DNA of 54,938 bases, from the NCBI GenBank assembly GCA_016930485.1, contig JAFGGP010000017.1, positions 1-54,938 on the forward strand, read 5' to 3'. Origin of the DNA: Candidatus Omnitrophota bacterium (GTDB taxonomy: Bacteria > Omnitrophota > Gorgyraeia > JAFGGP01). Positions within the stretch are counted from its first letter, which is position 1, and each line of letters opens with the position of its first letter. The notes beneath the pieces were generated by a model. The model did no database searches, had not been told where the DNA came from, and saw only the letters and a list, made by a program, of their open reading frames with translations. Both the position numbers and the translations under genes were made by a program. Below are positions 1-54,938 of the stretch, in pieces.

Positions 1-3000
1 CTCTGACGGCATCTGTCCTGTATTACCCCAGTCATCGGTGACTGATTCACCGGCATCCTTGAGCTGGTAATCGTAGCTCACCGTGGTAGTCTGTGAATAG
101 TTTCCGCCAAAGATATCCACGCCTGAGGAGGTCGTGGTCTGCGAGGTCATCACGGCCTGGCCATGCATAATCGTATATATCTGCTCACCTGTCGTATAGG
201 AAGTATCTCCGAAGATATTGGTGGATGAGCCCTCGATGACACCATGAGCAGCAACCATCCCCCATCCTGACCTTATGGCCCCGCCTGCCGTTGCCCCCGG
301 CACTCTCTGATCCCCAACCTCTATAGGCCCATATTCATATGTTACCGTGGTCGTCTGATTCCATGCGCCGCCGAAGATATCAATGCCTGATGATACAGTT
401 GTCTGACTGACAAGGATTGCCTGACCATGAACAATCATGTACTCTTGAGTGCCTGAATTGAACGTGGTATCACCAAAGATATTGGTTGAAAAACCCTCGA
501 AAGAGCCTGTAGCACTCATTAATCCCCAGTAAAGCCTGGTAGTGGGCAGGCCTGTTTCAGAATCCAGTATCGGCTCTTCGTGATATATAGGATTCTCACT
601 GTTATCGCTCCGTTTAAGCTGACCATTAGGATCGATAAACCCGTATTGATAGACAACGGTCGACACCTGTTCCCAATAACCTCCAAACATATCATACCCC
701 GAAGAGGTGGTAACGGTCTCAACGGTATCTATCGCCCCGTAGATAGTAGGTAATACCCTGCCTTCGGCCTCAAAGGTTGTATAGGTTGTTTTACTCTCCG
801 CGGTGGTAGTATTGACGTCGCCAAAGATATTTTGAGATTCGGTCGTAGTGAGAGTTCTTGTGGCAAAGGCGCGTCCCTTAACAATGGTATATTCCGTCAC
901 TGTGGTCGTCGTTACAGTAGCACCGAATATATCCACCGTCGTGGTAATAAGGGGCTGAAGTTCTTCAACATTCACGAGGGCCGCTATTGATTTCTTCCCG
1001 TCTTCTGTTTCGTATTCACCATAGGTGTGCCTGACAATCGACGGCTGGGAGCTCGCCCATGTTTTGCCAAATATGTCCTCTCCCACGCTCTCGGTTATAA
1101 TATCGAGATAATCCATTACCCCCAAAATCGTCCCGGCCCTGTCCAGAATCTCGCCGTATAGGGCTTCGTCAAACTGGGCAATCTCATTCCACTCGGGCCT
1201 CTCTACCTCTTTATAGTGATACTGGCTGGTTGAAACGCTGGTATTCAGGGAACCGAAGACATCCATGGCAACGGTTGTGCTCACAACCACATCGCTGAAC
1301 GGTTTTCCGTTAATAAGTATATAGGTGGTTGAGGTGGTGGTGGTAACCGGATCACCGAAGATATTGACGCTTTCGGTGATCATTGGTTCGATTTCTTCAA
1401 CCGCGATCAATCCGGCAATTGTGGTCTTGCCTTCTTCCGTTGTCAGTTCCCCGAACTGGTGCCTTACCACCGACGGCTGCAGCGTCTCCCACGTCCTGCC
1501 GAATATATCAAGGCCTCTGTTTGAGCTGGTAATTTCGATATAATCCTGAACACCGAAGAGGGTCCTACCGTCATACTCAACCGTCTTGTAGTGGTATTCG
1601 CTGACCGTCTGCGAGTACGTATCAGAGCCAAAAATATCAACCTGGACAGAATCGGAAGTAACCACATCGGCAAGCGCTCTGCCTTTCACTATGGTGTAGG
1701 TGGTGGAGGTAGTGGTTGTTGTTAAGTTCCCAAATAAGTCTTGGGACAGCGTCACACCGCCAACAGCAGTTACCACCTCTTCTGTCCAGGGACTAATCAA
1801 ACTGACAGAAAGGTCCTCGGCCTTCTTAAGGAGACCCTGCCAGACCTTTCCTTCTTCGTTCACATAGAGCGGATCCGGAACCGTCTCAGGATCTTCGGTC
1901 CCGTTTGTATATTCGTAACGCATTGCGGTACGGGTCATAAAAGCGGTCCCGTACATATCAATCCCCAGGGTCGTAGTCACGGTCTCCAGGGGTTTTGACT
2001 GATTGTTGATGGCTAGGTAGTAGGTCTGGGTGGTGACGGCGCTCAGATTGCCGAAGATATCGCTGCTTATCGTAATGGTACCACCCACCCTCTCAAGAAA
2101 CTGCTCGATAAGGAGGGGATCGACATCCAGGAGCTCGCTCAGATCATCCGGAAGCACTATATCAGTTCCCGGAATCTGGATATTGGCGTCAAGATCCCTG
2201 GCACTCATGAGCAGACCGTGCCATAGCTCCCCGCTAGGCATCAGATAGATCGGATTGAGGTGCGCCAGCGGATCAAGACCGACCTCGCGCATGAGGTATG
2301 CCAGCTGCTCTGACAGGATCATCTCGTGCCACTCTTTTTCCTCAGGGAGATTATCCAGAGAGATCCCCAACGCCCCCTTCAAAAACTCTATGCGATCCGC
2401 GAAGGTCATGTGAGGCCAGTTTTCAGGAAGCGAGATCACCGTTGTACCGCCGGTAGTCTGGATTTCGACCGACCCGCCTGACTTGAGGAGCTCGAGCACA
2501 GCCGCCTTCTGGGCGTCGGTCATGCTGTCCCAGAGGATAGCCTCACCGTCGATGATCACATATTGCCCGCTGAGCACCTGGTCGATATAGTAATCGGTCA
2601 GGTCGCTTATCATCAGATAAACGTCTGAAAAGATAGCCGGGTCCTCCGCCCCGGTTGTATACCCGTATTCAAGAATGTTTCTGCTGAAATAGACACTTCC
2701 GAAGATGTCCGCGCCAACCGTATCAGTCGCCACAATCCCAGGTTTTGCCTGCCCGTCAACAATGGCATACGTGGTACTGGTTCTTACTATGGAGGAGCTG
2801 CCGAAGACATCGCTCCGCAGGGTCAGGCCACCGATCCCGGTAATGGTGTTGCCGGTCTCAGGGTCGTCAAGGCTTACTTCCATATCGTAGGCATTCTTTA
2901 AGAGGCCGATATAGACAGAAAGGTCTTCGGGGTTGACGTATCTCGAATCAGGCAGGTCAAAGGGGTCCTCGGTACCATCGGTATACTCATAGCCGACACG

Positions 3001-3780
3001 GGTAATCGTGATTGATGTCGACCCGTCCAGGCTGGTTCCGGTCGTCGTCGTAGTCGCCTCAATAACCTTTGCCTGGCCGTTGACAATGGCGTAGACATTG
3101 TCGGTGTGGGAATGCTGTTCATTGCCGAAGAGATCCGTGGTGATTGAATCGCTGTAGCCGTCGGCCCCGGTCAGATGGCCGACGCTGTCATACTCATAGT
3201 GCGTCACCGAGGTAGTGTCGGTCACTGATCCGTCGAGGCTGAACATAGTACTGGTCCCGCTTGCCTGGGACATGTGTGCCTCTGCCACCTGCGCCTCGTT
3301 GATAATAATCACGTAGTCGAAATCCGTCTCACCCTCGTGTTTATTTCCGAAGATATCGGAACCCGTGTATTCGTCGCCACCGTCCGAGCCTATCAGAAGA
3401 AGCGTATTGGGATCATAATCAAACGTCTGCCAGCCTATCTTGTGCTGTGTAGAGCCATCCATATTCTGAATGTCAGTCACGCTGTTAACCCGTACCACCT
3501 TTGCCTGACCATACATAATCTCGTATATATCGGTGGTAACCGTGGTGTAAGTATTACCAAATATGTCGAGGCCGTTCGTAACGCTTCCGCCCTCGGCCCC
3601 GATCAAGATGCCGTTTTCATCATAGAAGTACTCCACCCAGCTCACCGTATGGCTGGTAGAGCCGTCGGCATTCCAGCGGTAGGTATCCGTATCATACCGG
3701 TTAGTGTTACCGTCGGAATTGAGGTACTTGGTATAGTAGGTCTCGTTTGTGTTGCCAAAGTCGTCTTCGCCGCTTTCATA
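1..3780 (-). repeat. C-terminal array of DxFG / GQA protein repeats within the giant gene
   Basis: About 21 copies of a motif D-(I/M/V/L)-F-G, occasionally N-I-F-G, lie from residue about 2765 to the edge. They alternate with a beta-strand-like motif Y-x-I-V-x-G-Q-A. Thr-rich strands and a Y-x-Y pair usually sit between them. DxFG copies occur near positions 117, 219, 379, 483, 693, 831, 941, 1075, 1260, 1361, 1507, 1631, 1740, 1955, 2058, 2707, 2809, 3131, 3356, 3557 and 3765. Spacing is irregular, from about 35 to 215 residues, because some units carry inserted helical segments. I do not recognise the unit as a named domain family. Confidence 0.85.
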
Positions 3781-6700
3781 GCCTGTTTCCTCATCCGGCG
3801 TATCGGGCGGGGCAGGTGGTTCAGGCGGAGCCGGAGGTTCGGGAATGGGGGGCTCCTCGCTAACCGGTTCGATGCCAATATTTCTGACCCGTATCTCACC
3901 TTCCCAGTTGCCGTCCCAGCTGTCATTCGAAGCCACCTTGATGCCCAGTTGCAGTATCTGGTTCTCATCAAACTCGGCACCCTCGGGATAGGTGTCACCC
4001 TCTGAAAAGTCGAATGTCACTTTGACCCACGTCCCTGTCTCAAGATTGACCCACTCGCTGTAGCGTGATACCCATACGGTCCCGTCAGAGGTCTTGGCAA
4101 AAAGCTGGACCCCTGAAGGCGCTTCTTCAGAGCCGAATCCCGGATCCTCGACCATAATCTCTATAGTGAACTGCTTGTCGGTGTAATCGGTCGGGGCAAT
4201 AGTGAGATAGACCTCACCTTTCCGATAACCATCTACCGGACCATAGCTGCCGTACAGTCTCAGCTCATCATCGCCTGTTTCTATAACGCTCAGGGCCTTG
4301 CTGTCACCCTCGGTATAGCCCTGCCAGTCGCTTGAGGTCGATATATCCGGCTCCTCGGCCTCTTCTGCTTCCTGGGCCAGAGGCTGTTCCGGCTCTTCGG
4401 CCGGAGGTTCAACTGCAGGCGGTTCCTCTGCCGGCGGTTCAACTGCAGGCGGTTCCTCGACCGGAGGCTCTTCACCTCCCATAGTCTCTTCCGGTTCCTC
4501 AGCACTTAAACGGGCAAACAGATCTTCACTGTGACCATCGTAGGGCTCAAGATGGAGAACGAGATTGTCGCCTTCATAGTAAAGATACTCAACTTCGGCG
4601 TTTTCTGCTTCAATGGCTGCATAGATGTTATCAAGATCCGTTGCCTCAACTGTTCCTACATATACCCGGTTACCTCGGTGATCTTCTACAAAGACCCCGC
4701 CAACAGCCGCCCCGAATATCGGAGTTGTAATCGCCCCGGTAACAGGCATACCACCAACCGTATCATCCGGCACATACGCCCTGAAGGCCCTCTCGAGCGC
4801 CGCATCATACTCTGGCGTTCCTTTCTGAGATAGAATGGTGGATAGACCTGCCGTAGTTACAGCGTCGAACCACGCCTCAAGTCTCTCAGGAGCAACAGTT
4901 GTCACCTCCGGAATCACTATCAGGGATGAAGTTAGTTCAGGAAATTCTGCCTTGAGTGAACCCAGCACCGCCTCGGTAAGCCTGGCAAATTCTTCTGCGT
5001 CTATGCGTTCAAGCGGCTCTAGCACAAACTCAGGAAGGGGTTTTGAAGCATCCTGCGGGGTAAGCAAATAGAGGCCAAGAGGGGCCTCGCCCAGAGGCGT
5101 TTCTTTTGTAACTTCATCAGGAGTCAAGCCTTCCGGTGTGAATGACTCGCCCGTTGTTATGTCCATTTCCGGGGCAGCAATCATAAACGTCACCAGCTGA
5201 TACTCGGGAAGTTCCTTCGTAAGATATTGAGAAATCTCATGATAGGGAATTATTGTAAAATCGGCCTCCCTGTCCTCCTTTGGGATATCGCGAATCAGGA
5301 TCAACCGCGGGATAAACTGGACCGGGGTGGTTTCTGGATACGACGGCAGCTTAAGCAAGAGCACTGCACCTGCAGCATCCTGCAACAGAGAACTCTCCTG
5401 CAGCTTTTTAACCGTATCAATAACACTTATCTTAAATGATGGAACTAACTTAGCAACTAAATCCTCAACCGTATCATGAGGGCGCAGTGGTTCGCTCAGG
5501 GCAATCGGGAAAAGAGAGGGTGATATGGAAATAAGAACTGGGATAAACTCGTCAGGTGTAATTTTGGGTACCGGAGGCGCACGAAGGGTAATCACAATCC
5601 CCTGCCACTGGCCCAGGAAATCGCTCTGTGACACCTCATAGAGATTGCCGTCGATTTCCCTAACCAGCACAGTACCGTCCTCTTTAATCCCTTCAATCAC
5701 CACCCAGTGGTCTCCGCCCACATGGGCAATCACCGGCATATCCGCCTGTCTCAGTGCTTCAAAGCTGGTGCGGACCGTAACCATATCAAGGCCGAACTGC
5801 TCGGCAACTTCCCTAATCGCGATGTCCGAGGTATAGACAATATCAAATTGTGCCGGCCTGAGGATGCCGTTAATGATGTCGCTCACGATGGTCTGTGCCG
5901 CTATCTGTGTGGTAGAGACCTTGATACCGAACATCTCGAGTAACCGCTGCAGGGCCTTGGCGCCGCAGCTTATCACAAACTGACCCATCTTTGAGAGCCA
6001 GTCAACCACATTCTTGATGACTGCCAGATCAAGGATGCCTTCCTTAAACTGGTGCGCCTTCTCGGCGGCAATGTCAAGGAGTGTCTTTTCAACCTCATGG
6101 ACTACCTCGGCCGCCTGGTCAAGAAGCCCCTCGGCAGTCTTGTGAAAACTGAGAAGTAGCGTCACATTGCCTTCTGAATCCACGCGGGACTCAAGCACCA
6201 CCCGCGATTCAAGACCGTCCCTTATAACCGAGGCAGTGCCATCGCCATAGACGGTGATGTCAAGAGGGTTGCCGTCTCTGTCTGTGGTCCTGATATGCAG
6301 GTTGCCGTCCGAATCCCTCCACGTCCCATAGGTATCTGCCGAGAGCCCATCAGCACCCAGGGCAGGAAGGAATAATTTCATCTCGCCGTCCTCCTCTTTT
6401 AATATATAGGAAGACGACCCGTCTGCCGACAAACCGATGAGAATCGGGGTATGATAGCCGGCGCTGAGAAACGTCCCGGTAGCAACACCACCTACCTGAG
6501 GATGAGAATCGCTGCCTTCGCGGTTTTCTCCTTCCGGACCGCCGGGGAACGACGTGCCAATGTTCCCCTTATCATAATAAAACTGGGCATTCATGCGAGC
6601 AGTGCCTTTTGCAGTTGTAGCTTTGATAGTGGCGCCTACCATGGTATCCGGCAAGATATAAAGGGAGCCGTGAATAATGCCACCACCCGGGTCATCAATC

Positions 6701-9700
6701 GGGTCCTCTGTCGGGTCATCAGGGGGTACATCGTCCCATGGGTCATCATCCTGCGGGATATTAACCGTCGTGGGATTAAACTGATGTACTGAAAACCCTG
6801 AGAAGGTGTGCGATGCAGAGCCGCTATAGGCGGAGCCGCCCCCGCCCAAACCATACTTTCTGTATACCTCGACCGAGTACCATTTCTCCCCTGGTTCATC
6901 CTCATCGTCGTCAGCGCCGCCAGCTTCGTCATCGTCGTCATCGGCATCATCGTCGTCATCGTCGTCATCCGGAGGGTTATTGCCACCCGGGTCATCCGGG
7001 TCAAATTCCGGGGCACCGGCCGGTGCTACCAGGTCAATAAGTTTGGCAGTCTGAGTAAAGTCGTCCAGCAGTAGTGCGGCTGCCAAGGCCTCATTCGGGG
7101 TAAGGCCGCTGTCGCTGTTCTCTGCGATATAGGCCGCCTCCATCGCCCGCACCCACGCCTTTACCGCAGCGGCCGATATGGCCGATGAGGTGTCTCCTGA
7201 CGGGTTCATATTGACATGAAAGGCAAAATCGGCCACCTGGACCTTGGTAATTTTTTCACCATACTGGTATTGTGTCAGCTCTTCCTCCCAGGAAAGATCT
7301 TCCCAGAACTGTTGAATCGTCACCGATACACCGGTTGTCTTGTTTGTGCCTGTCACCTCTGTGAAGTCTCCGACTGAGCCATTTACGTTGCCATTGTAAT
7401 ACCCGACAAGTTGATACCAAGTGTCAGGTATATTGGGGTCAAGACCCTGGGGATCGATGTAATCGATATAGGAAGCTTGATTGCTGGGGTCAACAATAAT
7501 ATCAATGGTGGTCCCGGGATTGGCCGGGTCGTCAACCGTTACGGCATACGTGTAATTCATCGGGTTAACATTAGAGCCTTTCCCGGCATTGCTCCCATCC
7601 AAGGCGACATAGTCCCATTCACCAGCCTGGTGCGTAACCAGTCTGGTAACCGGGTTGCCATATTGATCACGGACAACCTCTCTGTTAACGTCGTACTGCC
7701 CCCTCTCCACCTTGACCGTAATGACCGCGTCCTTGGTCGGGTCAGGCTCGCCTGCCTCGTTCTCCCCGTAGGTAATAGTCATGGTAAAAGTGTACGTTAC
7801 CGTGTGTACCTGATTCCTATAAATGCGGAAGTCGCTGGACGGGTAAGCTGTGTGGCCTGTATCAGGGTTTTCATAGCGGGTGCCGGTGCCCCAGCTCTGT
7901 CCGGCAAGGTCGACCTCCACGGTTTTTGTCCACTCATAGCCGTTTTCAACCGGCTTGACTGCCAAGGCCGTACCCATCTGACCCTCATCAAACTCACCGA
8001 GTGGCGGATTCCACTCCAGGAGATTGATAGGAGGTGAGGCCACGGTCGGGTTGGTGCCATTTGCAAGCTTTGCAGAGGTATCCAGCACGCCGAAGGCCAG
8101 AAGCTGTATAAAACCGAACCCGTACGGGTCGGTGGTCCAGGCAGAATATGTCGTATTGGCTTTGTTAACGGTGTTGTCCATAAAAGTCGAACTAGGTCCC
8201 CAATGGTCTCCAAGATAATTGGGCGCAGACAGAGTCGAGACATTGCCCCACTGCTTGCCAAGGGAGTTTGAGGCAATCCACAGCTGACGGTCACTGGGGT
8301 CAATGTCATCTCCTACTACCCTCTTCACCGAGGCATACATCATGCCCAGGCCGCACGCCTTGACACACATGGCATCGATATTATATGCCAGGCTCCCGCC
8401 GCCCGTAGTACCGGTATAGGCACCAGTATTGCCGTCGCCTACTGCTGAATAGGCCTCGATCCTTGCCACAAACGCTGATTGGCCCTGCTGATTGCTCCAG
8501 GAATAATAATCCGCATACTCAATACCCGGTATGGCCTCACCACCTCCCCCCACATTATCCCTGGCGACTATCACGCACCTGCCCTGACCGCCAGTTTTTG
8601 ACATATACACATCAAGCCCATCAGCAAGTGTGAACGAGCTGCCGTCAGGGCCTGACTCATCAACCCAGACGTAGCGGCCTGTCGGGGTGGTGTCGCCGTT
8701 CCGGTAAAACTCTATAGTGTAATCCCCAAACTGGAAGTACCCGTACCGCGCGCCGTTTCCATAGTCATACCAGGTTCTGCCATTAGTCGATTGACCTATC
8801 CTATTGCCGTCGCCATCATACAAATCCCAGGCGATAATGCGGCCATTTGCCGGATTGATGCGTGGGTCCCAATGGCTGTTAGGGGGTGCCCAGGGGGGGA
8901 GGGGTGGCTCAGGTGGCGGCGTGTAATCATCATCATCATCATCGGCACCGCGTATCTGTTTCATGACCTCATCGGGGATTTCCCTGGCACCAGCGGGTTT
9001 TTCGCTGCTCAACACCACACCCTGCCACTTCTCCAGAAATTCCTCTTTTGTATAGATAATCACCTCGCCGTTTGTCTCAAGGACCTTGACCAGGTTGTCG
9101 GTCGCGCCAAGGACAATGACATAGTGGGTCGGGCTGAAATGCGCGATGACCGGCTGAGTAAGATTGACCAGTTCGTCATAGGTAAGTTCGAGGCCGTACA
9201 GTTCCACGCCATAGAGTTTTCCTACCTCCCTGAGCGATGACGCCGAAAGAATCAGCCTGCCGCTGGTAAGCGGGGTAATGACCCCGGTAAAGATATCGGT
9301 AAGGATGGTCTTGATCGCGATATCCGCGTAGTCGGTACCGGCAACGCCCAGTTGCATCAAGAGCCGCTGGATCGCCACAAAGGCGCTTGACCCGAAGTGC
9401 GCGTCCTGGTGCTCGAGCCAGTCGATGATAGCCCGCACACCCAGGGCAGTAAGCGAGACCGCGATATCCATAGTCAGGCCGAGTGCGGCAAGCATGGCCC
9501 GCTGCTCCTCAGGAGAAAGGGTGATAAAGCGCTCGAGCACCTCCCTCACCCGGTCAATAATGGTCTCGCGTGCCTCCTGCATCCGGGCATATTCATCGGA
9601 TGCCAGAAGTTCGCGGCGGACATCTTCGAGTGTCTTATCGCCCGAGAGGATTGCCTCCCGATACTGATCAAATTCCTGGGTCGTCGGGTCCCTCCCGAGG

Positions 9701-12075
9701 ATATCCTGGAAAAACTCAAATACCCTGGTTCTCACTAACTCTTCCGAGGGTTGCTGCGGTTGGACATCATACGGCTCCGTATCGCCGGACACGCCGCTCA
9801 CCGAGCGGACGAGCTTTGCCTGACCCAGGATAATCCGGTACTCTTCTACCGAATGGGAGCCGAACTCATTGCCGAAGATATCGTAGCCATGCTGGTCTTT
9901 TTCTCCGTTTGCGTCGATCAGCCTGCCGTCATCATCATACTCATAGGTGACCCAGCCGGTGCCGAAGGTGTCGCTCCCGTCGATCTTGAAGGCCTCTGAC
10001 TCATAGTCGTAGCGCAGTTTCTTGGGCTGGCCGAGGATAATTGCATACTGTACATCGCCGAAGGTATGTACGGTGCTGCCGAACATATCTTCGCTGTTCG
10101 TCTCCTCTGTCCCCGAGGCACCGACGAGGTAGCCGTTCCCGTCATAGGTGTAGTCGATGATCGTATGTGTGGTGCCGAAGGTGCCGTCGATCTCGTTATT
10201 GTATGAGGTGGTATCGGTCTGGATAAGGGTGTAGAGATGTCCGTTGATAATCTCGTAGCGGTTGACTACGTCGGTGCTGTGCTCTGACATAAAGAGCTCA
10301 CTCATGCCCTCTTCGTGGTAGCTCAGGATCTCGCCCCGCCTACCGTACAGGGTTTCTTTGCGGTCTGTGACATAAGGCATACCGCTGTGCTCCCCATCCT
10401 CATGATACCCGATAAGCTGGCCGATATCATTGTAGAGAATGTCCTTCCTCCAGAGATAGTAGTCGCCGAAGACCTCACTCTCCCCTGCCTCGGTATAGCC
10501 GAGCATCTGTTTCTGATCGTTGTAGAGCACCTCGTTAAAAAGACGATAGTAGTGGCCCTGGTCCTGCGTCCAGCCGATCTCGCGGTACTGCATGAGCCGG
10601 TCATACCGGTCATACTCTGCCTCTGTCCAGTCCCTGATCGAATCAGAGAGGCGCTCCTTGTCAACCTCTTCATGATAGCTTATAACCCTGCCGAACTCAT
10701 CGTACACCGCCCCGCTCCAGCTCAGGCTATAGTTTCCTTCGCCCTCGTTCCAGCCGATCTCGCTATAACTGAGGAGCTGATAGACCTTGTTGTACTCGTG
10801 GGCCTCCCAGCTCTTCCTCTGGGTATCGCCCATCGCGCCCACCGTTTCCTCCTCATAAGTCAGGGCCTGGGAAAGCGTGTCATAAGTGGTGTTGACCCGG
10901 GTGGTCAGGGTAGTAAAATCAAGCAGGCTGCCGTCTTCCCCCTGGCCAAAGGTATGAACGTTCTTGACAAATGACACCATGCGGTTGTGTTCATCATAAC
11001 CGTCGTTTGAAAACTGGGTGGTGGTGGTAACGCCGAAGTGATCGGTGACCGACTCGTTATAGCTCAGCAGGCGGTGTTTGCTGTCGTATACCGCATCTGT
11101 CCAGGTTTTGGTAGTGGCATTGCCGAGGCCATCGGTCAAAATCTCTTTATACCCGGTCATGCGACCCAGATGATCATATGTTCCCTCGGACCAGTCGCGC
11201 ATCAGGTGATTGCCGTGTGGGTCGATGATGTCTTCATGAAAACTGGTTAACTGACGGGTGCCATTGTATGTCGCGTTTGAGAAATAGGTGGTGGTAACCA
11301 GGCCAAGGACATCGGTCGTGCGCTTGGTGTATGTCTGCATATTCTTGCCACGGTAGGTGGCGTCGAAAAACTCGGTTTTCGTCACGTTGCCATTGGGGTC
11401 TATCACGGTCTCGGTGTACTGGGTCATATGCTTATTAGCGACCGTATTGACGGTGCCATAAAACACAGAATCAGGGGTGTAGACCGCGCCGGTCCACACG
11501 CCGTGCCAGACATTGCCGAAGGGATCCGTATCATCGTATTCATAATGGATCAAGAGGCGGCGGGCGTCGTATTCCATGTTGTACATGTGGCGTATTTTGG
11601 TGGGGCCCTGAGGGTTCTCGATTTTCTGATTTTCGATCTCAATAACAAAACCGTCCCGCATCCAGGTAACCTGTCCGTCTTCACTCAAGCTGTAGCGCAG
11701 CCCCTTCTGGCCGGCTATCTTCTGTTCCAACTCCTCGGCCTTCTTTTTGAGGGCCGCGTCAATTTGTTTCAGTTCGACCGCTTCCTGGACGACCTCCTGG
11801 TCGAGCTTGACCTTGCCTTCCTCAATCTTCTGACCGCGGAGCTGCTCAATCTCGGCGCGTTTCTGGATTACGTCATTTTGGCGTCTAATAATCTCTCTTA
11901 TTTCTTGGGGTGTTAAAAAACCCGAGGTTCCTCTGCGGTCTCCTCGGGTTCTAAATAGACTGGACAGGTCGTTCCCGGCAGCCCAGGCTACGTTGGACCA
12001 CAGGAACGTCTGAATCAGGATAATCGCAATAATGCGTATCCAGGGTCTACTATGCGGTTCTTGTGCCTCGATCAC
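1..12075 (-). CDS. Giant secreted multidomain repeat protein, C-terminus beyond the window
   Basis: The frame is open for 4,025 codons and still open at the window edge, so the gene is partial. A GTG start follows GGAGGG, with an in-frame TAA seven codons upstream. Residues 1-33 form a signal peptide ending AWAA. Next come a coiled coil (about 55-123), YD-like repeats (about 125-605), DxFG/GQA repeats (about 605-770), a DUF4214-like module (777-832), a C39-like domain without catalytic Cys (about 885-1025), a poly-Asp/Pro linker, a large unassigned beta-rich part with further Asp runs, a second C39-like domain with Cys2037/His2123/Asp2142, Pro/Glu repeats (about 2529-2576), a carbohydrate-binding-like domain (about 2577-2735), and more DxFG repeats to the edge. 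I infer a cell-surface or secreted protein, perhaps an adhesin or predation/contact factor; the function is unproven. A cyclic di-GMP riboswitch precedes it. Confidence 0.93.
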   Translation of the reverse strand, partial: MIEAQEPHSRPWIRIIAIILIQTFLWSNVAWAAGNDLSSLFRTRGDRRGTSGFLTPQEIREIIRRQNDVIQKRAEIEQLRGQKIEEGKVKLDQEVVQEAVELKQIDAALKKKAEELEQKIAGQKGLRYSLSEDGQVTWMRDGFVIEIENQKIENPQGPTKIRHMYNMEYDARRLLIHYEYDDTDPFGNVWHGVWTGAVYTPDSVFYGTVNTVANKHMTQYTETVIDPNGNVTKTEFFDATYRGKNMQTYTKRTTDVLGLVTTTYFSNATYNGTRQLTSFHEDIIDPHGNHLMRDWSEGTYDHLGRMTGYKEILTDGLGNATTKTWTDAVYDSKHRLLSYNESVTDHFGVTTTTQFSNDGYDEHNRMVSFVKNVHTFGQGEDGSLLDFTTLTTRVNTTYDTLSQALTYEEETVGAMGDTQRKSWEAHEYNKVYQLLSYSEIGWNEGEGNYSLSWSGAVYDEFGRVISYHEEVDKERLSDSIRDWTEAEYDRYDRLMQYREIGWTQDQGHYYRLFNEVLYNDQKQMLGYTEAGESEVFGDYYLWRKDILYNDIGQLIGYHEDGEHSGMPYVTDRKETLYGRRGEILSYHEEGMSELFMSEHSTDVVNRYEIINGHLYTLIQTDTTSYNNEIDGTFGTTHTIIDYTYDGNGYLVGASGTEETNSEDMFGSTVHTFGDVQYAIILGQPKKLRYDYESEAFKIDGSDTFGTGWVTYEYDDDGRLIDANGEKDQHGYDIFGNEFGSHSVEEYRIILGQAKLVRSVSGVSGDTEPYDVQPQQPSEELVRTRVFEFFQDILGRDPTTQEFDQYREAILSGDKTLEDVRRELLASDEYARMQEARETIIDRVREVLERFITLSPEEQRAMLAALGLTMDIAVSLTALGVRAIIDWLEHQDAHFGSSAFVAIQRLLMQLGVAGTDYADIAIKTILTDIFTGVITPLTSGRLILSASSLREVGKLYGVELYGLELTYDELVNLTQPVIAHFSPTHYVIVLGATDNLVKVLETNGEVIIYTKEEFLEKWQGVVLSSEKPAGAREIPDEVMKQIRGADDDDDDYTPPPEPPLPPWAPPNSHWDPRINPANGRIIAWDLYDGDGNRIGQSTNGRTWYDYGNGARYGYFQFGDYTIEFYRNGDTTPTGRYVWVDESGPDGSSFTLADGLDVYMSKTGGQGRCVIVARDNVGGGGEAIPGIEYADYYSWSNQQGQSAFVARIEAYSAVGDGNTGAYTGTTGGGSLAYNIDAMCVKACGLGMMYASVKRVVGDDIDPSDRQLWIASNSLGKQWGNVSTLSAPNYLGDHWGPSSTFMDNTVNKANTTYSAWTTDPYGFGFIQLLAFGVLDTSAKLANGTNPTVASPPINLLEWNPPLGEFDEGQMGTALAVKPVENGYEWTKTVEVDLAGQSWGTGTRYENPDTGHTAYPSSDFRIYRNQVHTVTYTFTMTITYGENEAGEPDPTKDAVITVKVERGQYDVNREVVRDQYGNPVTRLVTHQAGEWDYVALDGSNAGKGSNVNPMNYTYAVTVDDPANPGTTIDIIVDPSNQASYIDYIDPQGLDPNIPDTWYQLVGYYNGNVNGSVGDFTEVTGTNKTTGVSVTIQQFWEDLSWEEELTQYQYGEKITKVQVADFAFHVNMNPSGDTSSAISAAAVKAWVRAMEAAYIAENSDSGLTPNEALAAALLLDDFTQTAKLIDLVAPAGAPEFDPDDPGGNNPPDDDDDDDDADDDDDEAGGADDDEDEPGEKWYSVEVYRKYGLGGGGSAYSGSASHTFSGFSVHQFNPTTVNIPQDDDPWDDVPPDDPTEDPIDDPGGGIIHGSLYILPDTMVGATIKATTAKGTARMNAQFYYDKGNIGTSFPGGPEGENREGSDSHPQVGGVATGTFLSAGYHTPILIGLSADGSSSYILKEEDGEMKLFLPALGADGLSADTYGTWRDSDGNLHIRTTDRDGNPLDITVYGDGTASVIRDGLESRVVLESRVDSEGNVTLLLSFHKTAEGLLDQAAEVVHEVEKTLLDIAAEKAHQFKEGILDLAVIKNVVDWLSKMGQFVISCGAKALQRLLEMFGIKVSTTQIAAQTIVSDIINGILRPAQFDIVYTSDIAIREVAEQFGLDMVTVRTSFEALRQADMPVIAHVGGDHWVVIEGIKEDGTVLVREIDGNLYEVSQSDFLGQWQGIVITLRAPPVPKITPDEFIPVLISISPSLFPIALSEPLRPHDTVEDLVAKLVPSFKISVIDTVKKLQESSLLQDAAGAVLLLKLPSYPETTPVQFIPRLILIRDIPKEDREADFTIIPYHEISQYLTKELPEYQLVTFMIAAPEMDITTGESFTPEGLTPDEVTKETPLGEAPLGLYLLTPQDASKPLPEFVLEPLERIDAEEFARLTEAVLGSLKAEFPELTSSLIVIPEVTTVAPERLEAWFDAVTTAGLSTILSQKGTPEYDAALERAFRAYVPDDTVGGMPVTGAITTPIFGAAVGGVFVEDHRGNRVYVGTVEATDLDNIYAAIEAENAEVEYLYYEGDNLVLHLEPYDGHSEDLFARLSAEEPEETMGGEEPPVEEPPAVEPPAEEPPAVEPPAEEPEQPLAQEAEEAEEPDISTSSDWQGYTEGDSKALSVIETGDDELRLYGSYGPVDGYRKGEVYLTIAPTDYTDKQFTIEIMVEDPGFGSEEAPSGVQLFAKTSDGTVWVSRYSEWVNLETGTWVKVTFDFSEGDTYPEGAEFDENQILQLGIKVASNDSWDGNWEGEIRVRNIGIEPVSEEPPIPEPPAPPEPPAPPDTPDEETGYESGEDDFGNTNETYYTKYLNSDGNTNRYDTDTYRWNADGSTSHTVSWVEYFYDENGILIGAEGGSVTNGLDIFGNTYTTVTTDIYEIMYGQAKVVRVNSVTDIQNMDGSTQHKIGWQTFDYDPNTLLLIGSDGGDEYTGSDIFGNKHEGETDFDYVIIINEAQVAEAHMSQASGTSTMFSLDGSVTDTTSVTHYEYDSVGHLTGADGYSDSITTDLFGNEQHSHTDNVYAIVNGQAKVIEATTTTTGTSLDGSTSITITRVGYEYTDGTEDPFDLPDSRYVNPEDLSVYIGLLKNAYDMEVSLDDPETGNTITGIGGLTLRSDVFGSSSIVRTSTTYAIVDGQAKPGIVATDTVGADIFGSVYFSRNILEYGYTTGAEDPAIFSDVYLMISDLTDYYIDQVLSGQYVIIDGEAILWDSMTDAQKAAVLELLKSGGSVEIQTTGGTTVISLPENWPHMTFADRIEFLKGALGISLDNLPEEKEWHEMILSEQLAYLMREVGLDPLAHLNPIYLMPSGELWHGLLMSARDLDANIQIPGTDIVLPDDLSELLDVDPLLIEQFLERVGGTITISSDIFGNLSAVTTQTYYLAINNQSKPLETVTTTLGIDMYGTAFMTRTAMRYEYTNGTEDPETVPDPLYVNEEGKVWQGLLKKAEDLSVSLISPWTEEVVTAVGGVTLSQDLFGNLTTTTTSTTYTIVKGRALADVVTSDSVQVDIFGSDTYSQTVSEYHYKTVEYDGRTLFGVQDYIEITSSNRGLDIFGRTWETLQPSVVRHQFGELTTEEGKTTIAGLIAVEEIEPMITESVNIFGDPVTTTTSTTYILINGKPFSDVVVSTTVAMDVFGSLNTSVSTSQYHYKEVERPEWNEIAQFDEALYGEILDRAGTILGVMDYLDIITESVGEDIFGKTWASSQPSIVRHTYGEYETEDGKKSIAALVNVEELQPLITTTVDIFGATVTTTTVTEYTIVKGRAFATRTLTTTESQNIFGDVNTTTAESKTTYTTFEAEGRVLPTIYGAIDTVETVTTSSGYDMFGGYWEQVSTVVYQYGFIDPNGQLKRSDNSENPIYHEEPILDSETGLPTTRLYWGLMSATGSFEGFSTNIFGDTTFNSGTQEYMIVHGQAILVSQTTVSSGIDIFGGAWNQTTTVTYEYGPIEVGDQRVPGATAGGAIRSGWGMVAAHGVIEGSSTNIFGDTSYTTGEQIYTIMHGQAVMTSQTTTSSGVDIFGGNYSQTTTVSYDYQLKDAGESVTDDWGNTGQMPSE
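3870..4345 (-). other. Carbohydrate-binding-like beta-sandwich domain within the giant gene
   Basis: Residues about 2577-2735 read like a galactose-binding-fold carbohydrate-binding module. They contain strands such as KQFTIEIMVEDPG and TGTWVKVTFDF, several exposed Trp residues, and a closing strand LGIKVASND before W-x-G-x-W. The domain is framed by Pro/Glu-rich repeats on one side and a Pro-rich linker on the other, as is common for binding modules in secreted enzymes and adhesins. The assignment rests on sequence texture only. Confidence 0.5.
5600..5985 (-). other. C39-peptidase-like domain 2 of the giant protein, catalytic residues present
   Basis: Residues about 2030-2160 contain VISCGAKALQRLL, a C39-type cysteine context with Cys2037. 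They also contain GGDHWVVIEG with His2123 and REIDGN with Asp2142, in the order and spacing expected for the C39 papain-like triad. The domain ends with a W-Q-G-I-V-I strand also found at the end of the first copy. C39 peptidases usually cut after double glycine during export; here the domain is embedded in a secreted giant, so it may be a processing protease or a binding fold. Confidence 0.65.
9000..9420 (-). other. C39-peptidase-like domain 1 of the giant protein, apparently inactive
   Basis: This region aligns by eye with the second C39-like domain. The QRLL helix, the H-Y-V-I-V-L-G segment with His984 and the closing WQGVVL strand are all present. The catalytic Cys position is Ser897 and the Asp position is Asn (ETNG in place of EIDG). 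Two of three triad residues are therefore replaced while the fold signals remain, which points to a pseudo-protease or ligand-binding copy. Confidence 0.6.
9580..9747 (-). other. DUF4214-like module within the giant protein
   Basis: Residues about 777-832 match the DUF4214 pattern. A helix ends in ILGRDPTTQEFDQY, followed by LSGDKTLEDVRRELLASDEY, which fits the family signature LGR-x-P ... G-x-x-x-x-x-V-x-x-x-x-x-S-x-E. DUF4214 is frequent in secreted and surface-layer-associated proteins. It lies directly before the inactive C39-like domain. Confidence 0.7.
9780..11700 (-). repeat. N-terminal YD-like and FG repeats within the giant gene
   Basis: From residue about 125 to 605 the protein repeats a unit of 30-40 residues of the form A-x-Y-(D/N)-x-x-x-R-L-x-x-Y-x-E, for example YDSKHRLLSYNE and YDEFGRVISYHEE. 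This resembles YD/RHS repeats, which form beta-rich shells or filaments. From about 605 to 770 the units change to the DxFG/GQA type seen at the C-terminus (YDIFGNEF, RIILGQAKLVR). The two types appear to grade into each other, which suggests a common ancestral unit. Confidence 0.75.
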
Positions 12076-12239
12076 TGTCCCTCCACCACCACTTTATCTC
12101 ACAATATAATCCATTTATTAATTGCCTATTATCTGGTAGTATTGATCTAAAGAGTTCTTTTTTATGCATTTTTGTTAAACTTTTTCATACTTAAAATGAA
12201 GGTTTTTAAAAGATTTTATTTAGTGCCTAAAAAAATAAC

Positions 12240-12279
12240 AAAAAAACCGGACTGCTTTACTCTTCTTTCGGCAGCCCGG
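12240..12279 (-). terminator. Intrinsic terminator overlapping the riboswitch 3' end
   Basis: On the minus strand CCGGGCTGC (12271-12279) pairs with GCAGTCCGG (12247-12255), with one G-T wobble, and seven T residues follow (12240-12246). The 5' arm is the conserved 3' end of the aptamer, so aptamer folding and terminator folding should be mutually exclusive. This arrangement predicts that ligand binding allows read-through into the giant gene. Confidence 0.88.
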
Positions 12280-12352
12280 CTTTCCTAACTCATTTGGATC
12301 CGCGGCTTTGCGCCCCGCACTTCCGTGTGGTTTGCCTTTGTCGGGAAGTCTG
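12265..12352 (-). promoter_or_regulatory. Cyclic di-GMP-I (GEMM-I) riboswitch aptamer
   Basis: The minus strand carries the GEMM-I signature in order: AAAGGCAAACC, a P2 stem capped by the GNRA-type loop GGAA, GGGGCGCAAAGCC, a P3 arm, then AGCCGGGCTGCCGA. Aligned by eye to the Vibrio Vc2 aptamer, the position equivalent to G20 is G, which favours cyclic di-GMP over cyclic GMP-AMP. It sits between a promoter and the GTG of the giant gene, about 190 bases before the start codon, and overlaps an intrinsic terminator. The on-switch logic is inferred from that overlap. Confidence 0.93.
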
Positions 12353-12372
12353 TCTTTTCAAAGATCACCTTA

Positions 12373-12401
12373 AGTATGCCATATTGTATATATAGTGTCA
12401 A
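12373..12401 (-). promoter_or_regulatory. Sigma-70-type promoter of the giant gene
   Basis: On the minus strand a perfect -35 TTGACA (12396-12401) is followed by a 17-base spacer and a -10-like CATACT (12373-12378). Transcription would start near 12366, just ahead of the riboswitch aptamer. The position explains why the riboswitch is on the transcript of the giant gene. Confidence 0.75.
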
Positions 12402-12738
12402 GAGGGAAAAAGGTGGAAAATAAAAATTTTTTAACTTTTTTTAAAACATTTTTCTATGTAGAGGACTTTTTTTTAATTGATATGGGTTTTTTTGCTTTTT
12501 TTGGCTCTCCTTATCCTGTGTCCTAGGCTTTTATTATTTTTTCATAGGTTCTCTAAAACAATAGTATTTCTCTTTAGTTTTGCATAATCATGCTTAAGAA
12601 TGCTACCAATGAAATAAGGTGACAATGGGGGATTGAGAGGTGATGAAACAGGCGGAAAAGCAAACGCGCATTATATTTTATGCGATGAACTGTTAAACGT
12701 AACTATTTTTAAATAAACGTCTTATAAAAATGATACGG
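12402..12738. other. AT-rich intergenic stretch with no recognised gene
   Basis: Between the giant-gene promoter and the stop codon of the upstream RND gene lie about 340 AT-rich bases with many T and A runs. I see no coding potential, no clear terminator hairpin and no RNA gene. The only recognisable element is the tandem TGATACGGTT motif at its right edge. Confidence 0.6.
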
Positions 12739-12751
12739 TTATGATACGGTT
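12731..12751 (+). repeat. Tandem TGATACGGTT motif at the end of the export operon
   Basis: TGATACGGTT occurs at 12731-12740 and again at 12742-12751, an 11-base period. It overlaps the TAA stop codon of the second RND gene. The same tandem motif recurs at 24760 and 25316, at the start of the same operon. Confidence 0.7.
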
Positions 12752-15700
12752 TCTGCAGCCTGTTTCAGTCTTTTCCGAAAGAATAAGAACGCCACTATGT
12801 TACTGAGCAACCTTCCAAACTGTTCAAAGAGAAGATACATCCCCGGGATAATGAAAAGCGTGAGGCATGTTGAGCTAATAAGTCCCCCTATGACGGTGAT
12901 CGCCAACGGGGACCACAGAGATGATGACTCACTCTTGCCAATAGCCATAGGCACAAGTCCTAAAACCGTGGTTAGGGTAGTCATCATAATGGGCCTAAGC
13001 CTGTCCTGAGATCCTACTACTATTGCCCGATGTAGCCGATACCCCTTTCTCCTGAGGAGATTGATATGGTCAACCATGACGATGGCGTTATTTACTACAA
13101 TCCCGGCAAGCATAATAGAGCCGATCATAACCCCCTGGGTAATGGAGGTGTGGGTTTTTATAAGGGCTATGGTAACCCCGATGGCGGCAAGGGGTACAGT
13201 GAGCATAATGAGAAATGGTTGAACATACGACTCAAAAAGCGAGGCAAGCACCAAATACACCAAAAGGACGGTAATCACAAATACAAAGATAAGTTGCTTG
13301 TAGCGCTCGAGGTTCTTATAGTAATCACCGCCTATCCGGTAATAATAATCCTTCGGAAAAGGCAGGTCCTTCAAGACCTCCCGGATCTGTTCAACCGCAC
13401 CATGCAGAGAAATGCCTGCGCAGTTGGCGCTGATGTGGATAATCCTGTTCTTATTCTGGCGGATAATTTCGCCTGGTACCAGCGAGGGGACAAACTGGGC
13501 AATCTCCTCAAGATACACCTGCTCCCCTTCCGGGGTACCGAGGGTTAATTTTCGTATTTCATCGATCGTATCCCGATATTCCCCCTGGAGGCGCACCACC
13601 GTTTCAACCTCGGTACCCTCGGTATGATACCGGGTGGCCCTGAGTCCGCGCATCTGGGCATGTAAGGTTTCGGCGACCTCCTTGACGGTCACCCCATAGA
13701 GCGCCGCCCTATCCTTTACTATCTCCACGCCCCATTCAGGCCTACCCTGTATCCTGGACATACGGACATCCTGCAGGCCCTGGATAGTAGACAGCCGTTC
13801 GGAGATCGACCCTGCCAGTTCCTTGAGTATTTTGTAGTCGAACCCGTAGAGGTCCACAATAACCTCTTCCATGCCGGATTCCTTAATTTCTGAAAAATAG
13901 ATAAATCCCCCTTTGTACTTCTTCTCAACGGCGGCCGCCTTTGAGCGGATGTAGTCGATGAGTTCCTGGGTTTCGCGCTGCCTCTGGGCCCGGGGAATCA
14001 AATTAACGTATACCTTGGAAGAACCAGCTTCAACATGGGAAGAGAAATTTTTAATCTCGGGGATCTCTTCAAGAAACTGCTCGATCTCCTTGGCCATATG
14101 ATCCGAGATATCCAGCTTTGCCCCTGGATCAAGATCGACAAATATGGTGAATCTTCCCTCTCCGGAACTGGTGGTAAACTGCTTATCCACCTTATTGGTC
14201 AGAAAGTAGACGGACAGCAAAAAGGCGAGAACAATGTCAAATATGATCAGAAATTTATACCGCAATACAAAAATCAGGACTTTTTTGTATATCCAGGTTA
14301 TGTCAAGGAGGCGGAGCAGAAAGGTTAAAAAACGTCCCCGCACCTTTTTTATCTTTTCTTTTAGCGGCGGCAATATGCGCGAGGCTAGCATAGGAACAAG
14401 GCTCATTGCCACAAAGAGAGAGGAAACCAGCGAGTAGGTCACGGTCATGGCGAGTCCCATCCACAGAATTTGAATCTCTTTATTGACAAAGATAAAGGGC
14501 AAAAAGACGACTATCGTCGTTACGGTTGAGGCGACGACCGCAAGCATAACCTCTTCGGTTCCCTCGACAACCGCCTTTCTTGTCGAAAGGCCGTCTGACC
14601 TGAGCTTGAAGATATTTTCCAGCACGACGATCGAGTTATCCACAAGCATACCAATTCCCAGTGCCAACCCGCTCAGTGTCATAATATTAAGTGTGATCTC
14701 CTGTTTAAAGAGTGTCCGGGACAGATACATAAAAAAGAAGGTTGCCATAACCGAAATGGGGATGGTAGTGGCAATAATAAACGTTGAGGGGATCTCTCGC
14801 AGAAAAAGAAAGAGGATAATGACTGCCAGTAAAGCCCCCTGCAGCAGTGATTCCTGCACCGTGTGAATGGCGTCCTTAATGGAGGTTGACTGATTGAATA
14901 TTGTTTTGATTTTAACCCCTTCAGGAAGTTCTATATGCTTCAATTCATCCAGGATGCCCTCACAGACTCCTATTGTATTGGCGGTGCTTTCTTTGTAGAT
15001 ATAGAGCGACACAACCGGCTGGATATCCACACGGGCATAGCTCTCCGGCTCAAGAAACGAATCATCCACCCGTGCCAGCTCCTTCAATCGAATCACCGAA
15101 CCCTGCGGGGTAGTGGCAACGCCGATATTCCGTACATCCTCGAGTGACTCGAATACCCCGATGGTCCTGATGAGCAGTTTGTTTTTCGTCTGTTTGACCT
15201 CACCGGCTACAAGATTCATATTGCTTCTGCCCAGAACGCTGATCACGCGTTCGATCGGGATGTTGTAGGCCTGGAGCTTTTTTTGGTCAACCTCTACCAG
15301 AATCTTACGCTGCTGACCACCGAATACATCAACGTTTGCCACCCCTTCAACACGTAACAACCGTTCTTTTACATCGGCATCAACGATCTGGCGCAATACC
15401 TCCGGTGAGTGATAGGTACCAGTAGTAGCCAGGAGGATAACGGGATAGTCCGACTGTTTATACTGGGCGATAACCGGTTTTTCTATCTCTTTGGGCAGTT
15501 TTTCCTTTACCGTGGAAAACTTCTCTCTGACCTCCAGTGCGGCAAAATCCATATTGACCCCTGGCTCGAATTCCAGCACCACCCGGGACTCGCCTTTCTT
15601 GGAACTTGAGCTCAGATTATCGAGATGGGTAACCGTACTGACCGCCTCTTCGACCGGTCGGGTCACCAGGGCCTCTACCTCTTCCGGAGGCATGCCGCCC

Positions 15701-15855
15701 CTGACGTGAATGATAATACTTATTGTGCCGAGACTCACATTGGGCATGAGCTCCACCGGAAGGCGCAAGAGGGAATTTGTGCCCAAAATGATGACCGCGA
15801 GAAAAACCATCGTAATGGTAACCGGCTTTTTTACCGAAAAATCGGGAAGGGCCAT
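12739..15855 (-). CDS. RND-family efflux/export permease (HAE1-like), second of the operon
   Basis: This is a 1,038-residue inner-membrane RND permease of the AcrB/MdtBC (HAE1) type and of usual length. It opens with a TM1 segment (VTITMVFLAVIILG), followed by the porter motif MDFAALEVREK, the TM4 motif GLALGIGMLVDNSIVV and the TM10-11 region GIVVNNAIVMVDHIN. The TM4 position often DD in drug exporters is DN here, as in many HAE1 relatives. It is the last gene of the operon, 23 bases after the Asp-rich protein. No separate adaptor or channel gene accompanies it, so it probably shares the operon's adaptor and TolC protein, either alone or as a hetero-oligomer with the first RND protein. The substrate is unknown. 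Confidence 0.95.
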   Translation of the reverse strand: MALPDFSVKKPVTITMVFLAVIILGTNSLLRLPVELMPNVSLGTISIIIHVRGGMPPEEVEALVTRPVEEAVSTVTHLDNLSSSSKKGESRVVLEFEPGVNMDFAALEVREKFSTVKEKLPKEIEKPVIAQYKQSDYPVILLATTGTYHSPEVLRQIVDADVKERLLRVEGVANVDVFGGQQRKILVEVDQKKLQAYNIPIERVISVLGRSNMNLVAGEVKQTKNKLLIRTIGVFESLEDVRNIGVATTPQGSVIRLKELARVDDSFLEPESYARVDIQPVVSLYIYKESTANTIGVCEGILDELKHIELPEGVKIKTIFNQSTSIKDAIHTVQESLLQGALLAVIILFLFLREIPSTFIIATTIPISVMATFFFMYLSRTLFKQEITLNIMTLSGLALGIGMLVDNSIVVLENIFKLRSDGLSTRKAVVEGTEEVMLAVVASTVTTIVVFLPFIFVNKEIQILWMGLAMTVTYSLVSSLFVAMSLVPMLASRILPPLKEKIKKVRGRFLTFLLRLLDITWIYKKVLIFVLRYKFLIIFDIVLAFLLSVYFLTNKVDKQFTTSSGEGRFTIFVDLDPGAKLDISDHMAKEIEQFLEEIPEIKNFSSHVEAGSSKVYVNLIPRAQRQRETQELIDYIRSKAAAVEKKYKGGFIYFSEIKESGMEEVIVDLYGFDYKILKELAGSISERLSTIQGLQDVRMSRIQGRPEWGVEIVKDRAALYGVTVKEVAETLHAQMRGLRATRYHTEGTEVETVVRLQGEYRDTIDEIRKLTLGTPEGEQVYLEEIAQFVPSLVPGEIIRQNKNRIIHISANCAGISLHGAVEQIREVLKDLPFPKDYYYRIGGDYYKNLERYKQLIFVFVITVLLVYLVLASLFESYVQPFLIMLTVPLAAIGVTIALIKTHTSITQGVMIGSIMLAGIVVNNAIVMVDHINLLRRKGYRLHRAIVVGSQDRLRPIMMTTLTTVLGLVPMAIGKSESSSLWSPLAITVIGGLISSTCLTLFIIPGMYLLFEQFGRLLSNIVAFLFFRKRLKQAAETVS

Positions 15856-15878
15856 GTGTTCATTTCCCTATCGATGCA

Positions 15879-16421
15879 TCACTTCTCTATCGATACATCT
15901 TGCTGTATTGTATCTGGTGTATTAACTCTTCTATCAAACGCCCCGTCCAAATCCGTATCTTGCTCCAATGCCACCATCTGTCCCTGCTGATAAAAACACC
16001 TGAGATCAACATTGCCGTCATAGTTTTTGTCAAGCTCTTGGCGGACAAGGTTATTGTCCTTAAAATAGGCCCATACATCAGGGGTGCCGTCGCCGTTTTT
16101 ATCTGCTGACTGATATTTGGTTGTCCCGTCCGGATTATAGGAAACCCATATCTCTGGTGTGCCGTTGTTGTCACTATCAACCTCTACTTCATATAGCAGT
16201 CCTTTGCGAAATGTGCCCCAGACATCCTTTTTGCCGTCTTGGTTTCTATCAACCTCGAAGTGCTGAGGCATGCCGTCTTCACTATAAAAAATCTTCATAT
16301 CGGGTGTGCCGTCTTTATCCCGGTCTAGTTCCTGCGCAATCTCCGCGGCATAACCAAAAAAAGGCACGCAAAGGATAAACACGCCACAAAAAACGAAGAT
16401 AAACAATAGGTTATGTTTCAC
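15879..16421 (-). CDS. Small secreted protein with six DxDxDG-type repeats
   Basis: The 180-residue product has a hydrophobic signal peptide ending near FGYAAE. Six repeats of about 22-24 residues follow, each starting with an Asp-rich loop (DRDKDGTPD, DRNQDGKKD, DSDNNGTPE, DKNGDGTPD, DKNYDGNVD, DTDLDGAFD) and continuing with two short strands carrying an aromatic residue and a Glu. The loops resemble calcium-binding loops of EF-hand or thrombospondin type-3 repeats, so a periplasmic or extracellular calcium-binding role is plausible. It starts with GTG after AAAGGAG, three bases from the preceding stop, between two pump genes. It may be a pump accessory protein; there is no direct evidence for that. 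Confidence 0.85.
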   Translation of the reverse strand: MKHNLLFIFVFCGVFILCVPFFGYAAEIAQELDRDKDGTPDMKIFYSEDGMPQHFEVDRNQDGKKDVWGTFRKGLLYEVEVDSDNNGTPEIWVSYNPDGTTKYQSADKNGDGTPDVWAYFKDNNLVRQELDKNYDGNVDLRCFYQQGQMVALEQDTDLDGAFDRRVNTPDTIQQDVSIEK

Positions 16422-16424
16422 GAA

Positions 16425-17306
16425 TCATAACTCCTTTTTTTCAAATATGTTATGCTTTTTCCCTTTGGTCGGCGCAAGTTCCTCAGGCACTCTTTGATCC
16501 AGCCCTTCTATGCTCTTCTCATCCTCCTCTTTTTTATCCTGTCGAGGCTCTTGCTGTAACTCGCCCGCTTCTTCTCCGGCACTCTCTATTTCATACGCTT
16601 CTTTGAGTGATGTCTCGGTCTCCTTGAGCGCCTCTTCAAGTTTCTCCGGTTCTTGTTTGTCTACCTCTTTGACGTTCTCTTCTTCCGCATCTTGTTCAGT
16701 CCCCTCTTGCAACTCACCGGCCTCCTCGGCAGTCTCTATGTCATAGGCCTCTTTGAGTGATGTCTCGGTCTCCTTGAGCGCCTCTTCAGGAATAACACTG
16801 ATAAAATATATCTCAGAAATACCGGAGCCTGTGATTCCCGTAACAAGGGTTTCGCTATACACAACATTAACCGGATCACCTATGTTAAGTTTTGTTATAT
16901 CGGACGGTGCCCCTTGTATCAGAATCTGGCTCTTCTCAAGATTAAAAATCGCTGTTATCTCCTCCTTGAAAAGACCGCTGCGGACCGTAATCGCATATGT
17001 CCCGTCATCCTTATGCCGGATAGCAGTAACCTTCCCAATCATCTGAGACATAAGCACCGGGGCAGGAAGAATGGTCTGTGTCGGCATCATAGGTACCGAT
17101 CCCATCGTTGTGGGGATATTCGGGGTCGTACGAGGCTGCATATACTGCTGGGGTAACGGTGGAGATGAAGGCTGCCGTATCTCGGCCGGCGTCTGAGGTA
17201 CAACCACGGTTGACGGGGTCCGCTGTCTGTTGTCCTGCGCAATGCTTTCTCCAACAATGCCCGTTAATAGGTATACACATACACAAAAAATGAACATTTT
17301 TTTCAT
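16425..17306 (-). CDS. Secreted protein with an OB-like domain and duplicated Glu-rich tail
   Basis: I chose the ATG at 17306 because GGGAG lies six bases upstream. The 293-residue product has a signal peptide, a Pro/Gln/Thr-rich segment, then a beta-rich domain (about residues 85-170: GKVTAIRHKDDGTYAITV ... NIGDPVNVVYS) that resembles DUF5666/OB-fold proteins. The C-terminal third is a Glu-rich tail built from an internal duplication: EALKETETSLKEAY occurs twice, each followed by an EEAGELQ-like stretch. The tail would be an extended or coiled-coil acidic arm in the periplasm. The gene lies between the two RND genes. I infer an envelope accessory protein of the pump; its function is unknown. 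Confidence 0.85.
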   Translation of the reverse strand: MKKMFIFCVCVYLLTGIVGESIAQDNRQRTPSTVVVPQTPAEIRQPSSPPLPQQYMQPRTTPNIPTTMGSVPMMPTQTILPAPVLMSQMIGKVTAIRHKDDGTYAITVRSGLFKEEITAIFNLEKSQILIQGAPSDITKLNIGDPVNVVYSETLVTGITGSGISEIYFISVIPEEALKETETSLKEAYDIETAEEAGELQEGTEQDAEEENVKEVDKQEPEKLEEALKETETSLKEAYEIESAGEEAGELQQEPRQDKKEEDEKSIEGLDQRVPEELAPTKGKKHNIFEKKEL

Positions 17307-17385
17307 TTTCAACTCCCATGATTGGTTCGCGGGCTACTCGGATTCTACGAGTTCGCGAGTTATTTTTTTCGTCCGTTCTTCTAAT

Positions 17386-17413
17386 CGCTATCCGCTAGTC
17401 GCTAAACGCTATA
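17386..17413. repeat. Four tandem heptamers CGCTANN
   Basis: CGCTATC, CGCTAGT, CGCTAAA and CGCTATA follow each other without a gap immediately downstream of the stop codon of the first RND gene. No function is evident. Simple-sequence remnants of this type recur in other intergenic stretches of the window. Confidence 0.8.
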
Positions 17414-17415
17414 GC

Positions 17416-20400
17416 TTATTCTGCTAATTCATACCACCTGCCGGGACCAAGGGGCCCCTTCCCGTGCACCAGATTACGATCTACAAGGTCTTTAAGGTCC
17501 CGTGCAGCAGTAGGTACCGATACCTTAAATATCACTGAATACTGCTTTCTGGTAAGGCGTTTATACACCTTCAGGAATTCCAATGCCTTCTCCTGCCTCT
17601 CATTAAGCAGCCTCTCTTCAGACCCTGGAATAATAAAATCGGGGGGCGGTACCGGAAGCTGGCCGATATCAGGCTGCGGCGGCTCCAGTGCCTCAGTCTT
17701 CTCTTCCGCAGGCTGTTCCCCCACCGCTCCTTCTTCTCTCTGAATGCCCTCTTCCTGCTCCTTCTCAGATGACTGCGGCCCTTCTATTGGAGGCAGACGA
17801 TCTTCTTCCTCGGTGCGTTCCAGGTGCGGCTTTTCTTCAGGCTTCTCTTCTTCCGGTGACTCTGCCTGTCCTTCTTCAGGCTTTTTGTCTTCAAGCCTCT
17901 CTTCCTCCGGTGATTTTCTCCGTTCTTCTTCGGGTCCTTTTTCTTCCACCGGTTCTATCTCTCTTTCTTCCTGGAAGGACTCAAACGGTATCTCCTGCGA
18001 TGTCTCTTTCTCTTCTATCTCGCGAGAAACCTCGGTTGGCTCTGGCGAAAAAGCCCCCTTCTCTTCTTTCTCTGTGTCAGGTTCTTCTTGCACCTTTTCT
18101 TCTTTTTCTTCCCGCGGTCTCTTCTTCTTGCGTGCTATCGGATAGTCGAGTCGATCAAGCCAGGAGAGATCGGCAGGGCCCTTTCTTGTCGGTTCTGACG
18201 GGATATCCTCCTTCTGCTGAACCATTTCGTCTTGATGCGTCTCTTCCTGCCTCTCTATCGTGTCTTCTTTTTTTGTAACCCGCTGAAACCAGGGTCTTTC
18301 TCGCGGCAGCGACTCTTCTATATCATCATCTGAAGGGGAAAGAATATCCCGCATGCCCTTTAAAAAAAGCCCTATCATCTCGGAAAAGGACGAAAGCTGG
18401 CCGACGGCTGACAGCATCCCTCCCGGTGTCCCGGCCGGCTGAAATGCGAGGTCGCCTGCCCTAACGCCCATTCTCTCCCCCGCGCCTCCCCTGACATACT
18501 CAGCCGCGCACTCCCGGTCTTCTTTCTTGGAGGCAATGCCGAAGAAAATAACCGGAATGACTACGAGCGTCAAAAAGGTGGACACGATAAGACCGCCCAT
18601 AACCGTCAATGCCATTGGGGCCATAAGTCCGCCGCTTACTGCCATAGGAATCCATCCAAGCACTGTCGTCAGGGTAGTCATCAAAATAGGGCGTAACCGG
18701 CTCTGGGCTGCCTCCCGCACGGCATCAAAAAGCGTCTGTCCCTCAAGTCGCAGGAGATTAATGGTATCTATCAATACGATACCGTTATTGACCACGATTC
18801 CACCCAGAATAATAATTCCCAAAAGCACCACGGCGCTCATCGGGGTACCGGTCAATAGCAAAGTCCAGGCTATGCCTATCAGGGAAAGGGGTACGGTAAA
18901 CATAATAACAAAAGGTTGCCATAGACTTTCAAACAGTGACGCCATAATCATATAGACCAGCACGATCGCAAAGATCAGGGCAAAACGCAGGCTGCCGAAG
19001 GACTCCTCCATCTGTTGTCTCTCGCCCGTGAGGGAAACAACATAGTCTCCCTGCCGTTCTCCTGCGAGCCATTCCTCCTGAAAGGAGGCAAGGAATACAT
19101 CAACATCCTCCAGAATCTGGCTTAACGGCCGCTGCGTCACGTTGGCACTGATGAAGACAACGCGTTGCTGGTCAATTCTCTTGATCTCGCTGGGGCCTAC
19201 ATCCTTGGTAATGTACGCCACCTCCTTGAGTGGCACCTCAAGATCCAAGGGCGAATGCACCAATAACCCCCGCAACTGCACCAGATCCTTTCTGTCTCTT
19301 TCCTGAAGCCTGACCCGGATATCCGTTTCTTTTCCGCCCTCTTTAAACTTGCTTGCTATCGCCCCTTTCACCGCGATGTGCGTCGTGAGGGCAATCTCAT
19401 TGACCGCGAGCTGATAAAATGAGGCCTTATCCTTGATAACGTTAACCTTGATTTCCGGATGCGGAAGCGATAGGGAGGTCTTGACACCGTAGATCCCCTG
19501 AATCCTCAAAAGGCCCCGCTGGACCTCCTCTGCCCCGCGTTTCAGCTTATCAAGCTCTTTCCCCTTCAATTCAACAACGATCGGGCTGCCCCCCTGAAAG
19601 GCGGATGCGAATAAACTCTCCTGAGCAACATACTCTACCTCCGCCCCCTCAAGGGCCATCTTGTCGGTTTTGGCCTTGACCATCTGTATTAACTGATTGG
19701 TCGATATTGCCCTTTTTCCTTTCAGATTAACGATAATCTGGGCCTGATGCACACCGAGCGTTTCGATAACATCACCCGAGTCACGGCTCTTGGAAGAACC
19801 GATATTAACGGTGACGGACTCTACTGGATCGTACTCGCTTAAAAGCCGCTCGATTGCCTGAGAGACACGGTCTGTCACCTCAAGGCGGGTGCCGGTCGGC
19901 ATATTTACTTTTATAACAAACTGCCCTTCATCGACCTTCGGCATAAATTCCTTATTAATAACGGTGAACAACATCATGCTGACCACAAAGAGGATAGACA
20001 CTGACGACAGTATGAGAAAGCGCTTATTAAGGAGGCTGCCAATAACATCGGCATACATTTTTTCTATCTTGATGAAGGGGTGCGGTTTCTCTTCCTTTTT
20101 TTTCTGTGTCGCCTCTACTGCAATGGGAGCTCCGTCCTTCTGGCCGAGTGTCCGGGCCGCATCGCCTGCCACAAGACGCGGTATCAGGGAAAGGGCAACG
20201 AACACAGAGGCAGACAGGGAGAAAATAACGGTCCAGGCAAGCTCTTTAAATAACTGGCCCGCTACCCCGATAGAATACAGTATCATCGGTGCAAACACAC
20301 ATATTGTAGTAAGCGTGGACGCCCACACCGCGTTATTCATTTCGTTCGCTCCGTCGCGGGCGGCATCGACAATCCCTTTCCCTTCTTCCTGCAACCGGAA

Positions 20401-21702
20401 GATATTCTCCATGACCACAATGCTGTTATCAACCAGCATTCCTATGCCAAGCGCAAGCCCCATCAGGCTCATCATATTTATCGTGATACCGATAAAGTAC
20501 ATCAGGCTGAACGTAGCCAGAATCGAGATCGGTATCGAAGTGGCAACAATAAGCGAATTTTTTATGTCGCGGAGAAAAAAAAGCAGGACCAAAAATACAA
20601 GGACGCCTCCGATCAGAGCGGAATCCCTTACCTCATTGATTGATTTTTTGATGAACGCTGACTGGTCGTAGACAATGGCTATGTCCACATCCTGCGGAAG
20701 ATCTATCCTAAGCTGCTCGAGCCGTTTTTGAACAGCATTCGAAACGCTGATGGTATTGGCGCCGGCCTGCTTTAACACCGAAAGTGAGATATTTTCAATC
20801 CCGTTATAGCGTGATACACTCGTTTTTTCCCGGTATGTTTCTTTTACATCGCCGAGGTCGCCAAGGGCAATAAATCGTGAGGTGGTCTCAGACTCCTCTT
20901 TTTTGCCCCTAAGCATGCTTTTCCTTTCGTCCTCCGCCTCCCCGGTCTTCCGGCTCAGTTCTTCTACCCGAACCACCATTTTTTTCAGATCGCCCACTGT
21001 TTTAAACTCGCCCATCGTCCTGATGAGATATTCATAAAAACTCTCCTCAATGGTCCCGGCAGGATAATTTAAGTTTGACTTGCCGACTGCTTCATTAATC
21101 CGCGAAATCGGCACGTTATGTGCCTGAAGCCTGGCCTGATCGAGTTCGATCAGGATCTCGCGGTCGACGCCGCCGCTCAGACTTGCCGAGGCAACGCCCT
21201 CCACCTTCTCCAATTCATCCTTAATGCGCTTACGGACAAACTCTTTCAAATCCGCCGGGTGTCTCTCACCGGTAATACTTAACACCATGATCGGCAGCTC
21301 AAAGGGATTAAACTTCATCACGATGGGGTCGCTCGCCTCATTCGGCAGGCGCTCTTTTACCAGATCGATCTTTTCACGGACCGCAAGCGCGGCAAAATCC
21401 ATATTGGTGCCCCAGCCAAACTCGGCAACCACCAATGAGGTCCCCTCGCGTGACGTTGAACTTACCCGCTTCACCTTGCTGACGGTGCCGACACCTTCCT
21501 CGATAACCTTGGTAATGAGGGTTTCCACTTCTTCTGGGGCCGCGTTTTCGTAATTGGTGACGATGGAAAGTTGGGGATAGTTGAGGGCAGGAAATAATTC
21601 TTGAGGTAATTTACCGAGGGAAATAATACCCAGCAGCATTATCCCTATAAAAACCATGGTGATGGTAACAGGCCGCTGTACCGCTAGACTTGGCAAACTC
21701 AT
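17416..21702 (-). CDS. RND-family permease fused to an acidic cytoplasmic tail and winged-helix domain
   Basis: Residues 1 to about 1055 form a full HAE1-type RND permease (TM1 VTITMVFIGIMLLG; TM4 LALGIGMLVDNSIVVMEN; late TM GIVVNNGIVLIDTIN). The protein then continues for about 370 residues. A linker very rich in Glu, Lys and Pro (about 1060-1360) leads to a C-terminal domain (about 1365-1428) starting LLNERQEKALEFLK. That domain contains a helix-turn-helix-like TAARDLKDLVDRNLV and a wing-like end GPGRWYEL, resembling the winged helices at the end of Fic-family and related regulators. RND C-termini are cytoplasmic, so the domain could reach DNA. The frame is unbroken. A pump that also senses or regulates is inferred; ordinary RND proteins are about 1,030-1,050 residues. 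Confidence 0.93.
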   Translation of the reverse strand: MSLPSLAVQRPVTITMVFIGIMLLGIISLGKLPQELFPALNYPQLSIVTNYENAAPEEVETLITKVIEEGVGTVSKVKRVSSTSREGTSLVVAEFGWGTNMDFAALAVREKIDLVKERLPNEASDPIVMKFNPFELPIMVLSITGERHPADLKEFVRKRIKDELEKVEGVASASLSGGVDREILIELDQARLQAHNVPISRINEAVGKSNLNYPAGTIEESFYEYLIRTMGEFKTVGDLKKMVVRVEELSRKTGEAEDERKSMLRGKKEESETTSRFIALGDLGDVKETYREKTSVSRYNGIENISLSVLKQAGANTISVSNAVQKRLEQLRIDLPQDVDIAIVYDQSAFIKKSINEVRDSALIGGVLVFLVLLFFLRDIKNSLIVATSIPISILATFSLMYFIGITINMMSLMGLALGIGMLVDNSIVVMENIFRLQEEGKGIVDAARDGANEMNNAVWASTLTTICVFAPMILYSIGVAGQLFKELAWTVIFSLSASVFVALSLIPRLVAGDAARTLGQKDGAPIAVEATQKKKEEKPHPFIKIEKMYADVIGSLLNKRFLILSSVSILFVVSMMLFTVINKEFMPKVDEGQFVIKVNMPTGTRLEVTDRVSQAIERLLSEYDPVESVTVNIGSSKSRDSGDVIETLGVHQAQIIVNLKGKRAISTNQLIQMVKAKTDKMALEGAEVEYVAQESLFASAFQGGSPIVVELKGKELDKLKRGAEEVQRGLLRIQGIYGVKTSLSLPHPEIKVNVIKDKASFYQLAVNEIALTTHIAVKGAIASKFKEGGKETDIRVRLQERDRKDLVQLRGLLVHSPLDLEVPLKEVAYITKDVGPSEIKRIDQQRVVFISANVTQRPLSQILEDVDVFLASFQEEWLAGERQGDYVVSLTGERQQMEESFGSLRFALIFAIVLVYMIMASLFESLWQPFVIMFTVPLSLIGIAWTLLLTGTPMSAVVLLGIIILGGIVVNNGIVLIDTINLLRLEGQTLFDAVREAAQSRLRPILMTTLTTVLGWIPMAVSGGLMAPMALTVMGGLIVSTFLTLVVIPVIFFGIASKKEDRECAAEYVRGGAGERMGVRAGDLAFQPAGTPGGMLSAVGQLSSFSEMIGLFLKGMRDILSPSDDDIEESLPRERPWFQRVTKKEDTIERQEETHQDEMVQQKEDIPSEPTRKGPADLSWLDRLDYPIARKKKRPREEKEEKVQEEPDTEKEEKGAFSPEPTEVSREIEEKETSQEIPFESFQEEREIEPVEEKGPEEERRKSPEEERLEDKKPEEGQAESPEEEKPEEKPHLERTEEEDRLPPIEGPQSSEKEQEEGIQREEGAVGEQPAEEKTEALEPPQPDIGQLPVPPPDFIIPGSEERLLNERQEKALEFLKVYKRLTRKQYSVIFKVSVPTAARDLKDLVDRNLVHGKGPLGPGRWYELAE
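17419..17610 (-). other. C-terminal winged-helix domain of the RND fusion
   Basis: The last 64 residues of the fusion carry NERQEKALEFL (helix 1), LTRKQYSVIF (helix 2), SVPTAARDLKDLV (recognition-helix-like) and a Gly-rich wing before WYELAE. This follows the usual order of a winged helix that recognises DNA. The assignment is by pattern; the domain could instead be a protein-binding winged helix. Confidence 0.7.
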
Positions 21703-21774
21703 ACGTTAAATACTTCACCCCCTTATACCACAACACTATGTGTCTCTTTACCAAGGTACACTCACGTTTATAGG

Positions 21775-22989
21775 TTAAATATCACTTTCTTTGATCTCGG
21801 TAATCTCAACCTCGCGTCCGTCTTTGAGTGTCTCGTGGGTCTCCACAACAACAAGCTCGCCTTCCTCTAACCCTGACTCAATCTGCGCGTAATCGGTGGT
21901 TACGTAACCGATCTGTATCTGCCGCTGTTTTGCCACCTTCTCGTCCTCCACAACAAAAACGCTGTATCCTTCCTCGGTCTTTTCGAGTGCCATGCTCGGC
22001 ATAACCAGTGCGTCTTCCATCTCGAAGATACGCACCATACACCTGGCAAACATGCCGGGAAGCAGTTGATTATCGGGATTTTCTATTTTTACCTTGACCG
22101 TCAGCGTCCTGGTTTTTCCTTCCAGGGCAGGGGTAATATTATCAACAAGGCCGGTAAATTTCTTTCCTGGATAGGCATCAACCTCAACCTCAACCTCCTG
22201 ATCAAAGGCGATCTTCTCGATATCCTTCTCGATCACCCCCAGCACGGCGTAGACCTCAAATATCTCGGTCAACTCAACGGTATCATTCTGAGGTGTGACA
22301 AACTCCCCGGGCTCAATTTTTTTAGAGGTGATAACACCAGCGGATGGGGCATGCAGTTTTGTCTTGGTAAGGTCGGATTCGGCGCTCTCCAGTTCTACCT
22401 GGGTAGCAGCAAGCTGTTTTTCGGCAACCTGGGCCTCTATCTCTACCTCCTTCACCTTGGCCTCGACGATCGCCCCCATTTCGTACAGTTGTCTGTGTAT
22501 CGCCAGCTTCTGCAGGGCCCCCTGATGAGATACCTCTGCGGATGCAACCTTGGAAGCAGCGTATTTGACTTTCAGCCGAGCATCCTTATCATCCAGCTCT
22601 CCGACAAGATCCCCTTTACTTACCAAATCGCCCTCTCGCACATAGAGCTGCGTCAAGACGCCGGAGATCTCGAACTTCAGCGGAATGGTAGATATGCCTT
22701 CGATAGTGCCCATAACAGGCAGATTATCCTCGAAATAGGTCCTTGCCACCCGGAATACCTTAACCGGTGCCGGCTTCTCTTCCTGCTGGGCCTCTTCTTC
22801 CTCTACCATGGTCTCTTGTTTTGTCCCGGTCCGTAACAGCGCGCTGATCTTGGCGCCGCCCGGCAGCTGTTCCAAAGGAATCTTATCTAAAATAGCCTCT
22901 CTCCCTACATAGATGATTACCATCGCGATAAAAAGTAAAAGTGAAATACTGAATATTCTCTTTCCAAATCTTGACCAACGGATCTTCAT
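21775..22989 (-). CDS. Periplasmic adaptor subunit (membrane fusion protein) of the RND system
   Basis: I chose the ATG at 22989 because GGAGAG lies six bases before it and the upstream extension lacks signal-like character. The 404-residue product has one N-terminal membrane anchor (ISLLLFIAMVIIYVG), a split lipoyl/barrel-sandwich region (LKFEISGVLTQLYVREGDLV ... LHAPSAGVITSKKIEPGEFV), a long alpha-hairpin between the halves, then beta-barrel and membrane-proximal domains (LLPGMFARCMV ... GLEEGELVVVE). It would join the inner-membrane RND trimer to the TolC-like channel encoded upstream. It is the only adaptor in the operon although two pumps are present. Spacing to the RND gene is 72 bases. 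Confidence 0.95.
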   Translation of the reverse strand: MKIRWSRFGKRIFSISLLLFIAMVIIYVGREAILDKIPLEQLPGGAKISALLRTGTKQETMVEEEEAQQEEKPAPVKVFRVARTYFEDNLPVMGTIEGISTIPLKFEISGVLTQLYVREGDLVSKGDLVGELDDKDARLKVKYAASKVASAEVSHQGALQKLAIHRQLYEMGAIVEAKVKEVEIEAQVAEKQLAATQVELESAESDLTKTKLHAPSAGVITSKKIEPGEFVTPQNDTVELTEIFEVYAVLGVIEKDIEKIAFDQEVEVEVDAYPGKKFTGLVDNITPALEGKTRTLTVKVKIENPDNQLLPGMFARCMVRIFEMEDALVMPSMALEKTEEGYSVFVVEDEKVAKQRQIQIGYVTTDYAQIESGLEEGELVVVETHETLKDGREVEITEIKESDI

Positions 22990-23105
22990 GGTGTCTCTCC
23001 AGAAAAAGTCTCGTTGTAGATAACAATTTCCCGCCCTCGAAACCGCACCGATGGACTCGCGCAGGGGGGGCAATGGAGTCGTTGAGCCCTGTCAACGCCC
23101 CTTAT

Positions 23106-25226
23106 CTATTTTTCGCCTCTGTCAAAGTACCCGGTAATACCTACCACCTTGTTCAGTTCCGAAATCGCCGTATGGTGATCTGCCAACGCCTGATAATAAC
23201 TTGCGTTATTGTCCGCAAGCTCCAGCTCTGCCTTGAGGAGTTCGGTAATGGCGACTTCGTTTAGCTCCGTCATTGCCTGGTTTACCTTGACCTGTTCTTT
23301 GCTTAGCTCCAGCTTATTTTTTTCGTCCTTTAACGTCAGGAGCGATTTCTTGTATTTAAAGTAACTGTCCTTTACCTCGAAGTTAATGGTGAGTTCGGTC
23401 TTGTTGAGCTGCTCGAGCGCCTTATCATATTCAATAACAGCCGCTTTTTTATCGCTGTCGATCTTCATTGCCTCCGGGTCATACAGAGACATCTCGAGCG
23501 TATTCGTCTGGAATACGGTGCTGTCGGTCTGCCCTGCCTGAGGCACCCTGTCCTGGGCAAGCATCGAGTCTTTAAATGTGTGCTTTGACCATGGATACTT
23601 TACCTCAAGCCCCACAAACCACTCTTCGGTAAACTCCTTGGGTTCGGTTTCATAGGCCTCTGCACCCCAGCCGGCAAGACCGCTGAGACTGACCTGAGGC
23701 CTGCCGCGGGACTTGGCTATCCGTATCCCGTATGCGTTAAACTTAAGTAACAGTTCATTAATAGCAAGATCCGGCCTGTTGTTCCGGGCAAGCTCAAGGC
23801 ACTCATCTACCGTTTTACCGATCTCTATCTCATCCTCTACGGGCGTTGGATCGATAGCGATAAGTGCTTCATCACCCTTAATATTCAAATTATTCTGCAG
23901 GGTAAGCTGGGCCAGGGTAAGCTCGTTCTTGTTCTGTTCGCGCTTAAACTCAAGCTGATTCACCATTGACTGGGTTGTAAGCAATTCGAGCCTCCTGCTC
24001 AGGCCTGCCTCATACCGCTTCTCCACAATCTCCGAGATTCGGGCAGATTCATCAACCAACTCCTCATAAAGGTCCTCTTTTTTCACGCTGCCCGCCAGTG
24101 TATAGAAGGCCTTCTCCACCTCAAAGGTAAGGTCTTGTTTAATCTTTTCATACTTGGCCGCCGCCACTTCTACATTGACAACAGACTGCCGGTAGGAGTT
24201 CCTGATTTCGCCGCCCCTGTATAGAGGCTGTTGAAATTCGAACATATAACGCGTACCAAGAGAATCGACCATCCCCCCGCTCACCTCGCTTACCGATTCC
24301 TGCCACTTTAGGGTAGCCGTGGGGTACTTTGCGCGCTTTGCCTGATCTACCTTTAGCTGGGCCAATTCAACCTCTTTAAGGGCGATGCGGCATGGAGCAT
24401 GGTTTTCAAGACCTATGGTAATACACTCTTCGAGGGTAAGCGTCCGGCCGGCAAGATCCTCGGTTGTCTGAGGAATCTGGGCCCTCTTCACTGCGGATGG
24501 CCTGTTCGCATGAGAAGGCATGTATGGAGCCTTGGGAGGCTCAGGCGGTCTGGTGTGTTGTCTATAGGCTTCCGGGGGGCGTTTTGGGCTGACCATTCCC
24601 TGGGGTGCCTGAGGTAAACGATATGACGGGAGCTCACTCGCCATAGATTTCCTGGGGTAGGCCTCTGGGGTTTGTTTTTGCTGGGGAAGGGGACCGCTTT
24701 GACAGGTGTTTCCTGATGATGTACTTCTATAACTATCTGAAATTGAACAGGTTAAATTTTGATACGGTTTATGATACGGTTCATTCTTTGCTAGTTTCTT
24801 GGTTAATTGCGAAGATGCGGTAACATCGACTACTATCTGGTAAGTTGAGGAATTGACTGTGTACTGGGGATTGCCGTCAAAGATTACTGTTAACTGGTCT
24901 ATCTTGCTGCCGGCAGACGGAATGCCATTGGCGTAGAACGAAGGAATAACCTCTTTGACTCCTGCGATGTTAACCGGGATAGCACGTCTGTCAAGGTCAG
25001 TATAGATATTATCCCCGATAAGATCTATTACCAGGCGTTGAGGGTTTTCAAGTTTGAAATCAATAAACTCTAACGGGTGGCTCGATGGAATGATTAATTG
25101 AACCCCACTGTCTACCCTCTTGACGTGAACTCCGTATATCCTGACCACCCCTTCTCCATAAGCAGGATAAAAATAGGTAGTTACAAGAAAAAAACAGGTT
25201 GTTAAAATGCTATAAAGTCTTCTCAT
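23106..25226 (-). CDS. TolC-like outer-membrane channel with N-terminal AMIN domain
   Basis: The 706-residue product starts with a signal peptide, then an AMIN domain (about residues 25-140: VDSGVQLIIPSSHPLEF ... LENPQRLVIDLIGD ... YQIVVDV). A Pro/Ser/Gln-rich linker (about 150-260) follows, then two outer-membrane efflux protein repeats (LTLEECITIGLENH; IGKTVDECLELARNNRPDLA) with long coiled coils typical of TolC. AMIN domains bind peptidoglycan or localise envelope proteins, so the fusion may anchor the channel to the cell wall. TolC proteins are usually 420-500 residues; the extra length is the AMIN part and linker. First gene of the export operon, with a good promoter upstream. Confidence 0.93.
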   Translation of the reverse strand: MRRLYSILTTCFFLVTTYFYPAYGEGVVRIYGVHVKRVDSGVQLIIPSSHPLEFIDFKLENPQRLVIDLIGDNIYTDLDRRAIPVNIAGVKEVIPSFYANGIPSAGSKIDQLTVIFDGNPQYTVNSSTYQIVVDVTASSQLTKKLAKNEPYHKPYQNLTCSISDSYRSTSSGNTCQSGPLPQQKQTPEAYPRKSMASELPSYRLPQAPQGMVSPKRPPEAYRQHTRPPEPPKAPYMPSHANRPSAVKRAQIPQTTEDLAGRTLTLEECITIGLENHAPCRIALKEVELAQLKVDQAKRAKYPTATLKWQESVSEVSGGMVDSLGTRYMFEFQQPLYRGGEIRNSYRQSVVNVEVAAAKYEKIKQDLTFEVEKAFYTLAGSVKKEDLYEELVDESARISEIVEKRYEAGLSRRLELLTTQSMVNQLEFKREQNKNELTLAQLTLQNNLNIKGDEALIAIDPTPVEDEIEIGKTVDECLELARNNRPDLAINELLLKFNAYGIRIAKSRGRPQVSLSGLAGWGAEAYETEPKEFTEEWFVGLEVKYPWSKHTFKDSMLAQDRVPQAGQTDSTVFQTNTLEMSLYDPEAMKIDSDKKAAVIEYDKALEQLNKTELTINFEVKDSYFKYKKSLLTLKDEKNKLELSKEQVKVNQAMTELNEVAITELLKAELELADNNASYYQALADHHTAISELNKVVGITGYFDRGEK
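24760..24782 (+). repeat. Tandem TGATACGGTT motif inside the TolC-like gene
   Basis: TGATACGGTT occurs at 24760 and again at 24772 (12-base period) inside the linker-encoding part of the first operon gene. It matches the tandem motifs at 12731 and 25316. Its presence in a low-constraint coding linker suggests either a real binding site or a spreading short repeat. Confidence 0.6.
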
Positions 25227-25268
25227 AATATTAAATTTGCTTAAACCTGTTCGAAATTGACAAAAAGA

Positions 25269-25297
25269 AGTGTATCACAAATATAGATTGACGTCAA
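25269..25297 (-). promoter_or_regulatory. Promoter of the TolC/adaptor/RND operon
   Basis: On the minus strand TTGACG (25292-25297), a 17-base spacer and TACACT (25269-25274) form a good sigma-70-type promoter. It would start transcription about 35-40 bases before the ATG of the TolC-like gene. A tandem TGATACGGTTT motif lies about 20 bases upstream of the -35 box. Confidence 0.75.
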
Positions 25298-25315
25298 GAA
25301 ATATATGCAAAAAAA

Positions 25316-25336
25316 TGATACGGTTTCTGATACGCT
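25316..25336 (+). promoter_or_regulatory. Tandem TGATACGGTTT-like motif upstream of the export operon promoter (candidate operator)
   Basis: TGATACGGTTTC (25316-25327) is followed directly by TGATACGCTTTT (25328-25339), so the 8-base core repeats with a 12-base period, close to one helical turn. It lies just upstream of the operon's -35 box, an activator-like position. The same tandem motif is found at two other places of this operon. A cognate regulator is not known; the winged helix of the RND fusion is one candidate. Confidence 0.5.
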
Positions 25337-25406
25337 TTTTTGATAAAAAAATTGATTATTTATCAATATGGCATCTCTTTTAACTATACTGTGTTCCTAG
25401 AGAGAG

Positions 25407-25440
25407 AAAAAAAGGGCGCCTTTTTTACCTAAAGGCGCCC
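25407..25440 (-). terminator. Intrinsic terminator of the small membrane protein gene
   Basis: On the minus strand a perfect 10-base-pair stem GGGCGCCTTT / AAAGGCGCCC with a 7-base loop (25414-25440) is followed by seven T residues (25407-25413). It lies 35 bases after the stop codon of the 85-residue gene and separates it from the export operon promoter. Confidence 0.93.
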
Positions 25441-25474
25441 CTACCTTCTGTTGGTAAAACCTATAAAAAACGCT

Positions 25475-25732
25475 CTAGAGAGAGCTGATGCCTTTTCCCT
25501 TCTCAGCCAGGCTTAAGATAACCGTAATCAGACAAGAAATAGTCATAAGCCACAAAAACTGAAACAGGCCGATGATTACCCAGCCAATGGCTGCTATTCT
25601 CGGCACATCCGGTGTACCTCCGGTAATTAGGATGGCAATCGGAACAATAATGCCGACTACCGCACCGACAACCCATGCTAAGACCTTAAAAATCTTGGCG
25701 GCCAGCGCTAAAAATTTAACGTTCTTTTCCAT
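25475..25732 (-). CDS. Small two-helix membrane protein of unknown function
   Basis: The 85-residue product has two predicted membrane segments: VLAWVVGAVVGIIVPIAIL, and a second from about residue 46 to 74. The loop between them contains GGTPDVPR, and the short tails are charged. A strong ribosome site GGAGGGAGGGAC precedes the ATG and an intrinsic terminator follows, so it is a real single-gene unit. I do not recognise the family; short two-helix proteins of this kind are often annotated as hypothetical. It lies just downstream of tRNA-Glu, on the same strand. Confidence 0.8.
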   Translation of the reverse strand: MEKNVKFLALAAKIFKVLAWVVGAVVGIIVPIAILITGGTPDVPRIAAIGWVIIGLFQFLWLMTISCLITVILSLAEKGKGISSL

Positions 25733-25774
25733 GTCCCTCCCTCCTTTCTCTGCAGGTTTGCTATTATATAACCC

Positions 25775-25852
25775 TGGTAGCGCTAACGGGATTCGAACCC
25801 GTGTCTTCGGAATGAGAGTCCGATATCCTAGGCCGGGCTAGACGATAGCGCC
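25775..25852 (-). tRNA. tRNA-Glu, anticodon CTC, CCA encoded
   Basis: The minus strand folds as a cloverleaf with acceptor GGCGCTA / TAGCGCT, anticodon stem TCGGA / TCCGA with loop CTCTCAT (anticodon CTC), and T arm with GGTTCGAATCC. The 3' CCA is encoded at 25775-25777. Confidence 0.96.
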
Positions 25853-25985
25853 GTGCGTTCTGCGCAATACATTTGAAACTATTATATAAATTAAACCTTA
25901 TAAGTCAATAGTTAAATAAAAGTTAGGGGGTTCTGGAGAAAAAATGTGAAACTTCTTGTATAGAATTAAGGACTGCTAAAATCCA

Positions 25986-26014
25986 TTGACACGAAATACC
26001 TTACCCTAGATAAT
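25986..26014 (+). promoter_or_regulatory. Promoter of the FIST / kinase / GGDEF operon
   Basis: TTGACA (25986-25991), a 17-base spacer and GATAAT (26009-26014) form a near-consensus sigma-70 promoter on the plus strand. Transcription would begin near 26021, leaving a leader of about 17 bases before the ATG. Confidence 0.85.
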
Positions 26015-26037
26015 ATAGGAAAAAGCTGATATAACTA

Positions 26038-27255
26038 ATGGGCTTACAAATAGGTATTGGTTCAGGAAAAGGGCAGTCGCCTTTTAATATCGGCAGGCAA
26101 GCAGCGCGTGAGGCAATTAGTGCTATGCGGCGTCCCTTGCCGCATCAGGGAATCGCATTTACCTTTGCTTCCTCCCGATACGCCCCTGAGGATCTTCTGC
26201 GAGGGATTAAAACTGTATTAGGGGCGGTACCGGTTATCGGCGCAACTACCGCGGGAGAATTGAGCCCAAAAGGGGTTGATTCTGATACATGCATCGTCAT
26301 GTGCCTGTTTAGCGATAACTTAAATATTAGCATTGGATTGGGAGAAGAATGCGGGCGTAACAGCAGGGCAGCAGGACATCATTGTGCCCATGCAGCCAAT
26401 AAGGCGCTTCTTGAGCAAATTAAGAAATACTCGGTCTCTGGCAGAGAAAGACTCTGTTTTATCGCCTTATTCGACGGGCTGCGCGGGAATGGTTCAAATA
26501 TTATACGGGGTATTCAGGAGGCCCTCGGAACAAGCTTTCCTATCGTTGGTGGTGCAGCGGCCGATGATTTTTACTTTAATGAGACAAAACAGTTCTACGA
26601 CAGTGCGGTATATACCGATTCAGTAGCAGGGGTCCTTTTTGGCGGGGAGCTGTCAATCGGTATTGGGGCCCGGCACGGGTGGCGTCCACTTGGCAAGACA
26701 ATGACCGTAAGTCAGTCTATGGACAATATTGTGATGGAAATCGACGGCAGACCAGCCGCCAAAATTTACGAGCATTACTTTGAAAACGAAGTCCGTCTTA
26801 TCGGGAAAGAGCCTCTTACGAAGCTTGCTATTTTATATCCGGTTGGCATGTCAATACCGGGGGAGGAGGAATTTCTGATAAGGCACCCGATGAATATTAA
26901 ACAAAATGGGGCAATGGTCTTTGCAGGAGAGGTGCCAGAAGGAAGCGCTGTCAGACTGATGATGGGTTCCCGTGAATCAGCCCTTGAATCAGCAAAATTA
27001 GCGGCCTTAGAAGCAAAAAATAACCTGGCAGGAGCAGAGCCGCGGTTTCTTATCGTCTTTGATTCGGCTTCCCGACGAAGACTTTTGGGCAGAGAAGCAC
27101 CCAAGGAAATAGAGGCTATTCGTTCTGTATTTAACGACATCCCTTTTGTTGGTTTCTGCACCTATGGCGAGTTTGCGCCGTTAAAATCAGAGCTCCATGC
27201 GGGCACTTCCTATTTCCATAATGAGAGCATAGTCATCCTGGCAGTCGGATCGTAA
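26038..27255 (+). CDS. FIST-domain sensory protein (FIST_N and FIST_C)
   Basis: The 405-residue soluble protein matches the FIST family. The N-terminal part (AFTFASSRY ... VPVIGATTAGELSPKG ... FPIVGGAAADD) and the C-terminal part (FLIVFDSASRRRLLG ... IPFVGFCTYGEFAP) carry the typical Gly-rich (P)-x-V-G-x-x-x-x-G-E motifs. FIST domains are ligand-sensing modules, proposed to bind small molecules, usually coupled to kinases or chemoreceptors. No membrane segment is visible. It is first in an operon with a histidine kinase and a GGDEF response regulator, so it probably supplies the sensory input. The ribosome site is weak, consistent with the very short leader. Confidence 0.93.
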   Translation: MGLQIGIGSGKGQSPFNIGRQAAREAISAMRRPLPHQGIAFTFASSRYAPEDLLRGIKTVLGAVPVIGATTAGELSPKGVDSDTCIVMCLFSDNLNISIGLGEECGRNSRAAGHHCAHAANKALLEQIKKYSVSGRERLCFIALFDGLRGNGSNIIRGIQEALGTSFPIVGGAAADDFYFNETKQFYDSAVYTDSVAGVLFGGELSIGIGARHGWRPLGKTMTVSQSMDNIVMEIDGRPAAKIYEHYFENEVRLIGKEPLTKLAILYPVGMSIPGEEEFLIRHPMNIKQNGAMVFAGEVPEGSAVRLMMGSRESALESAKLAALEAKNNLAGAEPRFLIVFDSASRRRLLGREAPKEIEAIRSVFNDIPFVGFCTYGEFAPLKSELHAGTSYFHNESIVILAVGS

Positions 27256-27268
27256 CGAAAGGGGCGGT

Positions 27269-28798
27269 ATGGGCAATATATCAAAGTTGTTGCTGGTATT
27301 GGGGCTCTCGGTTCTGGCCGGACTCTTTTTTACTAACAGCGCCTATGCAAAAATGATATATACTGTCCTGTTATTTATTATTATTGTAGCTCTGGCGGTA
27401 ATCGCCATAAAAGAGCAGGGGCGACGCCAAAACATCACACATGCCCTTAAAGAAGCAGAAAAAGCCTATGAGAAATTGGACGAACAGGCAAAAATGATCC
27501 TTCAAACTGACTTAAAATTGAATATGGCTCAGGAAGAGCTTGATAAACGCATAGAGGGGTTATACGGACTGCATGAATTGGGCAAAATTATCGGTAAGGT
27601 CTTTAATTTAAAGGAATTGCTAGAGCTGGTAGATGAGGAGCTGGTTTTTAGCCTTGGGTTTGACAAAAGCATCGTATTACTTTTGGATCCGGAACAGACA
27701 AAGATACGCTTCAGTTCAGCAGCGGGATACACCTCTGAAGAAATCCGCCATATAAAAGAAACGCTCTCTTCGGCACAAGCCATCGAGATGCTCAAAAATG
27801 AGCAACAGGTACAGGCGCTGTCACAGGATAAACCGTTCCTGAATGGATTGCTTAAGCTGAGGTCGGCCGTTATTGTACCGCTATCCATCAAAGAGCGGTG
27901 TTCTGGTCTTATCCTTATGGGCAGCGAGAAAAAAGGGGTTATCCAAAAAGAGGATAACGAATTGATTCAAATACTGGCTCAGCAGCTGTCGGCATCCATA
28001 GAAAACATCTACCTCTACGAAGAACTCTGGAATTCGCAAAGGGAACTCGAATTAAAGGTTCAGGAGCGCACAAAAGAGCTGCAACAGGCCTATGAAGATC
28101 TTAAAAAACTCGATGAGAAGAAAAAAGAATTTGTCTCTGCGGTTTCCCATGAGCTGCGAACACCCCTTACCTCAATCAAAGGGTACGCCAGTATTTTAAC
28201 AAGTGGCAAACTCGGTGATGTCACCGAAGAGCAAAAAGAGCGGCTGCAAAAAATTAACATACACTCCAATAAGCTGGTAAGCCTCGTCAACAATCTCCTT
28301 GACATATCGAGGATCGAATCAGGCAAGGTGGAGATGAATATTAAACCGGTTTTAGTAAAAACGCTTCTTGATGAAATTGCCGATATGATTGCCCCCCAGG
28401 TAAAAGAAAAAATGATAGAATTAAAGGTAGAAATCCCGTCGTCGATCGAAGAGGTCGGCGCGGACAAAGAACAGCTGTCTCGTGTATTTATTAATCTCTT
28501 GTCGAATGCGGTCAAATTCACGCCCGATAAAGGACATATTAAGATAACTGCCTCAAAAAAAGAGGGTTATCTACAGTTTGATATCGCCGATTCGGGAATT
28601 GGCATCTCTCGACAAGATCAAGAAAAGCTCTTTACTGAATTTTTCAGAACCCAGGATGCGATCGACAAGGGTATTAAGGGGACAGGGCTGGGCCTGTCCC
28701 TGGTAAAACGCATCGTGGAGGCACACAAAGGAACTATATGGGTAACCAGTGAAGTAGGCAAGGGCGCTGTATTTCATTTTACCTTACCCGCATACTAG
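27269..28798 (+). CDS. Membrane histidine kinase with GAF domain
   Basis: The 509-residue protein has two N-terminal membrane segments (about 5-22 and 30-47), a coiled coil, a GAF domain (about 100-250: LGKIIGKVFNLKELLELV ... SAVIVPLSIKERCSGLILMG), a second coiled coil, then HisKA and HATPase domains. The H box is FVSAVSHELRTPLTSIKG, the N box FINLLSNAVKFTP, and the G boxes are DSGIGIS and GTGLGLSLVK; all are intact. It starts 13 bases after the FIST gene with AAAGGGGCGGT before the ATG. It should phosphorylate the REC-GGDEF protein encoded next. The ligand of the GAF domain cannot be read from the sequence. Confidence 0.96.
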   Translation: MGNISKLLLVLGLSVLAGLFFTNSAYAKMIYTVLLFIIIVALAVIAIKEQGRRQNITHALKEAEKAYEKLDEQAKMILQTDLKLNMAQEELDKRIEGLYGLHELGKIIGKVFNLKELLELVDEELVFSLGFDKSIVLLLDPEQTKIRFSSAAGYTSEEIRHIKETLSSAQAIEMLKNEQQVQALSQDKPFLNGLLKLRSAVIVPLSIKERCSGLILMGSEKKGVIQKEDNELIQILAQQLSASIENIYLYEELWNSQRELELKVQERTKELQQAYEDLKKLDEKKKEFVSAVSHELRTPLTSIKGYASILTSGKLGDVTEEQKERLQKINIHSNKLVSLVNNLLDISRIESGKVEMNIKPVLVKTLLDEIADMIAPQVKEKMIELKVEIPSSIEEVGADKEQLSRVFINLLSNAVKFTPDKGHIKITASKKEGYLQFDIADSGIGISRQDQEKLFTEFFRTQDAIDKGIKGTGLGLSLVKRIVEAHKGTIWVTSEVGKGAVFHFTLPAY

Positions 28799-28814
28799 GG
28801 CCAGGAGGAGTTAG

Positions 28815-29777
28815 ATGCCAAAAAAGAAAATTCTCGCAGCCGATGATGACCCGGATATTCTTGATATTATTAAACTTGCGCTTGAAGATGAATATAACGT
28901 CGTTATAGCTCATAATGGTGAAGAGGCGATTGAAGAGGTCTATAAGCAATCACCCGATTTGGTATTGCTTGATTACATCATGCCTAAGCTCAACGGGCTC
29001 GAGGTCTGCAGGCGCCTTAAGAGTGATATTTTGTTACGCCATATGCCAGTAGTCATGTTAACAGGGAAGGGGGAACTCAGGGATAAGGTAACCGGATTGG
29101 GGGCAGGGGCTGACGATTATATTGTCAAACCCTTTGAGCCTGAAGAGTTACTGGCGCGCATCAATACTATTATACGGCGTAGCGAGGCAGATCTCGACGC
29201 CAACCCCTTAAGCAAACTGCCGGGGAATGTCACTATAACCAAAGAACTCGAAAAACGCATTGGGGAAGGAGGCAGATTTGCTGTCTGTTATCTCGACCTG
29301 GATAATTTCAAGGCCTATAACGATACCTACGGTTTTAAAAAGGGGGATGAGATCATTCGTTACGCCGCACGCACCCTCCTTGACGTCATGCAAAACTGCG
29401 GAAATCGCGATGATTTTCTAGGCCATATCGGCGGCGATGATTTTGTCTATATTACCAATCCGGATCAGGCGGAGGGGCTGTGTCAGAAGATTATCAGTTC
29501 TTTTGACCTTAATATCGGTGAATTTTACAATGAAGAAGACCTGAAAAGGGGTTTTATTGTCTCAAAGGACAGAAAGGGGGAAACGCAGGAATTCCCTCTC
29601 ATCTCGATATCGATAGGTATTGTCTCAAATGAGGCGTTTGAACTGAAGCATCCGGCTGAAATCGGCGCTATCGGGGCTGAGTTAAAGGCATTTGCAAAGA
29701 CAATAATGGGCAGCTCTTATGTGAAAGAGCGTAGAAGCAAAAAAACAGACTCAGAAGAAACGCCAGAAATAGCTTAA
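28815..29777 (+). CDS. Response regulator with GGDEF-type output (GGDDF motif), likely diguanylate cyclase
   Basis: The 320-residue protein has a complete receiver domain (acidic pocket D10-D12, phospho-acceptor Asp53 in LLDYIMP, Lys105 in VKPFEP). A GGDEF-type domain follows (YLDLDNFKAYNDTYGF ... GHIGGDDFVYI). The signature is GGDDF instead of GGDEF/GGEEF. An inhibitory RxxD site is not evident five residues upstream, so feedback control may be absent. If active it makes cyclic di-GMP when phosphorylated by the kinase encoded before it. AGGAGG precedes the ATG. It is the only cyclic di-GMP synthesis candidate in the window, and a cyclic di-GMP riboswitch lies 16 kb away. Confidence 0.93.
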   Translation: MPKKKILAADDDPDILDIIKLALEDEYNVVIAHNGEEAIEEVYKQSPDLVLLDYIMPKLNGLEVCRRLKSDILLRHMPVVMLTGKGELRDKVTGLGAGADDYIVKPFEPEELLARINTIIRRSEADLDANPLSKLPGNVTITKELEKRIGEGGRFAVCYLDLDNFKAYNDTYGFKKGDEIIRYAARTLLDVMQNCGNRDDFLGHIGGDDFVYITNPDQAEGLCQKIISSFDLNIGEFYNEEDLKRGFIVSKDRKGETQEFPLISISIGIVSNEAFELKHPAEIGAIGAELKAFAKTIMGSSYVKERRSKKTDSEETPEIA

Positions 29778-30268
29778 TCGGTTCTATCTATAATAAAAAT
29801 CACAAAAACTGATAAATATTGGTACCGGTGTCACTTTTTTATTCAAAGAAAAAGTACCTTTTTCTTAGCACAAGAAAAAGGTACTTTGTGAGATTTTAAT
29901 ACACATTTGAGCCTTAATAAAATATTTATCCCCTCATAAAAAACTCACATTTCTTTTCTAACCAGAAATTTTCCCTACTAAATAAAAAAAAGAGCTTTTG
30001 TGAGAATTTCATTCATATCATTAGTTAAAATTGAATCTTTTGCGTTCTTTATAAAAACTCACATTTTTTACCTAAATAAATAAACTATGTCACAAAAATC
30101 ATTAATAGAGAAAGGTGAGATTCGAATGAGGGAAAGGATAATGGAAAGCACTTTGTCCTTGCAAGACTCTTTGCCTTATGTTTCGAAATAGCCTGTCTAG
30201 CAAGTGCGCTCCCATATACATATTCCTGCAGGGCCATATACCAAGATAGGGTGAAGAAAGAGAGTGAG
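29778..30268. other. AT-rich spacer with alternating TGTGAG / CTCACA motifs
   Basis: No gene is visible in these 490 bases. Four hexamers alternate in orientation at near-regular spacing: TGTGAG at 29887, CTCACA at 29944, TGTGAG at 29999 and CTCACA at 30058, steps of 57, 55 and 59 bases. The sequence around each pair is weakly similar (ATAAAAA before and ATTT after CTCACA), as if a unit of about 112 bases were duplicated. A perfect 16-base-pair hairpin is at 29851-29887. Confidence 0.6.
29851..29887. terminator. Perfect 16-base-pair hairpin after the GGDEF gene
   Basis: AAAGTACCTTTTTCTT (29851-29866) and its exact reverse complement (29872-29887) flank a 5-base loop. It lies 74 bases after the stop codon of the GGDEF gene. 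No clean T run follows on the plus strand, so it may be a terminator, an RNA-stability hairpin or part of the repeat cluster around it. Confidence 0.55.
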
Positions 30269-30355
30269 TGGTGCCCGGGGGGAGACTTGAACTCCCACGA
30301 GCTAACGCCCACTAGCCCCTCAAGCTAGCGTGTCTGCCAATTCCACCACCCGGGC
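30269..30355 (-). tRNA. tRNA-Leu, anticodon GAG, CCA encoded
   Basis: The minus strand folds with acceptor GCCCGGG / CCCGGGC, anticodon stem CTAGC / GCTAG with loop TTGAGGG (anticodon GAG), a long variable arm typical of tRNA-Leu, and T arm with GTTCAAGTC. CCA is encoded at 30269-30271. Confidence 0.96.
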
Positions 30356-30360
30356 ATAAT

Positions 30361-30771
30361 TTAGCTGTGTTCTTGGGTAAGAAACCAATCGAGGAATTTT
30401 TTATCTGCAGGAGCCAATAGTATCGTGCTATCAAGAGCTTTCAGATTGACCCATGCAGTATCCTTGCACTCATAAGGTCTGGGTTCACCGTGACGTATCT
30501 CGCAACGATAGATGGAGACAACAATCTTTAAATCAGGGATTTCGTCTTCATAGACATGCAGTAACGGGCCCACGGCAACGTCTATGCCGAGTTCTTCCTG
30601 CAGTTCCCGTCGCAGGGCCTCCTGATGCGTCTCGCCATCCTCGACAACACCGCCGGGAAACTCCCAGTAAAGGCCGTAGCGGTCGTTTTCAAGCCGCTGT
30701 GCTATCAGATGCCTGCCATCTCGTTCGAGTAAACCGCTTACTACCTCCAGCACTGTCTGCTGCATGAACAT
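30361..30771 (-). CDS. Nudix hydrolase of the MutT type
   Basis: The 136-residue protein contains a full Nudix box, G-x5-E-x7-RELQEELG-I (about residues 41-63), preceded by LYWEFPGG. This matches MutT-like enzymes that hydrolyse 8-oxo-dGTP or related nucleotides and sanitise the nucleotide pool. Length fits MutT. The substrate cannot be fixed from sequence, since Nudix families overlap. The gene stops five bases from tRNA-Leu and may share its transcript. Two in-frame ATG codons (residues 1 and 3) are equally plausible starts. Confidence 0.93.
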   Translation of the reverse strand: MFMQQTVLEVVSGLLERDGRHLIAQRLENDRYGLYWEFPGGVVEDGETHQEALRRELQEELGIDVAVGPLLHVYEDEIPDLKIVVSIYRCEIRHGEPRPYECKDTAWVNLKALDSTILLAPADKKFLDWFLTQEHS

Positions 30772-30866
30772 CTCTCTGTCTCAAAAAGTGAAGCTACTAT
30801 ACACTATTTTCCCTGGAAAGACAAGATATTTTCGTCCTCCCGCCCCTGACAAACACTACTCCCTCC

Positions 30867-31667
30867 TTAACTGGATGAAAAAGGCCTTAGGACCGACAGT
30901 GCGGAGAGAAACTGCTGCACCTCGAACTGGTTGTGTACAAAATAACGCGCCTTTGACTTCTGTGTTTTTTCGACACGCACCGATATATCCCGCTTGTGCA
31001 TTCTCCGAAATATATCCTCATCGGTCACATCGTCGCCGATATATATCGTCAGATCGTCTTTTTTCTTTTTGTATATCTTCTCAAAAAAATGTACCGCGTC
31101 AAATTTAGAAAACTGTCTGCGCGGCCTGACCTCGAGCATTCGTCTACCGGTACCTATCCTGACAATCTTCGCCCGCACATACGGAGAGACGACCCGTTGA
31201 CATATCTTCTTCAAACGAATAATATTCTGTACCGATGCCAACCGATAATGGATCGCAAATAGTATCTCTTTGTCTTCAAGTACAACGTGATCGATCCCCT
31301 TCAGTTGTTCCCCCAGCGTTTTTTTTATATCCTCCAAGGCGATAAGATACCGTTTTGTTATCTGAGACTCCCGTCTGTGGTCTTTGCCGCGCGCATAGAA
31401 CTCAAGGCCATGGCTGCCTGAATACAATACCCCCTTAAGCCCGACCTTTCTCTGGAGGTCATGCAAGCCTCTTCCGCTAATAATGCCTAAGATAAAACGT
31501 CTATTTTTAGACAACCTCCTGAGCAAACTCCTGGTATATTTATCAAGAAAGGCAAGGGCGGGACTCTCAATAAAGTCTGTCAGAGTACCGTCATAATCCA
31601 GAAATAAAAAAAGCCGCTTCGCGGTTTTAAAAAGTGTATTAAAATCCTCTTCGAATAAATATTTCAT
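30867..31667 (-). CDS. Trehalose-6-phosphate-phosphatase-like HAD phosphatase (OtsB-like)
   Basis: The 266-residue protein has HAD motif I LFLDYDGTLTDF with both catalytic Asp residues, a cap region with SGRGLHDLQ and GSHGLEF, and the distal motif YIGDDVTDEDIF. These are hallmarks of trehalose-6-phosphate phosphatase. No trehalose-6-phosphate synthase (GT20) is in the window; instead a GT4 glycosyltransferase and a GH65 phosphorylase are directly upstream on the same strand. The set suggests trehalose or a related phosphorylated disaccharide, but the actual substrate may differ. Confidence 0.9.
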   Translation of the reverse strand: MKYLFEEDFNTLFKTAKRLFLFLDYDGTLTDFIESPALAFLDKYTRSLLRRLSKNRRFILGIISGRGLHDLQRKVGLKGVLYSGSHGLEFYARGKDHRRESQITKRYLIALEDIKKTLGEQLKGIDHVVLEDKEILFAIHYRLASVQNIIRLKKICQRVVSPYVRAKIVRIGTGRRMLEVRPRRQFSKFDAVHFFEKIYKKKKDDLTIYIGDDVTDEDIFRRMHKRDISVRVEKTQKSKARYFVHNQFEVQQFLSALSVLRPFSSS

Positions 31668-31701
31668 GGTTGTTCCGGGAGAAGGCCTTGAACGCCTTTT
31701 C

Positions 31702-32883
31702 TTACAATAATTTCTTGTAGAGGGACAAAATATCTTTTGTTACCCGTTCCTTTGTGTACTGGGATTCTACCATCTGCCTTCCGGTATAGCCGAGCCGCTC
31801 TCTGAGTGCGTCATCGGTCAATAGTTCACTGACACGCAGCGCCAGGCTTTCGAAGTCCCTGACCGGCACAACAAAACCGTTGATACCGTCCTGTATGACC
31901 TCCGGCATCCCGCCCATATTAGTCACTACCATCGGCCGGGCGCTTGCCATGGCTTCAAGCATCGTCAGCCCAAACGGTTCGTTCGAAGAGGAAGGATACA
32001 GACATACCTTGGAAAGGCCGTATATCTCTTTCACCTCATCCAAGCTATAGACATCAATCAGAATATGGTCGCGTAGTCCAAAATGATTGATTAAATGCAC
32101 CATATAGGCAATATCCTTCTGTTGTGTCCCGCCCCAATCGATAATATTCTTTGCCCCGGCCAAAACCAGCATGACATCCGGATGTTTCCTCCTGACCAGA
32201 TTGATCGCCTTGATGCTCACATCGCATCCCTTTGCCAACCCGATACGCGCCGGGTGAAAGATAACGTGTTTTCCCTTAAGGCGGGGATACTTCCGCAAAA
32301 TGGCCTGCGTATCTACGTTGGGACGAAATTTATCCTCATCGACCCCGTGATGAATGACGGTGATCTTCTTATCGTCAACCCCCACGCCGATTAGCTCCCG
32401 TTTAATAAAATGGCTCACCGCAACGATATGCGTCCAATTCACCTTGTGCGTCACCAGCTCGAGAAATTCCAGCTCATCCCAGACATTGTGGGCACTCAGG
32501 ACCAGAGGTACTCCTCTGCCACTGGCCAACTCCTCAAGAATACGGGCGTGTGTTTCGCTGAAATAATGCATATTATGGGCATGGATGACATCGGGTTCGA
32601 CCGTATGCAAAAAGTCGTAAAACGTCTTGAATATCTCCTCCTGCAACCCTGTTAACCCCCTCTTATATAACCAGTTCAGATCCATAATAGGGGTACGGTA
32701 GATCTGCACGCCTTCCCAGTCATATCGCCCTTGAACACCCTCGACAGCACCGGTCAAAAGACTTACCGAATGCCCTGATTTCACCATCTGAGGCAGCACA
32801 ATAGTAAGGTGCGTTTCAACGCCGCCGATAATGGGGGGAAATCCCCAGTGGAGGTGGGCGATATTCAATCTCTTTTTGCTCAT
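31702..32883 (-). CDS. GT4-family glycosyltransferase
   Basis: The 393-residue protein has the two-domain GT-B pattern of family GT4. The N-terminal HLHWGFPPIIGGVETHL carries the acceptor-side Gly-rich loop, HNVWDELEF is central, and the C-terminal part contains FHPARIGLAKGCDV and the E-x7-E region YPSSSNEPFGLTMLEAMA. These bind nucleotide-sugar donors with retention of configuration. It sits between an OtsB-like phosphatase and a GH65 phosphorylase, so it may make trehalose or a trehalose-like disaccharide directly (as TreT does), or act in polysaccharide synthesis. A ribosome site AAGGAGAGG precedes the ATG. Confidence 0.92.
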   Translation of the reverse strand: MSKKRLNIAHLHWGFPPIIGGVETHLTIVLPQMVKSGHSVSLLTGAVEGVQGRYDWEGVQIYRTPIMDLNWLYKRGLTGLQEEIFKTFYDFLHTVEPDVIHAHNMHYFSETHARILEELASGRGVPLVLSAHNVWDELEFLELVTHKVNWTHIVAVSHFIKRELIGVGVDDKKITVIHHGVDEDKFRPNVDTQAILRKYPRLKGKHVIFHPARIGLAKGCDVSIKAINLVRRKHPDVMLVLAGAKNIIDWGGTQQKDIAYMVHLINHFGLRDHILIDVYSLDEVKEIYGLSKVCLYPSSSNEPFGLTMLEAMASARPMVVTNMGGMPEVIQDGINGFVVPVRDFESLALRVSELLTDDALRERLGYTGRQMVESQYTKERVTKDILSLYKKLL

Positions 32884-32904
32884 TGGTTTCGTCCTCTCCT
32901 TATA

Positions 32905-35241
32905 TCAACGCGCTTGAAACGGGTGCCTGCGTGACACAGGCCTTTTGGTGCAGACGTATTCTCTGCCTTCTGTGGTAAAGGAATACAGCCTGCCAAATAG
33001 AGAGATAACGACCTGCTTCTCCTTTTTGTGTACGATGGCAATCCTCGCCGTGTCATTGGTTAATGCGACGCGTAGTACGTTCCCCCTCCAATTCAACGAG
33101 AAGATCACCCTGCGCCAGCTACGCGGTATCTGAGGATGAATACAGAGCCTGCCCTTGATAACACGCACACCGGCAAAACCGAAAAGCACCGCCAGCCAGG
33201 TGCCCCCCAGCGACGCGGCATGCATCCCCTCTTTTGTATTGCCATACAGATTGCTGATATCGGCCCTCAAGGCAACGTTAAAAAGGCTGTACGCCCGGGG
33301 CAAATCTCCGCAGGTACAGGCAACAACGGCATTAAGGGGGGCACTTAACGACGATTTATGCACCGTTCGCCTGATATAAAAATCGTAATTATTTTTTTGC
33401 ATAAGCCGGCTAAAGAGCTCCGGGAAAAGATAGAAAAGCATAACTGTATCAGCCTGCTTTATCAACTGGGTTTTATTCACATCTTTTGTCTTTAAGTGAC
33501 TCGGAAAAAAAGGGATGCCGTTTTCGTCAACCTCTGTGAGGGTAACGTCTCTCAGTTTAAAAAATCCGTCAAACTGCTCGATAACCCCCGATCGCCTCTT
33601 ATGGATAAGGTGCATCTTGAGGGCCTTCTGTCTCCAGTCTTTTGTTTCTTTTAGCTGAAGGCCTATTTTTTTCTTAAGTATATAATACTGCCGCGGGCAG
33701 GTCTTTTTCAGCCGCGAACACTCCTGGGCCGCTATTAACATATTCCATCTGGCCATGATATTGGTAAACGCGTTATTATTGACATTGACATGAAATTCAT
33801 CGGGGCCGATCACATTCCTGATCTCGTAGACATCCCTTCTCCTGTTGTACGCCACCCGCGATGCCCAGAACCGCGCACTCTCAAAAAGCATCTCGTATCC
33901 GCACTCCTTCATAAACTGCAGATCACCGGTTATCAGAAAATACTGGTATACCGCGTAGGCAATATCAGCGGTGATGTGATGCTCAAAGGTGTGGGTGTGT
34001 ATCTTGACAATGCTTCCGTCAAGGTCCTTGGCCCACGTCGGGGTCTCCTCCTCCCCGGTCCCTGCCGATTCCCAGGGAAACATGGCCCCCTCATAACCGC
34101 GCTCTGTGGCAATGCGCCTCGCCTCATCGAGTCTCTGATATCGATAAAGCAGCATATTTTTTGCAACTTCAGGTAGTGTAAAAAGATAGAAAGGAAATAC
34201 AAAAATCTCACCGTCCCAGAAAATATGTCCCCGGTAGCCTTCGCCGGACAGTGTCCGGGCACCGATACTGGAAAACCCCGTGTCGTGGTGGGCACAGATT
34301 AAAAGGTGATAGAGGTTGAAGCGGAGATTGGTCTGGATATTGGCGGTGCCTTCGATGACCACATCCGCCTTATCCCACACCCTGCGCCAGGCCTGGGTAT
34401 GTCTGCGCAGGAGGGTGTCAAATGGGGTATGAAAAATTTTCTTAAATTTTTTGAGTGCTTTTGTCTTATGTCTTGAAAACTCCCGTTCTGAATTAAAGTG
34501 GGTGATGTAAAAAATCTTGGTGAAGGTAACAGCCTCGCCCCGTTTCAGCCGCAGGGTAAAGATATTGTCTTTTGCAAAAATCCTTTTCTTCCCCAACTCA
34601 TAGTAGAACCCGCTCCGATATAAAATAATATGGCGTTTTTCAAAGGTCTCCACTACCAGATAACCCGCATGTTCAAACTGCCCCAGCTCCTTGATTCTAA
34701 AGTGTTTTTTATTGCCCTCGGTCAACGTCCCGGTATTGTAGACAGATGTATCAATGCCCGTGTTGATGTCGATGCTGCATGCAGCGGCACACGGTGTAAA
34801 CTGGACCTGCATAACCCCCACATTCCTGTTATCCAGAGAGAGAAAACGCAGAGATTGATAATCATGGGCGCGCCTTTTGCTGTCCTGGTACTGTGTGTGC
34901 CGCACCAGTACTGCCCTGCGCATATTAAGAATACGTCTATGGTTGAGGACGTCCATAGTGGAGACATCAACCTTTTCCCCGTTCACCGTTACGCTAAAAT
35001 GAAACGGGTTGGGCAGATTCACCAGCTCCGCCACCTGTGAGGTCATCCTGTCGTACACCCCCGACAGGTACGTCCCCGGCATAGCACCATGAGGAATCTC
35101 TTCCAGCACCGCCCGCGTCCCGATATAGCCATTCCCCAGGGCAAACTGAGATTCCCGGATATTCTGCAGTTCTTTTTCATACTGCGCCTGTTTAATCAGC
35201 CAGAGATCGTCCTCTAACCAATCCGCATATCGTTCAATCAT
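32905..35241 (-). CDS. Glycoside hydrolase family 65 phosphorylase
   Basis: The 778-residue protein matches GH65 (maltose, trehalose or kojibiose phosphorylases) in length and order. An N-terminal beta-sandwich (ESQFALGNGYIGTRA) precedes an (alpha/alpha)6 barrel containing GYRGHIFWDGEIFVFPF and the catalytic segment VIGPDEFHVNVNNNAFTN with general acid Glu482. A C-terminal beta domain follows (KGRLCIHPQIPRSWRR). GH65 enzymes reversibly split alpha-glucosides with phosphate. With the downstream GT4 and OtsB-like genes it forms a small disaccharide-metabolism cluster. Substrate specificity cannot be read directly. The stop is 21 bases before the GT4 start. Confidence 0.94.
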   Translation of the reverse strand: MIERYADWLEDDLWLIKQAQYEKELQNIRESQFALGNGYIGTRAVLEEIPHGAMPGTYLSGVYDRMTSQVAELVNLPNPFHFSVTVNGEKVDVSTMDVLNHRRILNMRRAVLVRHTQYQDSKRRAHDYQSLRFLSLDNRNVGVMQVQFTPCAAACSIDINTGIDTSVYNTGTLTEGNKKHFRIKELGQFEHAGYLVVETFEKRHIILYRSGFYYELGKKRIFAKDNIFTLRLKRGEAVTFTKIFYITHFNSEREFSRHKTKALKKFKKIFHTPFDTLLRRHTQAWRRVWDKADVVIEGTANIQTNLRFNLYHLLICAHHDTGFSSIGARTLSGEGYRGHIFWDGEIFVFPFYLFTLPEVAKNMLLYRYQRLDEARRIATERGYEGAMFPWESAGTGEEETPTWAKDLDGSIVKIHTHTFEHHITADIAYAVYQYFLITGDLQFMKECGYEMLFESARFWASRVAYNRRRDVYEIRNVIGPDEFHVNVNNNAFTNIMARWNMLIAAQECSRLKKTCPRQYYILKKKIGLQLKETKDWRQKALKMHLIHKRRSGVIEQFDGFFKLRDVTLTEVDENGIPFFPSHLKTKDVNKTQLIKQADTVMLFYLFPELFSRLMQKNNYDFYIRRTVHKSSLSAPLNAVVACTCGDLPRAYSLFNVALRADISNLYGNTKEGMHAASLGGTWLAVLFGFAGVRVIKGRLCIHPQIPRSWRRVIFSLNWRGNVLRVALTNDTARIAIVHKKEKQVVISLFGRLYSFTTEGREYVCTKRPVSRRHPFQAR

Positions 35242-35256
35242 AATCCGCGCACTCTC

Positions 35257-35907
35257 TTACCGGTTGATGTTGCGCTCCTCGCCATAGGTATAATTCACTA
35301 TTTCGCTCTTACTGAGATCGAGATTCGGGGCGATAATGATCGACCCATCATCGGCTAAAAACCGGGAACGCCGTATCCCGATATCAAGGACACTAACCAT
35401 CTCTCCCGAAGGAAGCTTTATCCGGTCATTGATGCGAAAGGGTTTGTCCACCATAATCAGAAACCCGGCGATAATATTCGCGATGGTATCCTGTGCCGCC
35501 AAGGCAATCGCCAGAGAGGCGACACCCAGCGTTGTGATTAACGCGCTTATATTGACCCCGTAAAGCGGGAGAATAGTGTGAAATGCGATTATCCACAGGG
35601 TAATCTTTAAAAACCGCCTGATCAAAGGGATGAAATCGTCGTCCAGACGGGAGAGGGTGTGAGATGCGATGTGTTCCTGATACCACAGGGTAAAGGCCTG
35701 CACCATCCGGTGGAGAATAAACGTCACGCTGATAATGAGGACCGCGGTAAAATGAATTTTTATGCGGCGCTGCACTTCGAGAGTAAGAGTTGACCGTACA
35801 TGAATGCTGTAACCTATGTAAAGTGCTATAATAACGGCAAAAATGGAAAGCGGCAAAAGGGTCTTCTTTAGCATCTCGCAGGAGAGTCTCCGGGAAATCT
35901 TGGTCAT
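35257..35907 (-). CDS. Short MscS-family mechanosensitive channel
   Basis: The 216-residue protein has three or four membrane segments, then the MscS pore helix and beta domain (LGVASLAIALAAQDTIANI, DKPFRINDRIKLPSGEMV, APNLDLSKSEIVNYTYG). It ends just after the beta domain, so the usual C-terminal alpha/beta cage is missing; MscS is normally about 280 residues. It likely still forms a pore, but gating may differ. GGAGGAGG precedes the ATG. It lies upstream of the disaccharide genes and probably shares their transcript, which would link osmotic release to a compatible-solute-like sugar. Confidence 0.92.
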   Translation of the reverse strand: MTKISRRLSCEMLKKTLLPLSIFAVIIALYIGYSIHVRSTLTLEVQRRIKIHFTAVLIISVTFILHRMVQAFTLWYQEHIASHTLSRLDDDFIPLIRRFLKITLWIIAFHTILPLYGVNISALITTLGVASLAIALAAQDTIANIIAGFLIMVDKPFRINDRIKLPSGEMVSVLDIGIRRSRFLADDGSIIIAPNLDLSKSEIVNYTYGEERNINR

Positions 35908-35966
35908 ATCCTCCTCCTCTTTGAGCTTACATAAACGGGGGCAAAGGGGCCCAACGTGGAAATAGT

Positions 35967-35995
35967 ATTATACTGGAATTGCGCAGAGATTGCAG
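35967..35995 (-). promoter_or_regulatory. Probable promoter upstream of the short MscS gene
   Basis: On the minus strand a perfect -10 TATAAT (35967-35972) lies 17 bases from a weak -35 CTGCAA (35990-35995). It would drive the MscS / GH65 / GT4 / OtsB-like group. The weak -35 suggests help from an activator. Confidence 0.5.
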
Positions 35996-36113
35996 TATTT
36001 TTAACAGGAAAAAAGGAAGGGTGCTAACATATTGTAACGCATGCTGTTAAATCAGCTCATCTCACAATAGACCTCTCCTGCGGATGGCTACCGGCTCACA
36101 CAGAAAGCCGTCG

Positions 36114-36659
36114 CTACTCCGTATATGTCATAACCTCCCCCAGAGAGGCGAAGTCCTTTGAAGAAACATGCATAAGGGGTTGCGCTGTCACAAGATCGAA
36201 CGCTTCGCCGTCAAAGAGTCCTTCGCGTACGCCGATGGCCGCGATCCTCCCTACTACAATCCAGTGATCCCCTGCCTGATATTCCGCCTCGAGCAGGCAC
36301 TCAAGGTTGGCAAGGCACTCTTTAATGCGCGGGGAACGCACCTTCTCAGAGGGAACCGCGGTCAGTCCGGCCTGTTCGATCTCGCTCACCCCTTCGGGAA
36401 ATGACTTCCCGCATATCCACGTCTCCCTGAGCAGGTCAACCGAAGGGATATTGACCACAAACTCCCCTGTCGCCCGGATATTCTTAAGGGTGTGCCGTGC
36501 CTCCACAGAGGCAAAGGCGATAAGCGGCGGATCTATCGAGACAGGCATAACGAAACTGAAGGGGGCCGCGTTAGATACCCCTTCTCGATTGACCGTTGAA
36601 ACCAGAATGGTCGCACGGGGTGCCAGAATCCGGTGCCACTTGGTAAGCAGTTTTTTCAT
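36114..36659 (-). CDS. Flavin reductase-like FMN-binding split-barrel protein
   Basis: I chose the ATG at 36659 because AAAGGAGG precedes it and the longer frame would run into the gene before. The 181-residue protein has the flavin-reductase-like pattern: ILVSTVNREGVSNAAPFSF, PPLIAFASVEARHTLKNI and GEFVVNIPSVDL. Such proteins bind FMN and reduce flavins or act as flavoredoxins. The start lies 16 bases from the preceding stop. A distant paralog is encoded at 52117-52653. Confidence 0.9.
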   Translation of the reverse strand: MKKLLTKWHRILAPRATILVSTVNREGVSNAAPFSFVMPVSIDPPLIAFASVEARHTLKNIRATGEFVVNIPSVDLLRETWICGKSFPEGVSEIEQAGLTAVPSEKVRSPRIKECLANLECLLEAEYQAGDHWIVVGRIAAIGVREGLFDGEAFDLVTAQPLMHVSSKDFASLGEVMTYTE

Positions 36660-36675
36660 AACCGCCCCTCCTTTC

Positions 36676-37053
36676 TCAGATATCGCGGTGAGAAACAATA
36701 TAGATAAGATGCGGGAGAATAATAACCGAAGAGGTAAAAAGTAACGTAAAGCGTATCCACGACTCACCTGCCAGGCGGGCAAGAAACAAATAAAACAGAG
36801 AAATCGCTACGGCTGATCCATCCAGATAAAGCGGTTCGTTGGCGCCCGGATAACAGCGCACTGTCCGCAGGAAAAGCCTTCCTGAAAAAAGAAGGGCGAT
36901 AATTCCGTATATCACATCAAGAGACGCACTGTAAACCATCATGACAACTTCGCACAGTACCACCAGAATGACCCAGTGACGTATATACCTCCACTGTCTC
37001 TCGGTAAGCGCGACCCGCCGGTCTTGTGTGACGTCTCCGCTCACAGTATGCAC
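36676..37053 (-). CDS. Small membrane protein of unknown function
   Basis: The 125-residue product begins with GTG inside the end of the nitroreductase gene (13-base overlap). It has a charged N-terminus and four likely membrane segments, including HWVILVVLCEVVMMVYSA, VIYGIIALLFSGRLFL, AVAISLFYLFLARLA and FTLLFTSSVIILPHLIYI. I do not recognise the family. The overlap with the upstream gene and the tight spacing to the flavin reductase suggest translational coupling in one operon. Confidence 0.75.
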   Translation of the reverse strand: MHTVSGDVTQDRRVALTERQWRYIRHWVILVVLCEVVMMVYSASLDVIYGIIALLFSGRLFLRTVRCYPGANEPLYLDGSAVAISLFYLFLARLAGESWIRFTLLFTSSVIILPHLIYIVSHRDI

Positions 37054-37562
37054 TTTTTTAATGCCCGCCGCCTCCCCCGCCTTGGATAGGTACGCGCAAC
37101 GCCAACGGCAACCACAGCGGCCAGCTCAAGGTTCTTCGGCATATGAAGGAACGCACTCACCTTGTTTTTCCGGTTCACAATCTCGCCCAGCCAGCACCCG
37201 CCCAATCCCTTGGCATGGATCACAAGCAGCATATTCTGAATGGCGGCCCCGATCGCCATGCAATCCCTATCGCGGTTATAGCCGAGGTTGTGGTCTAGAA
37301 ATACCGCGATAACCGCATCGGCACCCTTAACAACCGATGCATAGTGCGTAAAGACGCCAATGGCATCCTTTTTCTCGCCTGCCAGTACCAGAAATTTCCA
37401 CGGCTGGTTATTTAAACCGGACGGTGCCCACCTGCCCGCCTCCAGAATATCCTCTATCACACCGGGGCGGAGGCGCGCCTTCCGGAACCGGCGCACCGAC
37501 CGTCTGTTCTGTATGGCCTCAATAACGGCCCTCTCATTTTTCTCCCCTACCTTACGCGCCAC
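37041..37562 (-). CDS. Nitroreductase-family protein
   Basis: The 173-residue protein shows the nitroreductase FMN-binding pattern IQNRRSVRRFRKARL, AGRWAPSGLNNQPWKFLVL, and a later GIGAAIQNML-like stretch (AIGAAIQNMLLVIHAKGLGG). It would bind FMN and reduce nitro compounds, quinones or related acceptors; the physiological substrate is unknown. It starts with GTG and overlaps the preceding lipoprotein gene by 16 bases. It has no fused ferredoxin domain. Confidence 0.93.
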   Translation of the reverse strand: MARKVGEKNERAVIEAIQNRRSVRRFRKARLRPGVIEDILEAGRWAPSGLNNQPWKFLVLAGEKKDAIGVFTHYASVVKGADAVIAVFLDHNLGYNRDRDCMAIGAAIQNMLLVIHAKGLGGCWLGEIVNRKNKVSAFLHMPKNLELAAVVAVGVARTYPRRGRRRALKKCIL

Positions 37563-38128
37563 TCATACCCTCCGGTTGTCTTGTTGTAAACCTCGATAGG
37601 GGTCCCTCCCGGCACCTTCTCCTGCAGTTTCTGACTGTAAATCGACTGCACCTCCTGTACCGTAATGCCGTTTTTTTCGGCTATGGAACCATAGATGCTC
37701 ATCCTGTCCTGGTTTTCCTCCTGCACCACATTTTGTACCGCGGTACCGCCCTTGGCCCGGTCCCTTATCTCAAGGAGGCCGCGATGATTTTCCCCTATGA
37801 TCCCCTGTGCCCCCCAGGCAGTGATCTGGTTATAGCGCTCCCTGCGTCTGAGGGCCGCCTGTTCCACCTCCTGGCTCAGCTCGTCCTGGGCGTATGCGCT
37901 CTTTACGAACAAAGGAAGAAAACTGCTGTCATCGCCCGGCCCCGTCTTGGCGGGGTCTCCCGAAACCAGGTTTTCTATCGCATCAATATCCTGTATAACG
38001 TGTTGATAAATATCGAGCCGCATGGAGATATCGACCTTGATAGGCTCTTTCGGGGCCTCTACCTGAACACGGGCACACCCAAAATAAAACAGTACGGCAC
38101 AGACTACTATCACAAGAAACCGCTTCAT
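37547..38128 (-). CDS. Lipoprotein fusing YnbE-like and YdbL-like (DUF1318) parts
   Basis: The 193-residue protein has a lipoprotein signal (VLFYFGCARVQ, lipobox Cys18). The segment right after it, EAPKEPIKVDISMRLDIYQ, resembles the short outer-membrane lipoprotein YnbE. After a spacer, the C-terminal half (IGENHRGLLEIRD, VVQEENQDRMSIYGSIAEKN, VQSIYSQKLQEKVPGGTP) matches DUF1318/YdbL. In E. coli these are separate proteins; YnbE partners the AsmA-like bridge protein YdbH and YdbL assists YnbE. Here they look fused, and the next gene upstream encodes a YdbH-like protein, overlapping by four bases. Confidence 0.8.
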   Translation of the reverse strand: MKRFLVIVVCAVLFYFGCARVQVEAPKEPIKVDISMRLDIYQHVIQDIDAIENLVSGDPAKTGPGDDSSFLPLFVKSAYAQDELSQEVEQAALRRRERYNQITAWGAQGIIGENHRGLLEIRDRAKGGTAVQNVVQEENQDRMSIYGSIAEKNGITVQEVQSIYSQKLQEKVPGGTPIEVYNKTTGGYEWRVR

Positions 38129-39309
38129 AATCCCTCCTTCTTAAAGATATTGTGGAACGTTAACTGTACATCCCTTTTTCCCTTTTCCCCGTCGAGGCCG
38201 ATCGTCGCAACTAACGCGTCCTTCTCTAACGATACATCCATGGCCCCGGCAGTAAAAGAGTAATCGGTAAATGCCGCCCGCACCAGATCAACCGATTGGC
38301 CCGTGCCGCGGGCAATGCGTTCTAAAAACTGTTCATCGGTCACATCAAGCACCCCGCCAGGCGCCTGAACAGTGCAGTGCCCTTTCACATCCTCCACGGC
38401 AGGGATCCTCCCCTCTGCCACCAGCACACCCGAGACAAGACCATCCATCCACAACCGTTTTTCAAGCTCTAATTCCCGGACGGCGTTCTCGAGATTCAGG
38501 TCTGTAAAGAAACCTCTGAGGGTAAAGGCCTTCTCGCCTGTCAGTGCGATAACCGCCCGCCCGCTCAAGTTGCCTCCAAAAAGGACTCCCCGGGTGATAT
38601 CCGCTGTAAGTTCGCCCTCTGAAAAGGCGAAAGAACCTGCAACCGTATCTATTGTAGCCTTCTGATAACCAATCTGTCTAACGGAAAACCTGTTCACCTC
38701 CTCCCCCGGATTCACCTCAAGGTATATATCCGTGTACGTAAAGGGGGCGTTTTTTAAGCTCGTAATCGTTGCCTGTAGAGAACGAAGGCCTGTTGTCTCA
38801 GGCCGCAGCTCACATGAGACCTCCCCGCTACAGGTAAGATCCTTTGTCTTAAGGAGCACAGAGACCCTGCTGCATACGACGGCCTGGATTGACACGCCAC
38901 CGGACGACGCCGCACTCTGTCGGACACCCTCTGCCGGTCCCACGAAGGGAAACTGGGCGAGCAGTTCCTGAGAGGGCCGGTTCGCTGCCTGAACACGAAT
39001 CACAGTATCCCCAAGGATGATTCCGGATATCCTTTTTTTCAATAACGAGAAAAGGTTATACTCTATCCTTATCTCCTTCACCTCGATGGTATAGAATGAC
39101 GTCTTCGTAATATAAATATCGGAGAAGAGGAGATATCGCCTCGGTGCAATCCGCAGGCCCCCTATCTGCGTGACGCTCCCCGGAAATAAACCTTCGATCC
39201 TGTCGCGGGCAGTTGCAAGCATAACGGGCCTGACCGAAACTATAAGACCGACAAGCACGCAAAACATAAAGGTAACAATGACGATACGGACTATAAAGGG
39301 CCTCTTCAT
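38125..39309 (-). CDS. YdbH-like (AsmA-like) inner-membrane-anchored bridge protein
   Basis: The 394-residue protein has one N-terminal membrane anchor (IVIVTFMFCVLVGLIV) and a long beta-rich periplasmic part of the AsmA/YdbH type (IRIEYNLFSLLKKRISGIIL, GGNLSGRAVIALTGEKAF, ENAVRELELEKRLWMDGLVSG). It is shorter than E. coli YdbH (about 880 residues). YdbH-type proteins are thought to carry phospholipids between membranes along a hydrophobic groove. The next gene encodes a YnbE-YdbL-like lipoprotein, the expected partner. Start and stop overlap neighbouring genes by four bases on both sides. Confidence 0.75.
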   Translation of the reverse strand: MKRPFIVRIVIVTFMFCVLVGLIVSVRPVMLATARDRIEGLFPGSVTQIGGLRIAPRRYLLFSDIYITKTSFYTIEVKEIRIEYNLFSLLKKRISGIILGDTVIRVQAANRPSQELLAQFPFVGPAEGVRQSAASSGGVSIQAVVCSRVSVLLKTKDLTCSGEVSCELRPETTGLRSLQATITSLKNAPFTYTDIYLEVNPGEEVNRFSVRQIGYQKATIDTVAGSFAFSEGELTADITRGVLFGGNLSGRAVIALTGEKAFTLRGFFTDLNLENAVRELELEKRLWMDGLVSGVLVAEGRIPAVEDVKGHCTVQAPGGVLDVTDEQFLERIARGTGQSVDLVRAAFTDYSFTAGAMDVSLEKDALVATIGLDGEKGKRDVQLTFHNIFKKEGL

Positions 39310-39713
39310 CTTTTTGACACGTGACTCTTTTTAAAAAAAAGCCAGTTTGCGTCCTCGCTTTTTTTGGGCTTCATTTTAATAAGGCAGTACACGCCTTTTA
39401 GCCTTTTCCCCTCCAGATCAATCACCAGTTCGCCGGGTGAATCGGCAATCGGAAGATACGTCCCGCTGTCCCAGATGGTGACTGTCCCGGCACCGTACGA
39501 ACCCTCGGGGATCGTGCCTTCAAACTGCGCGTACGACAACTCGTGATCCGCCACCTGAATGGCCAACCTCTTAATACCCGGGACGCGCGGCGGCTCCTTG
39601 GGAATGGCCCAGCTTTTTAAAACAGCGTCTTTTTCGATACGGAAGTCATAGTGCAGGTGGGATGCCTGGTGTCTCTGGACAACAAATATGGGGTTTTTAG
39701 GTAAGAATGACAT
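39306..39713 (-). CDS. Stand-alone LigD-type 3'-phosphoesterase
   Basis: The 135-residue protein (ATG at 39713; an in-frame GTG at 39728 overlaps the ribosome site) matches the phosphoesterase domain of DNA ligase D: FVVQRHQASHLHYDFRIE, LKSWAIPKEPP, DHELSYAQFEGTIPEGSYG, TVTIWDSGTY and NWLFFKKSH. The His/Asp/Arg metal-site residues are present. In LigD this domain trims 3'-phosphates or ribonucleotides during end joining. No ligase, polymerase or Ku gene is nearby, so it probably acts alone or with partners elsewhere. It overlaps the YdbH-like gene by four bases. Confidence 0.93.
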   Translation of the reverse strand: MSFLPKNPIFVVQRHQASHLHYDFRIEKDAVLKSWAIPKEPPRVPGIKRLAIQVADHELSYAQFEGTIPEGSYGAGTVTIWDSGTYLPIADSPGELVIDLEGKRLKGVYCLIKMKPKKSEDANWLFFKKSHVSKR

Positions 39714-39766
39714 GCACGAAATATTCACTCCTTTTACTGCCGGCGTACACCGGTGGCCTGAGGGGG

Positions 39767-40210
39767 CTACGAAAGCCTTTTTTTGACCAGGGCGCTCACG
39801 GTCTGTGCCTCCGCACTGACGCCGACGCGGCCAAGCACCTCCTTCATGACCCTGCCCATATCCTTCATGGAGGAGGCACCGAGCTGGGCGATCGCCTCCT
39901 CGATAACGGCAACCAGTTCCTGTTCCTCAAGAAGCCGGGGCAGATACCCCTCAAGGATAGCCAGTTCCCTGTCGGTCTTCTCCAGCATATCGGTCCTCCC
40001 GGAGGGGACGATGCTCTGGCGGGCATCCTGAAGCTGCCTTTTTTGTTTGGCAAGGACGCCCAGGGTCTCCGCGTCGTCCAACCTCTGTGTCTTAAGCTCG
40101 ATAGCCCGGTTTTTGAGGGCGCCACGGATAAAACTCAGGAAATCGGCCTTTGGCCGGTCTTTCTGCTTCAGGGCATTGACGTAATCTTGGTAAATGTGTT
40201 CTTCTAACAT
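39767..40210 (-). CDS. YqeY / GatB-Yqey domain protein
   Basis: The 147-residue helical protein matches the YqeY family (KADFLSFIRGALKNRAIEL, GRTDMLEKTDRELAILEGYLP, MKDMGRVMKEVLGRVG). The family shares the C-terminal tRNA-binding-like domain of GatB. Its role is unclear; it may interact with tRNA or aminoacylation enzymes. Length is typical. It lies between a LysM-amidase gene and the LigD phosphoesterase gene, on the same strand. Confidence 0.93.
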   Translation of the reverse strand: MLEEHIYQDYVNALKQKDRPKADFLSFIRGALKNRAIELKTQRLDDAETLGVLAKQKRQLQDARQSIVPSGRTDMLEKTDRELAILEGYLPRLLEEQELVAVIEEAIAQLGASSMKDMGRVMKEVLGRVGVSAEAQTVSALVKKRLS

Positions 40211-40236
40211 ATCCTGTTCCTTGTCATAAGGTTCTG

Positions 40237-41097
40237 TTACAGGGCCTGCAGGCGGCGCTTAAATTCTTTCCAGGGAAAGTTTGTGCCGGGACACTCTGTG
40301 TGGGCACCGTTCACCTGACCGTGACCCATAATATTACTCAGGGGAATACCGTAATACTTTCTCAGTTTATCCACGAGATAGAGCAGGGCATGCATCTGTT
40401 TTTCCGAGAGCCGTTCCTTGCTGAAATTTCCCACCAGACAGATGCCGATACCATTATAATTCATGCCCCCTGCCTTGCAGTGAGCCCCGTCCTGCTGCTT
40501 GAGCCAGCGGGGAGAAACCTCGATATTGCCGGCCGGTTTGCCCTTTGTCCCGTTGTCGATCACAAAATGATATCCCAGCCCCTGGTTAAAACCGCGCTTG
40601 AAGTGCGCAAAATGAAAACCGAGAGCGCTGCCCTCGTCGGTCGCGCTGTGATGAATAATAATATACTTCCACTTCCTGGAGGGATAGAGCGGAATCACGG
40701 GTGTCATCGGCGCCGCATTGGGGATACGCAGGCGCTGGCCCATTGTCAGTTCATCGGGGTTGCCCAGCCGGTTGGCGCACGTAATAGTATCCATCGGTAC
40801 ATCATACATCTTGCTTAAACGCCACAGCGTCTCACCCGGGGCAACGATATGGTAGACGTCATGGCGCGCGCCGTAGGTAATCTCGGGGGAAATCAGGAGC
40901 GGCTGCTGGTCCAGAACCGGGGGCTCTGACACCTGAACCTCAGCCGTCTGGGAAGGGACCTCTAACGGCGGCGGACCGGTGGTGTAGATCGGTGCCGTTG
41001 CGCAGGCATCGAGGGATAGTGCACACACAACACTGAGACCCGCATACCACAGTCGCCGTGACTTAAGAGCCACTAAAGTGTTTTGTAATATATTCAT
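40237..41097 (-). CDS. LysM-containing N-acetylmuramoyl-L-alanine amidase (amidase_2/PGRP type), lipoprotein-like
   Basis: I chose the ATG at 41097 because AGGAG lies just before it and an export signal follows (LSVVCALSLDACATAP, a possible lipobox around Cys32). The 286-residue protein has a LysM motif (DVYHIVAPGETLWRLSKMY ... LTMGQRLRIP). An amidase_2 domain follows: IIIHHSATDEG, GLGYHFVIDNG, GIGICLVGN, and MGHGQVNGAHTECPG, with the zinc ligands His, His, Cys and the usual Tyr. It would cut the bond between MurNAc and the peptide stem in the periplasm. Its start overlaps the end of the NifU-like gene by 35 bases. Confidence 0.93.
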   Translation of the reverse strand: MNILQNTLVALKSRRLWYAGLSVVCALSLDACATAPIYTTGPPPLEVPSQTAEVQVSEPPVLDQQPLLISPEITYGARHDVYHIVAPGETLWRLSKMYDVPMDTITCANRLGNPDELTMGQRLRIPNAAPMTPVIPLYPSRKWKYIIIHHSATDEGSALGFHFAHFKRGFNQGLGYHFVIDNGTKGKPAGNIEVSPRWLKQQDGAHCKAGGMNYNGIGICLVGNFSKERLSEKQMHALLYLVDKLRKYYGIPLSNIMGHGQVNGAHTECPGTNFPWKEFKRRLQAL

Positions 41098-41677
41098 TGA
41101 GAACTCCTGTTGCCTCGTCCCTGCACTGGCCACACACCGTGCCCAGCTTTGTCCTTTCCTGGAGCTCATAGTATGTCCTCGCCCCCTCGAGCACCGCCTG
41201 CTCTATCTCGAGATCGGTCACGTTCATGCACTGACATACCAGGCGCGCCTTTTTGGTCTTTACCCGTTCGGCCATACCGTTCTTTACATAGTAGTCATCG
41301 ATAGCCGCCCTCAGCGCCTTATCCCCCAACACAGAGCAGTGTATTTTATGCTCTGGCAGTCCGCCCAGCCGGCCGGCAATATCCTTCGGTGAAAGCCGGT
41401 ACGCCTCTGTAAGCGGCATACCCTTGACCATCTCGGAGAGAATTGAGGTACTGGCGATGGCGCTGGCGCAGCCGTAGGTGCGCCACCTGCTCTCAAGAAT
41501 GGTCTCCTTTTGCCTGTCTACCTTGATAAAAAACTCCATCTGATCGCCGCACTTTATATTACCTACCGTGCCCCTTCCGTCAGCCTGAAAGGCATCCTCA
41601 TCCCGCAGGATATTGCGGGGATTCATAAAATGATCCTTCACCCTGTCCGTATATGCCCATCCGGGCTGTTCGTTCAT
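41063..41677 (-). CDS. nifU: NifU-like Fe-S scaffold with BFD-type [2Fe-2S] domain
   Basis: The 204-residue protein combines an IscU/NifU N-terminal scaffold domain with three Cys (GNIKCGDQMEF, YGCASAIAS, IHCSVLG) and a BFD-like [2Fe-2S] domain with four Cys (VCQCMNVTDLEIEQ ... VCGQCRD). The NifU C-terminal Nfu domain is missing, as in many non-diazotroph NifU-like proteins. It overlaps nifS by four bases (ATGA), so the desulfurase and scaffold are translated together for Fe-S cluster assembly. Confidence 0.93.
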   Translation of the reverse strand: MNEQPGWAYTDRVKDHFMNPRNILRDEDAFQADGRGTVGNIKCGDQMEFFIKVDRQKETILESRWRTYGCASAIASTSILSEMVKGMPLTEAYRLSPKDIAGRLGGLPEHKIHCSVLGDKALRAAIDDYYVKNGMAERVKTKKARLVCQCMNVTDLEIEQAVLEGARTYYELQERTKLGTVCGQCRDEATGVLNEYITKHFSGS

Positions 41678-42867
41678 GCCGCTTCCTTTTTTGTATAGCC
41701 GGTTGACATATCCCTGATCTTTTGTATCACTCCGGGCATCACGTCGATGACATATTCGATATCCTTCATCGTGGTGTCGCGCCCCAGGCTCAGTCGCACC
41801 GAACCATGTGCGGCCTCGGCAGAGACGCCTGTCGCCAGAAGTACGTGCGAGGGGTCCAGCGAACCAGAGGCACAGGCAGAACCGGTTGAAACGGCAATAC
41901 CCTCCAGGTCCAGATATAATAAAATCGCCTCACCCTCGGCCCCGTCACACGAGACATTGACCGTATTGGGAAGACAGTCGGTCGGATGTCCGTTAAAGGT
42001 AATATCGGGGATGCGTTCTTCGATCCCCTTTATCAGGGTCGCCCGCAACGCCTTAAGCCGCTTCCTTTCTTCATCCATCTCTCTCAGACGCATCTCGACG
42101 GCCTTGCCCAGGCCGATGATGCCGAGCGTATTCTCTGTGCCAGCACGCCTGCCCCTCTCCTGGTGTCCGCCGCGAATAAGGGGACAGAACGAGATGCCCT
42201 TCTTCACATAGAGCGCGCCGATTCCCTTCGGACCGTACATCTTGTGGCCGGAGAGTGTCAAAAAATCCACGTCAAGCTTCCTGACGTCAACCGGAATTCT
42301 GCCGACGGCCTGAACCGCGTCGGTGTGAAAAAGCGCACCGAGCCGGTGGGTAATCCGGGCCGCTTCTTTAATGTCCTGAATGGTCCCGATTTCATTATTG
42401 GCGGTCATCACCGAGACGAGCCCGGTCGTATCCGTTATCTTCGCTGCAAGGTCCTCCAGATCGATTTTTCCATACCTATCGACACCGAGATAGGAAACGT
42501 TAACCCCTCTGTCGCCGAGGCACCTGGCAGTCTCTAAAATACACGGGTGTTCAATGGCAGTCGTGAGAATATCCTTCGCCCCCTGACGGTGACACATACA
42601 GTGACCGGATGGACAGGCAAAGATGGAGAGTACCGTGTTATTGGCCTCTGAACCGCTCCCCACAAAGATAATCTCATCGGCGGTAGCATTGAGAAAAGCG
42701 GCGACCTCCTCCCGGGCCTCCTCCACACGCCTCCGCGCCTCCCTGCCGAACCCGTGCAGGCTCGAGGGGTTCCCGAAGAGCTCCATCGCCTCTGTTAGGG
42801 TCTTTTTTACCTCGGGATGGAGCGGGGTTGTCGCATTATAATCGAGGTATATCTGTCGCCGGCCCAT
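41674..42867 (-). CDS. nifS: NifS/IscS-type cysteine desulfurase
   Basis: The 397-residue PLP enzyme has YLDYNATTPLHPEV at the start, a mid-protein SGHKMYGPKGIGALYV (PLP Lys in SGHKMYGPKG), and the active-site Cys loop STGSACASGS. It removes sulfur from cysteine and hands it to the NifU-like scaffold encoded next. Length and order are typical of the NifS/IscS group. GAGG precedes the ATG. The four-base overlap with nifU supports one Fe-S biogenesis operon. Confidence 0.95.
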   Translation of the reverse strand: MGRRQIYLDYNATTPLHPEVKKTLTEAMELFGNPSSLHGFGREARRRVEEAREEVAAFLNATADEIIFVGSGSEANNTVLSIFACPSGHCMCHRQGAKDILTTAIEHPCILETARCLGDRGVNVSYLGVDRYGKIDLEDLAAKITDTTGLVSVMTANNEIGTIQDIKEAARITHRLGALFHTDAVQAVGRIPVDVRKLDVDFLTLSGHKMYGPKGIGALYVKKGISFCPLIRGGHQERGRRAGTENTLGIIGLGKAVEMRLREMDEERKRLKALRATLIKGIEERIPDITFNGHPTDCLPNTVNVSCDGAEGEAILLYLDLEGIAVSTGSACASGSLDPSHVLLATGVSAEAAHGSVRLSLGRDTTMKDIEYVIDVMPGVIQKIRDMSTGYTKKEAA

Positions 42868-42895
42868 AGGCGCCTCTTTCTTTTAAGCAGCCTTA

Positions 42896-42938
42896 TTTAC
42901 CCCGTTAGACCTAGAAAGCCCCGCTTTTCAGGGTGGGG
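42896..42938 (+). repeat. Repeat motif TTTACCCCGTTAGACCT with a downstream hairpin
   Basis: The 17-base string TTTACCCCGTTAGACCT (42896-42912) occurs again at 49914-49930. Here it is followed by a small hairpin CCCCGC / GTGGGG with the loop TTTTCAGG (42919-42938). It lies between nifS and the MscS gene. The arrangement resembles non-coding ends of IS200/IS605-type elements, but no transposase gene is nearby. Confidence 0.5.
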
Positions 42939-42988
42939 AAATGAATGCGTTGTTACATGGCAATCAAACAAGAAAACTCCGGTCTTTA

Positions 42989-44053
42989 TTAGGCCGGGGG
43001 GGTAACGGGGTTCATATATAACGTCTGTGTCGGATAGGCAAACTCTATGCCATGTTCGCGAAACGCCTCAAAAATACCGAGATTGATCTTTTCCTGAATA
43101 TCCATATAGGTATTATAGTCCGGCCCGATAACGTAATAGACCACCTCAAAAATAAGACTGAAATCACCGTATGAAAAGAAGTGGGCCCGGTCAAAGACCG
43201 TATTGTCCACGCCCCTGATAATCTCCTTGATGATGCCGGGGATCTCCTTTATCTTTTCGAGCGGGGTTTGATACACAACACCGAGGCGGAACAGAACGCG
43301 GCGTTGTTCCATTCGCTTATAATTCCGAATGCGCGAATTGGTAAGGTCGGTATTGGAAAAGACAAGCTGCTCGCCTCCCAGTGAACGTATCCGGGTAGTC
43401 TTGATGCCGATGTGCTCTACGGCACCGAGATAATCACCGATAATGATGAAGTCGCCGATCTCAAAGGGGCGGTCGAAGAGAATGGCGAAATAACTGAAGA
43501 GATCCCCCAGAATTGCCTGGGCGGCCAGCGCGACCGCGACGCCGCCGATGCCCAGACCGGCAATAACCGCCGAGATCTGGAATCCCAGGTTATCAAGAAA
43601 AAAGATAACGGCAAGCGCCCAAATCAGAGCCTTCAGTACCCGCAGGATACCGTTGAGGCTCTTCTCAAGCACAAGGTCACTCCCCTGTCTCTTCCAATAG
43701 AGGCTAAAACCATAGGTCAGAAAAATAGTCACAAACCGCGCGGTAAAGATGGTCAGGAGCGCCATGCCGGTAATGTCGACGGCCTTTTTTATCTGCGGCC
43801 CAAGGGTAAGCACCGAGACACTGAAATAAAAAAGCCCGATAAAGGCGAGAGGAAACACGATGCGCTGTATAAGGTCGGCAAGGAAGTCGTCCAGACTCGT
43901 CGCGGTCCTGCTCGCCCATTCCTTTAGGCGGCGCAAGACGACAAACTCAATGATTTTAAGCAGGATAAAACCGGCTATCAGGATTCCCGCCGCTATCAGA
44001 TAATCGACGATGCGGTTACCCCAGATCATCTGTGTTGCAATCTGTTCCATCAT
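42989..44053 (-). CDS. MscS-family mechanosensitive channel
   Basis: The 354-residue protein has several membrane segments, the pore/beta-domain pattern GLGIGGVAVALAAQAILGDLF, DRPFEIGDFIIIGDYLGAVEHIG, FSNTDLTNSRIRNYKRM, and a full C-terminal alpha/beta part (EIPGIIKEIIRGVDN ... INLGIFEAFREHGIEFAYP). It is the complete form, in contrast to the short MscS protein at 35257-35907. It would release solutes on sudden hypo-osmotic shock. Confidence 0.95.
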   Translation of the reverse strand: MMEQIATQMIWGNRIVDYLIAAGILIAGFILLKIIEFVVLRRLKEWASRTATSLDDFLADLIQRIVFPLAFIGLFYFSVSVLTLGPQIKKAVDITGMALLTIFTARFVTIFLTYGFSLYWKRQGSDLVLEKSLNGILRVLKALIWALAVIFFLDNLGFQISAVIAGLGIGGVAVALAAQAILGDLFSYFAILFDRPFEIGDFIIIGDYLGAVEHIGIKTTRIRSLGGEQLVFSNTDLTNSRIRNYKRMEQRRVLFRLGVVYQTPLEKIKEIPGIIKEIIRGVDNTVFDRAHFFSYGDFSLIFEVVYYVIGPDYNTYMDIQEKINLGIFEAFREHGIEFAYPTQTLYMNPVTPPA

Positions 44054-44148
44054 GATCCGTCTCCCTGTTATTGAGTAAAAACCGTCTCCTGTAATAGAAT
44101 GAAAGCCCTTCTGCGCAGGGAAAAAATATTATAGTATATTTGAGGAAA

Positions 44149-45210
44149 CTATTCCATCTTTTTGCAGCACGTCTGCCGGCACCCGGTAAGGCGAAATTGT
44201 TCGATCAGATCCATCATCTCACTCTCATTTTTCGCATACTTTACCGCTGACCTGAGCGAACGGACATGCGAAAACCCGCGGGTATACCATATATAAAATT
44301 TGCGGAAACGCACTACGCCTCTTGCCGCTCCATAAAATGCAAGACAAGAGCGGAAATGTTCCTTGAGTACGCCAACGACTTCTTCTATATCCGGAAGAGC
44401 CGGTTCGGCACTGCCCTCCAAGACAGCGTGTATCTGGGTAAAAATCCAGGGATTGCCCCAGGCACCCCGGGCAACCATCACCGCGTCACAGCCGGTCTCA
44501 TCAAACATTTTCTTCGCCATCTGCGCACTAAAGATATCGCCGCTGGCGATAACCGGGACCGCCACCGCGCCCTTTACCGTCTTAATAGCCCGGTAATCAA
44601 CCCTTCCCCGGAACCCCTGAACCGCTGTCCTGCCATGCACCGTTATGGCGCTTATCCCGGTATCCTCCAGAGAGCGGACAAGGTCGCCGAGGCCCTCGGG
44701 CGAATCCCAGCCTGAGCGGATTTTGACCGTCACCGGAACGTGCGAGTGCCGCACCAAAAGTCTCAATAACTCCCGTAGCCTCCCGGGTTCCTTTAACAAA
44801 TCGGCCCCCTCGCCGCGGGCAAGCACCTTTTTTTTAGGACAGCCGGCGTTAAAGTCAAGCATATCGAACGGGTACTCCTTAAGCCGTTCCAGCGCCTTAA
44901 GGAGAAAGCGGGGCTCGCTCCCCAACAGCTGTATGCCGAGCGGGCGGTCCCTGTCGTCGGTGCGGAGCATCTCCCTCGTCTGTCTGCTCAGGTAGCTGAG
45001 CGAGCGTGCGTTTATCATCTCCAGAAAAGCGCATCCACAGCCATAGGAGCGGTTGATCACCCGGAACGGAAGAGAGGTGATGCCTGCCATGGGGGCAAGT
45101 ATACAGCGAGAAGAAAGGCGTACATTGCCAAGGGTTAACCCCGTTAAAGAGACTCTATATGATGACGATTCCGGATTATTATTGGAAAACTTCTCTAGTG
45201 GGGTAAACAT
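44149..45210 (-). CDS. dusB: tRNA-dihydrouridine synthase (DusB type)
   Basis: The protein matches DusB: APMAGITSLPFRVINR, DFNAGCPKKKVLARGEGADLL with the catalytic Cys, VTVKIRSGW, ITVHGRTAVQGF, and ASGDIFSAQMAKKM. It reduces uridine in tRNA D-loops with FMN and NADPH. I chose the ATG at 45210 (353 residues) rather than the in-frame TTG at 45312, because a strong promoter lies between them; no clear ribosome site precedes either. The C-terminus ends with a Cys pair. Confidence 0.93.
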   Translation of the reverse strand: MFTPLEKFSNNNPESSSYRVSLTGLTLGNVRLSSRCILAPMAGITSLPFRVINRSYGCGCAFLEMINARSLSYLSRQTREMLRTDDRDRPLGIQLLGSEPRFLLKALERLKEYPFDMLDFNAGCPKKKVLARGEGADLLKEPGRLRELLRLLVRHSHVPVTVKIRSGWDSPEGLGDLVRSLEDTGISAITVHGRTAVQGFRGRVDYRAIKTVKGAVAVPVIASGDIFSAQMAKKMFDETGCDAVMVARGAWGNPWIFTQIHAVLEGSAEPALPDIEEVVGVLKEHFRSCLAFYGAARGVVRFRKFYIWYTRGFSHVRSLRSAVKYAKNESEMMDLIEQFRLTGCRQTCCKKME

Positions 45211-45274
45211 GAGTGTTGTAGTGTGGCATTTGAGATTTGAAATTGGTCGTTCTGGTTCCTCCAGGTTAGGGGCT

Positions 45275-45303
45275 ATTGTATAGAGAAATGGTAGGTGTGT
45301 CAA
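45275..45303 (-). promoter_or_regulatory. Promoter of dusB
   Basis: On the minus strand TTGACA (45298-45303), a 17-base spacer and TACAAT (45275-45280) form a near-consensus promoter. The start point near 45268 lies inside the longer open frame, which supports the shorter DusB start at 45210 with a leader of about 58 bases. Confidence 0.8.
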
Positions 45304-45341
45304 CCACTGCAATACGCGGGTAGAGTGTCGGCGGGAAGGTG

Positions 45342-45812
45342 TTAAAAACGGTTCTCCTCTATCTCTCCGGTAGAGGTATTAGCCCAGACCTGACCGGCAT
45401 CTGCCTTGCCGGGGCCCGAGGCCTGCGGCCTATAGGCCCAGCCCCCTGATGAACCGATCACCGTTCCCTGTGGCTCTGTCGTGGCTAAAACAACGTTCTG
45501 GGCATTGCCGTCATAATCAAAGGGATTGACCGGCAGGAGACCGTCCATCGTAATGTGACTCCCGCCCCCCTCTTCTGAAAATTCCTCAAGGGTCGGAAAA
45601 CGAGCGCTGCCATTGGCGGCCTGGGCCGCATAAAAATCCCACACGCCTTGCCTCATAACCCCGAGGCTGCTCTTCACCATCGCTGCCCGGGCGCTCATAA
45701 TCAGATCCTGCAATTTAATGATGGCATAGACACTCAAGATGCTGACAAGAATCATGACAATGACCACTTCCATCAAACTTTTTCCCTGTTGTAATCTTCT
45801 TATGCTTTTCAT
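45342..45812 (-). CDS. Type IV pilin/pseudopilin-like protein with unusual processing site
   Basis: I chose the ATG at 45812, with AGGTG before it. The 156-residue protein has a short basic leader (IRRLQQGKS) then a 20-residue hydrophobic helix (LMEVVIVMILVSILSVYAI). Cleavage after Gly would leave Lys at +1 where Phe or Met is usual, but Glu at +5 is kept. The C-terminal part is globular with WDFYAAQAANGSARFPTLEE and a GSSGGWAY loop, as in type II secretion pseudopilins. It is preceded directly by a HAMP protein gene. No pilus assembly genes are in the window. Confidence 0.85.
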   Translation of the reverse strand: MKSIRRLQQGKSLMEVVIVMILVSILSVYAIIKLQDLIMSARAAMVKSSLGVMRQGVWDFYAAQAANGSARFPTLEEFSEEGGGSHITMDGLLPVNPFDYDGNAQNVVLATTEPQGTVIGSSGGWAYRPQASGPGKADAGQVWANTSTGEIEENRF

Positions 45813-45821
45813 AACAGGCAC

Positions 45822-46268
45822 CTATGAGAGTTTGCCTTGCCCTTTGAGCTCGGCCAGTTCCATGGACATCTTATTAATCCAGTCAACGAGCTGTTTCAGC
45901 TCGTCCTTTTCCCTGAGATGAAACTGCTTGCCCACATCACCCTTTCCAAGATCTGCCAGAAACCGCTCAAGCCGCACAAAAGGGCCGATCACCCGGTGCG
46001 TCAAGATAATGCCGCAGAATAAAATCAGCGGCACCGCTACCGCCAGTTGAAAACTACTCATAAAGCCGATTGTCTTATAAATAATATCCAGCGTATCGCC
46101 CGTTGCAACCCCGGCCTGTTCCATGCTCATCCTCAGCACAATGAAACCGATCAGATTTCCCACCGAGATAACGTACATACAGAGGATTAACACCATCCGT
46201 ATATACTTAAACTGAAAGGTCTTATCAACTACGAAAACTCTCCGTTTAAACTTTTTCTGCTCCACCAT
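45822..46268 (-). CDS. Small membrane protein with a HAMP domain
   Basis: The 148-residue protein has two membrane helices (about 24-45 and 70-90) separated by a short periplasmic loop. A HAMP-type region follows (ILTHRVIGPFVRLERFLADLGKGD), then a coiled coil ending DELKQLVDWINKMSMELAELK. There is no kinase, cyclase or methyl-accepting output domain, so it may relay signals to a partner protein. The stop lies nine bases before the pilin-like ATG, implying one transcript. Confidence 0.8.
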   Translation of the reverse strand: MVEQKKFKRRVFVVDKTFQFKYIRMVLILCMYVISVGNLIGFIVLRMSMEQAGVATGDTLDIIYKTIGFMSSFQLAVAVPLILFCGIILTHRVIGPFVRLERFLADLGKGDVGKQFHLREKDELKQLVDWINKMSMELAELKGQGKLS

Positions 46269-46336
46269 AACAGGATCCTTTCGTTAGAGAATAGCGTAAA
46301 CCGGGTTTATATCTGTGGTATTCTATCGAAACACTT

Positions 46337-46522
46337 TCAGCCCGTTCCCGTCTTCCGGCCGTCGTTGTCTATAAACGCACACACCGCCTCTTCCAGTTTC
46401 TGCTTTGCCCTGCGCACCGGACCCGGAAGATGCATATTTTTCCCCGAGGTTACCGCATTATACATATCACTCAGCAACCATATAATGCCAATCCAGAAAA
46501 GAAACTGAAGCACTCCGAGCAT
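46337..46522 (-). CDS. Small single-helix membrane protein
   Basis: The 61-residue product has one N-terminal membrane helix (LQFLFWIGIIWLLSDMY) and a charged, Lys/Arg-rich tail (GPVRRAKQKLEEAVCAFID). No family is recognised. It lies after a DUF3568-like lipoprotein gene with a 24-base gap on the same strand, so it is probably cotranscribed with it. Support is moderate because of its length. Confidence 0.55.
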   Translation of the reverse strand: MLGVLQFLFWIGIIWLLSDMYNAVTSGKNMHLPGPVRRAKQKLEEAVCAFIDNDGRKTGTG

Positions 46523-46546
46523 AGACCACCGACGCCGGTTAATGCG

Positions 46547-46942
46547 TCATTTTTTGAGATTGTCCTCGGTTTTTTCGAGTATCTGCTGCGACCTGCCCCT
46601 GTCCCCCATAACGCCGACCCGTATCACCATCTTGGTGGCGTTGGCGGTAATAGCATCCAGATCGATCCACACGTTTGCCCCATCGGCAAACTCTGTCCTG
46701 ATACGGGCGGTCAGCCTGTCCTTTCTGTCTTCGGTAGGCTCGAGCTCAAGCTCTGCCAGTGCCTTAAGTGTCGCCTCGTATACCTGGGTCAGGGAGGCGT
46801 CTATATCCTTATGCAATCTCCCGTACGCCCATACCCCGGTACCGGCTGCCGCTGCCGCTGTCCCAACCACCGCTGCCGCGCACCCGGCTGTGTGAATGGC
46901 AAAAACACCTATAAAGAGTATCTTAAAAATTCTTTGAACCAT
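46547..46942 (-). CDS. DUF3568-family lipoprotein
   Basis: The 131-residue product has a lipoprotein signal (FIGVFAIHTAGCAAAVVG, lipobox Cys21), then an Ala/Gly-rich strand and a two-helix/two-strand domain (YEATLKALAELELEP ... LTARIRTEFADGANVWIDLD ... MVIRVGVMGDRGRSQQILE). This fits DUF3568, a family of small lipoproteins in envelope-bearing bacteria with no settled function. It likely sits on the periplasmic side of a membrane. Confidence 0.85.
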   Translation of the reverse strand: MVQRIFKILFIGVFAIHTAGCAAAVVGTAAAAAGTGVWAYGRLHKDIDASLTQVYEATLKALAELELEPTEDRKDRLTARIRTEFADGANVWIDLDAITANATKMVIRVGVMGDRGRSQQILEKTEDNLKK

Positions 46943-47030
46943 AGTCTCTTCCGTCGGTTATAGTACATACAACCTGTAATATAGAATACTCCTCGTCCGC
47001 CCTCTTTGCAACTAAAAATCGCCGTAGCAC

Positions 47031-47453
47031 TCAGCCTATCTTAAGGATCCAGATCCCCAATACCACCAGGACAATACCGGCGCCCTTCACCGGGGTCATC
47101 GTCTCGCCGATACACAAGACGCCAAGGAGAAACGCAATCAAGGGGTATGACCCGGAAACCGGGACCACCCGCGATATCTCGCCGGTCTTGAGTGCCTGAT
47201 AAAACGCCAGCTGTCCTACGAAACTCGCGAGAAATCCCCCGAGAATCAGCCATGCCGCCGAACGGATATCGACCGATTTTATCTGCTGCGGCCTGAGCAT
47301 CACGGTACTTAATAGCACAAATCCGAGAATAACCCCCGTGCATCGGTAAAACAGCCCGACAATCGCGTCAACGTGCGACAGGCCGGTTTTTTCAAGAAGC
47401 GGCACCACCCCCCAGATACATGCCGTCAGAAAAGCCCACCAGAACCAGTTCAT
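47031..47453 (-). CDS. EamA/DMT-type small transporter
   Basis: I chose the ATG at 47453 because GGAGGA lies before it; a longer frame would add a non-membrane N-terminus. The 140-residue protein has four to five membrane segments in the order of half an EamA transporter (WWAFLTACIWGVVPLLEK ... AWLILGGFLASFVGQLAFYQALKTGEISRVVPVSGSYPL, split here over several helices, ending VLVVLGIWILKIG). Such half-size proteins form dimers that carry small metabolites. The substrate is unknown. Confidence 0.87.
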   Translation of the reverse strand: MNWFWWAFLTACIWGVVPLLEKTGLSHVDAIVGLFYRCTGVILGFVLLSTVMLRPQQIKSVDIRSAAWLILGGFLASFVGQLAFYQALKTGEISRVVPVSGSYPLIAFLLGVLCIGETMTPVKGAGIVLVVLGIWILKIG

Positions 47454-47548
47454 CGGCGCCTCCTCCTTTTCTTGTGTGTTAGCCACTGCCGTTTTCCCTG
47501 CAAAAACACTGAACAATCCTGCGCCGGGCACGCGGGGCACAGGCTTTT

Positions 47549-49150
47549 TCAGCGCTTCATCACCTCGTAGACCTCGGCGCTCTTGCCGTTTGACCGGAAA
47601 GACCGCACTAATCTTGTATTCAGCTCTTCGGTTATCAGTTTCCGCATACGCAGCGAATGATAACTTGATTGATAGGAAAAATAGATCAGGTCGATTTTCT
47701 TCTTATAATCCTCCCCGATAGTATCGGCATCAACAACATGAAGCGGCCGGGTAACATAACCCATCTCCGGACGGGTCAGCTCGTATGCCTGCGGCCAGTT
47801 TGTATAGACGGTGCTCTGTGGATAGTATTTTTCGATAAAGTTGCAGGCCGCGGCGTGTGTCTTTACCACATCGAGATACTCCATATTTGATTCCAAGACA
47901 GGCCCGCTGTTGGGGGTCTCCAGCATATGGGGCGTGTTATAAAGACCGTACCAGTTGGTTATGAGCAGCGCCGTAAAAAGTGCCGTCGCAACCGGAATAA
48001 CATATTTCCTCTTTTCAAACAGCACCACCAGCGAGTAGGCGCCGACGAGGTAGTAAAAGGGATACGCAATAAGTACATATCTGGGTAGAAGCTCGATATG
48101 AAAAGACAGCGAGAAGAGACTTAAAAATATAACTGTAAAAGGCAGCAGGAACTGCTTCTTTTTTGACACCAGGTGTACCACTGTTATCAGGTAGGGTATA
48201 AGAAAAAGAGCGAAAAGGTTGCCACCCCCAATCCCGAGTACCAGCACCGCAAGCGAGAAAAACAGGCTATAGAGGAACGGGTACACCGCGTGTATCTCTT
48301 TGTCGCGCAATCTATTAAGAAAAAGCAGCGTAAGCGTCATGCCGGATAAGAAAAAACGGTAGTTCCCGACAAAAAGTATCTTCATCCTGTTCTGCAGGAG
48401 TGGCATAATATCCCCTATGCGGTAAGCATACCTCCTGGGAACAAACAGCCACCCGGTTGCCCATTGATGATATGTCAGCCAGACCGCGAAGACAGCGATG
48501 GGGATGGCGTAAATAAGGAGTTTCTCAACCAGTACCTTTTTGGGCAGGCGATAACCGGTAGAGAGCACATACAGCAGGATGCTAAAGATTACTACAAGCC
48601 CAGGCGCCTTTGTCAGCACCAGACAGGATCCGCAAAAGAGATACCACGGTGTCTTTTTCTCCAGGGCGAAATACACCGTCATAACCGCAAGGGCGGTGAG
48701 AGGGATAGAAAGATTAACGATGCCCGATTGCGCGAAATAGAGCGGCGAGAAAAACAAAAACAGAGCCGCTATCACACCGGTCTTTCTATCCATCAGCAAA
48801 ACTCCCACAAGATAGGTAAAATACACCCCCAGAAAAGAGAAGATGATGATAACCAGATGGGATATCCACCGTGAATAACTAAAGACCGCCCAGACAAACG
48901 CCAGGGTTTCATGAACGAACGGCGGGTGTCCGGCGTCGAACGGCCCCAAGAGAGGAATGCATCTGTTGCAATATATGAATAAAGCACCCGGTATATTGAA
49001 ACTGATTGCGTCGAGGTAATAAGGCTGGTTGATGATGGGCAGTTTAAAAAGGAGGACACCGAGAAAAAAAAGAAGCGCCTGTACCGCCGCATGCGAAGCA
49101 ATGCTGCGCGCCAGGGCCCTGACAGAAAGGAGATTAACCGGTTTTGACAT
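47549..49150 (-). CDS. Polytopic GT39-like membrane glycosyltransferase
   Basis: The 533-residue protein has about ten to twelve membrane helices and a C-terminal periplasmic domain (THAAACNFIEKYYPQSTVYTN, split, ending in LRMRKLITEELNTRLV). It resembles dolichyl/undecaprenyl-phosphate-mannose or ArnT-like transferases (GT-C, family 39). The first periplasmic loop has LDAISFNIPGAL, lacking the canonical Asp-Glu pair, so specificity is uncertain. The next gene encodes a GT2 polyprenol-phosphate transferase and overlaps it by 17 bases; the two probably work in sequence on envelope sugars. Confidence 0.88.
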   Translation of the reverse strand: MSKPVNLLSVRALARSIASHAAVQALLFFLGVLLFKLPIINQPYYLDAISFNIPGALFIYCNRCIPLLGPFDAGHPPFVHETLAFVWAVFSYSRWISHLVIIIFSFLGVYFTYLVGVLLMDRKTGVIAALFLFFSPLYFAQSGIVNLSIPLTALAVMTVYFALEKKTPWYLFCGSCLVLTKAPGLVVIFSILLYVLSTGYRLPKKVLVEKLLIYAIPIAVFAVWLTYHQWATGWLFVPRRYAYRIGDIMPLLQNRMKILFVGNYRFFLSGMTLTLLFLNRLRDKEIHAVYPFLYSLFFSLAVLVLGIGGGNLFALFLIPYLITVVHLVSKKKQFLLPFTVIFLSLFSLSFHIELLPRYVLIAYPFYYLVGAYSLVVLFEKRKYVIPVATALFTALLITNWYGLYNTPHMLETPNSGPVLESNMEYLDVVKTHAAACNFIEKYYPQSTVYTNWPQAYELTRPEMGYVTRPLHVVDADTIGEDYKKKIDLIYFSYQSSYHSLRMRKLITEELNTRLVRSFRSNGKSAEVYEVMKR

Positions 49151-49832
49151 ATCTGCCTTTGTGAAGGAGATAACGAAAAAGCAGCGCTGCCATCGGAAGG
49201 CGAACAGAGAGGTTAAATTTCGATTCCCCTGTCTCTCTGGGCCTGTGGTTTACTACTACTTCACCTATCCGGCACCCGCGTGCCAGCAAAATTCCGGTCA
49301 GCATAAAATACATACCGTCTGACAGATTCAGGTTTTTCAGGACGGTGCTCCTGTAGACACGGAGTGCGCAGCAGACATCGTGGATTTTCTCACCGAGGAT
49401 TATCCTGCGTGAGATATTGGCGACCTTGGAGAGCAGCCTTACCCCAGCGGAATCCTTTCTCTCTCTCCTCCAGCCGCAGACCACATCGTACCCTTCTTCC
49501 AGTTTCTCAAGAAGCCGCGGGATATCGCGGGGATCGTTCTGCAGGTCCGCGTCCAGGCTTATGACTATCTCCCCCTGCGCCCGGCGAAATCCTTCCGCAA
49601 ACGCCTCGGACTGCCCCCTGTTTTCCGGAAAGCATACAGGGCGTACCGCGTCATCGCTGGCCGATATGTCTTCCAGCAGCTGCCGGGTACTGTCCGTGGA
49701 GGCATCGTCAACGAAGATAATCTCGTACGGGCGGGCAGCCCCGTCCATCACCTCTTTCAGGCTGCGGTACAGCCCGCCTATGGCTTCCTCCTCGTTATAT
49801 GCCGGGATAACGACTGAATAGTGTGTGTGCAT
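49134..49832 (-). CDS. GT2-family polyprenol-phosphate glycosyltransferase (DPM1-like)
   Basis: The 232-residue protein has the GT2 pattern VVIPAYNEEEAIGGLYRSL, IIFVDDASTDSTRQLLE, ENRGQSEAFAEGF, SLDADLQNDPRDIP and GCRIGEVVVNHRPRETGESKF. It has no C-terminal membrane pair, like DPM1. It would load a sugar onto undecaprenyl phosphate for use by the membrane transferase encoded next. Its reading frame overlaps that gene by 17 bases, which supports coupling. Confidence 0.93.
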   Translation of the reverse strand: MHTHYSVVIPAYNEEEAIGGLYRSLKEVMDGAARPYEIIFVDDASTDSTRQLLEDISASDDAVRPVCFPENRGQSEAFAEGFRRAQGEIVISLDADLQNDPRDIPRLLEKLEEGYDVVCGWRRERKDSAGVRLLSKVANISRRIILGEKIHDVCCALRVYRSTVLKNLNLSDGMYFMLTGILLARGCRIGEVVVNHRPRETGESKFNLSVRLPMAALLFRYLLHKGRYVKTG

Positions 49833-49913
49833 GACAAAAGAAAAACGGACAGAGCATGCCCTTTACCATGAGAATACTATCGGTACTGCCTTGCATTACC
49901 TTTTACAATCAGG

Positions 49914-50040
49914 TTTACCCCGTTAGACCTCGATCTCTCGGCCGGGGCTTGCTTGCTGTTTAGGAAACTATGACAATAGACATCGCCGGCATCAAAGATA
50001 CCCATGCTCAGTGCTGCAGGAGCAAGTCTCACGGGGTAAA
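49914..50040. repeat. Short element with imperfect terminal inverted repeats (MITE-like)
   Basis: TTTACCCCGTTAGACCT (49914-49930) faces its near reverse complement ending ACGGGGTAAA (50040). The terminal inverted repeats match at about 16 of 19 positions and the unit is about 127 bases long with no coding capacity. The left end recurs at 42896. It lies in the gap before the GT2 gene. The interior has GC-rich inverted stretches. This is the size and form of a miniature inverted-repeat element, with no transposase in the window. Confidence 0.55.
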
Positions 50041-50198
50041 TTGTAGCAGTTTTCAGACGGGGTGTATAGGCTTTTAAAAAATGCGGGCACTCTTGGCCTG
50101 ATACGGGGATTTCTTCTTTTTGAATGAGCAAACTCACCGACCCTCACATCCGGTCCACCCTTTCTCTTTGCGAAAACCCACCTCGTACTCCGATGCAA

Positions 50199-50220
50199 AA
50201 TAGGGGTCAGGTTTTCAGGC
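50199..50220. repeat. REP-like GGGGTCAGG motif
   Basis: AATAGGGGTCAGGTTTTCAGG lies in the 400-base gap between the GT2 gene and a small membrane protein gene. GGGGTCAGG flanked by T and A runs is common in dispersed repeats associated with REP-type (Y1) transposases in environmental genomes. Only one copy is seen here, so this is a weak call. The rest of the gap 50041-50247 shows no gene. Confidence 0.3.
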
Positions 50221-50247
50221 GCTCTTTATGACTCGGGTGACTGCCTC

Positions 50248-50568
50248 TTAAGGTTGCCGATTATGGTCCTTGAGAACTAAACGGTCGCCGTCTCCCCTGT
50301 TTTCCATAATTGTGTGCTGTTCCTTCGCCATATCTACTAAAAATCTTCTCCAGAGTCCGACAATCAGCCCGCACAGTCCCCCAATTACTAAGAAAAGGCC
50401 AAACAAAGACCAGATAACCCAGACTATAATATCAAAACCGGTCGGCCCTTCCCGCCAGGCATCCCAAGAGACAAGACAAATCAACAGGCCTACACCTAAT
50501 GCAATAATGCCAAAAAATATATCGAGCGCCACCCCTATGATAAACCTCTGTCTTACTGACAGGCCCAT
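50248..50568 (-). CDS. Small two-helix membrane protein of unknown function
   Basis: The 106-residue product has two long hydrophobic segments (IIGVALDIFFGIIALGVGLL, and about residues 48-72 with IIVWVIWSLFGLFLVIGG), then a basic and polar tail. A ribosome site GGAGGAGAT precedes the ATG. No family is recognised. It lies downstream of the PsbP-like lipoprotein gene on the same strand, 18 bases apart. Confidence 0.7.
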   Translation of the reverse strand: MGLSVRQRFIIGVALDIFFGIIALGVGLLICLVSWDAWREGPTGFDIIVWVIWSLFGLFLVIGGLCGLIVGLWRRFLVDMAKEQHTIMENRGDGDRLVLKDHNRQP

Positions 50569-50586
50569 GGCACATCTCCTCCCTCT

Positions 50587-51201
50587 TTAAGCCCCGCTTT
50601 CTTTAATAATCAAGGTGTCAATTAGATGTTCAAATGCCGGCTGATAGGTGAGAAAGTCGCGGGCATCATTAACTATCAGGGACAGCTCAAAGATATTCTG
50701 TCCCTCAATTACTTTTACGGTGCGGCCGCGTCCGCCATTACTTCTTTCTACGTCCTCAATGAGGCCTGGTTTATTGTCAACCGTGGTTATTTCCAGCTGA
50801 TGCACCCTGGTAACGTCACCGCCCGCCTCTGCATCTCTATACACCCCCTGACGCTCTTTCAGTAAATCCTGGACACTGACCGTATCCCGGCGGGTTGATC
50901 TGGTAATCATAAAACACGCCGTCCCGCGGGGAGCCACTATCATAGAAAACTCCAATATCGTTATTCCAAAGGGATTTAGTTGTTCCTGCACGTTTTTTTT
51001 CATCAGGTCAAGTCTCTCCCGAGGATGTTCCTGCCACTCACCGGGATATTCGAACTCCATCCCCCCTCTTGAAAAAGAGGCGTATTGAGTGGAAGGGGTC
51101 CGGGCAGTTTCTTGCGCAATGGCCGTGCCTGCACACCCCCATAGTACAATAAACAAAATAAGACTGCCTGCTCTTACAGCCTTCACGTCGCCTTGAGACA
51201 T
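50587..51201 (-). CDS. PsbP-like secreted protein or lipoprotein
   Basis: I chose the ATG at 51201 because AAGGAGGGGAT directly precedes it. The 204-residue product has an export signal with a possible lipobox (LILFIVLWGCAG). A domain follows that resembles PsbP-like/DcrB-type proteins (FSRGGMEFEYPGEWQEH ... DLMKKNVQEQL ... IVAPRGTACFMITRSTRRD ... VIEGQNIFELSLIVND). Function in bacteria is mostly unknown; it is probably periplasmic. Confidence 0.78.
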   Translation of the reverse strand: MSQGDVKAVRAGSLILFIVLWGCAGTAIAQETARTPSTQYASFSRGGMEFEYPGEWQEHPRERLDLMKKNVQEQLNPFGITILEFSMIVAPRGTACFMITRSTRRDTVSVQDLLKERQGVYRDAEAGGDVTRVHQLEITTVDNKPGLIEDVERSNGGRGRTVKVIEGQNIFELSLIVNDARDFLTYQPAFEHLIDTLIIKESGA

Positions 51202-51242
51202 ATCCCCTCCTTTTACATGAGACCACAATACACAGATGGTTT

Positions 51243-51896
51243 TTATTGTGCGACCCTGCACTCCACAATAGCCTTCAGCCCGGCCTCTTCTACGACAATG
51301 CGGGCATACCCCTCCTTCAGCGCTGTAATATTCACGTTGTCTCCGGCAGGCGGGTCTATATGTACAATGCCGGCGGCACCGTCCGGTCTCCAATGAGGAA
51401 AAGAACCTGTCAATTCCCTTCCGTCAGGACCGACAAAGATACACCTCATCTCATACGTCTGGCCCTCTTTCAAAATCAGCTCGTCACCCGCAAACTCGGT
51501 ATCCCTGAATCCATAATCCACCTTTTGGGAAATGAGCCTGGCCTTTATCGACAGGTTCTGCCGCAGATCCATCGTTGAGCTAATGTCTATCTGCACAGTT
51601 CCCTTAATAGCCTTGGCGAGCGGCAGATACACAAGGCGCACCGTCATACCCAAGGCAAAGATAATGGTAATGCCCCCTATCATTGTGATTACATGAGGAT
51701 TAATCATCGTTCTGCTGTGCGGCTTTTGTCGGATCCCGAAATCTTCAACTAGTCTATCCAGATAACAAAGCGCAAGACCTCCTAACACTAAAGGAGGCGC
51801 CGTCGCGCAAATGCCATAGAACAAGAAATACGCCGGTGCGGAAAACCTCTGTTTTGGGGCGAGGATTATATTATAAGGATCTATCTTTCCTGTCAT
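51243..51896 (-). CDS. Membrane protein with C-terminal Ig-like (Big-type) domain
   Basis: The 217-residue product has two N-terminal membrane segments (about 20-45 and 67-90). A beta-rich periplasmic or extracellular part follows: VQIDISSTMDLRQNLSIKA, LILKEGQTYEMRCIFVGPD, and a close GDNVNITALKEGYARIVVEE that resembles Big_2-type Ig-like domains. I do not recognise the whole-protein family. It shares the strand and tight spacing (41 bases) with the PsbP-like gene. Confidence 0.72.
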   Translation of the reverse strand: MTGKIDPYNIILAPKQRFSAPAYFLFYGICATAPPLVLGGLALCYLDRLVEDFGIRQKPHSRTMINPHVITMIGGITIIFALGMTVRLVYLPLAKAIKGTVQIDISSTMDLRQNLSIKARLISQKVDYGFRDTEFAGDELILKEGQTYEMRCIFVGPDGRELTGSFPHWRPDGAAGIVHIDPPAGDNVNITALKEGYARIVVEEAGLKAIVECRVAQ

Positions 51897-52116
51897 CAGG
51901 CTTCCTTATAAGAAAAAAAGCGGCCCCTGTTTTCGAGAAGCTCGCCTTTGATTGAGATCGTACCGCCTTCATGCCAGCACCTTTATATTATATAGTGCTA
52001 TTCGTATTTAATCCGTTGGCATTATACTAGTGATGGGGAATTAACACTATTTATTTTGGGCGGCTTTATATTATTCGCCGAGGTCTTTTTTAGCAAACAG
52101 GCATTGTCATTTTCGC

Positions 52117-52653
52117 TCACTTCATCTTTGAAGGAAAAGCAATAATCTTCCCTGCCACACTGAAATTGCCTCTGCCGTGATGATGAATTGTCTTCGGAAT
52201 ATTTCCGGTGGGTTTTATCCATGCCTTCAGCACCTCAAGGATAAAGAGATTGTATGCCCTGATCATTCTCCGGTCCGCTACCCGGCACTCAAGGTTCGCA
52301 TAACACTCATCAATAAGCGGGGAGGCAACCATCCGGGCAGACCGCGGGGTGAGTGTATACGTCTTAAATTTGTCAACTTTGTCTCCGTGTGTGTTGCCGC
52401 AGGCAACGACTTTTTCGGTAAGTTCAACAGTTGGTATATTGATAACACACTCTCCGGTTTTGCGTAGAATATCAAATGTGCGGTTACGATTGCTTATCAC
52501 ACAGCCTACAAGAGGCGGTTCAAACTCAAGCATAGTATGCCACGACATGGTCATAATGTTGGACCGCTTTTTATATGCCGTTGAAACCAGTACCACCGGA
52601 CCGGTTTCAAGTAAACCATAGACCTTTGATAAAGGATAACTCTTTTTCTTCAC
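52117..52653 (-). CDS. Flavin reductase-like protein
   Basis: I chose the GTG at 52653 because GGAGGAGAATAGAC lies before it; the ATG further upstream has no ribosome site. The 178-residue protein carries the FMN-binding split-barrel pattern (GPVVLVSTAYKKRSNIMTMSW, PPLVGCVISNRNRTFDIL, GECVINIPTVELTEKVV). It is related to, but clearly divergent from, the protein at 36114-36659. It stands alone in a gap-rich region. Confidence 0.9.
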   Translation of the reverse strand: MKKKSYPLSKVYGLLETGPVVLVSTAYKKRSNIMTMSWHTMLEFEPPLVGCVISNRNRTFDILRKTGECVINIPTVELTEKVVACGNTHGDKVDKFKTYTLTPRSARMVASPLIDECYANLECRVADRRMIRAYNLFILEVLKAWIKPTGNIPKTIHHHGRGNFSVAGKIIAFPSKMK

Positions 52654-52930
52654 GTCTATTCTCCTCCGTTGGCAGTACGTAATATCAAGCTTTATTATAA
52701 CAGCCATCTTTGGCAAAATCAGCCTCATTTTGGCGTTACATAGGGTCCATTAAATTAGGCGCCATTTAGAGATATCGAGAGGTTGTGTACATGCATTTGA
52801 AGCAGAGAATTGCAGCTAAAAGAAAGAGAGAGGTTGGCTTTATGCGGTGAGCTTACGCCAAAAGCGCCTAAGGCTTTGACGTGTGGCGAGATAGGCAACC
52901 GTTTGGAATTTGTAATTTGGTTATTGGAAA
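52654..52930. other. Intergenic stretch with no recognised gene
   Basis: I see no gene in these 277 bases. Towards the right end the sequence becomes an AT-rich simple repeat of the form TTTGGAATTTGTAATTTGG, like the degenerate AATTCCAAATG strings upstream of gltX. Confidence 0.5.
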
Positions 52931-52932
52931 TT

Positions 52933-52963
52933 AAAAAGCCCGTTATCTCTAACGGGCTTTTTT
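52933..52963. terminator. Bidirectional intrinsic terminator
   Basis: GCCCGTTA (52938-52945) pairs with TAACGGGC (52950-52957), with A residues before and T residues after, so it works in either direction. On the minus strand it follows gltX and tRNA-Gln. Confidence 0.92.
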
Positions 52964-52965
52964 AG

Positions 52966-52986
52966 TGGCTGCCCCGCTTGGACTCG
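52966..52986 (-). repeat. Duplicated 3' end of tRNA-Gln
   Basis: The 21 bases TGGCTGCCCCGCTTGGACTC plus G are identical to the 3' end (including CCA) of the complete tRNA-Gln gene that lies exactly 200 bases away at 53166. The rest of the tRNA is absent here. This looks like a remnant of an integration at the tRNA 3' end or of a local duplication. Confidence 0.85.
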
Positions 52987-53123
52987 GCGCCTCCGCCTTC
53001 GCAGGTGCTCAGGCTCCGGTCGGCCACTCGGCCGCTGACGGGCGGTCATTCCTGACATACGCCCTTTTCCTTCGGCGCGGCCTCACTTCTTGTCCTTCGC
53101 TGTGGCTCAACCGTATATAGATA

Positions 53124-53155
53124 CGGGGGCTCTACTCAAAAGAGTGAAGCCCCCG
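53124..53155. terminator. Strong hairpin between the tRNA-Gln gene and its 3' fragment
   Basis: CGGGGGCT (53124-53131) pairs with AGCCCCCG (53148-53155), with a further ACTC/GAGT inner stem around a 4-base loop. It lies 11 bases beyond the 3' end of tRNA-Gln. No T run follows on the minus strand, so it may serve 3' processing or pausing rather than termination. Confidence 0.5.
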
Positions 53156-53165
53156 CATATCAAGA

Positions 53166-53240
53166 TGGCTGCCCCGCTTGGACTCGAACCAAGAATAACT
53201 GATCCAGAGTCAGTCGTGTTGCCAATTACACTACGGGGCA
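53166..53240 (-). tRNA. tRNA-Gln, anticodon CTG, CCA encoded
   Basis: The minus strand folds with acceptor TGCCCCG / CGGGGCA, anticodon stem ACTGA / TCAGT with loop CTCTGGA (anticodon CTG), and T arm with GGTTCGAGTCC. CCA is encoded at 53166-53168. It lies downstream of gltX on the same strand. Confidence 0.96.
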
Positions 53241-53249
53241 GCGGTTTTT

Positions 53250-53421
53250 AAAAACTCTAAATCCAAAACCCTAAATCATAAACTCTACCCTATTCTCGTA
53301 ATTAGTAACTGGTACTTAGTAATTGAACTGCTTATTTTTTTAGTTACGAATTTTGTTATTTTGAGTTTTGATATTTGGGTTTTGTGCTTGTTTAGAGTTT
53401 CGGGTTTAGTGTTTAGAGTTT
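53250..53421. repeat. Facing AAACTCTAAA / TTTAGAGTTT repeat strings
   Basis: The left arm (53250-53288) reads AAACTCTAAATCCAAAACCC followed by TAAATC, and the right arm (53361-53421) holds the opposite-strand versions GGGTTTTG, TTTAGAGTTT, GGGTTTAG and TTTAGAGTTT. The result is a loose palindrome of about 170 bases between gltX and tRNA-Gln. It contains no gene. Degenerate word repetition of this kind also occurs at 52905-52930 and 54780-54920. Confidence 0.65.
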
Positions 53422-53423
53422 AT

Positions 53424-54743
53424 TCACATACATAAATGGTCTGCTGCGTACCGCAATCGCTCAAGCACTTTTCTTTTCCCTAACAGAATGATTACATCAA
53501 AAAGTCCGGGGCTTGCGGTCTTTCCCGTGAGGGCCACGCGTATAGGCTGCATCACAACCTTTGCCTTGATGCCCCTCTCATCGGCATAGCCGCGTATGCA
53601 ACCTTCGAGGCCCGCTTCATCAAACGTCTCCAGACCCTCGAGCCTGGCCGCTATCTCCAAAAGATACTCCCTGGCGCCTTCGCTCTTCAGGTGTTTCTCG
53701 ACAGCCTCCGTATTATACTTGTCTTTCTTGAATTCGTCAAAAAAAACAAAGTCCGCCTCGGTGACAAAATCATTCAGTGACCGCATCCGTTGCTTGAACG
53801 CCGCCACGACCCGTAACAGCCACTCTCTCTTCAACGCCCCTTCCGAAGCAAGTCCCGCCTCCTCAAGAAAAGGCAGTGCACGCTGCAAAAGTTCCTCATC
53901 GGATAACTTCATGATATACTGTCCGTTCATCCACTCGAGTTTCGTGAGGTCAAAGGTGGCACCGGTCTTATTAATGTCCTTGATCTGAAACCTCGCGACG
54001 ATTTCCTCTTTCGATAAAACCTCGCTGTCGTCCTTGGGCGACCATCCTAAAAGTGCCAGATAGTTAAAGAGCGCACCAGATAATATTCCCTTTTGGCGGT
54101 ATTCGGTTACCGAAACCGCCCCGTGCCTTTTTGAAAGACGGGACCGGTCGGGCGCAAGAATAAGCGGCAGGTGCGCAAACTGCGGCACCTCACAACCCAG
54201 CGCCCGGTAAAGCAGTACCTGCTTCGGCGTATTGGTGATATGGTCCTCGCCGCGAACAATATGGGTAATGCCCATGGTAAGATCGTCGACCACGCAGGCA
54301 AAGTTGTAAGTTGTCGAACCGTCTGATTTTACGATAACCAGGTCGTCGAACTGCTCCGTGTCTATACTAATCTCGCCCCGTATCAGATCTTTAAAGGTAA
54401 CCTTTTCCTCCTTCGGTATCCTGAACCTGAGCGCCTCTGTCTCGCCTGGCTGGTCATAGTAGGCAAGGCCGCTTTCAAGCAGCCTCCGGGCGTATTCCTT
54501 GTGCATGCCCTCGCGTTCGCTCTGAAAATAGGGGCCCTCGTCCCACTCAAGGCCCAGCCACCTGAGTGAGTCAAGGATATCGTCCAGGTATTTTTTCTCC
54601 GAGCGCTGCCTGTCGGTGTCTTCTATCCTCAGAATGAAGACGCCCTTTTGCGACCGGGCAAAGAGCCAGTTAAAGAGCGCGGTCCGCGCCCCTCCTACAT
54701 GGAGATATCCGGTTGGTGACGGGGCAAATCGTACTCGTACCAT
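53424..54743 (-). CDS. gltX: Glutamyl-tRNA synthetase
   Basis: The 439-residue class I synthetase has the HIGH-type motif FAPSPTGYLHVGGARTA, the RFRIP and GDDLTMGITHIVRGEDHI-type regions (VDDLTMGITHIVRGED), and the KMSKS-type motif DRSRLSKRHG. It is shorter than many GluRS (about 470 residues) but complete. It charges tRNA-Glu and, if non-discriminating, tRNA-Gln as well, which would then need GatCAB. tRNA-Gln(CTG) lies directly downstream on the same strand. The ATG start fits the protein beginning MVRVRFAPSP. Confidence 0.96.
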   Translation of the reverse strand: MVRVRFAPSPTGYLHVGGARTALFNWLFARSQKGVFILRIEDTDRQRSEKKYLDDILDSLRWLGLEWDEGPYFQSEREGMHKEYARRLLESGLAYYDQPGETEALRFRIPKEEKVTFKDLIRGEISIDTEQFDDLVIVKSDGSTTYNFACVVDDLTMGITHIVRGEDHITNTPKQVLLYRALGCEVPQFAHLPLILAPDRSRLSKRHGAVSVTEYRQKGILSGALFNYLALLGWSPKDDSEVLSKEEIVARFQIKDINKTGATFDLTKLEWMNGQYIMKLSDEELLQRALPFLEEAGLASEGALKREWLLRVVAAFKQRMRSLNDFVTEADFVFFDEFKKDKYNTEAVEKHLKSEGAREYLLEIAARLEGLETFDEAGLEGCIRGYADERGIKAKVVMQPIRVALTGKTASPGLFDVIILLGKRKVLERLRYAADHLCM

Positions 54744-54938
54744 AGAGATGTAGATCCTTTTTCAGGTCACAAGTCACCGGGTCGCCAATAATAAATTTCC
54801 AATTCCAAATGACAAATCTCAAATGAATCATCTAATGCCAAATTCCAAAAAAAGAATTAAAAAGATTTTTTGATTTATTTGGGTTTTGGATTTCATTTGG
54901 ATTTTGTCATTTGTCATTGAGCGGTCACCTGTGTCATA
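54744..54938. other. Upstream region of gltX with AATTCCAAATG-type word repeats
   Basis: The last 195 bases contain degenerate strings such as CCAATTCCAAATGACAAATC, repeated and inverted (TTTGGATTTCATTTGGATTTTG). No gene is visible before the window ends. The strings resemble the other intergenic word repeats near tRNA-Gln. Confidence 0.5.

Follow-up and report, generated by a model that had tools for sequence, protein, structure and literature searches.

Among the HAE1-family RND permeases, the MdtBC/MuxBC heteromeric pumps are encoded in an operon with an OMF (outer-membrane factor), an MFP (membrane fusion protein) and two RND genes, and MdtBC of E. coli is a B2C1 heterotrimer (PMC7015380); the typical permease ends shortly after the last transmembrane helix. 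In transmembrane transcription regulators, such as ToxR, CadC and BcrR (surveyed in PMC10269533), a DNA-binding domain and transmembrane helices are contained in one polypeptide that acts from the membrane, and a term search of the text of that survey found no transporter fusion. FtsK carries a C-terminal winged helix (WH), the gamma domain, on a long linker after a membrane domain. Here we describe a gene of the uncultured bacterial phylum Omnitrophota that encodes a complete HAE1-type RND permease continued by a long linker and a predicted C-terminal WH, together with a probable operator whose occurrence tracks an intact WH. No RND permease with a DNA-binding tail was found in the papers searched, which did not cover the subscription literature.

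Results

The gene lies in a 54,938-nucleotide stretch of DNA (contig JAFGGP010000017.1, assembly GCA_016930485.1), the whole of which is hereafter called the window. It occupies positions 17416–21702 on the minus strand, stop codon included, and encodes 1428 residues, whereas the plus strand of the same interval is full of stops. The initial annotation, which had proposed an RND permease fused to a winged-helix domain, is confirmed. The permease domain (18541–21702, minus strand; residues 1–1054) matches Pfam ACR_tran over residues 5–1054 with an E value of 7.5e-227, and its closest solved relative is MdtB (9lyq; phmmer E value, 1.2e-93). It is followed by an E/K/P-rich linker of ~310 residues (17608–18540, minus strand; residues 1055–1365), which is cytoplasmic by inference from RND topology and, in a short-linker relative, is modelled as disordered, and then by the WH (17419–17607, minus strand; residues 1366–1428).

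The AlphaFold model of the tail shows three helices followed by a wing, with a pLDDT of 93–94 in the core, and the Foldseek matches are mostly winged helices, with a probability of 1.00 and TM-scores up to 0.72. The tail of the window protein alone scores below the Pfam cut-offs (15.7 bits against 21 for HTH_DeoR), although 25 of the 29 members of the alignment match HTH_DeoR, the best with an E value of 2.3e-10; we therefore regard the domain as a WH by fold and not as a member of the DeoR family. The best profile relatives, and the probable source of the domain, are the C-terminal WH of Fic proteins (PDB 8cil; E value, 5.6e-6) and AlbA/RecG-like regulators, which are soluble enzymes or regulators, whereas the RND group carries its own conserved PTAARDLK and GPGRWYEL motifs. 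FtsK gamma also appears among the structural and profile matches, although the present protein has no FtsK motor, a different membrane domain and a different DNA motif. The predicted recognition helix (17479–17517, minus strand; residues 1396–1408; consensus PTAARDLKxL) corresponds to helix 47–59 of the model and includes the invariant A50 and R52 of the alignment. The WH is basic (+5 in the window).

The operon, also encoded on the minus strand, has the order OMF-MFP-RND1-RND2. Its first gene (23106–25226) encodes an OMF with an AMIN domain (Pfam OEP, 4.6e-44; AMIN, 1.9e-6), followed by an MFP of the HlyD/CusB type (21775–23073; HlyD_D23, 9.8e-32), the fusion gene (RND1), and RND2 (12739–15855), a second permease without a tail that is 39% identical to RND1. 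Beyond RND2 lies a gene for a giant exported protein with YD-like repeats (1–12075, minus strand), which is at least 4025 residues long and runs off the window.

Of 384 Omnitrophota genomes, 58 hold the WH, nearly all as the C-terminus of the orthologous RND1 in an OMF-MFP-RND1-RND2 operon. The linkers vary from 50 to 530 residues, but the WH is conserved under purifying selection: in one genus (g18), pN/pS is 0.12 for the WH, 0.10 for the RND domain and 0.53 for the linker. Some relatives lack the tail, but they form one clade plus one RND1-RND2 fusion (genome G044), which looks like loss; the presence pattern on the RND1 tree requires 3 changes against a mean of 12 after shuffling. The tail appears to be a separate gene in three genomes, of which two (G016 and G086) are contig breaks within the linker, whereas the third (G252) is a real case, carrying the WH on a separate protein in the same operon with a predicted transmembrane and coiled-coil anchor of ambiguous topology. 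Absence of the tail and its occurrence as a separate gene had both been named in the initial annotation as observations that would count against the fusion.

A probable operator consists of 11-bp direct repeats, ATGATACGGTT x2 (reverse strand AACCGTATCAT). In the window, a tandem site AAGCGTATCAGAAACCGTATCA (25316–25337, minus strand) lies at the operon promoter, between a terminator-like hairpin just upstream (25412–25442, minus strand) and, just downstream, a sigma-70-like promoter (25269–25297, minus strand) that was identified only by consensus match as TTGACG-17-TACACT with TG before the –10. A second tandem site (24760–24781, minus strand) is located inside the OMF gene, and a third (12731–12751, minus strand) overlaps the RND2 stop codon, upstream of the giant ORF. 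Repeats also lie upstream of mnmG-parAB. In the genome of the window, 9 of 19 exact half-sites and 2 of 4 pattern-defined pairs are in this contig. Single half-sites AACCGTATCA within the giant ORF (2716, 4756, 5410 and 5467) were set aside because they read D-T-V in the coding frame and are not tandem. The tandem motif differs from the canonical parS, and TGTTYCACGTGRAACA-type parS is found separately in several genomes.

The occurrence of the motif tracks the state of the WH. Upstream of the operon, 19 of 20 intact-WH operons have a site, against 0.09 expected by shuffling, compared with 0 of 11 operons with no WH or a degenerate one. Genome-wide, strict tandem sites occur in 28 of 49 genomes with an intact WH, in 0 of 9 with a degenerate WH and in 4 of 326 without the WH (Fisher p, 8e-25), two of these four having no assembled RND1 end. 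The correlation is, however, not corrected for phylogeny, and the tail has undergone only about three or four independent changes of state; moreover, 21 intact-WH genomes lack a strict tandem site, and one genome (G110) has a pair together with a tail-less RND1. The family f16, whose WH has lost recognition-helix and wing residues, has no tandem sites, whereas in six genomes of the family f18 the same three loci carry pairs, that is, the operon, the giant-protein gene and parA.

Discussion

The results described above make it most likely, with moderate confidence on computational evidence alone, that RND1 is at once a subunit of a two-permease (MdtBC-like) tripartite efflux pump and a membrane-tethered DNA-binding protein. 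In the predicted arrangement, a long disordered cytoplasmic leash after the last transmembrane helix carries the winged-helix head, which would bind the 11-bp direct repeats with one repeat per head; the pump trimer would supply two or more heads, and the leash would tolerate spacings of 9–12 bp. The presumed bound sites are the promoter of the pump operon itself, the gene region of a giant exported protein, and the yidC/jag-mnmG-parAB region near dnaA. The likely result is control of these genes according to pump abundance or state, plus contact of these loci with the envelope, although direct binding, the sign of regulation and any link to transport are inferred. The position of the site relative to the promoter differs between families (upstream of or abutting the –35 in f18 and the window, downstream of it in the family f22), leaving the sign of regulation unclear, and some sites lie inside coding sequence (yidC and the OMF gene). 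In contrast to ToxR, CadC and BcrR, the membrane part is here a complete transport protein and the DNA-binding domain is at the far C-terminus. The pump-regulator fusion suggested in the initial annotation is supported, and its proposal that the protein could adjust its own operon gains independent support from the motif, whereas its suggestion that the tail senses transport state remains a hypothesis.

A variant of this explanation, overlapping with it and in our view doubtful as the main function, is that the WH-bound sites are mainly anchoring sites that fasten the origin-proximal region and the envelope-protein genes to the membrane, with little transcriptional regulation. A conserved site lies in the yidC-jag-mnmG-parAB region near dnaA in seven families (f1, f18, f3, f6, f19, f22 and f32), not at one fixed promoter, and in one genome (G076) seven sites lie within about 250 bp in the 5′ part of yidC; the combination of WH, long linker and membrane anchor also resembles FtsK with its gamma domain. 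However, other sites sit at promoters (the operon, and a small membrane protein plus the giant gene), the number of sites per genome is small, and canonical parS is found separately in several genomes.

It is less likely that another transcription factor reads the repeats while the WH tail does something unrelated. The most plausible candidate is the ROK-family repressor, because ROK genes with an N-terminal WH lie next to the operon in families f18, f6 and f22, and the genome of the window has a related ROK about 5 kb from another tandem site. Nevertheless, ROK relatives are found in all 59 genomes searched, including f16 and tail-less genomes without tandem sites, and one genome (G039) has tandem sites and the tail but only a weak, glucokinase-length ROK match. 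In addition, the motif is a direct repeat, whereas ROK repressors would usually be expected to bind palindromes as dimers. The response regulator next to FIST is REC-GGDEF, without an OmpR-type WH.

It is also unlikely that the WH is a protein–protein module, for example one binding a cytoplasmic partner, that does not bind DNA. Some winged helices do bind proteins, and the f16 family keeps the domain after losing the DNA-binding-type residues, so that it may have another role there; on the other hand, the basic charge, the conserved recognition helix, the relationship to the WH domains of Fic and AlbA/RecG-like regulators, and the motif correlation speak against this view. Finally, a sequencing or assembly artefact, or readthrough into a neighbouring gene, which the long low-complexity linker and the contig breaks within it might have suggested, is refuted by the same fusion in about 50 separately assembled genomes and by the purifying selection on the tail.

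A further possibility, which we regard as tentative, is that a drug-type export pump that is itself a sequence-specific DNA-binding protein physically links the envelope to its own promoter, to the gene of a giant surface protein and to the origin region of the chromosome, so that transport state, surface-protein expression and chromosome position are coupled in one polypeptide. Transporters usually report their state through separate regulators, whereas here the permease appears to be the regulator, with a predicted operator, a predicted regulon and natural loss-of-function relatives (f16 and the tail-less clade), so that the idea is directly testable with a small soluble domain and a 22-bp DNA. 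The finding also gives a first lead on how the giant surface proteins of Omnitrophota, implicated in adhesion or predation (PMC10066038), may be controlled, and points to a possible membrane contact near the replication origin.

Domain organization of the RND1 protein
The ORF at 17416–21702 lies on the minus strand and encodes 1428 aa. Pfam ACR_tran covers residues 5–1054 (E 7.5e-227), and the closest solved relative is MdtB. Residues ~1055–1365 are an E/K/P-rich linker and residues 1366–1426 a winged helix (WH). Although the window tail alone is below the Pfam cut-offs, 25 of the 29 aligned tails match HTH_DeoR. AlphaFold prediction with the 29-row alignment gives three helices and a two-strand wing, with pLDDT 93–94 in the core, and Foldseek finds ArsR/CadC, MarR, Fic (8cil), FtsK gamma, and other winged helices with probability 1.00. 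A full-length model of a short-linker relative (1148 aa, from the genome G076) shows the RND domain, a linker with pLDDT near 30, and a folded WH, but with modest overall confidence (mean pLDDT 70, pTM 0.56).

Organization of the pump operon
On the minus strand, the operon comprises the outer-membrane factor (OMF) with an AMIN domain, the membrane fusion protein (MFP), RND1-WH, two small ORFs, and RND2, followed by the start of a giant exported YD-like repeat ORF (1–12075, minus strand) of at least 4025 aa, which has an N-terminal signal-type segment and runs off the window. The two small ORFs between RND1 and RND2 (15879–17312, minus strand) have apparent signal sequences (295 aa with E/K-rich repeats; 180 aa with DxDxDG-type repeats) and are not seen in most relatives. 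The order OMF-MFP-RND1-RND2 is usual in relatives, whereas some families have RND1-RND2-MFP instead. Two different permeases with one MFP recall MdtABC, whose trimer is B2C1 (PMC7015380), and in the genome G044 RND1 and RND2 form one reading frame (locus L094 on contig C75, 2864–8998; open frame 2073 aa), which supports a mixed RND1/RND2 pump.

Distribution and conservation of the tail
All 43 loci found among about 85,000 species genomes are Candidatus Omnitrophota, although the scan uses exact patterns, so that distant relatives elsewhere could be missed, and records of the window's own genome may be left out. In a phylum sample of 384 genomes, 58 have a WH match of at least 70 bits, nearly all at the end of RND1 ORFs of 1135–1659 aa or cut by contig ends. 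Weaker matches belong to Fic and AlbA/RecG-like proteins, the likely source family; the best PDB profile match is the Fic C-terminal WH (E 5.6e-6). Linkers run from 50 to 530 residues without sequence conservation, whereas the WH keeps ITRKEY-F-S-PTAARDLK-L-GPxGPGRWYEL. In the genus g18, pN/pS is 0.10 for RND, 0.53 for the linker, and 0.12 for the WH. On the RND1 tree, the distribution of the tail needs three changes against 12 for shuffled labels, and one clade of 11 tail-less proteins looks like a loss, although the sampling favors genomes with the tail.

An informative exception is the genome G252, in which RND1 lacks the WH, but the same operon encodes, just after RND2, a separate 410-aa protein (locus L097, 6637–7869, minus strand) with a predicted N-terminal transmembrane segment, a coiled coil, and a C-terminal WH 54% identical to that of the window. 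The topology of this protein is ambiguous from sequence, but it suggests that the WH belongs on a membrane anchor.

A direct-repeat DNA motif and its positions
Alignment of the upstream regions of the operon across families revealed AACCGTATCA, often as direct repeats with an 11-bp period. In the window, 21 sites with up to one mismatch are found against 2.7 expected; the tandem ones are at 25316/25328, between a terminator-like element and a TTGACG-17-TACACT sigma-70-like promoter, at 24760/24772, inside the OMF gene, and at 12731/12742, at the RND2 stop codon, 656 bp before the start of the giant ORF. In the whole genome (1.92 Mb), there are 19 exact half-sites, 9 of them in this contig, and other pairs lie on the contigs C42 and C43, the latter upstream of mnmG-parA-parB. 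The tandem site upstream of mnmG in this genome (locus L209, 3737–3789) lies about 25 bp from a parS-like palindrome, TTTTACACGTGAAAAA.

Among operons with OMF first and a full upstream region, 19 of 20 with an intact WH have a site, against 0 of 11 others, with 0.09 expected by shuffling. Across the same 384 genomes, a strict tandem pattern is found in 28 of 49 with an intact WH, in 0 of 9 with the degenerate WH of the family f16, and in 4 of 326 without a WH (p 8e-25, without correction for phylogeny). Of these four exceptions, G332 has no assembled RND1 and the RND1 of G308 is cut by a contig end before the tail, and both carry the site at the parA locus. The f16 family (loci L082–L085 and L165–L168) keeps the WH but with an altered recognition helix and a lost wing motif, and lacks the DNA motif; its operons share a different conserved block, AGCAAARGGAATTGC, at the start of the first gene.

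In six genomes of the family f18 (G017, G049, G095, G214, G245, and G246), pairs occur at the same three loci, that is, the RND operon, a small membrane protein plus a large exported YD-like repeat protein (1000 aa and more, of the same family as the giant ORF) beside FIST-histidine kinase genes, and the jag/yidC-parA junction near dnaA; FIST, kinase, and response-regulator genes lie near the giant-protein gene in f18 genomes. In the window, the genes for a FIST protein, a GAF histidine kinase, and a REC-GGDEF regulator (26038–29777, plus strand), diverging from the operon, an 85-aa predicted membrane protein without a Pfam match (25475–25732, minus strand), similar to the small gene that precedes the giant gene in f18 genomes, the pump operon, and the giant ORF all lie side by side. 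In the family f22, several sites lie inside the 5′ part of yidC, which fits anchoring better than ordinary promoter control. In G076, seven half-sites occur in about 250 bp inside the 5′ part of yidC (locus L241, 4070–4331), several read as D-T-V codons, which looks like DNA-level selection within a coding region.

Discussion
Transmembrane transcription regulators (PMC10269533) and two-permease RND pumps are both known, whereas no RND permease with a DNA-binding domain was found in the open papers searched; what differs here is that a permease subunit itself carries a predicted DNA-binding tail. The correlation between the tail and the repeats cannot prove binding, and the tail has few independent gains or losses. 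A separate factor could read the repeats. The adjacent ROK repressor is the best candidate for such a factor, but ROK relatives occur in every genome searched, with or without the motif, and the genome G039 has both motif and tail without a close ROK. The motif is not parS.

We favor a mechanism in which a pump subunit binds neighboring repeats head to tail through its leashed WH heads. A trimer with two or more RND1 copies would offer two or more heads, and flexible leashes would explain the tolerated spacing (9, 10, 11, and 12 bp). The position of the sites relative to the promoter differs between families, and we therefore do not commit to either repression or activation; sensing of the transport state is a possibility without direct evidence. 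Giant ORFs of Omnitrophota, one of which follows a tandem site in the window, have been proposed as adhesins or predation factors (PMC10066038). As for the pump itself, binding next to the promoter, as inferred in this mechanism, suggests control of the operon by the amount or state of the pump.
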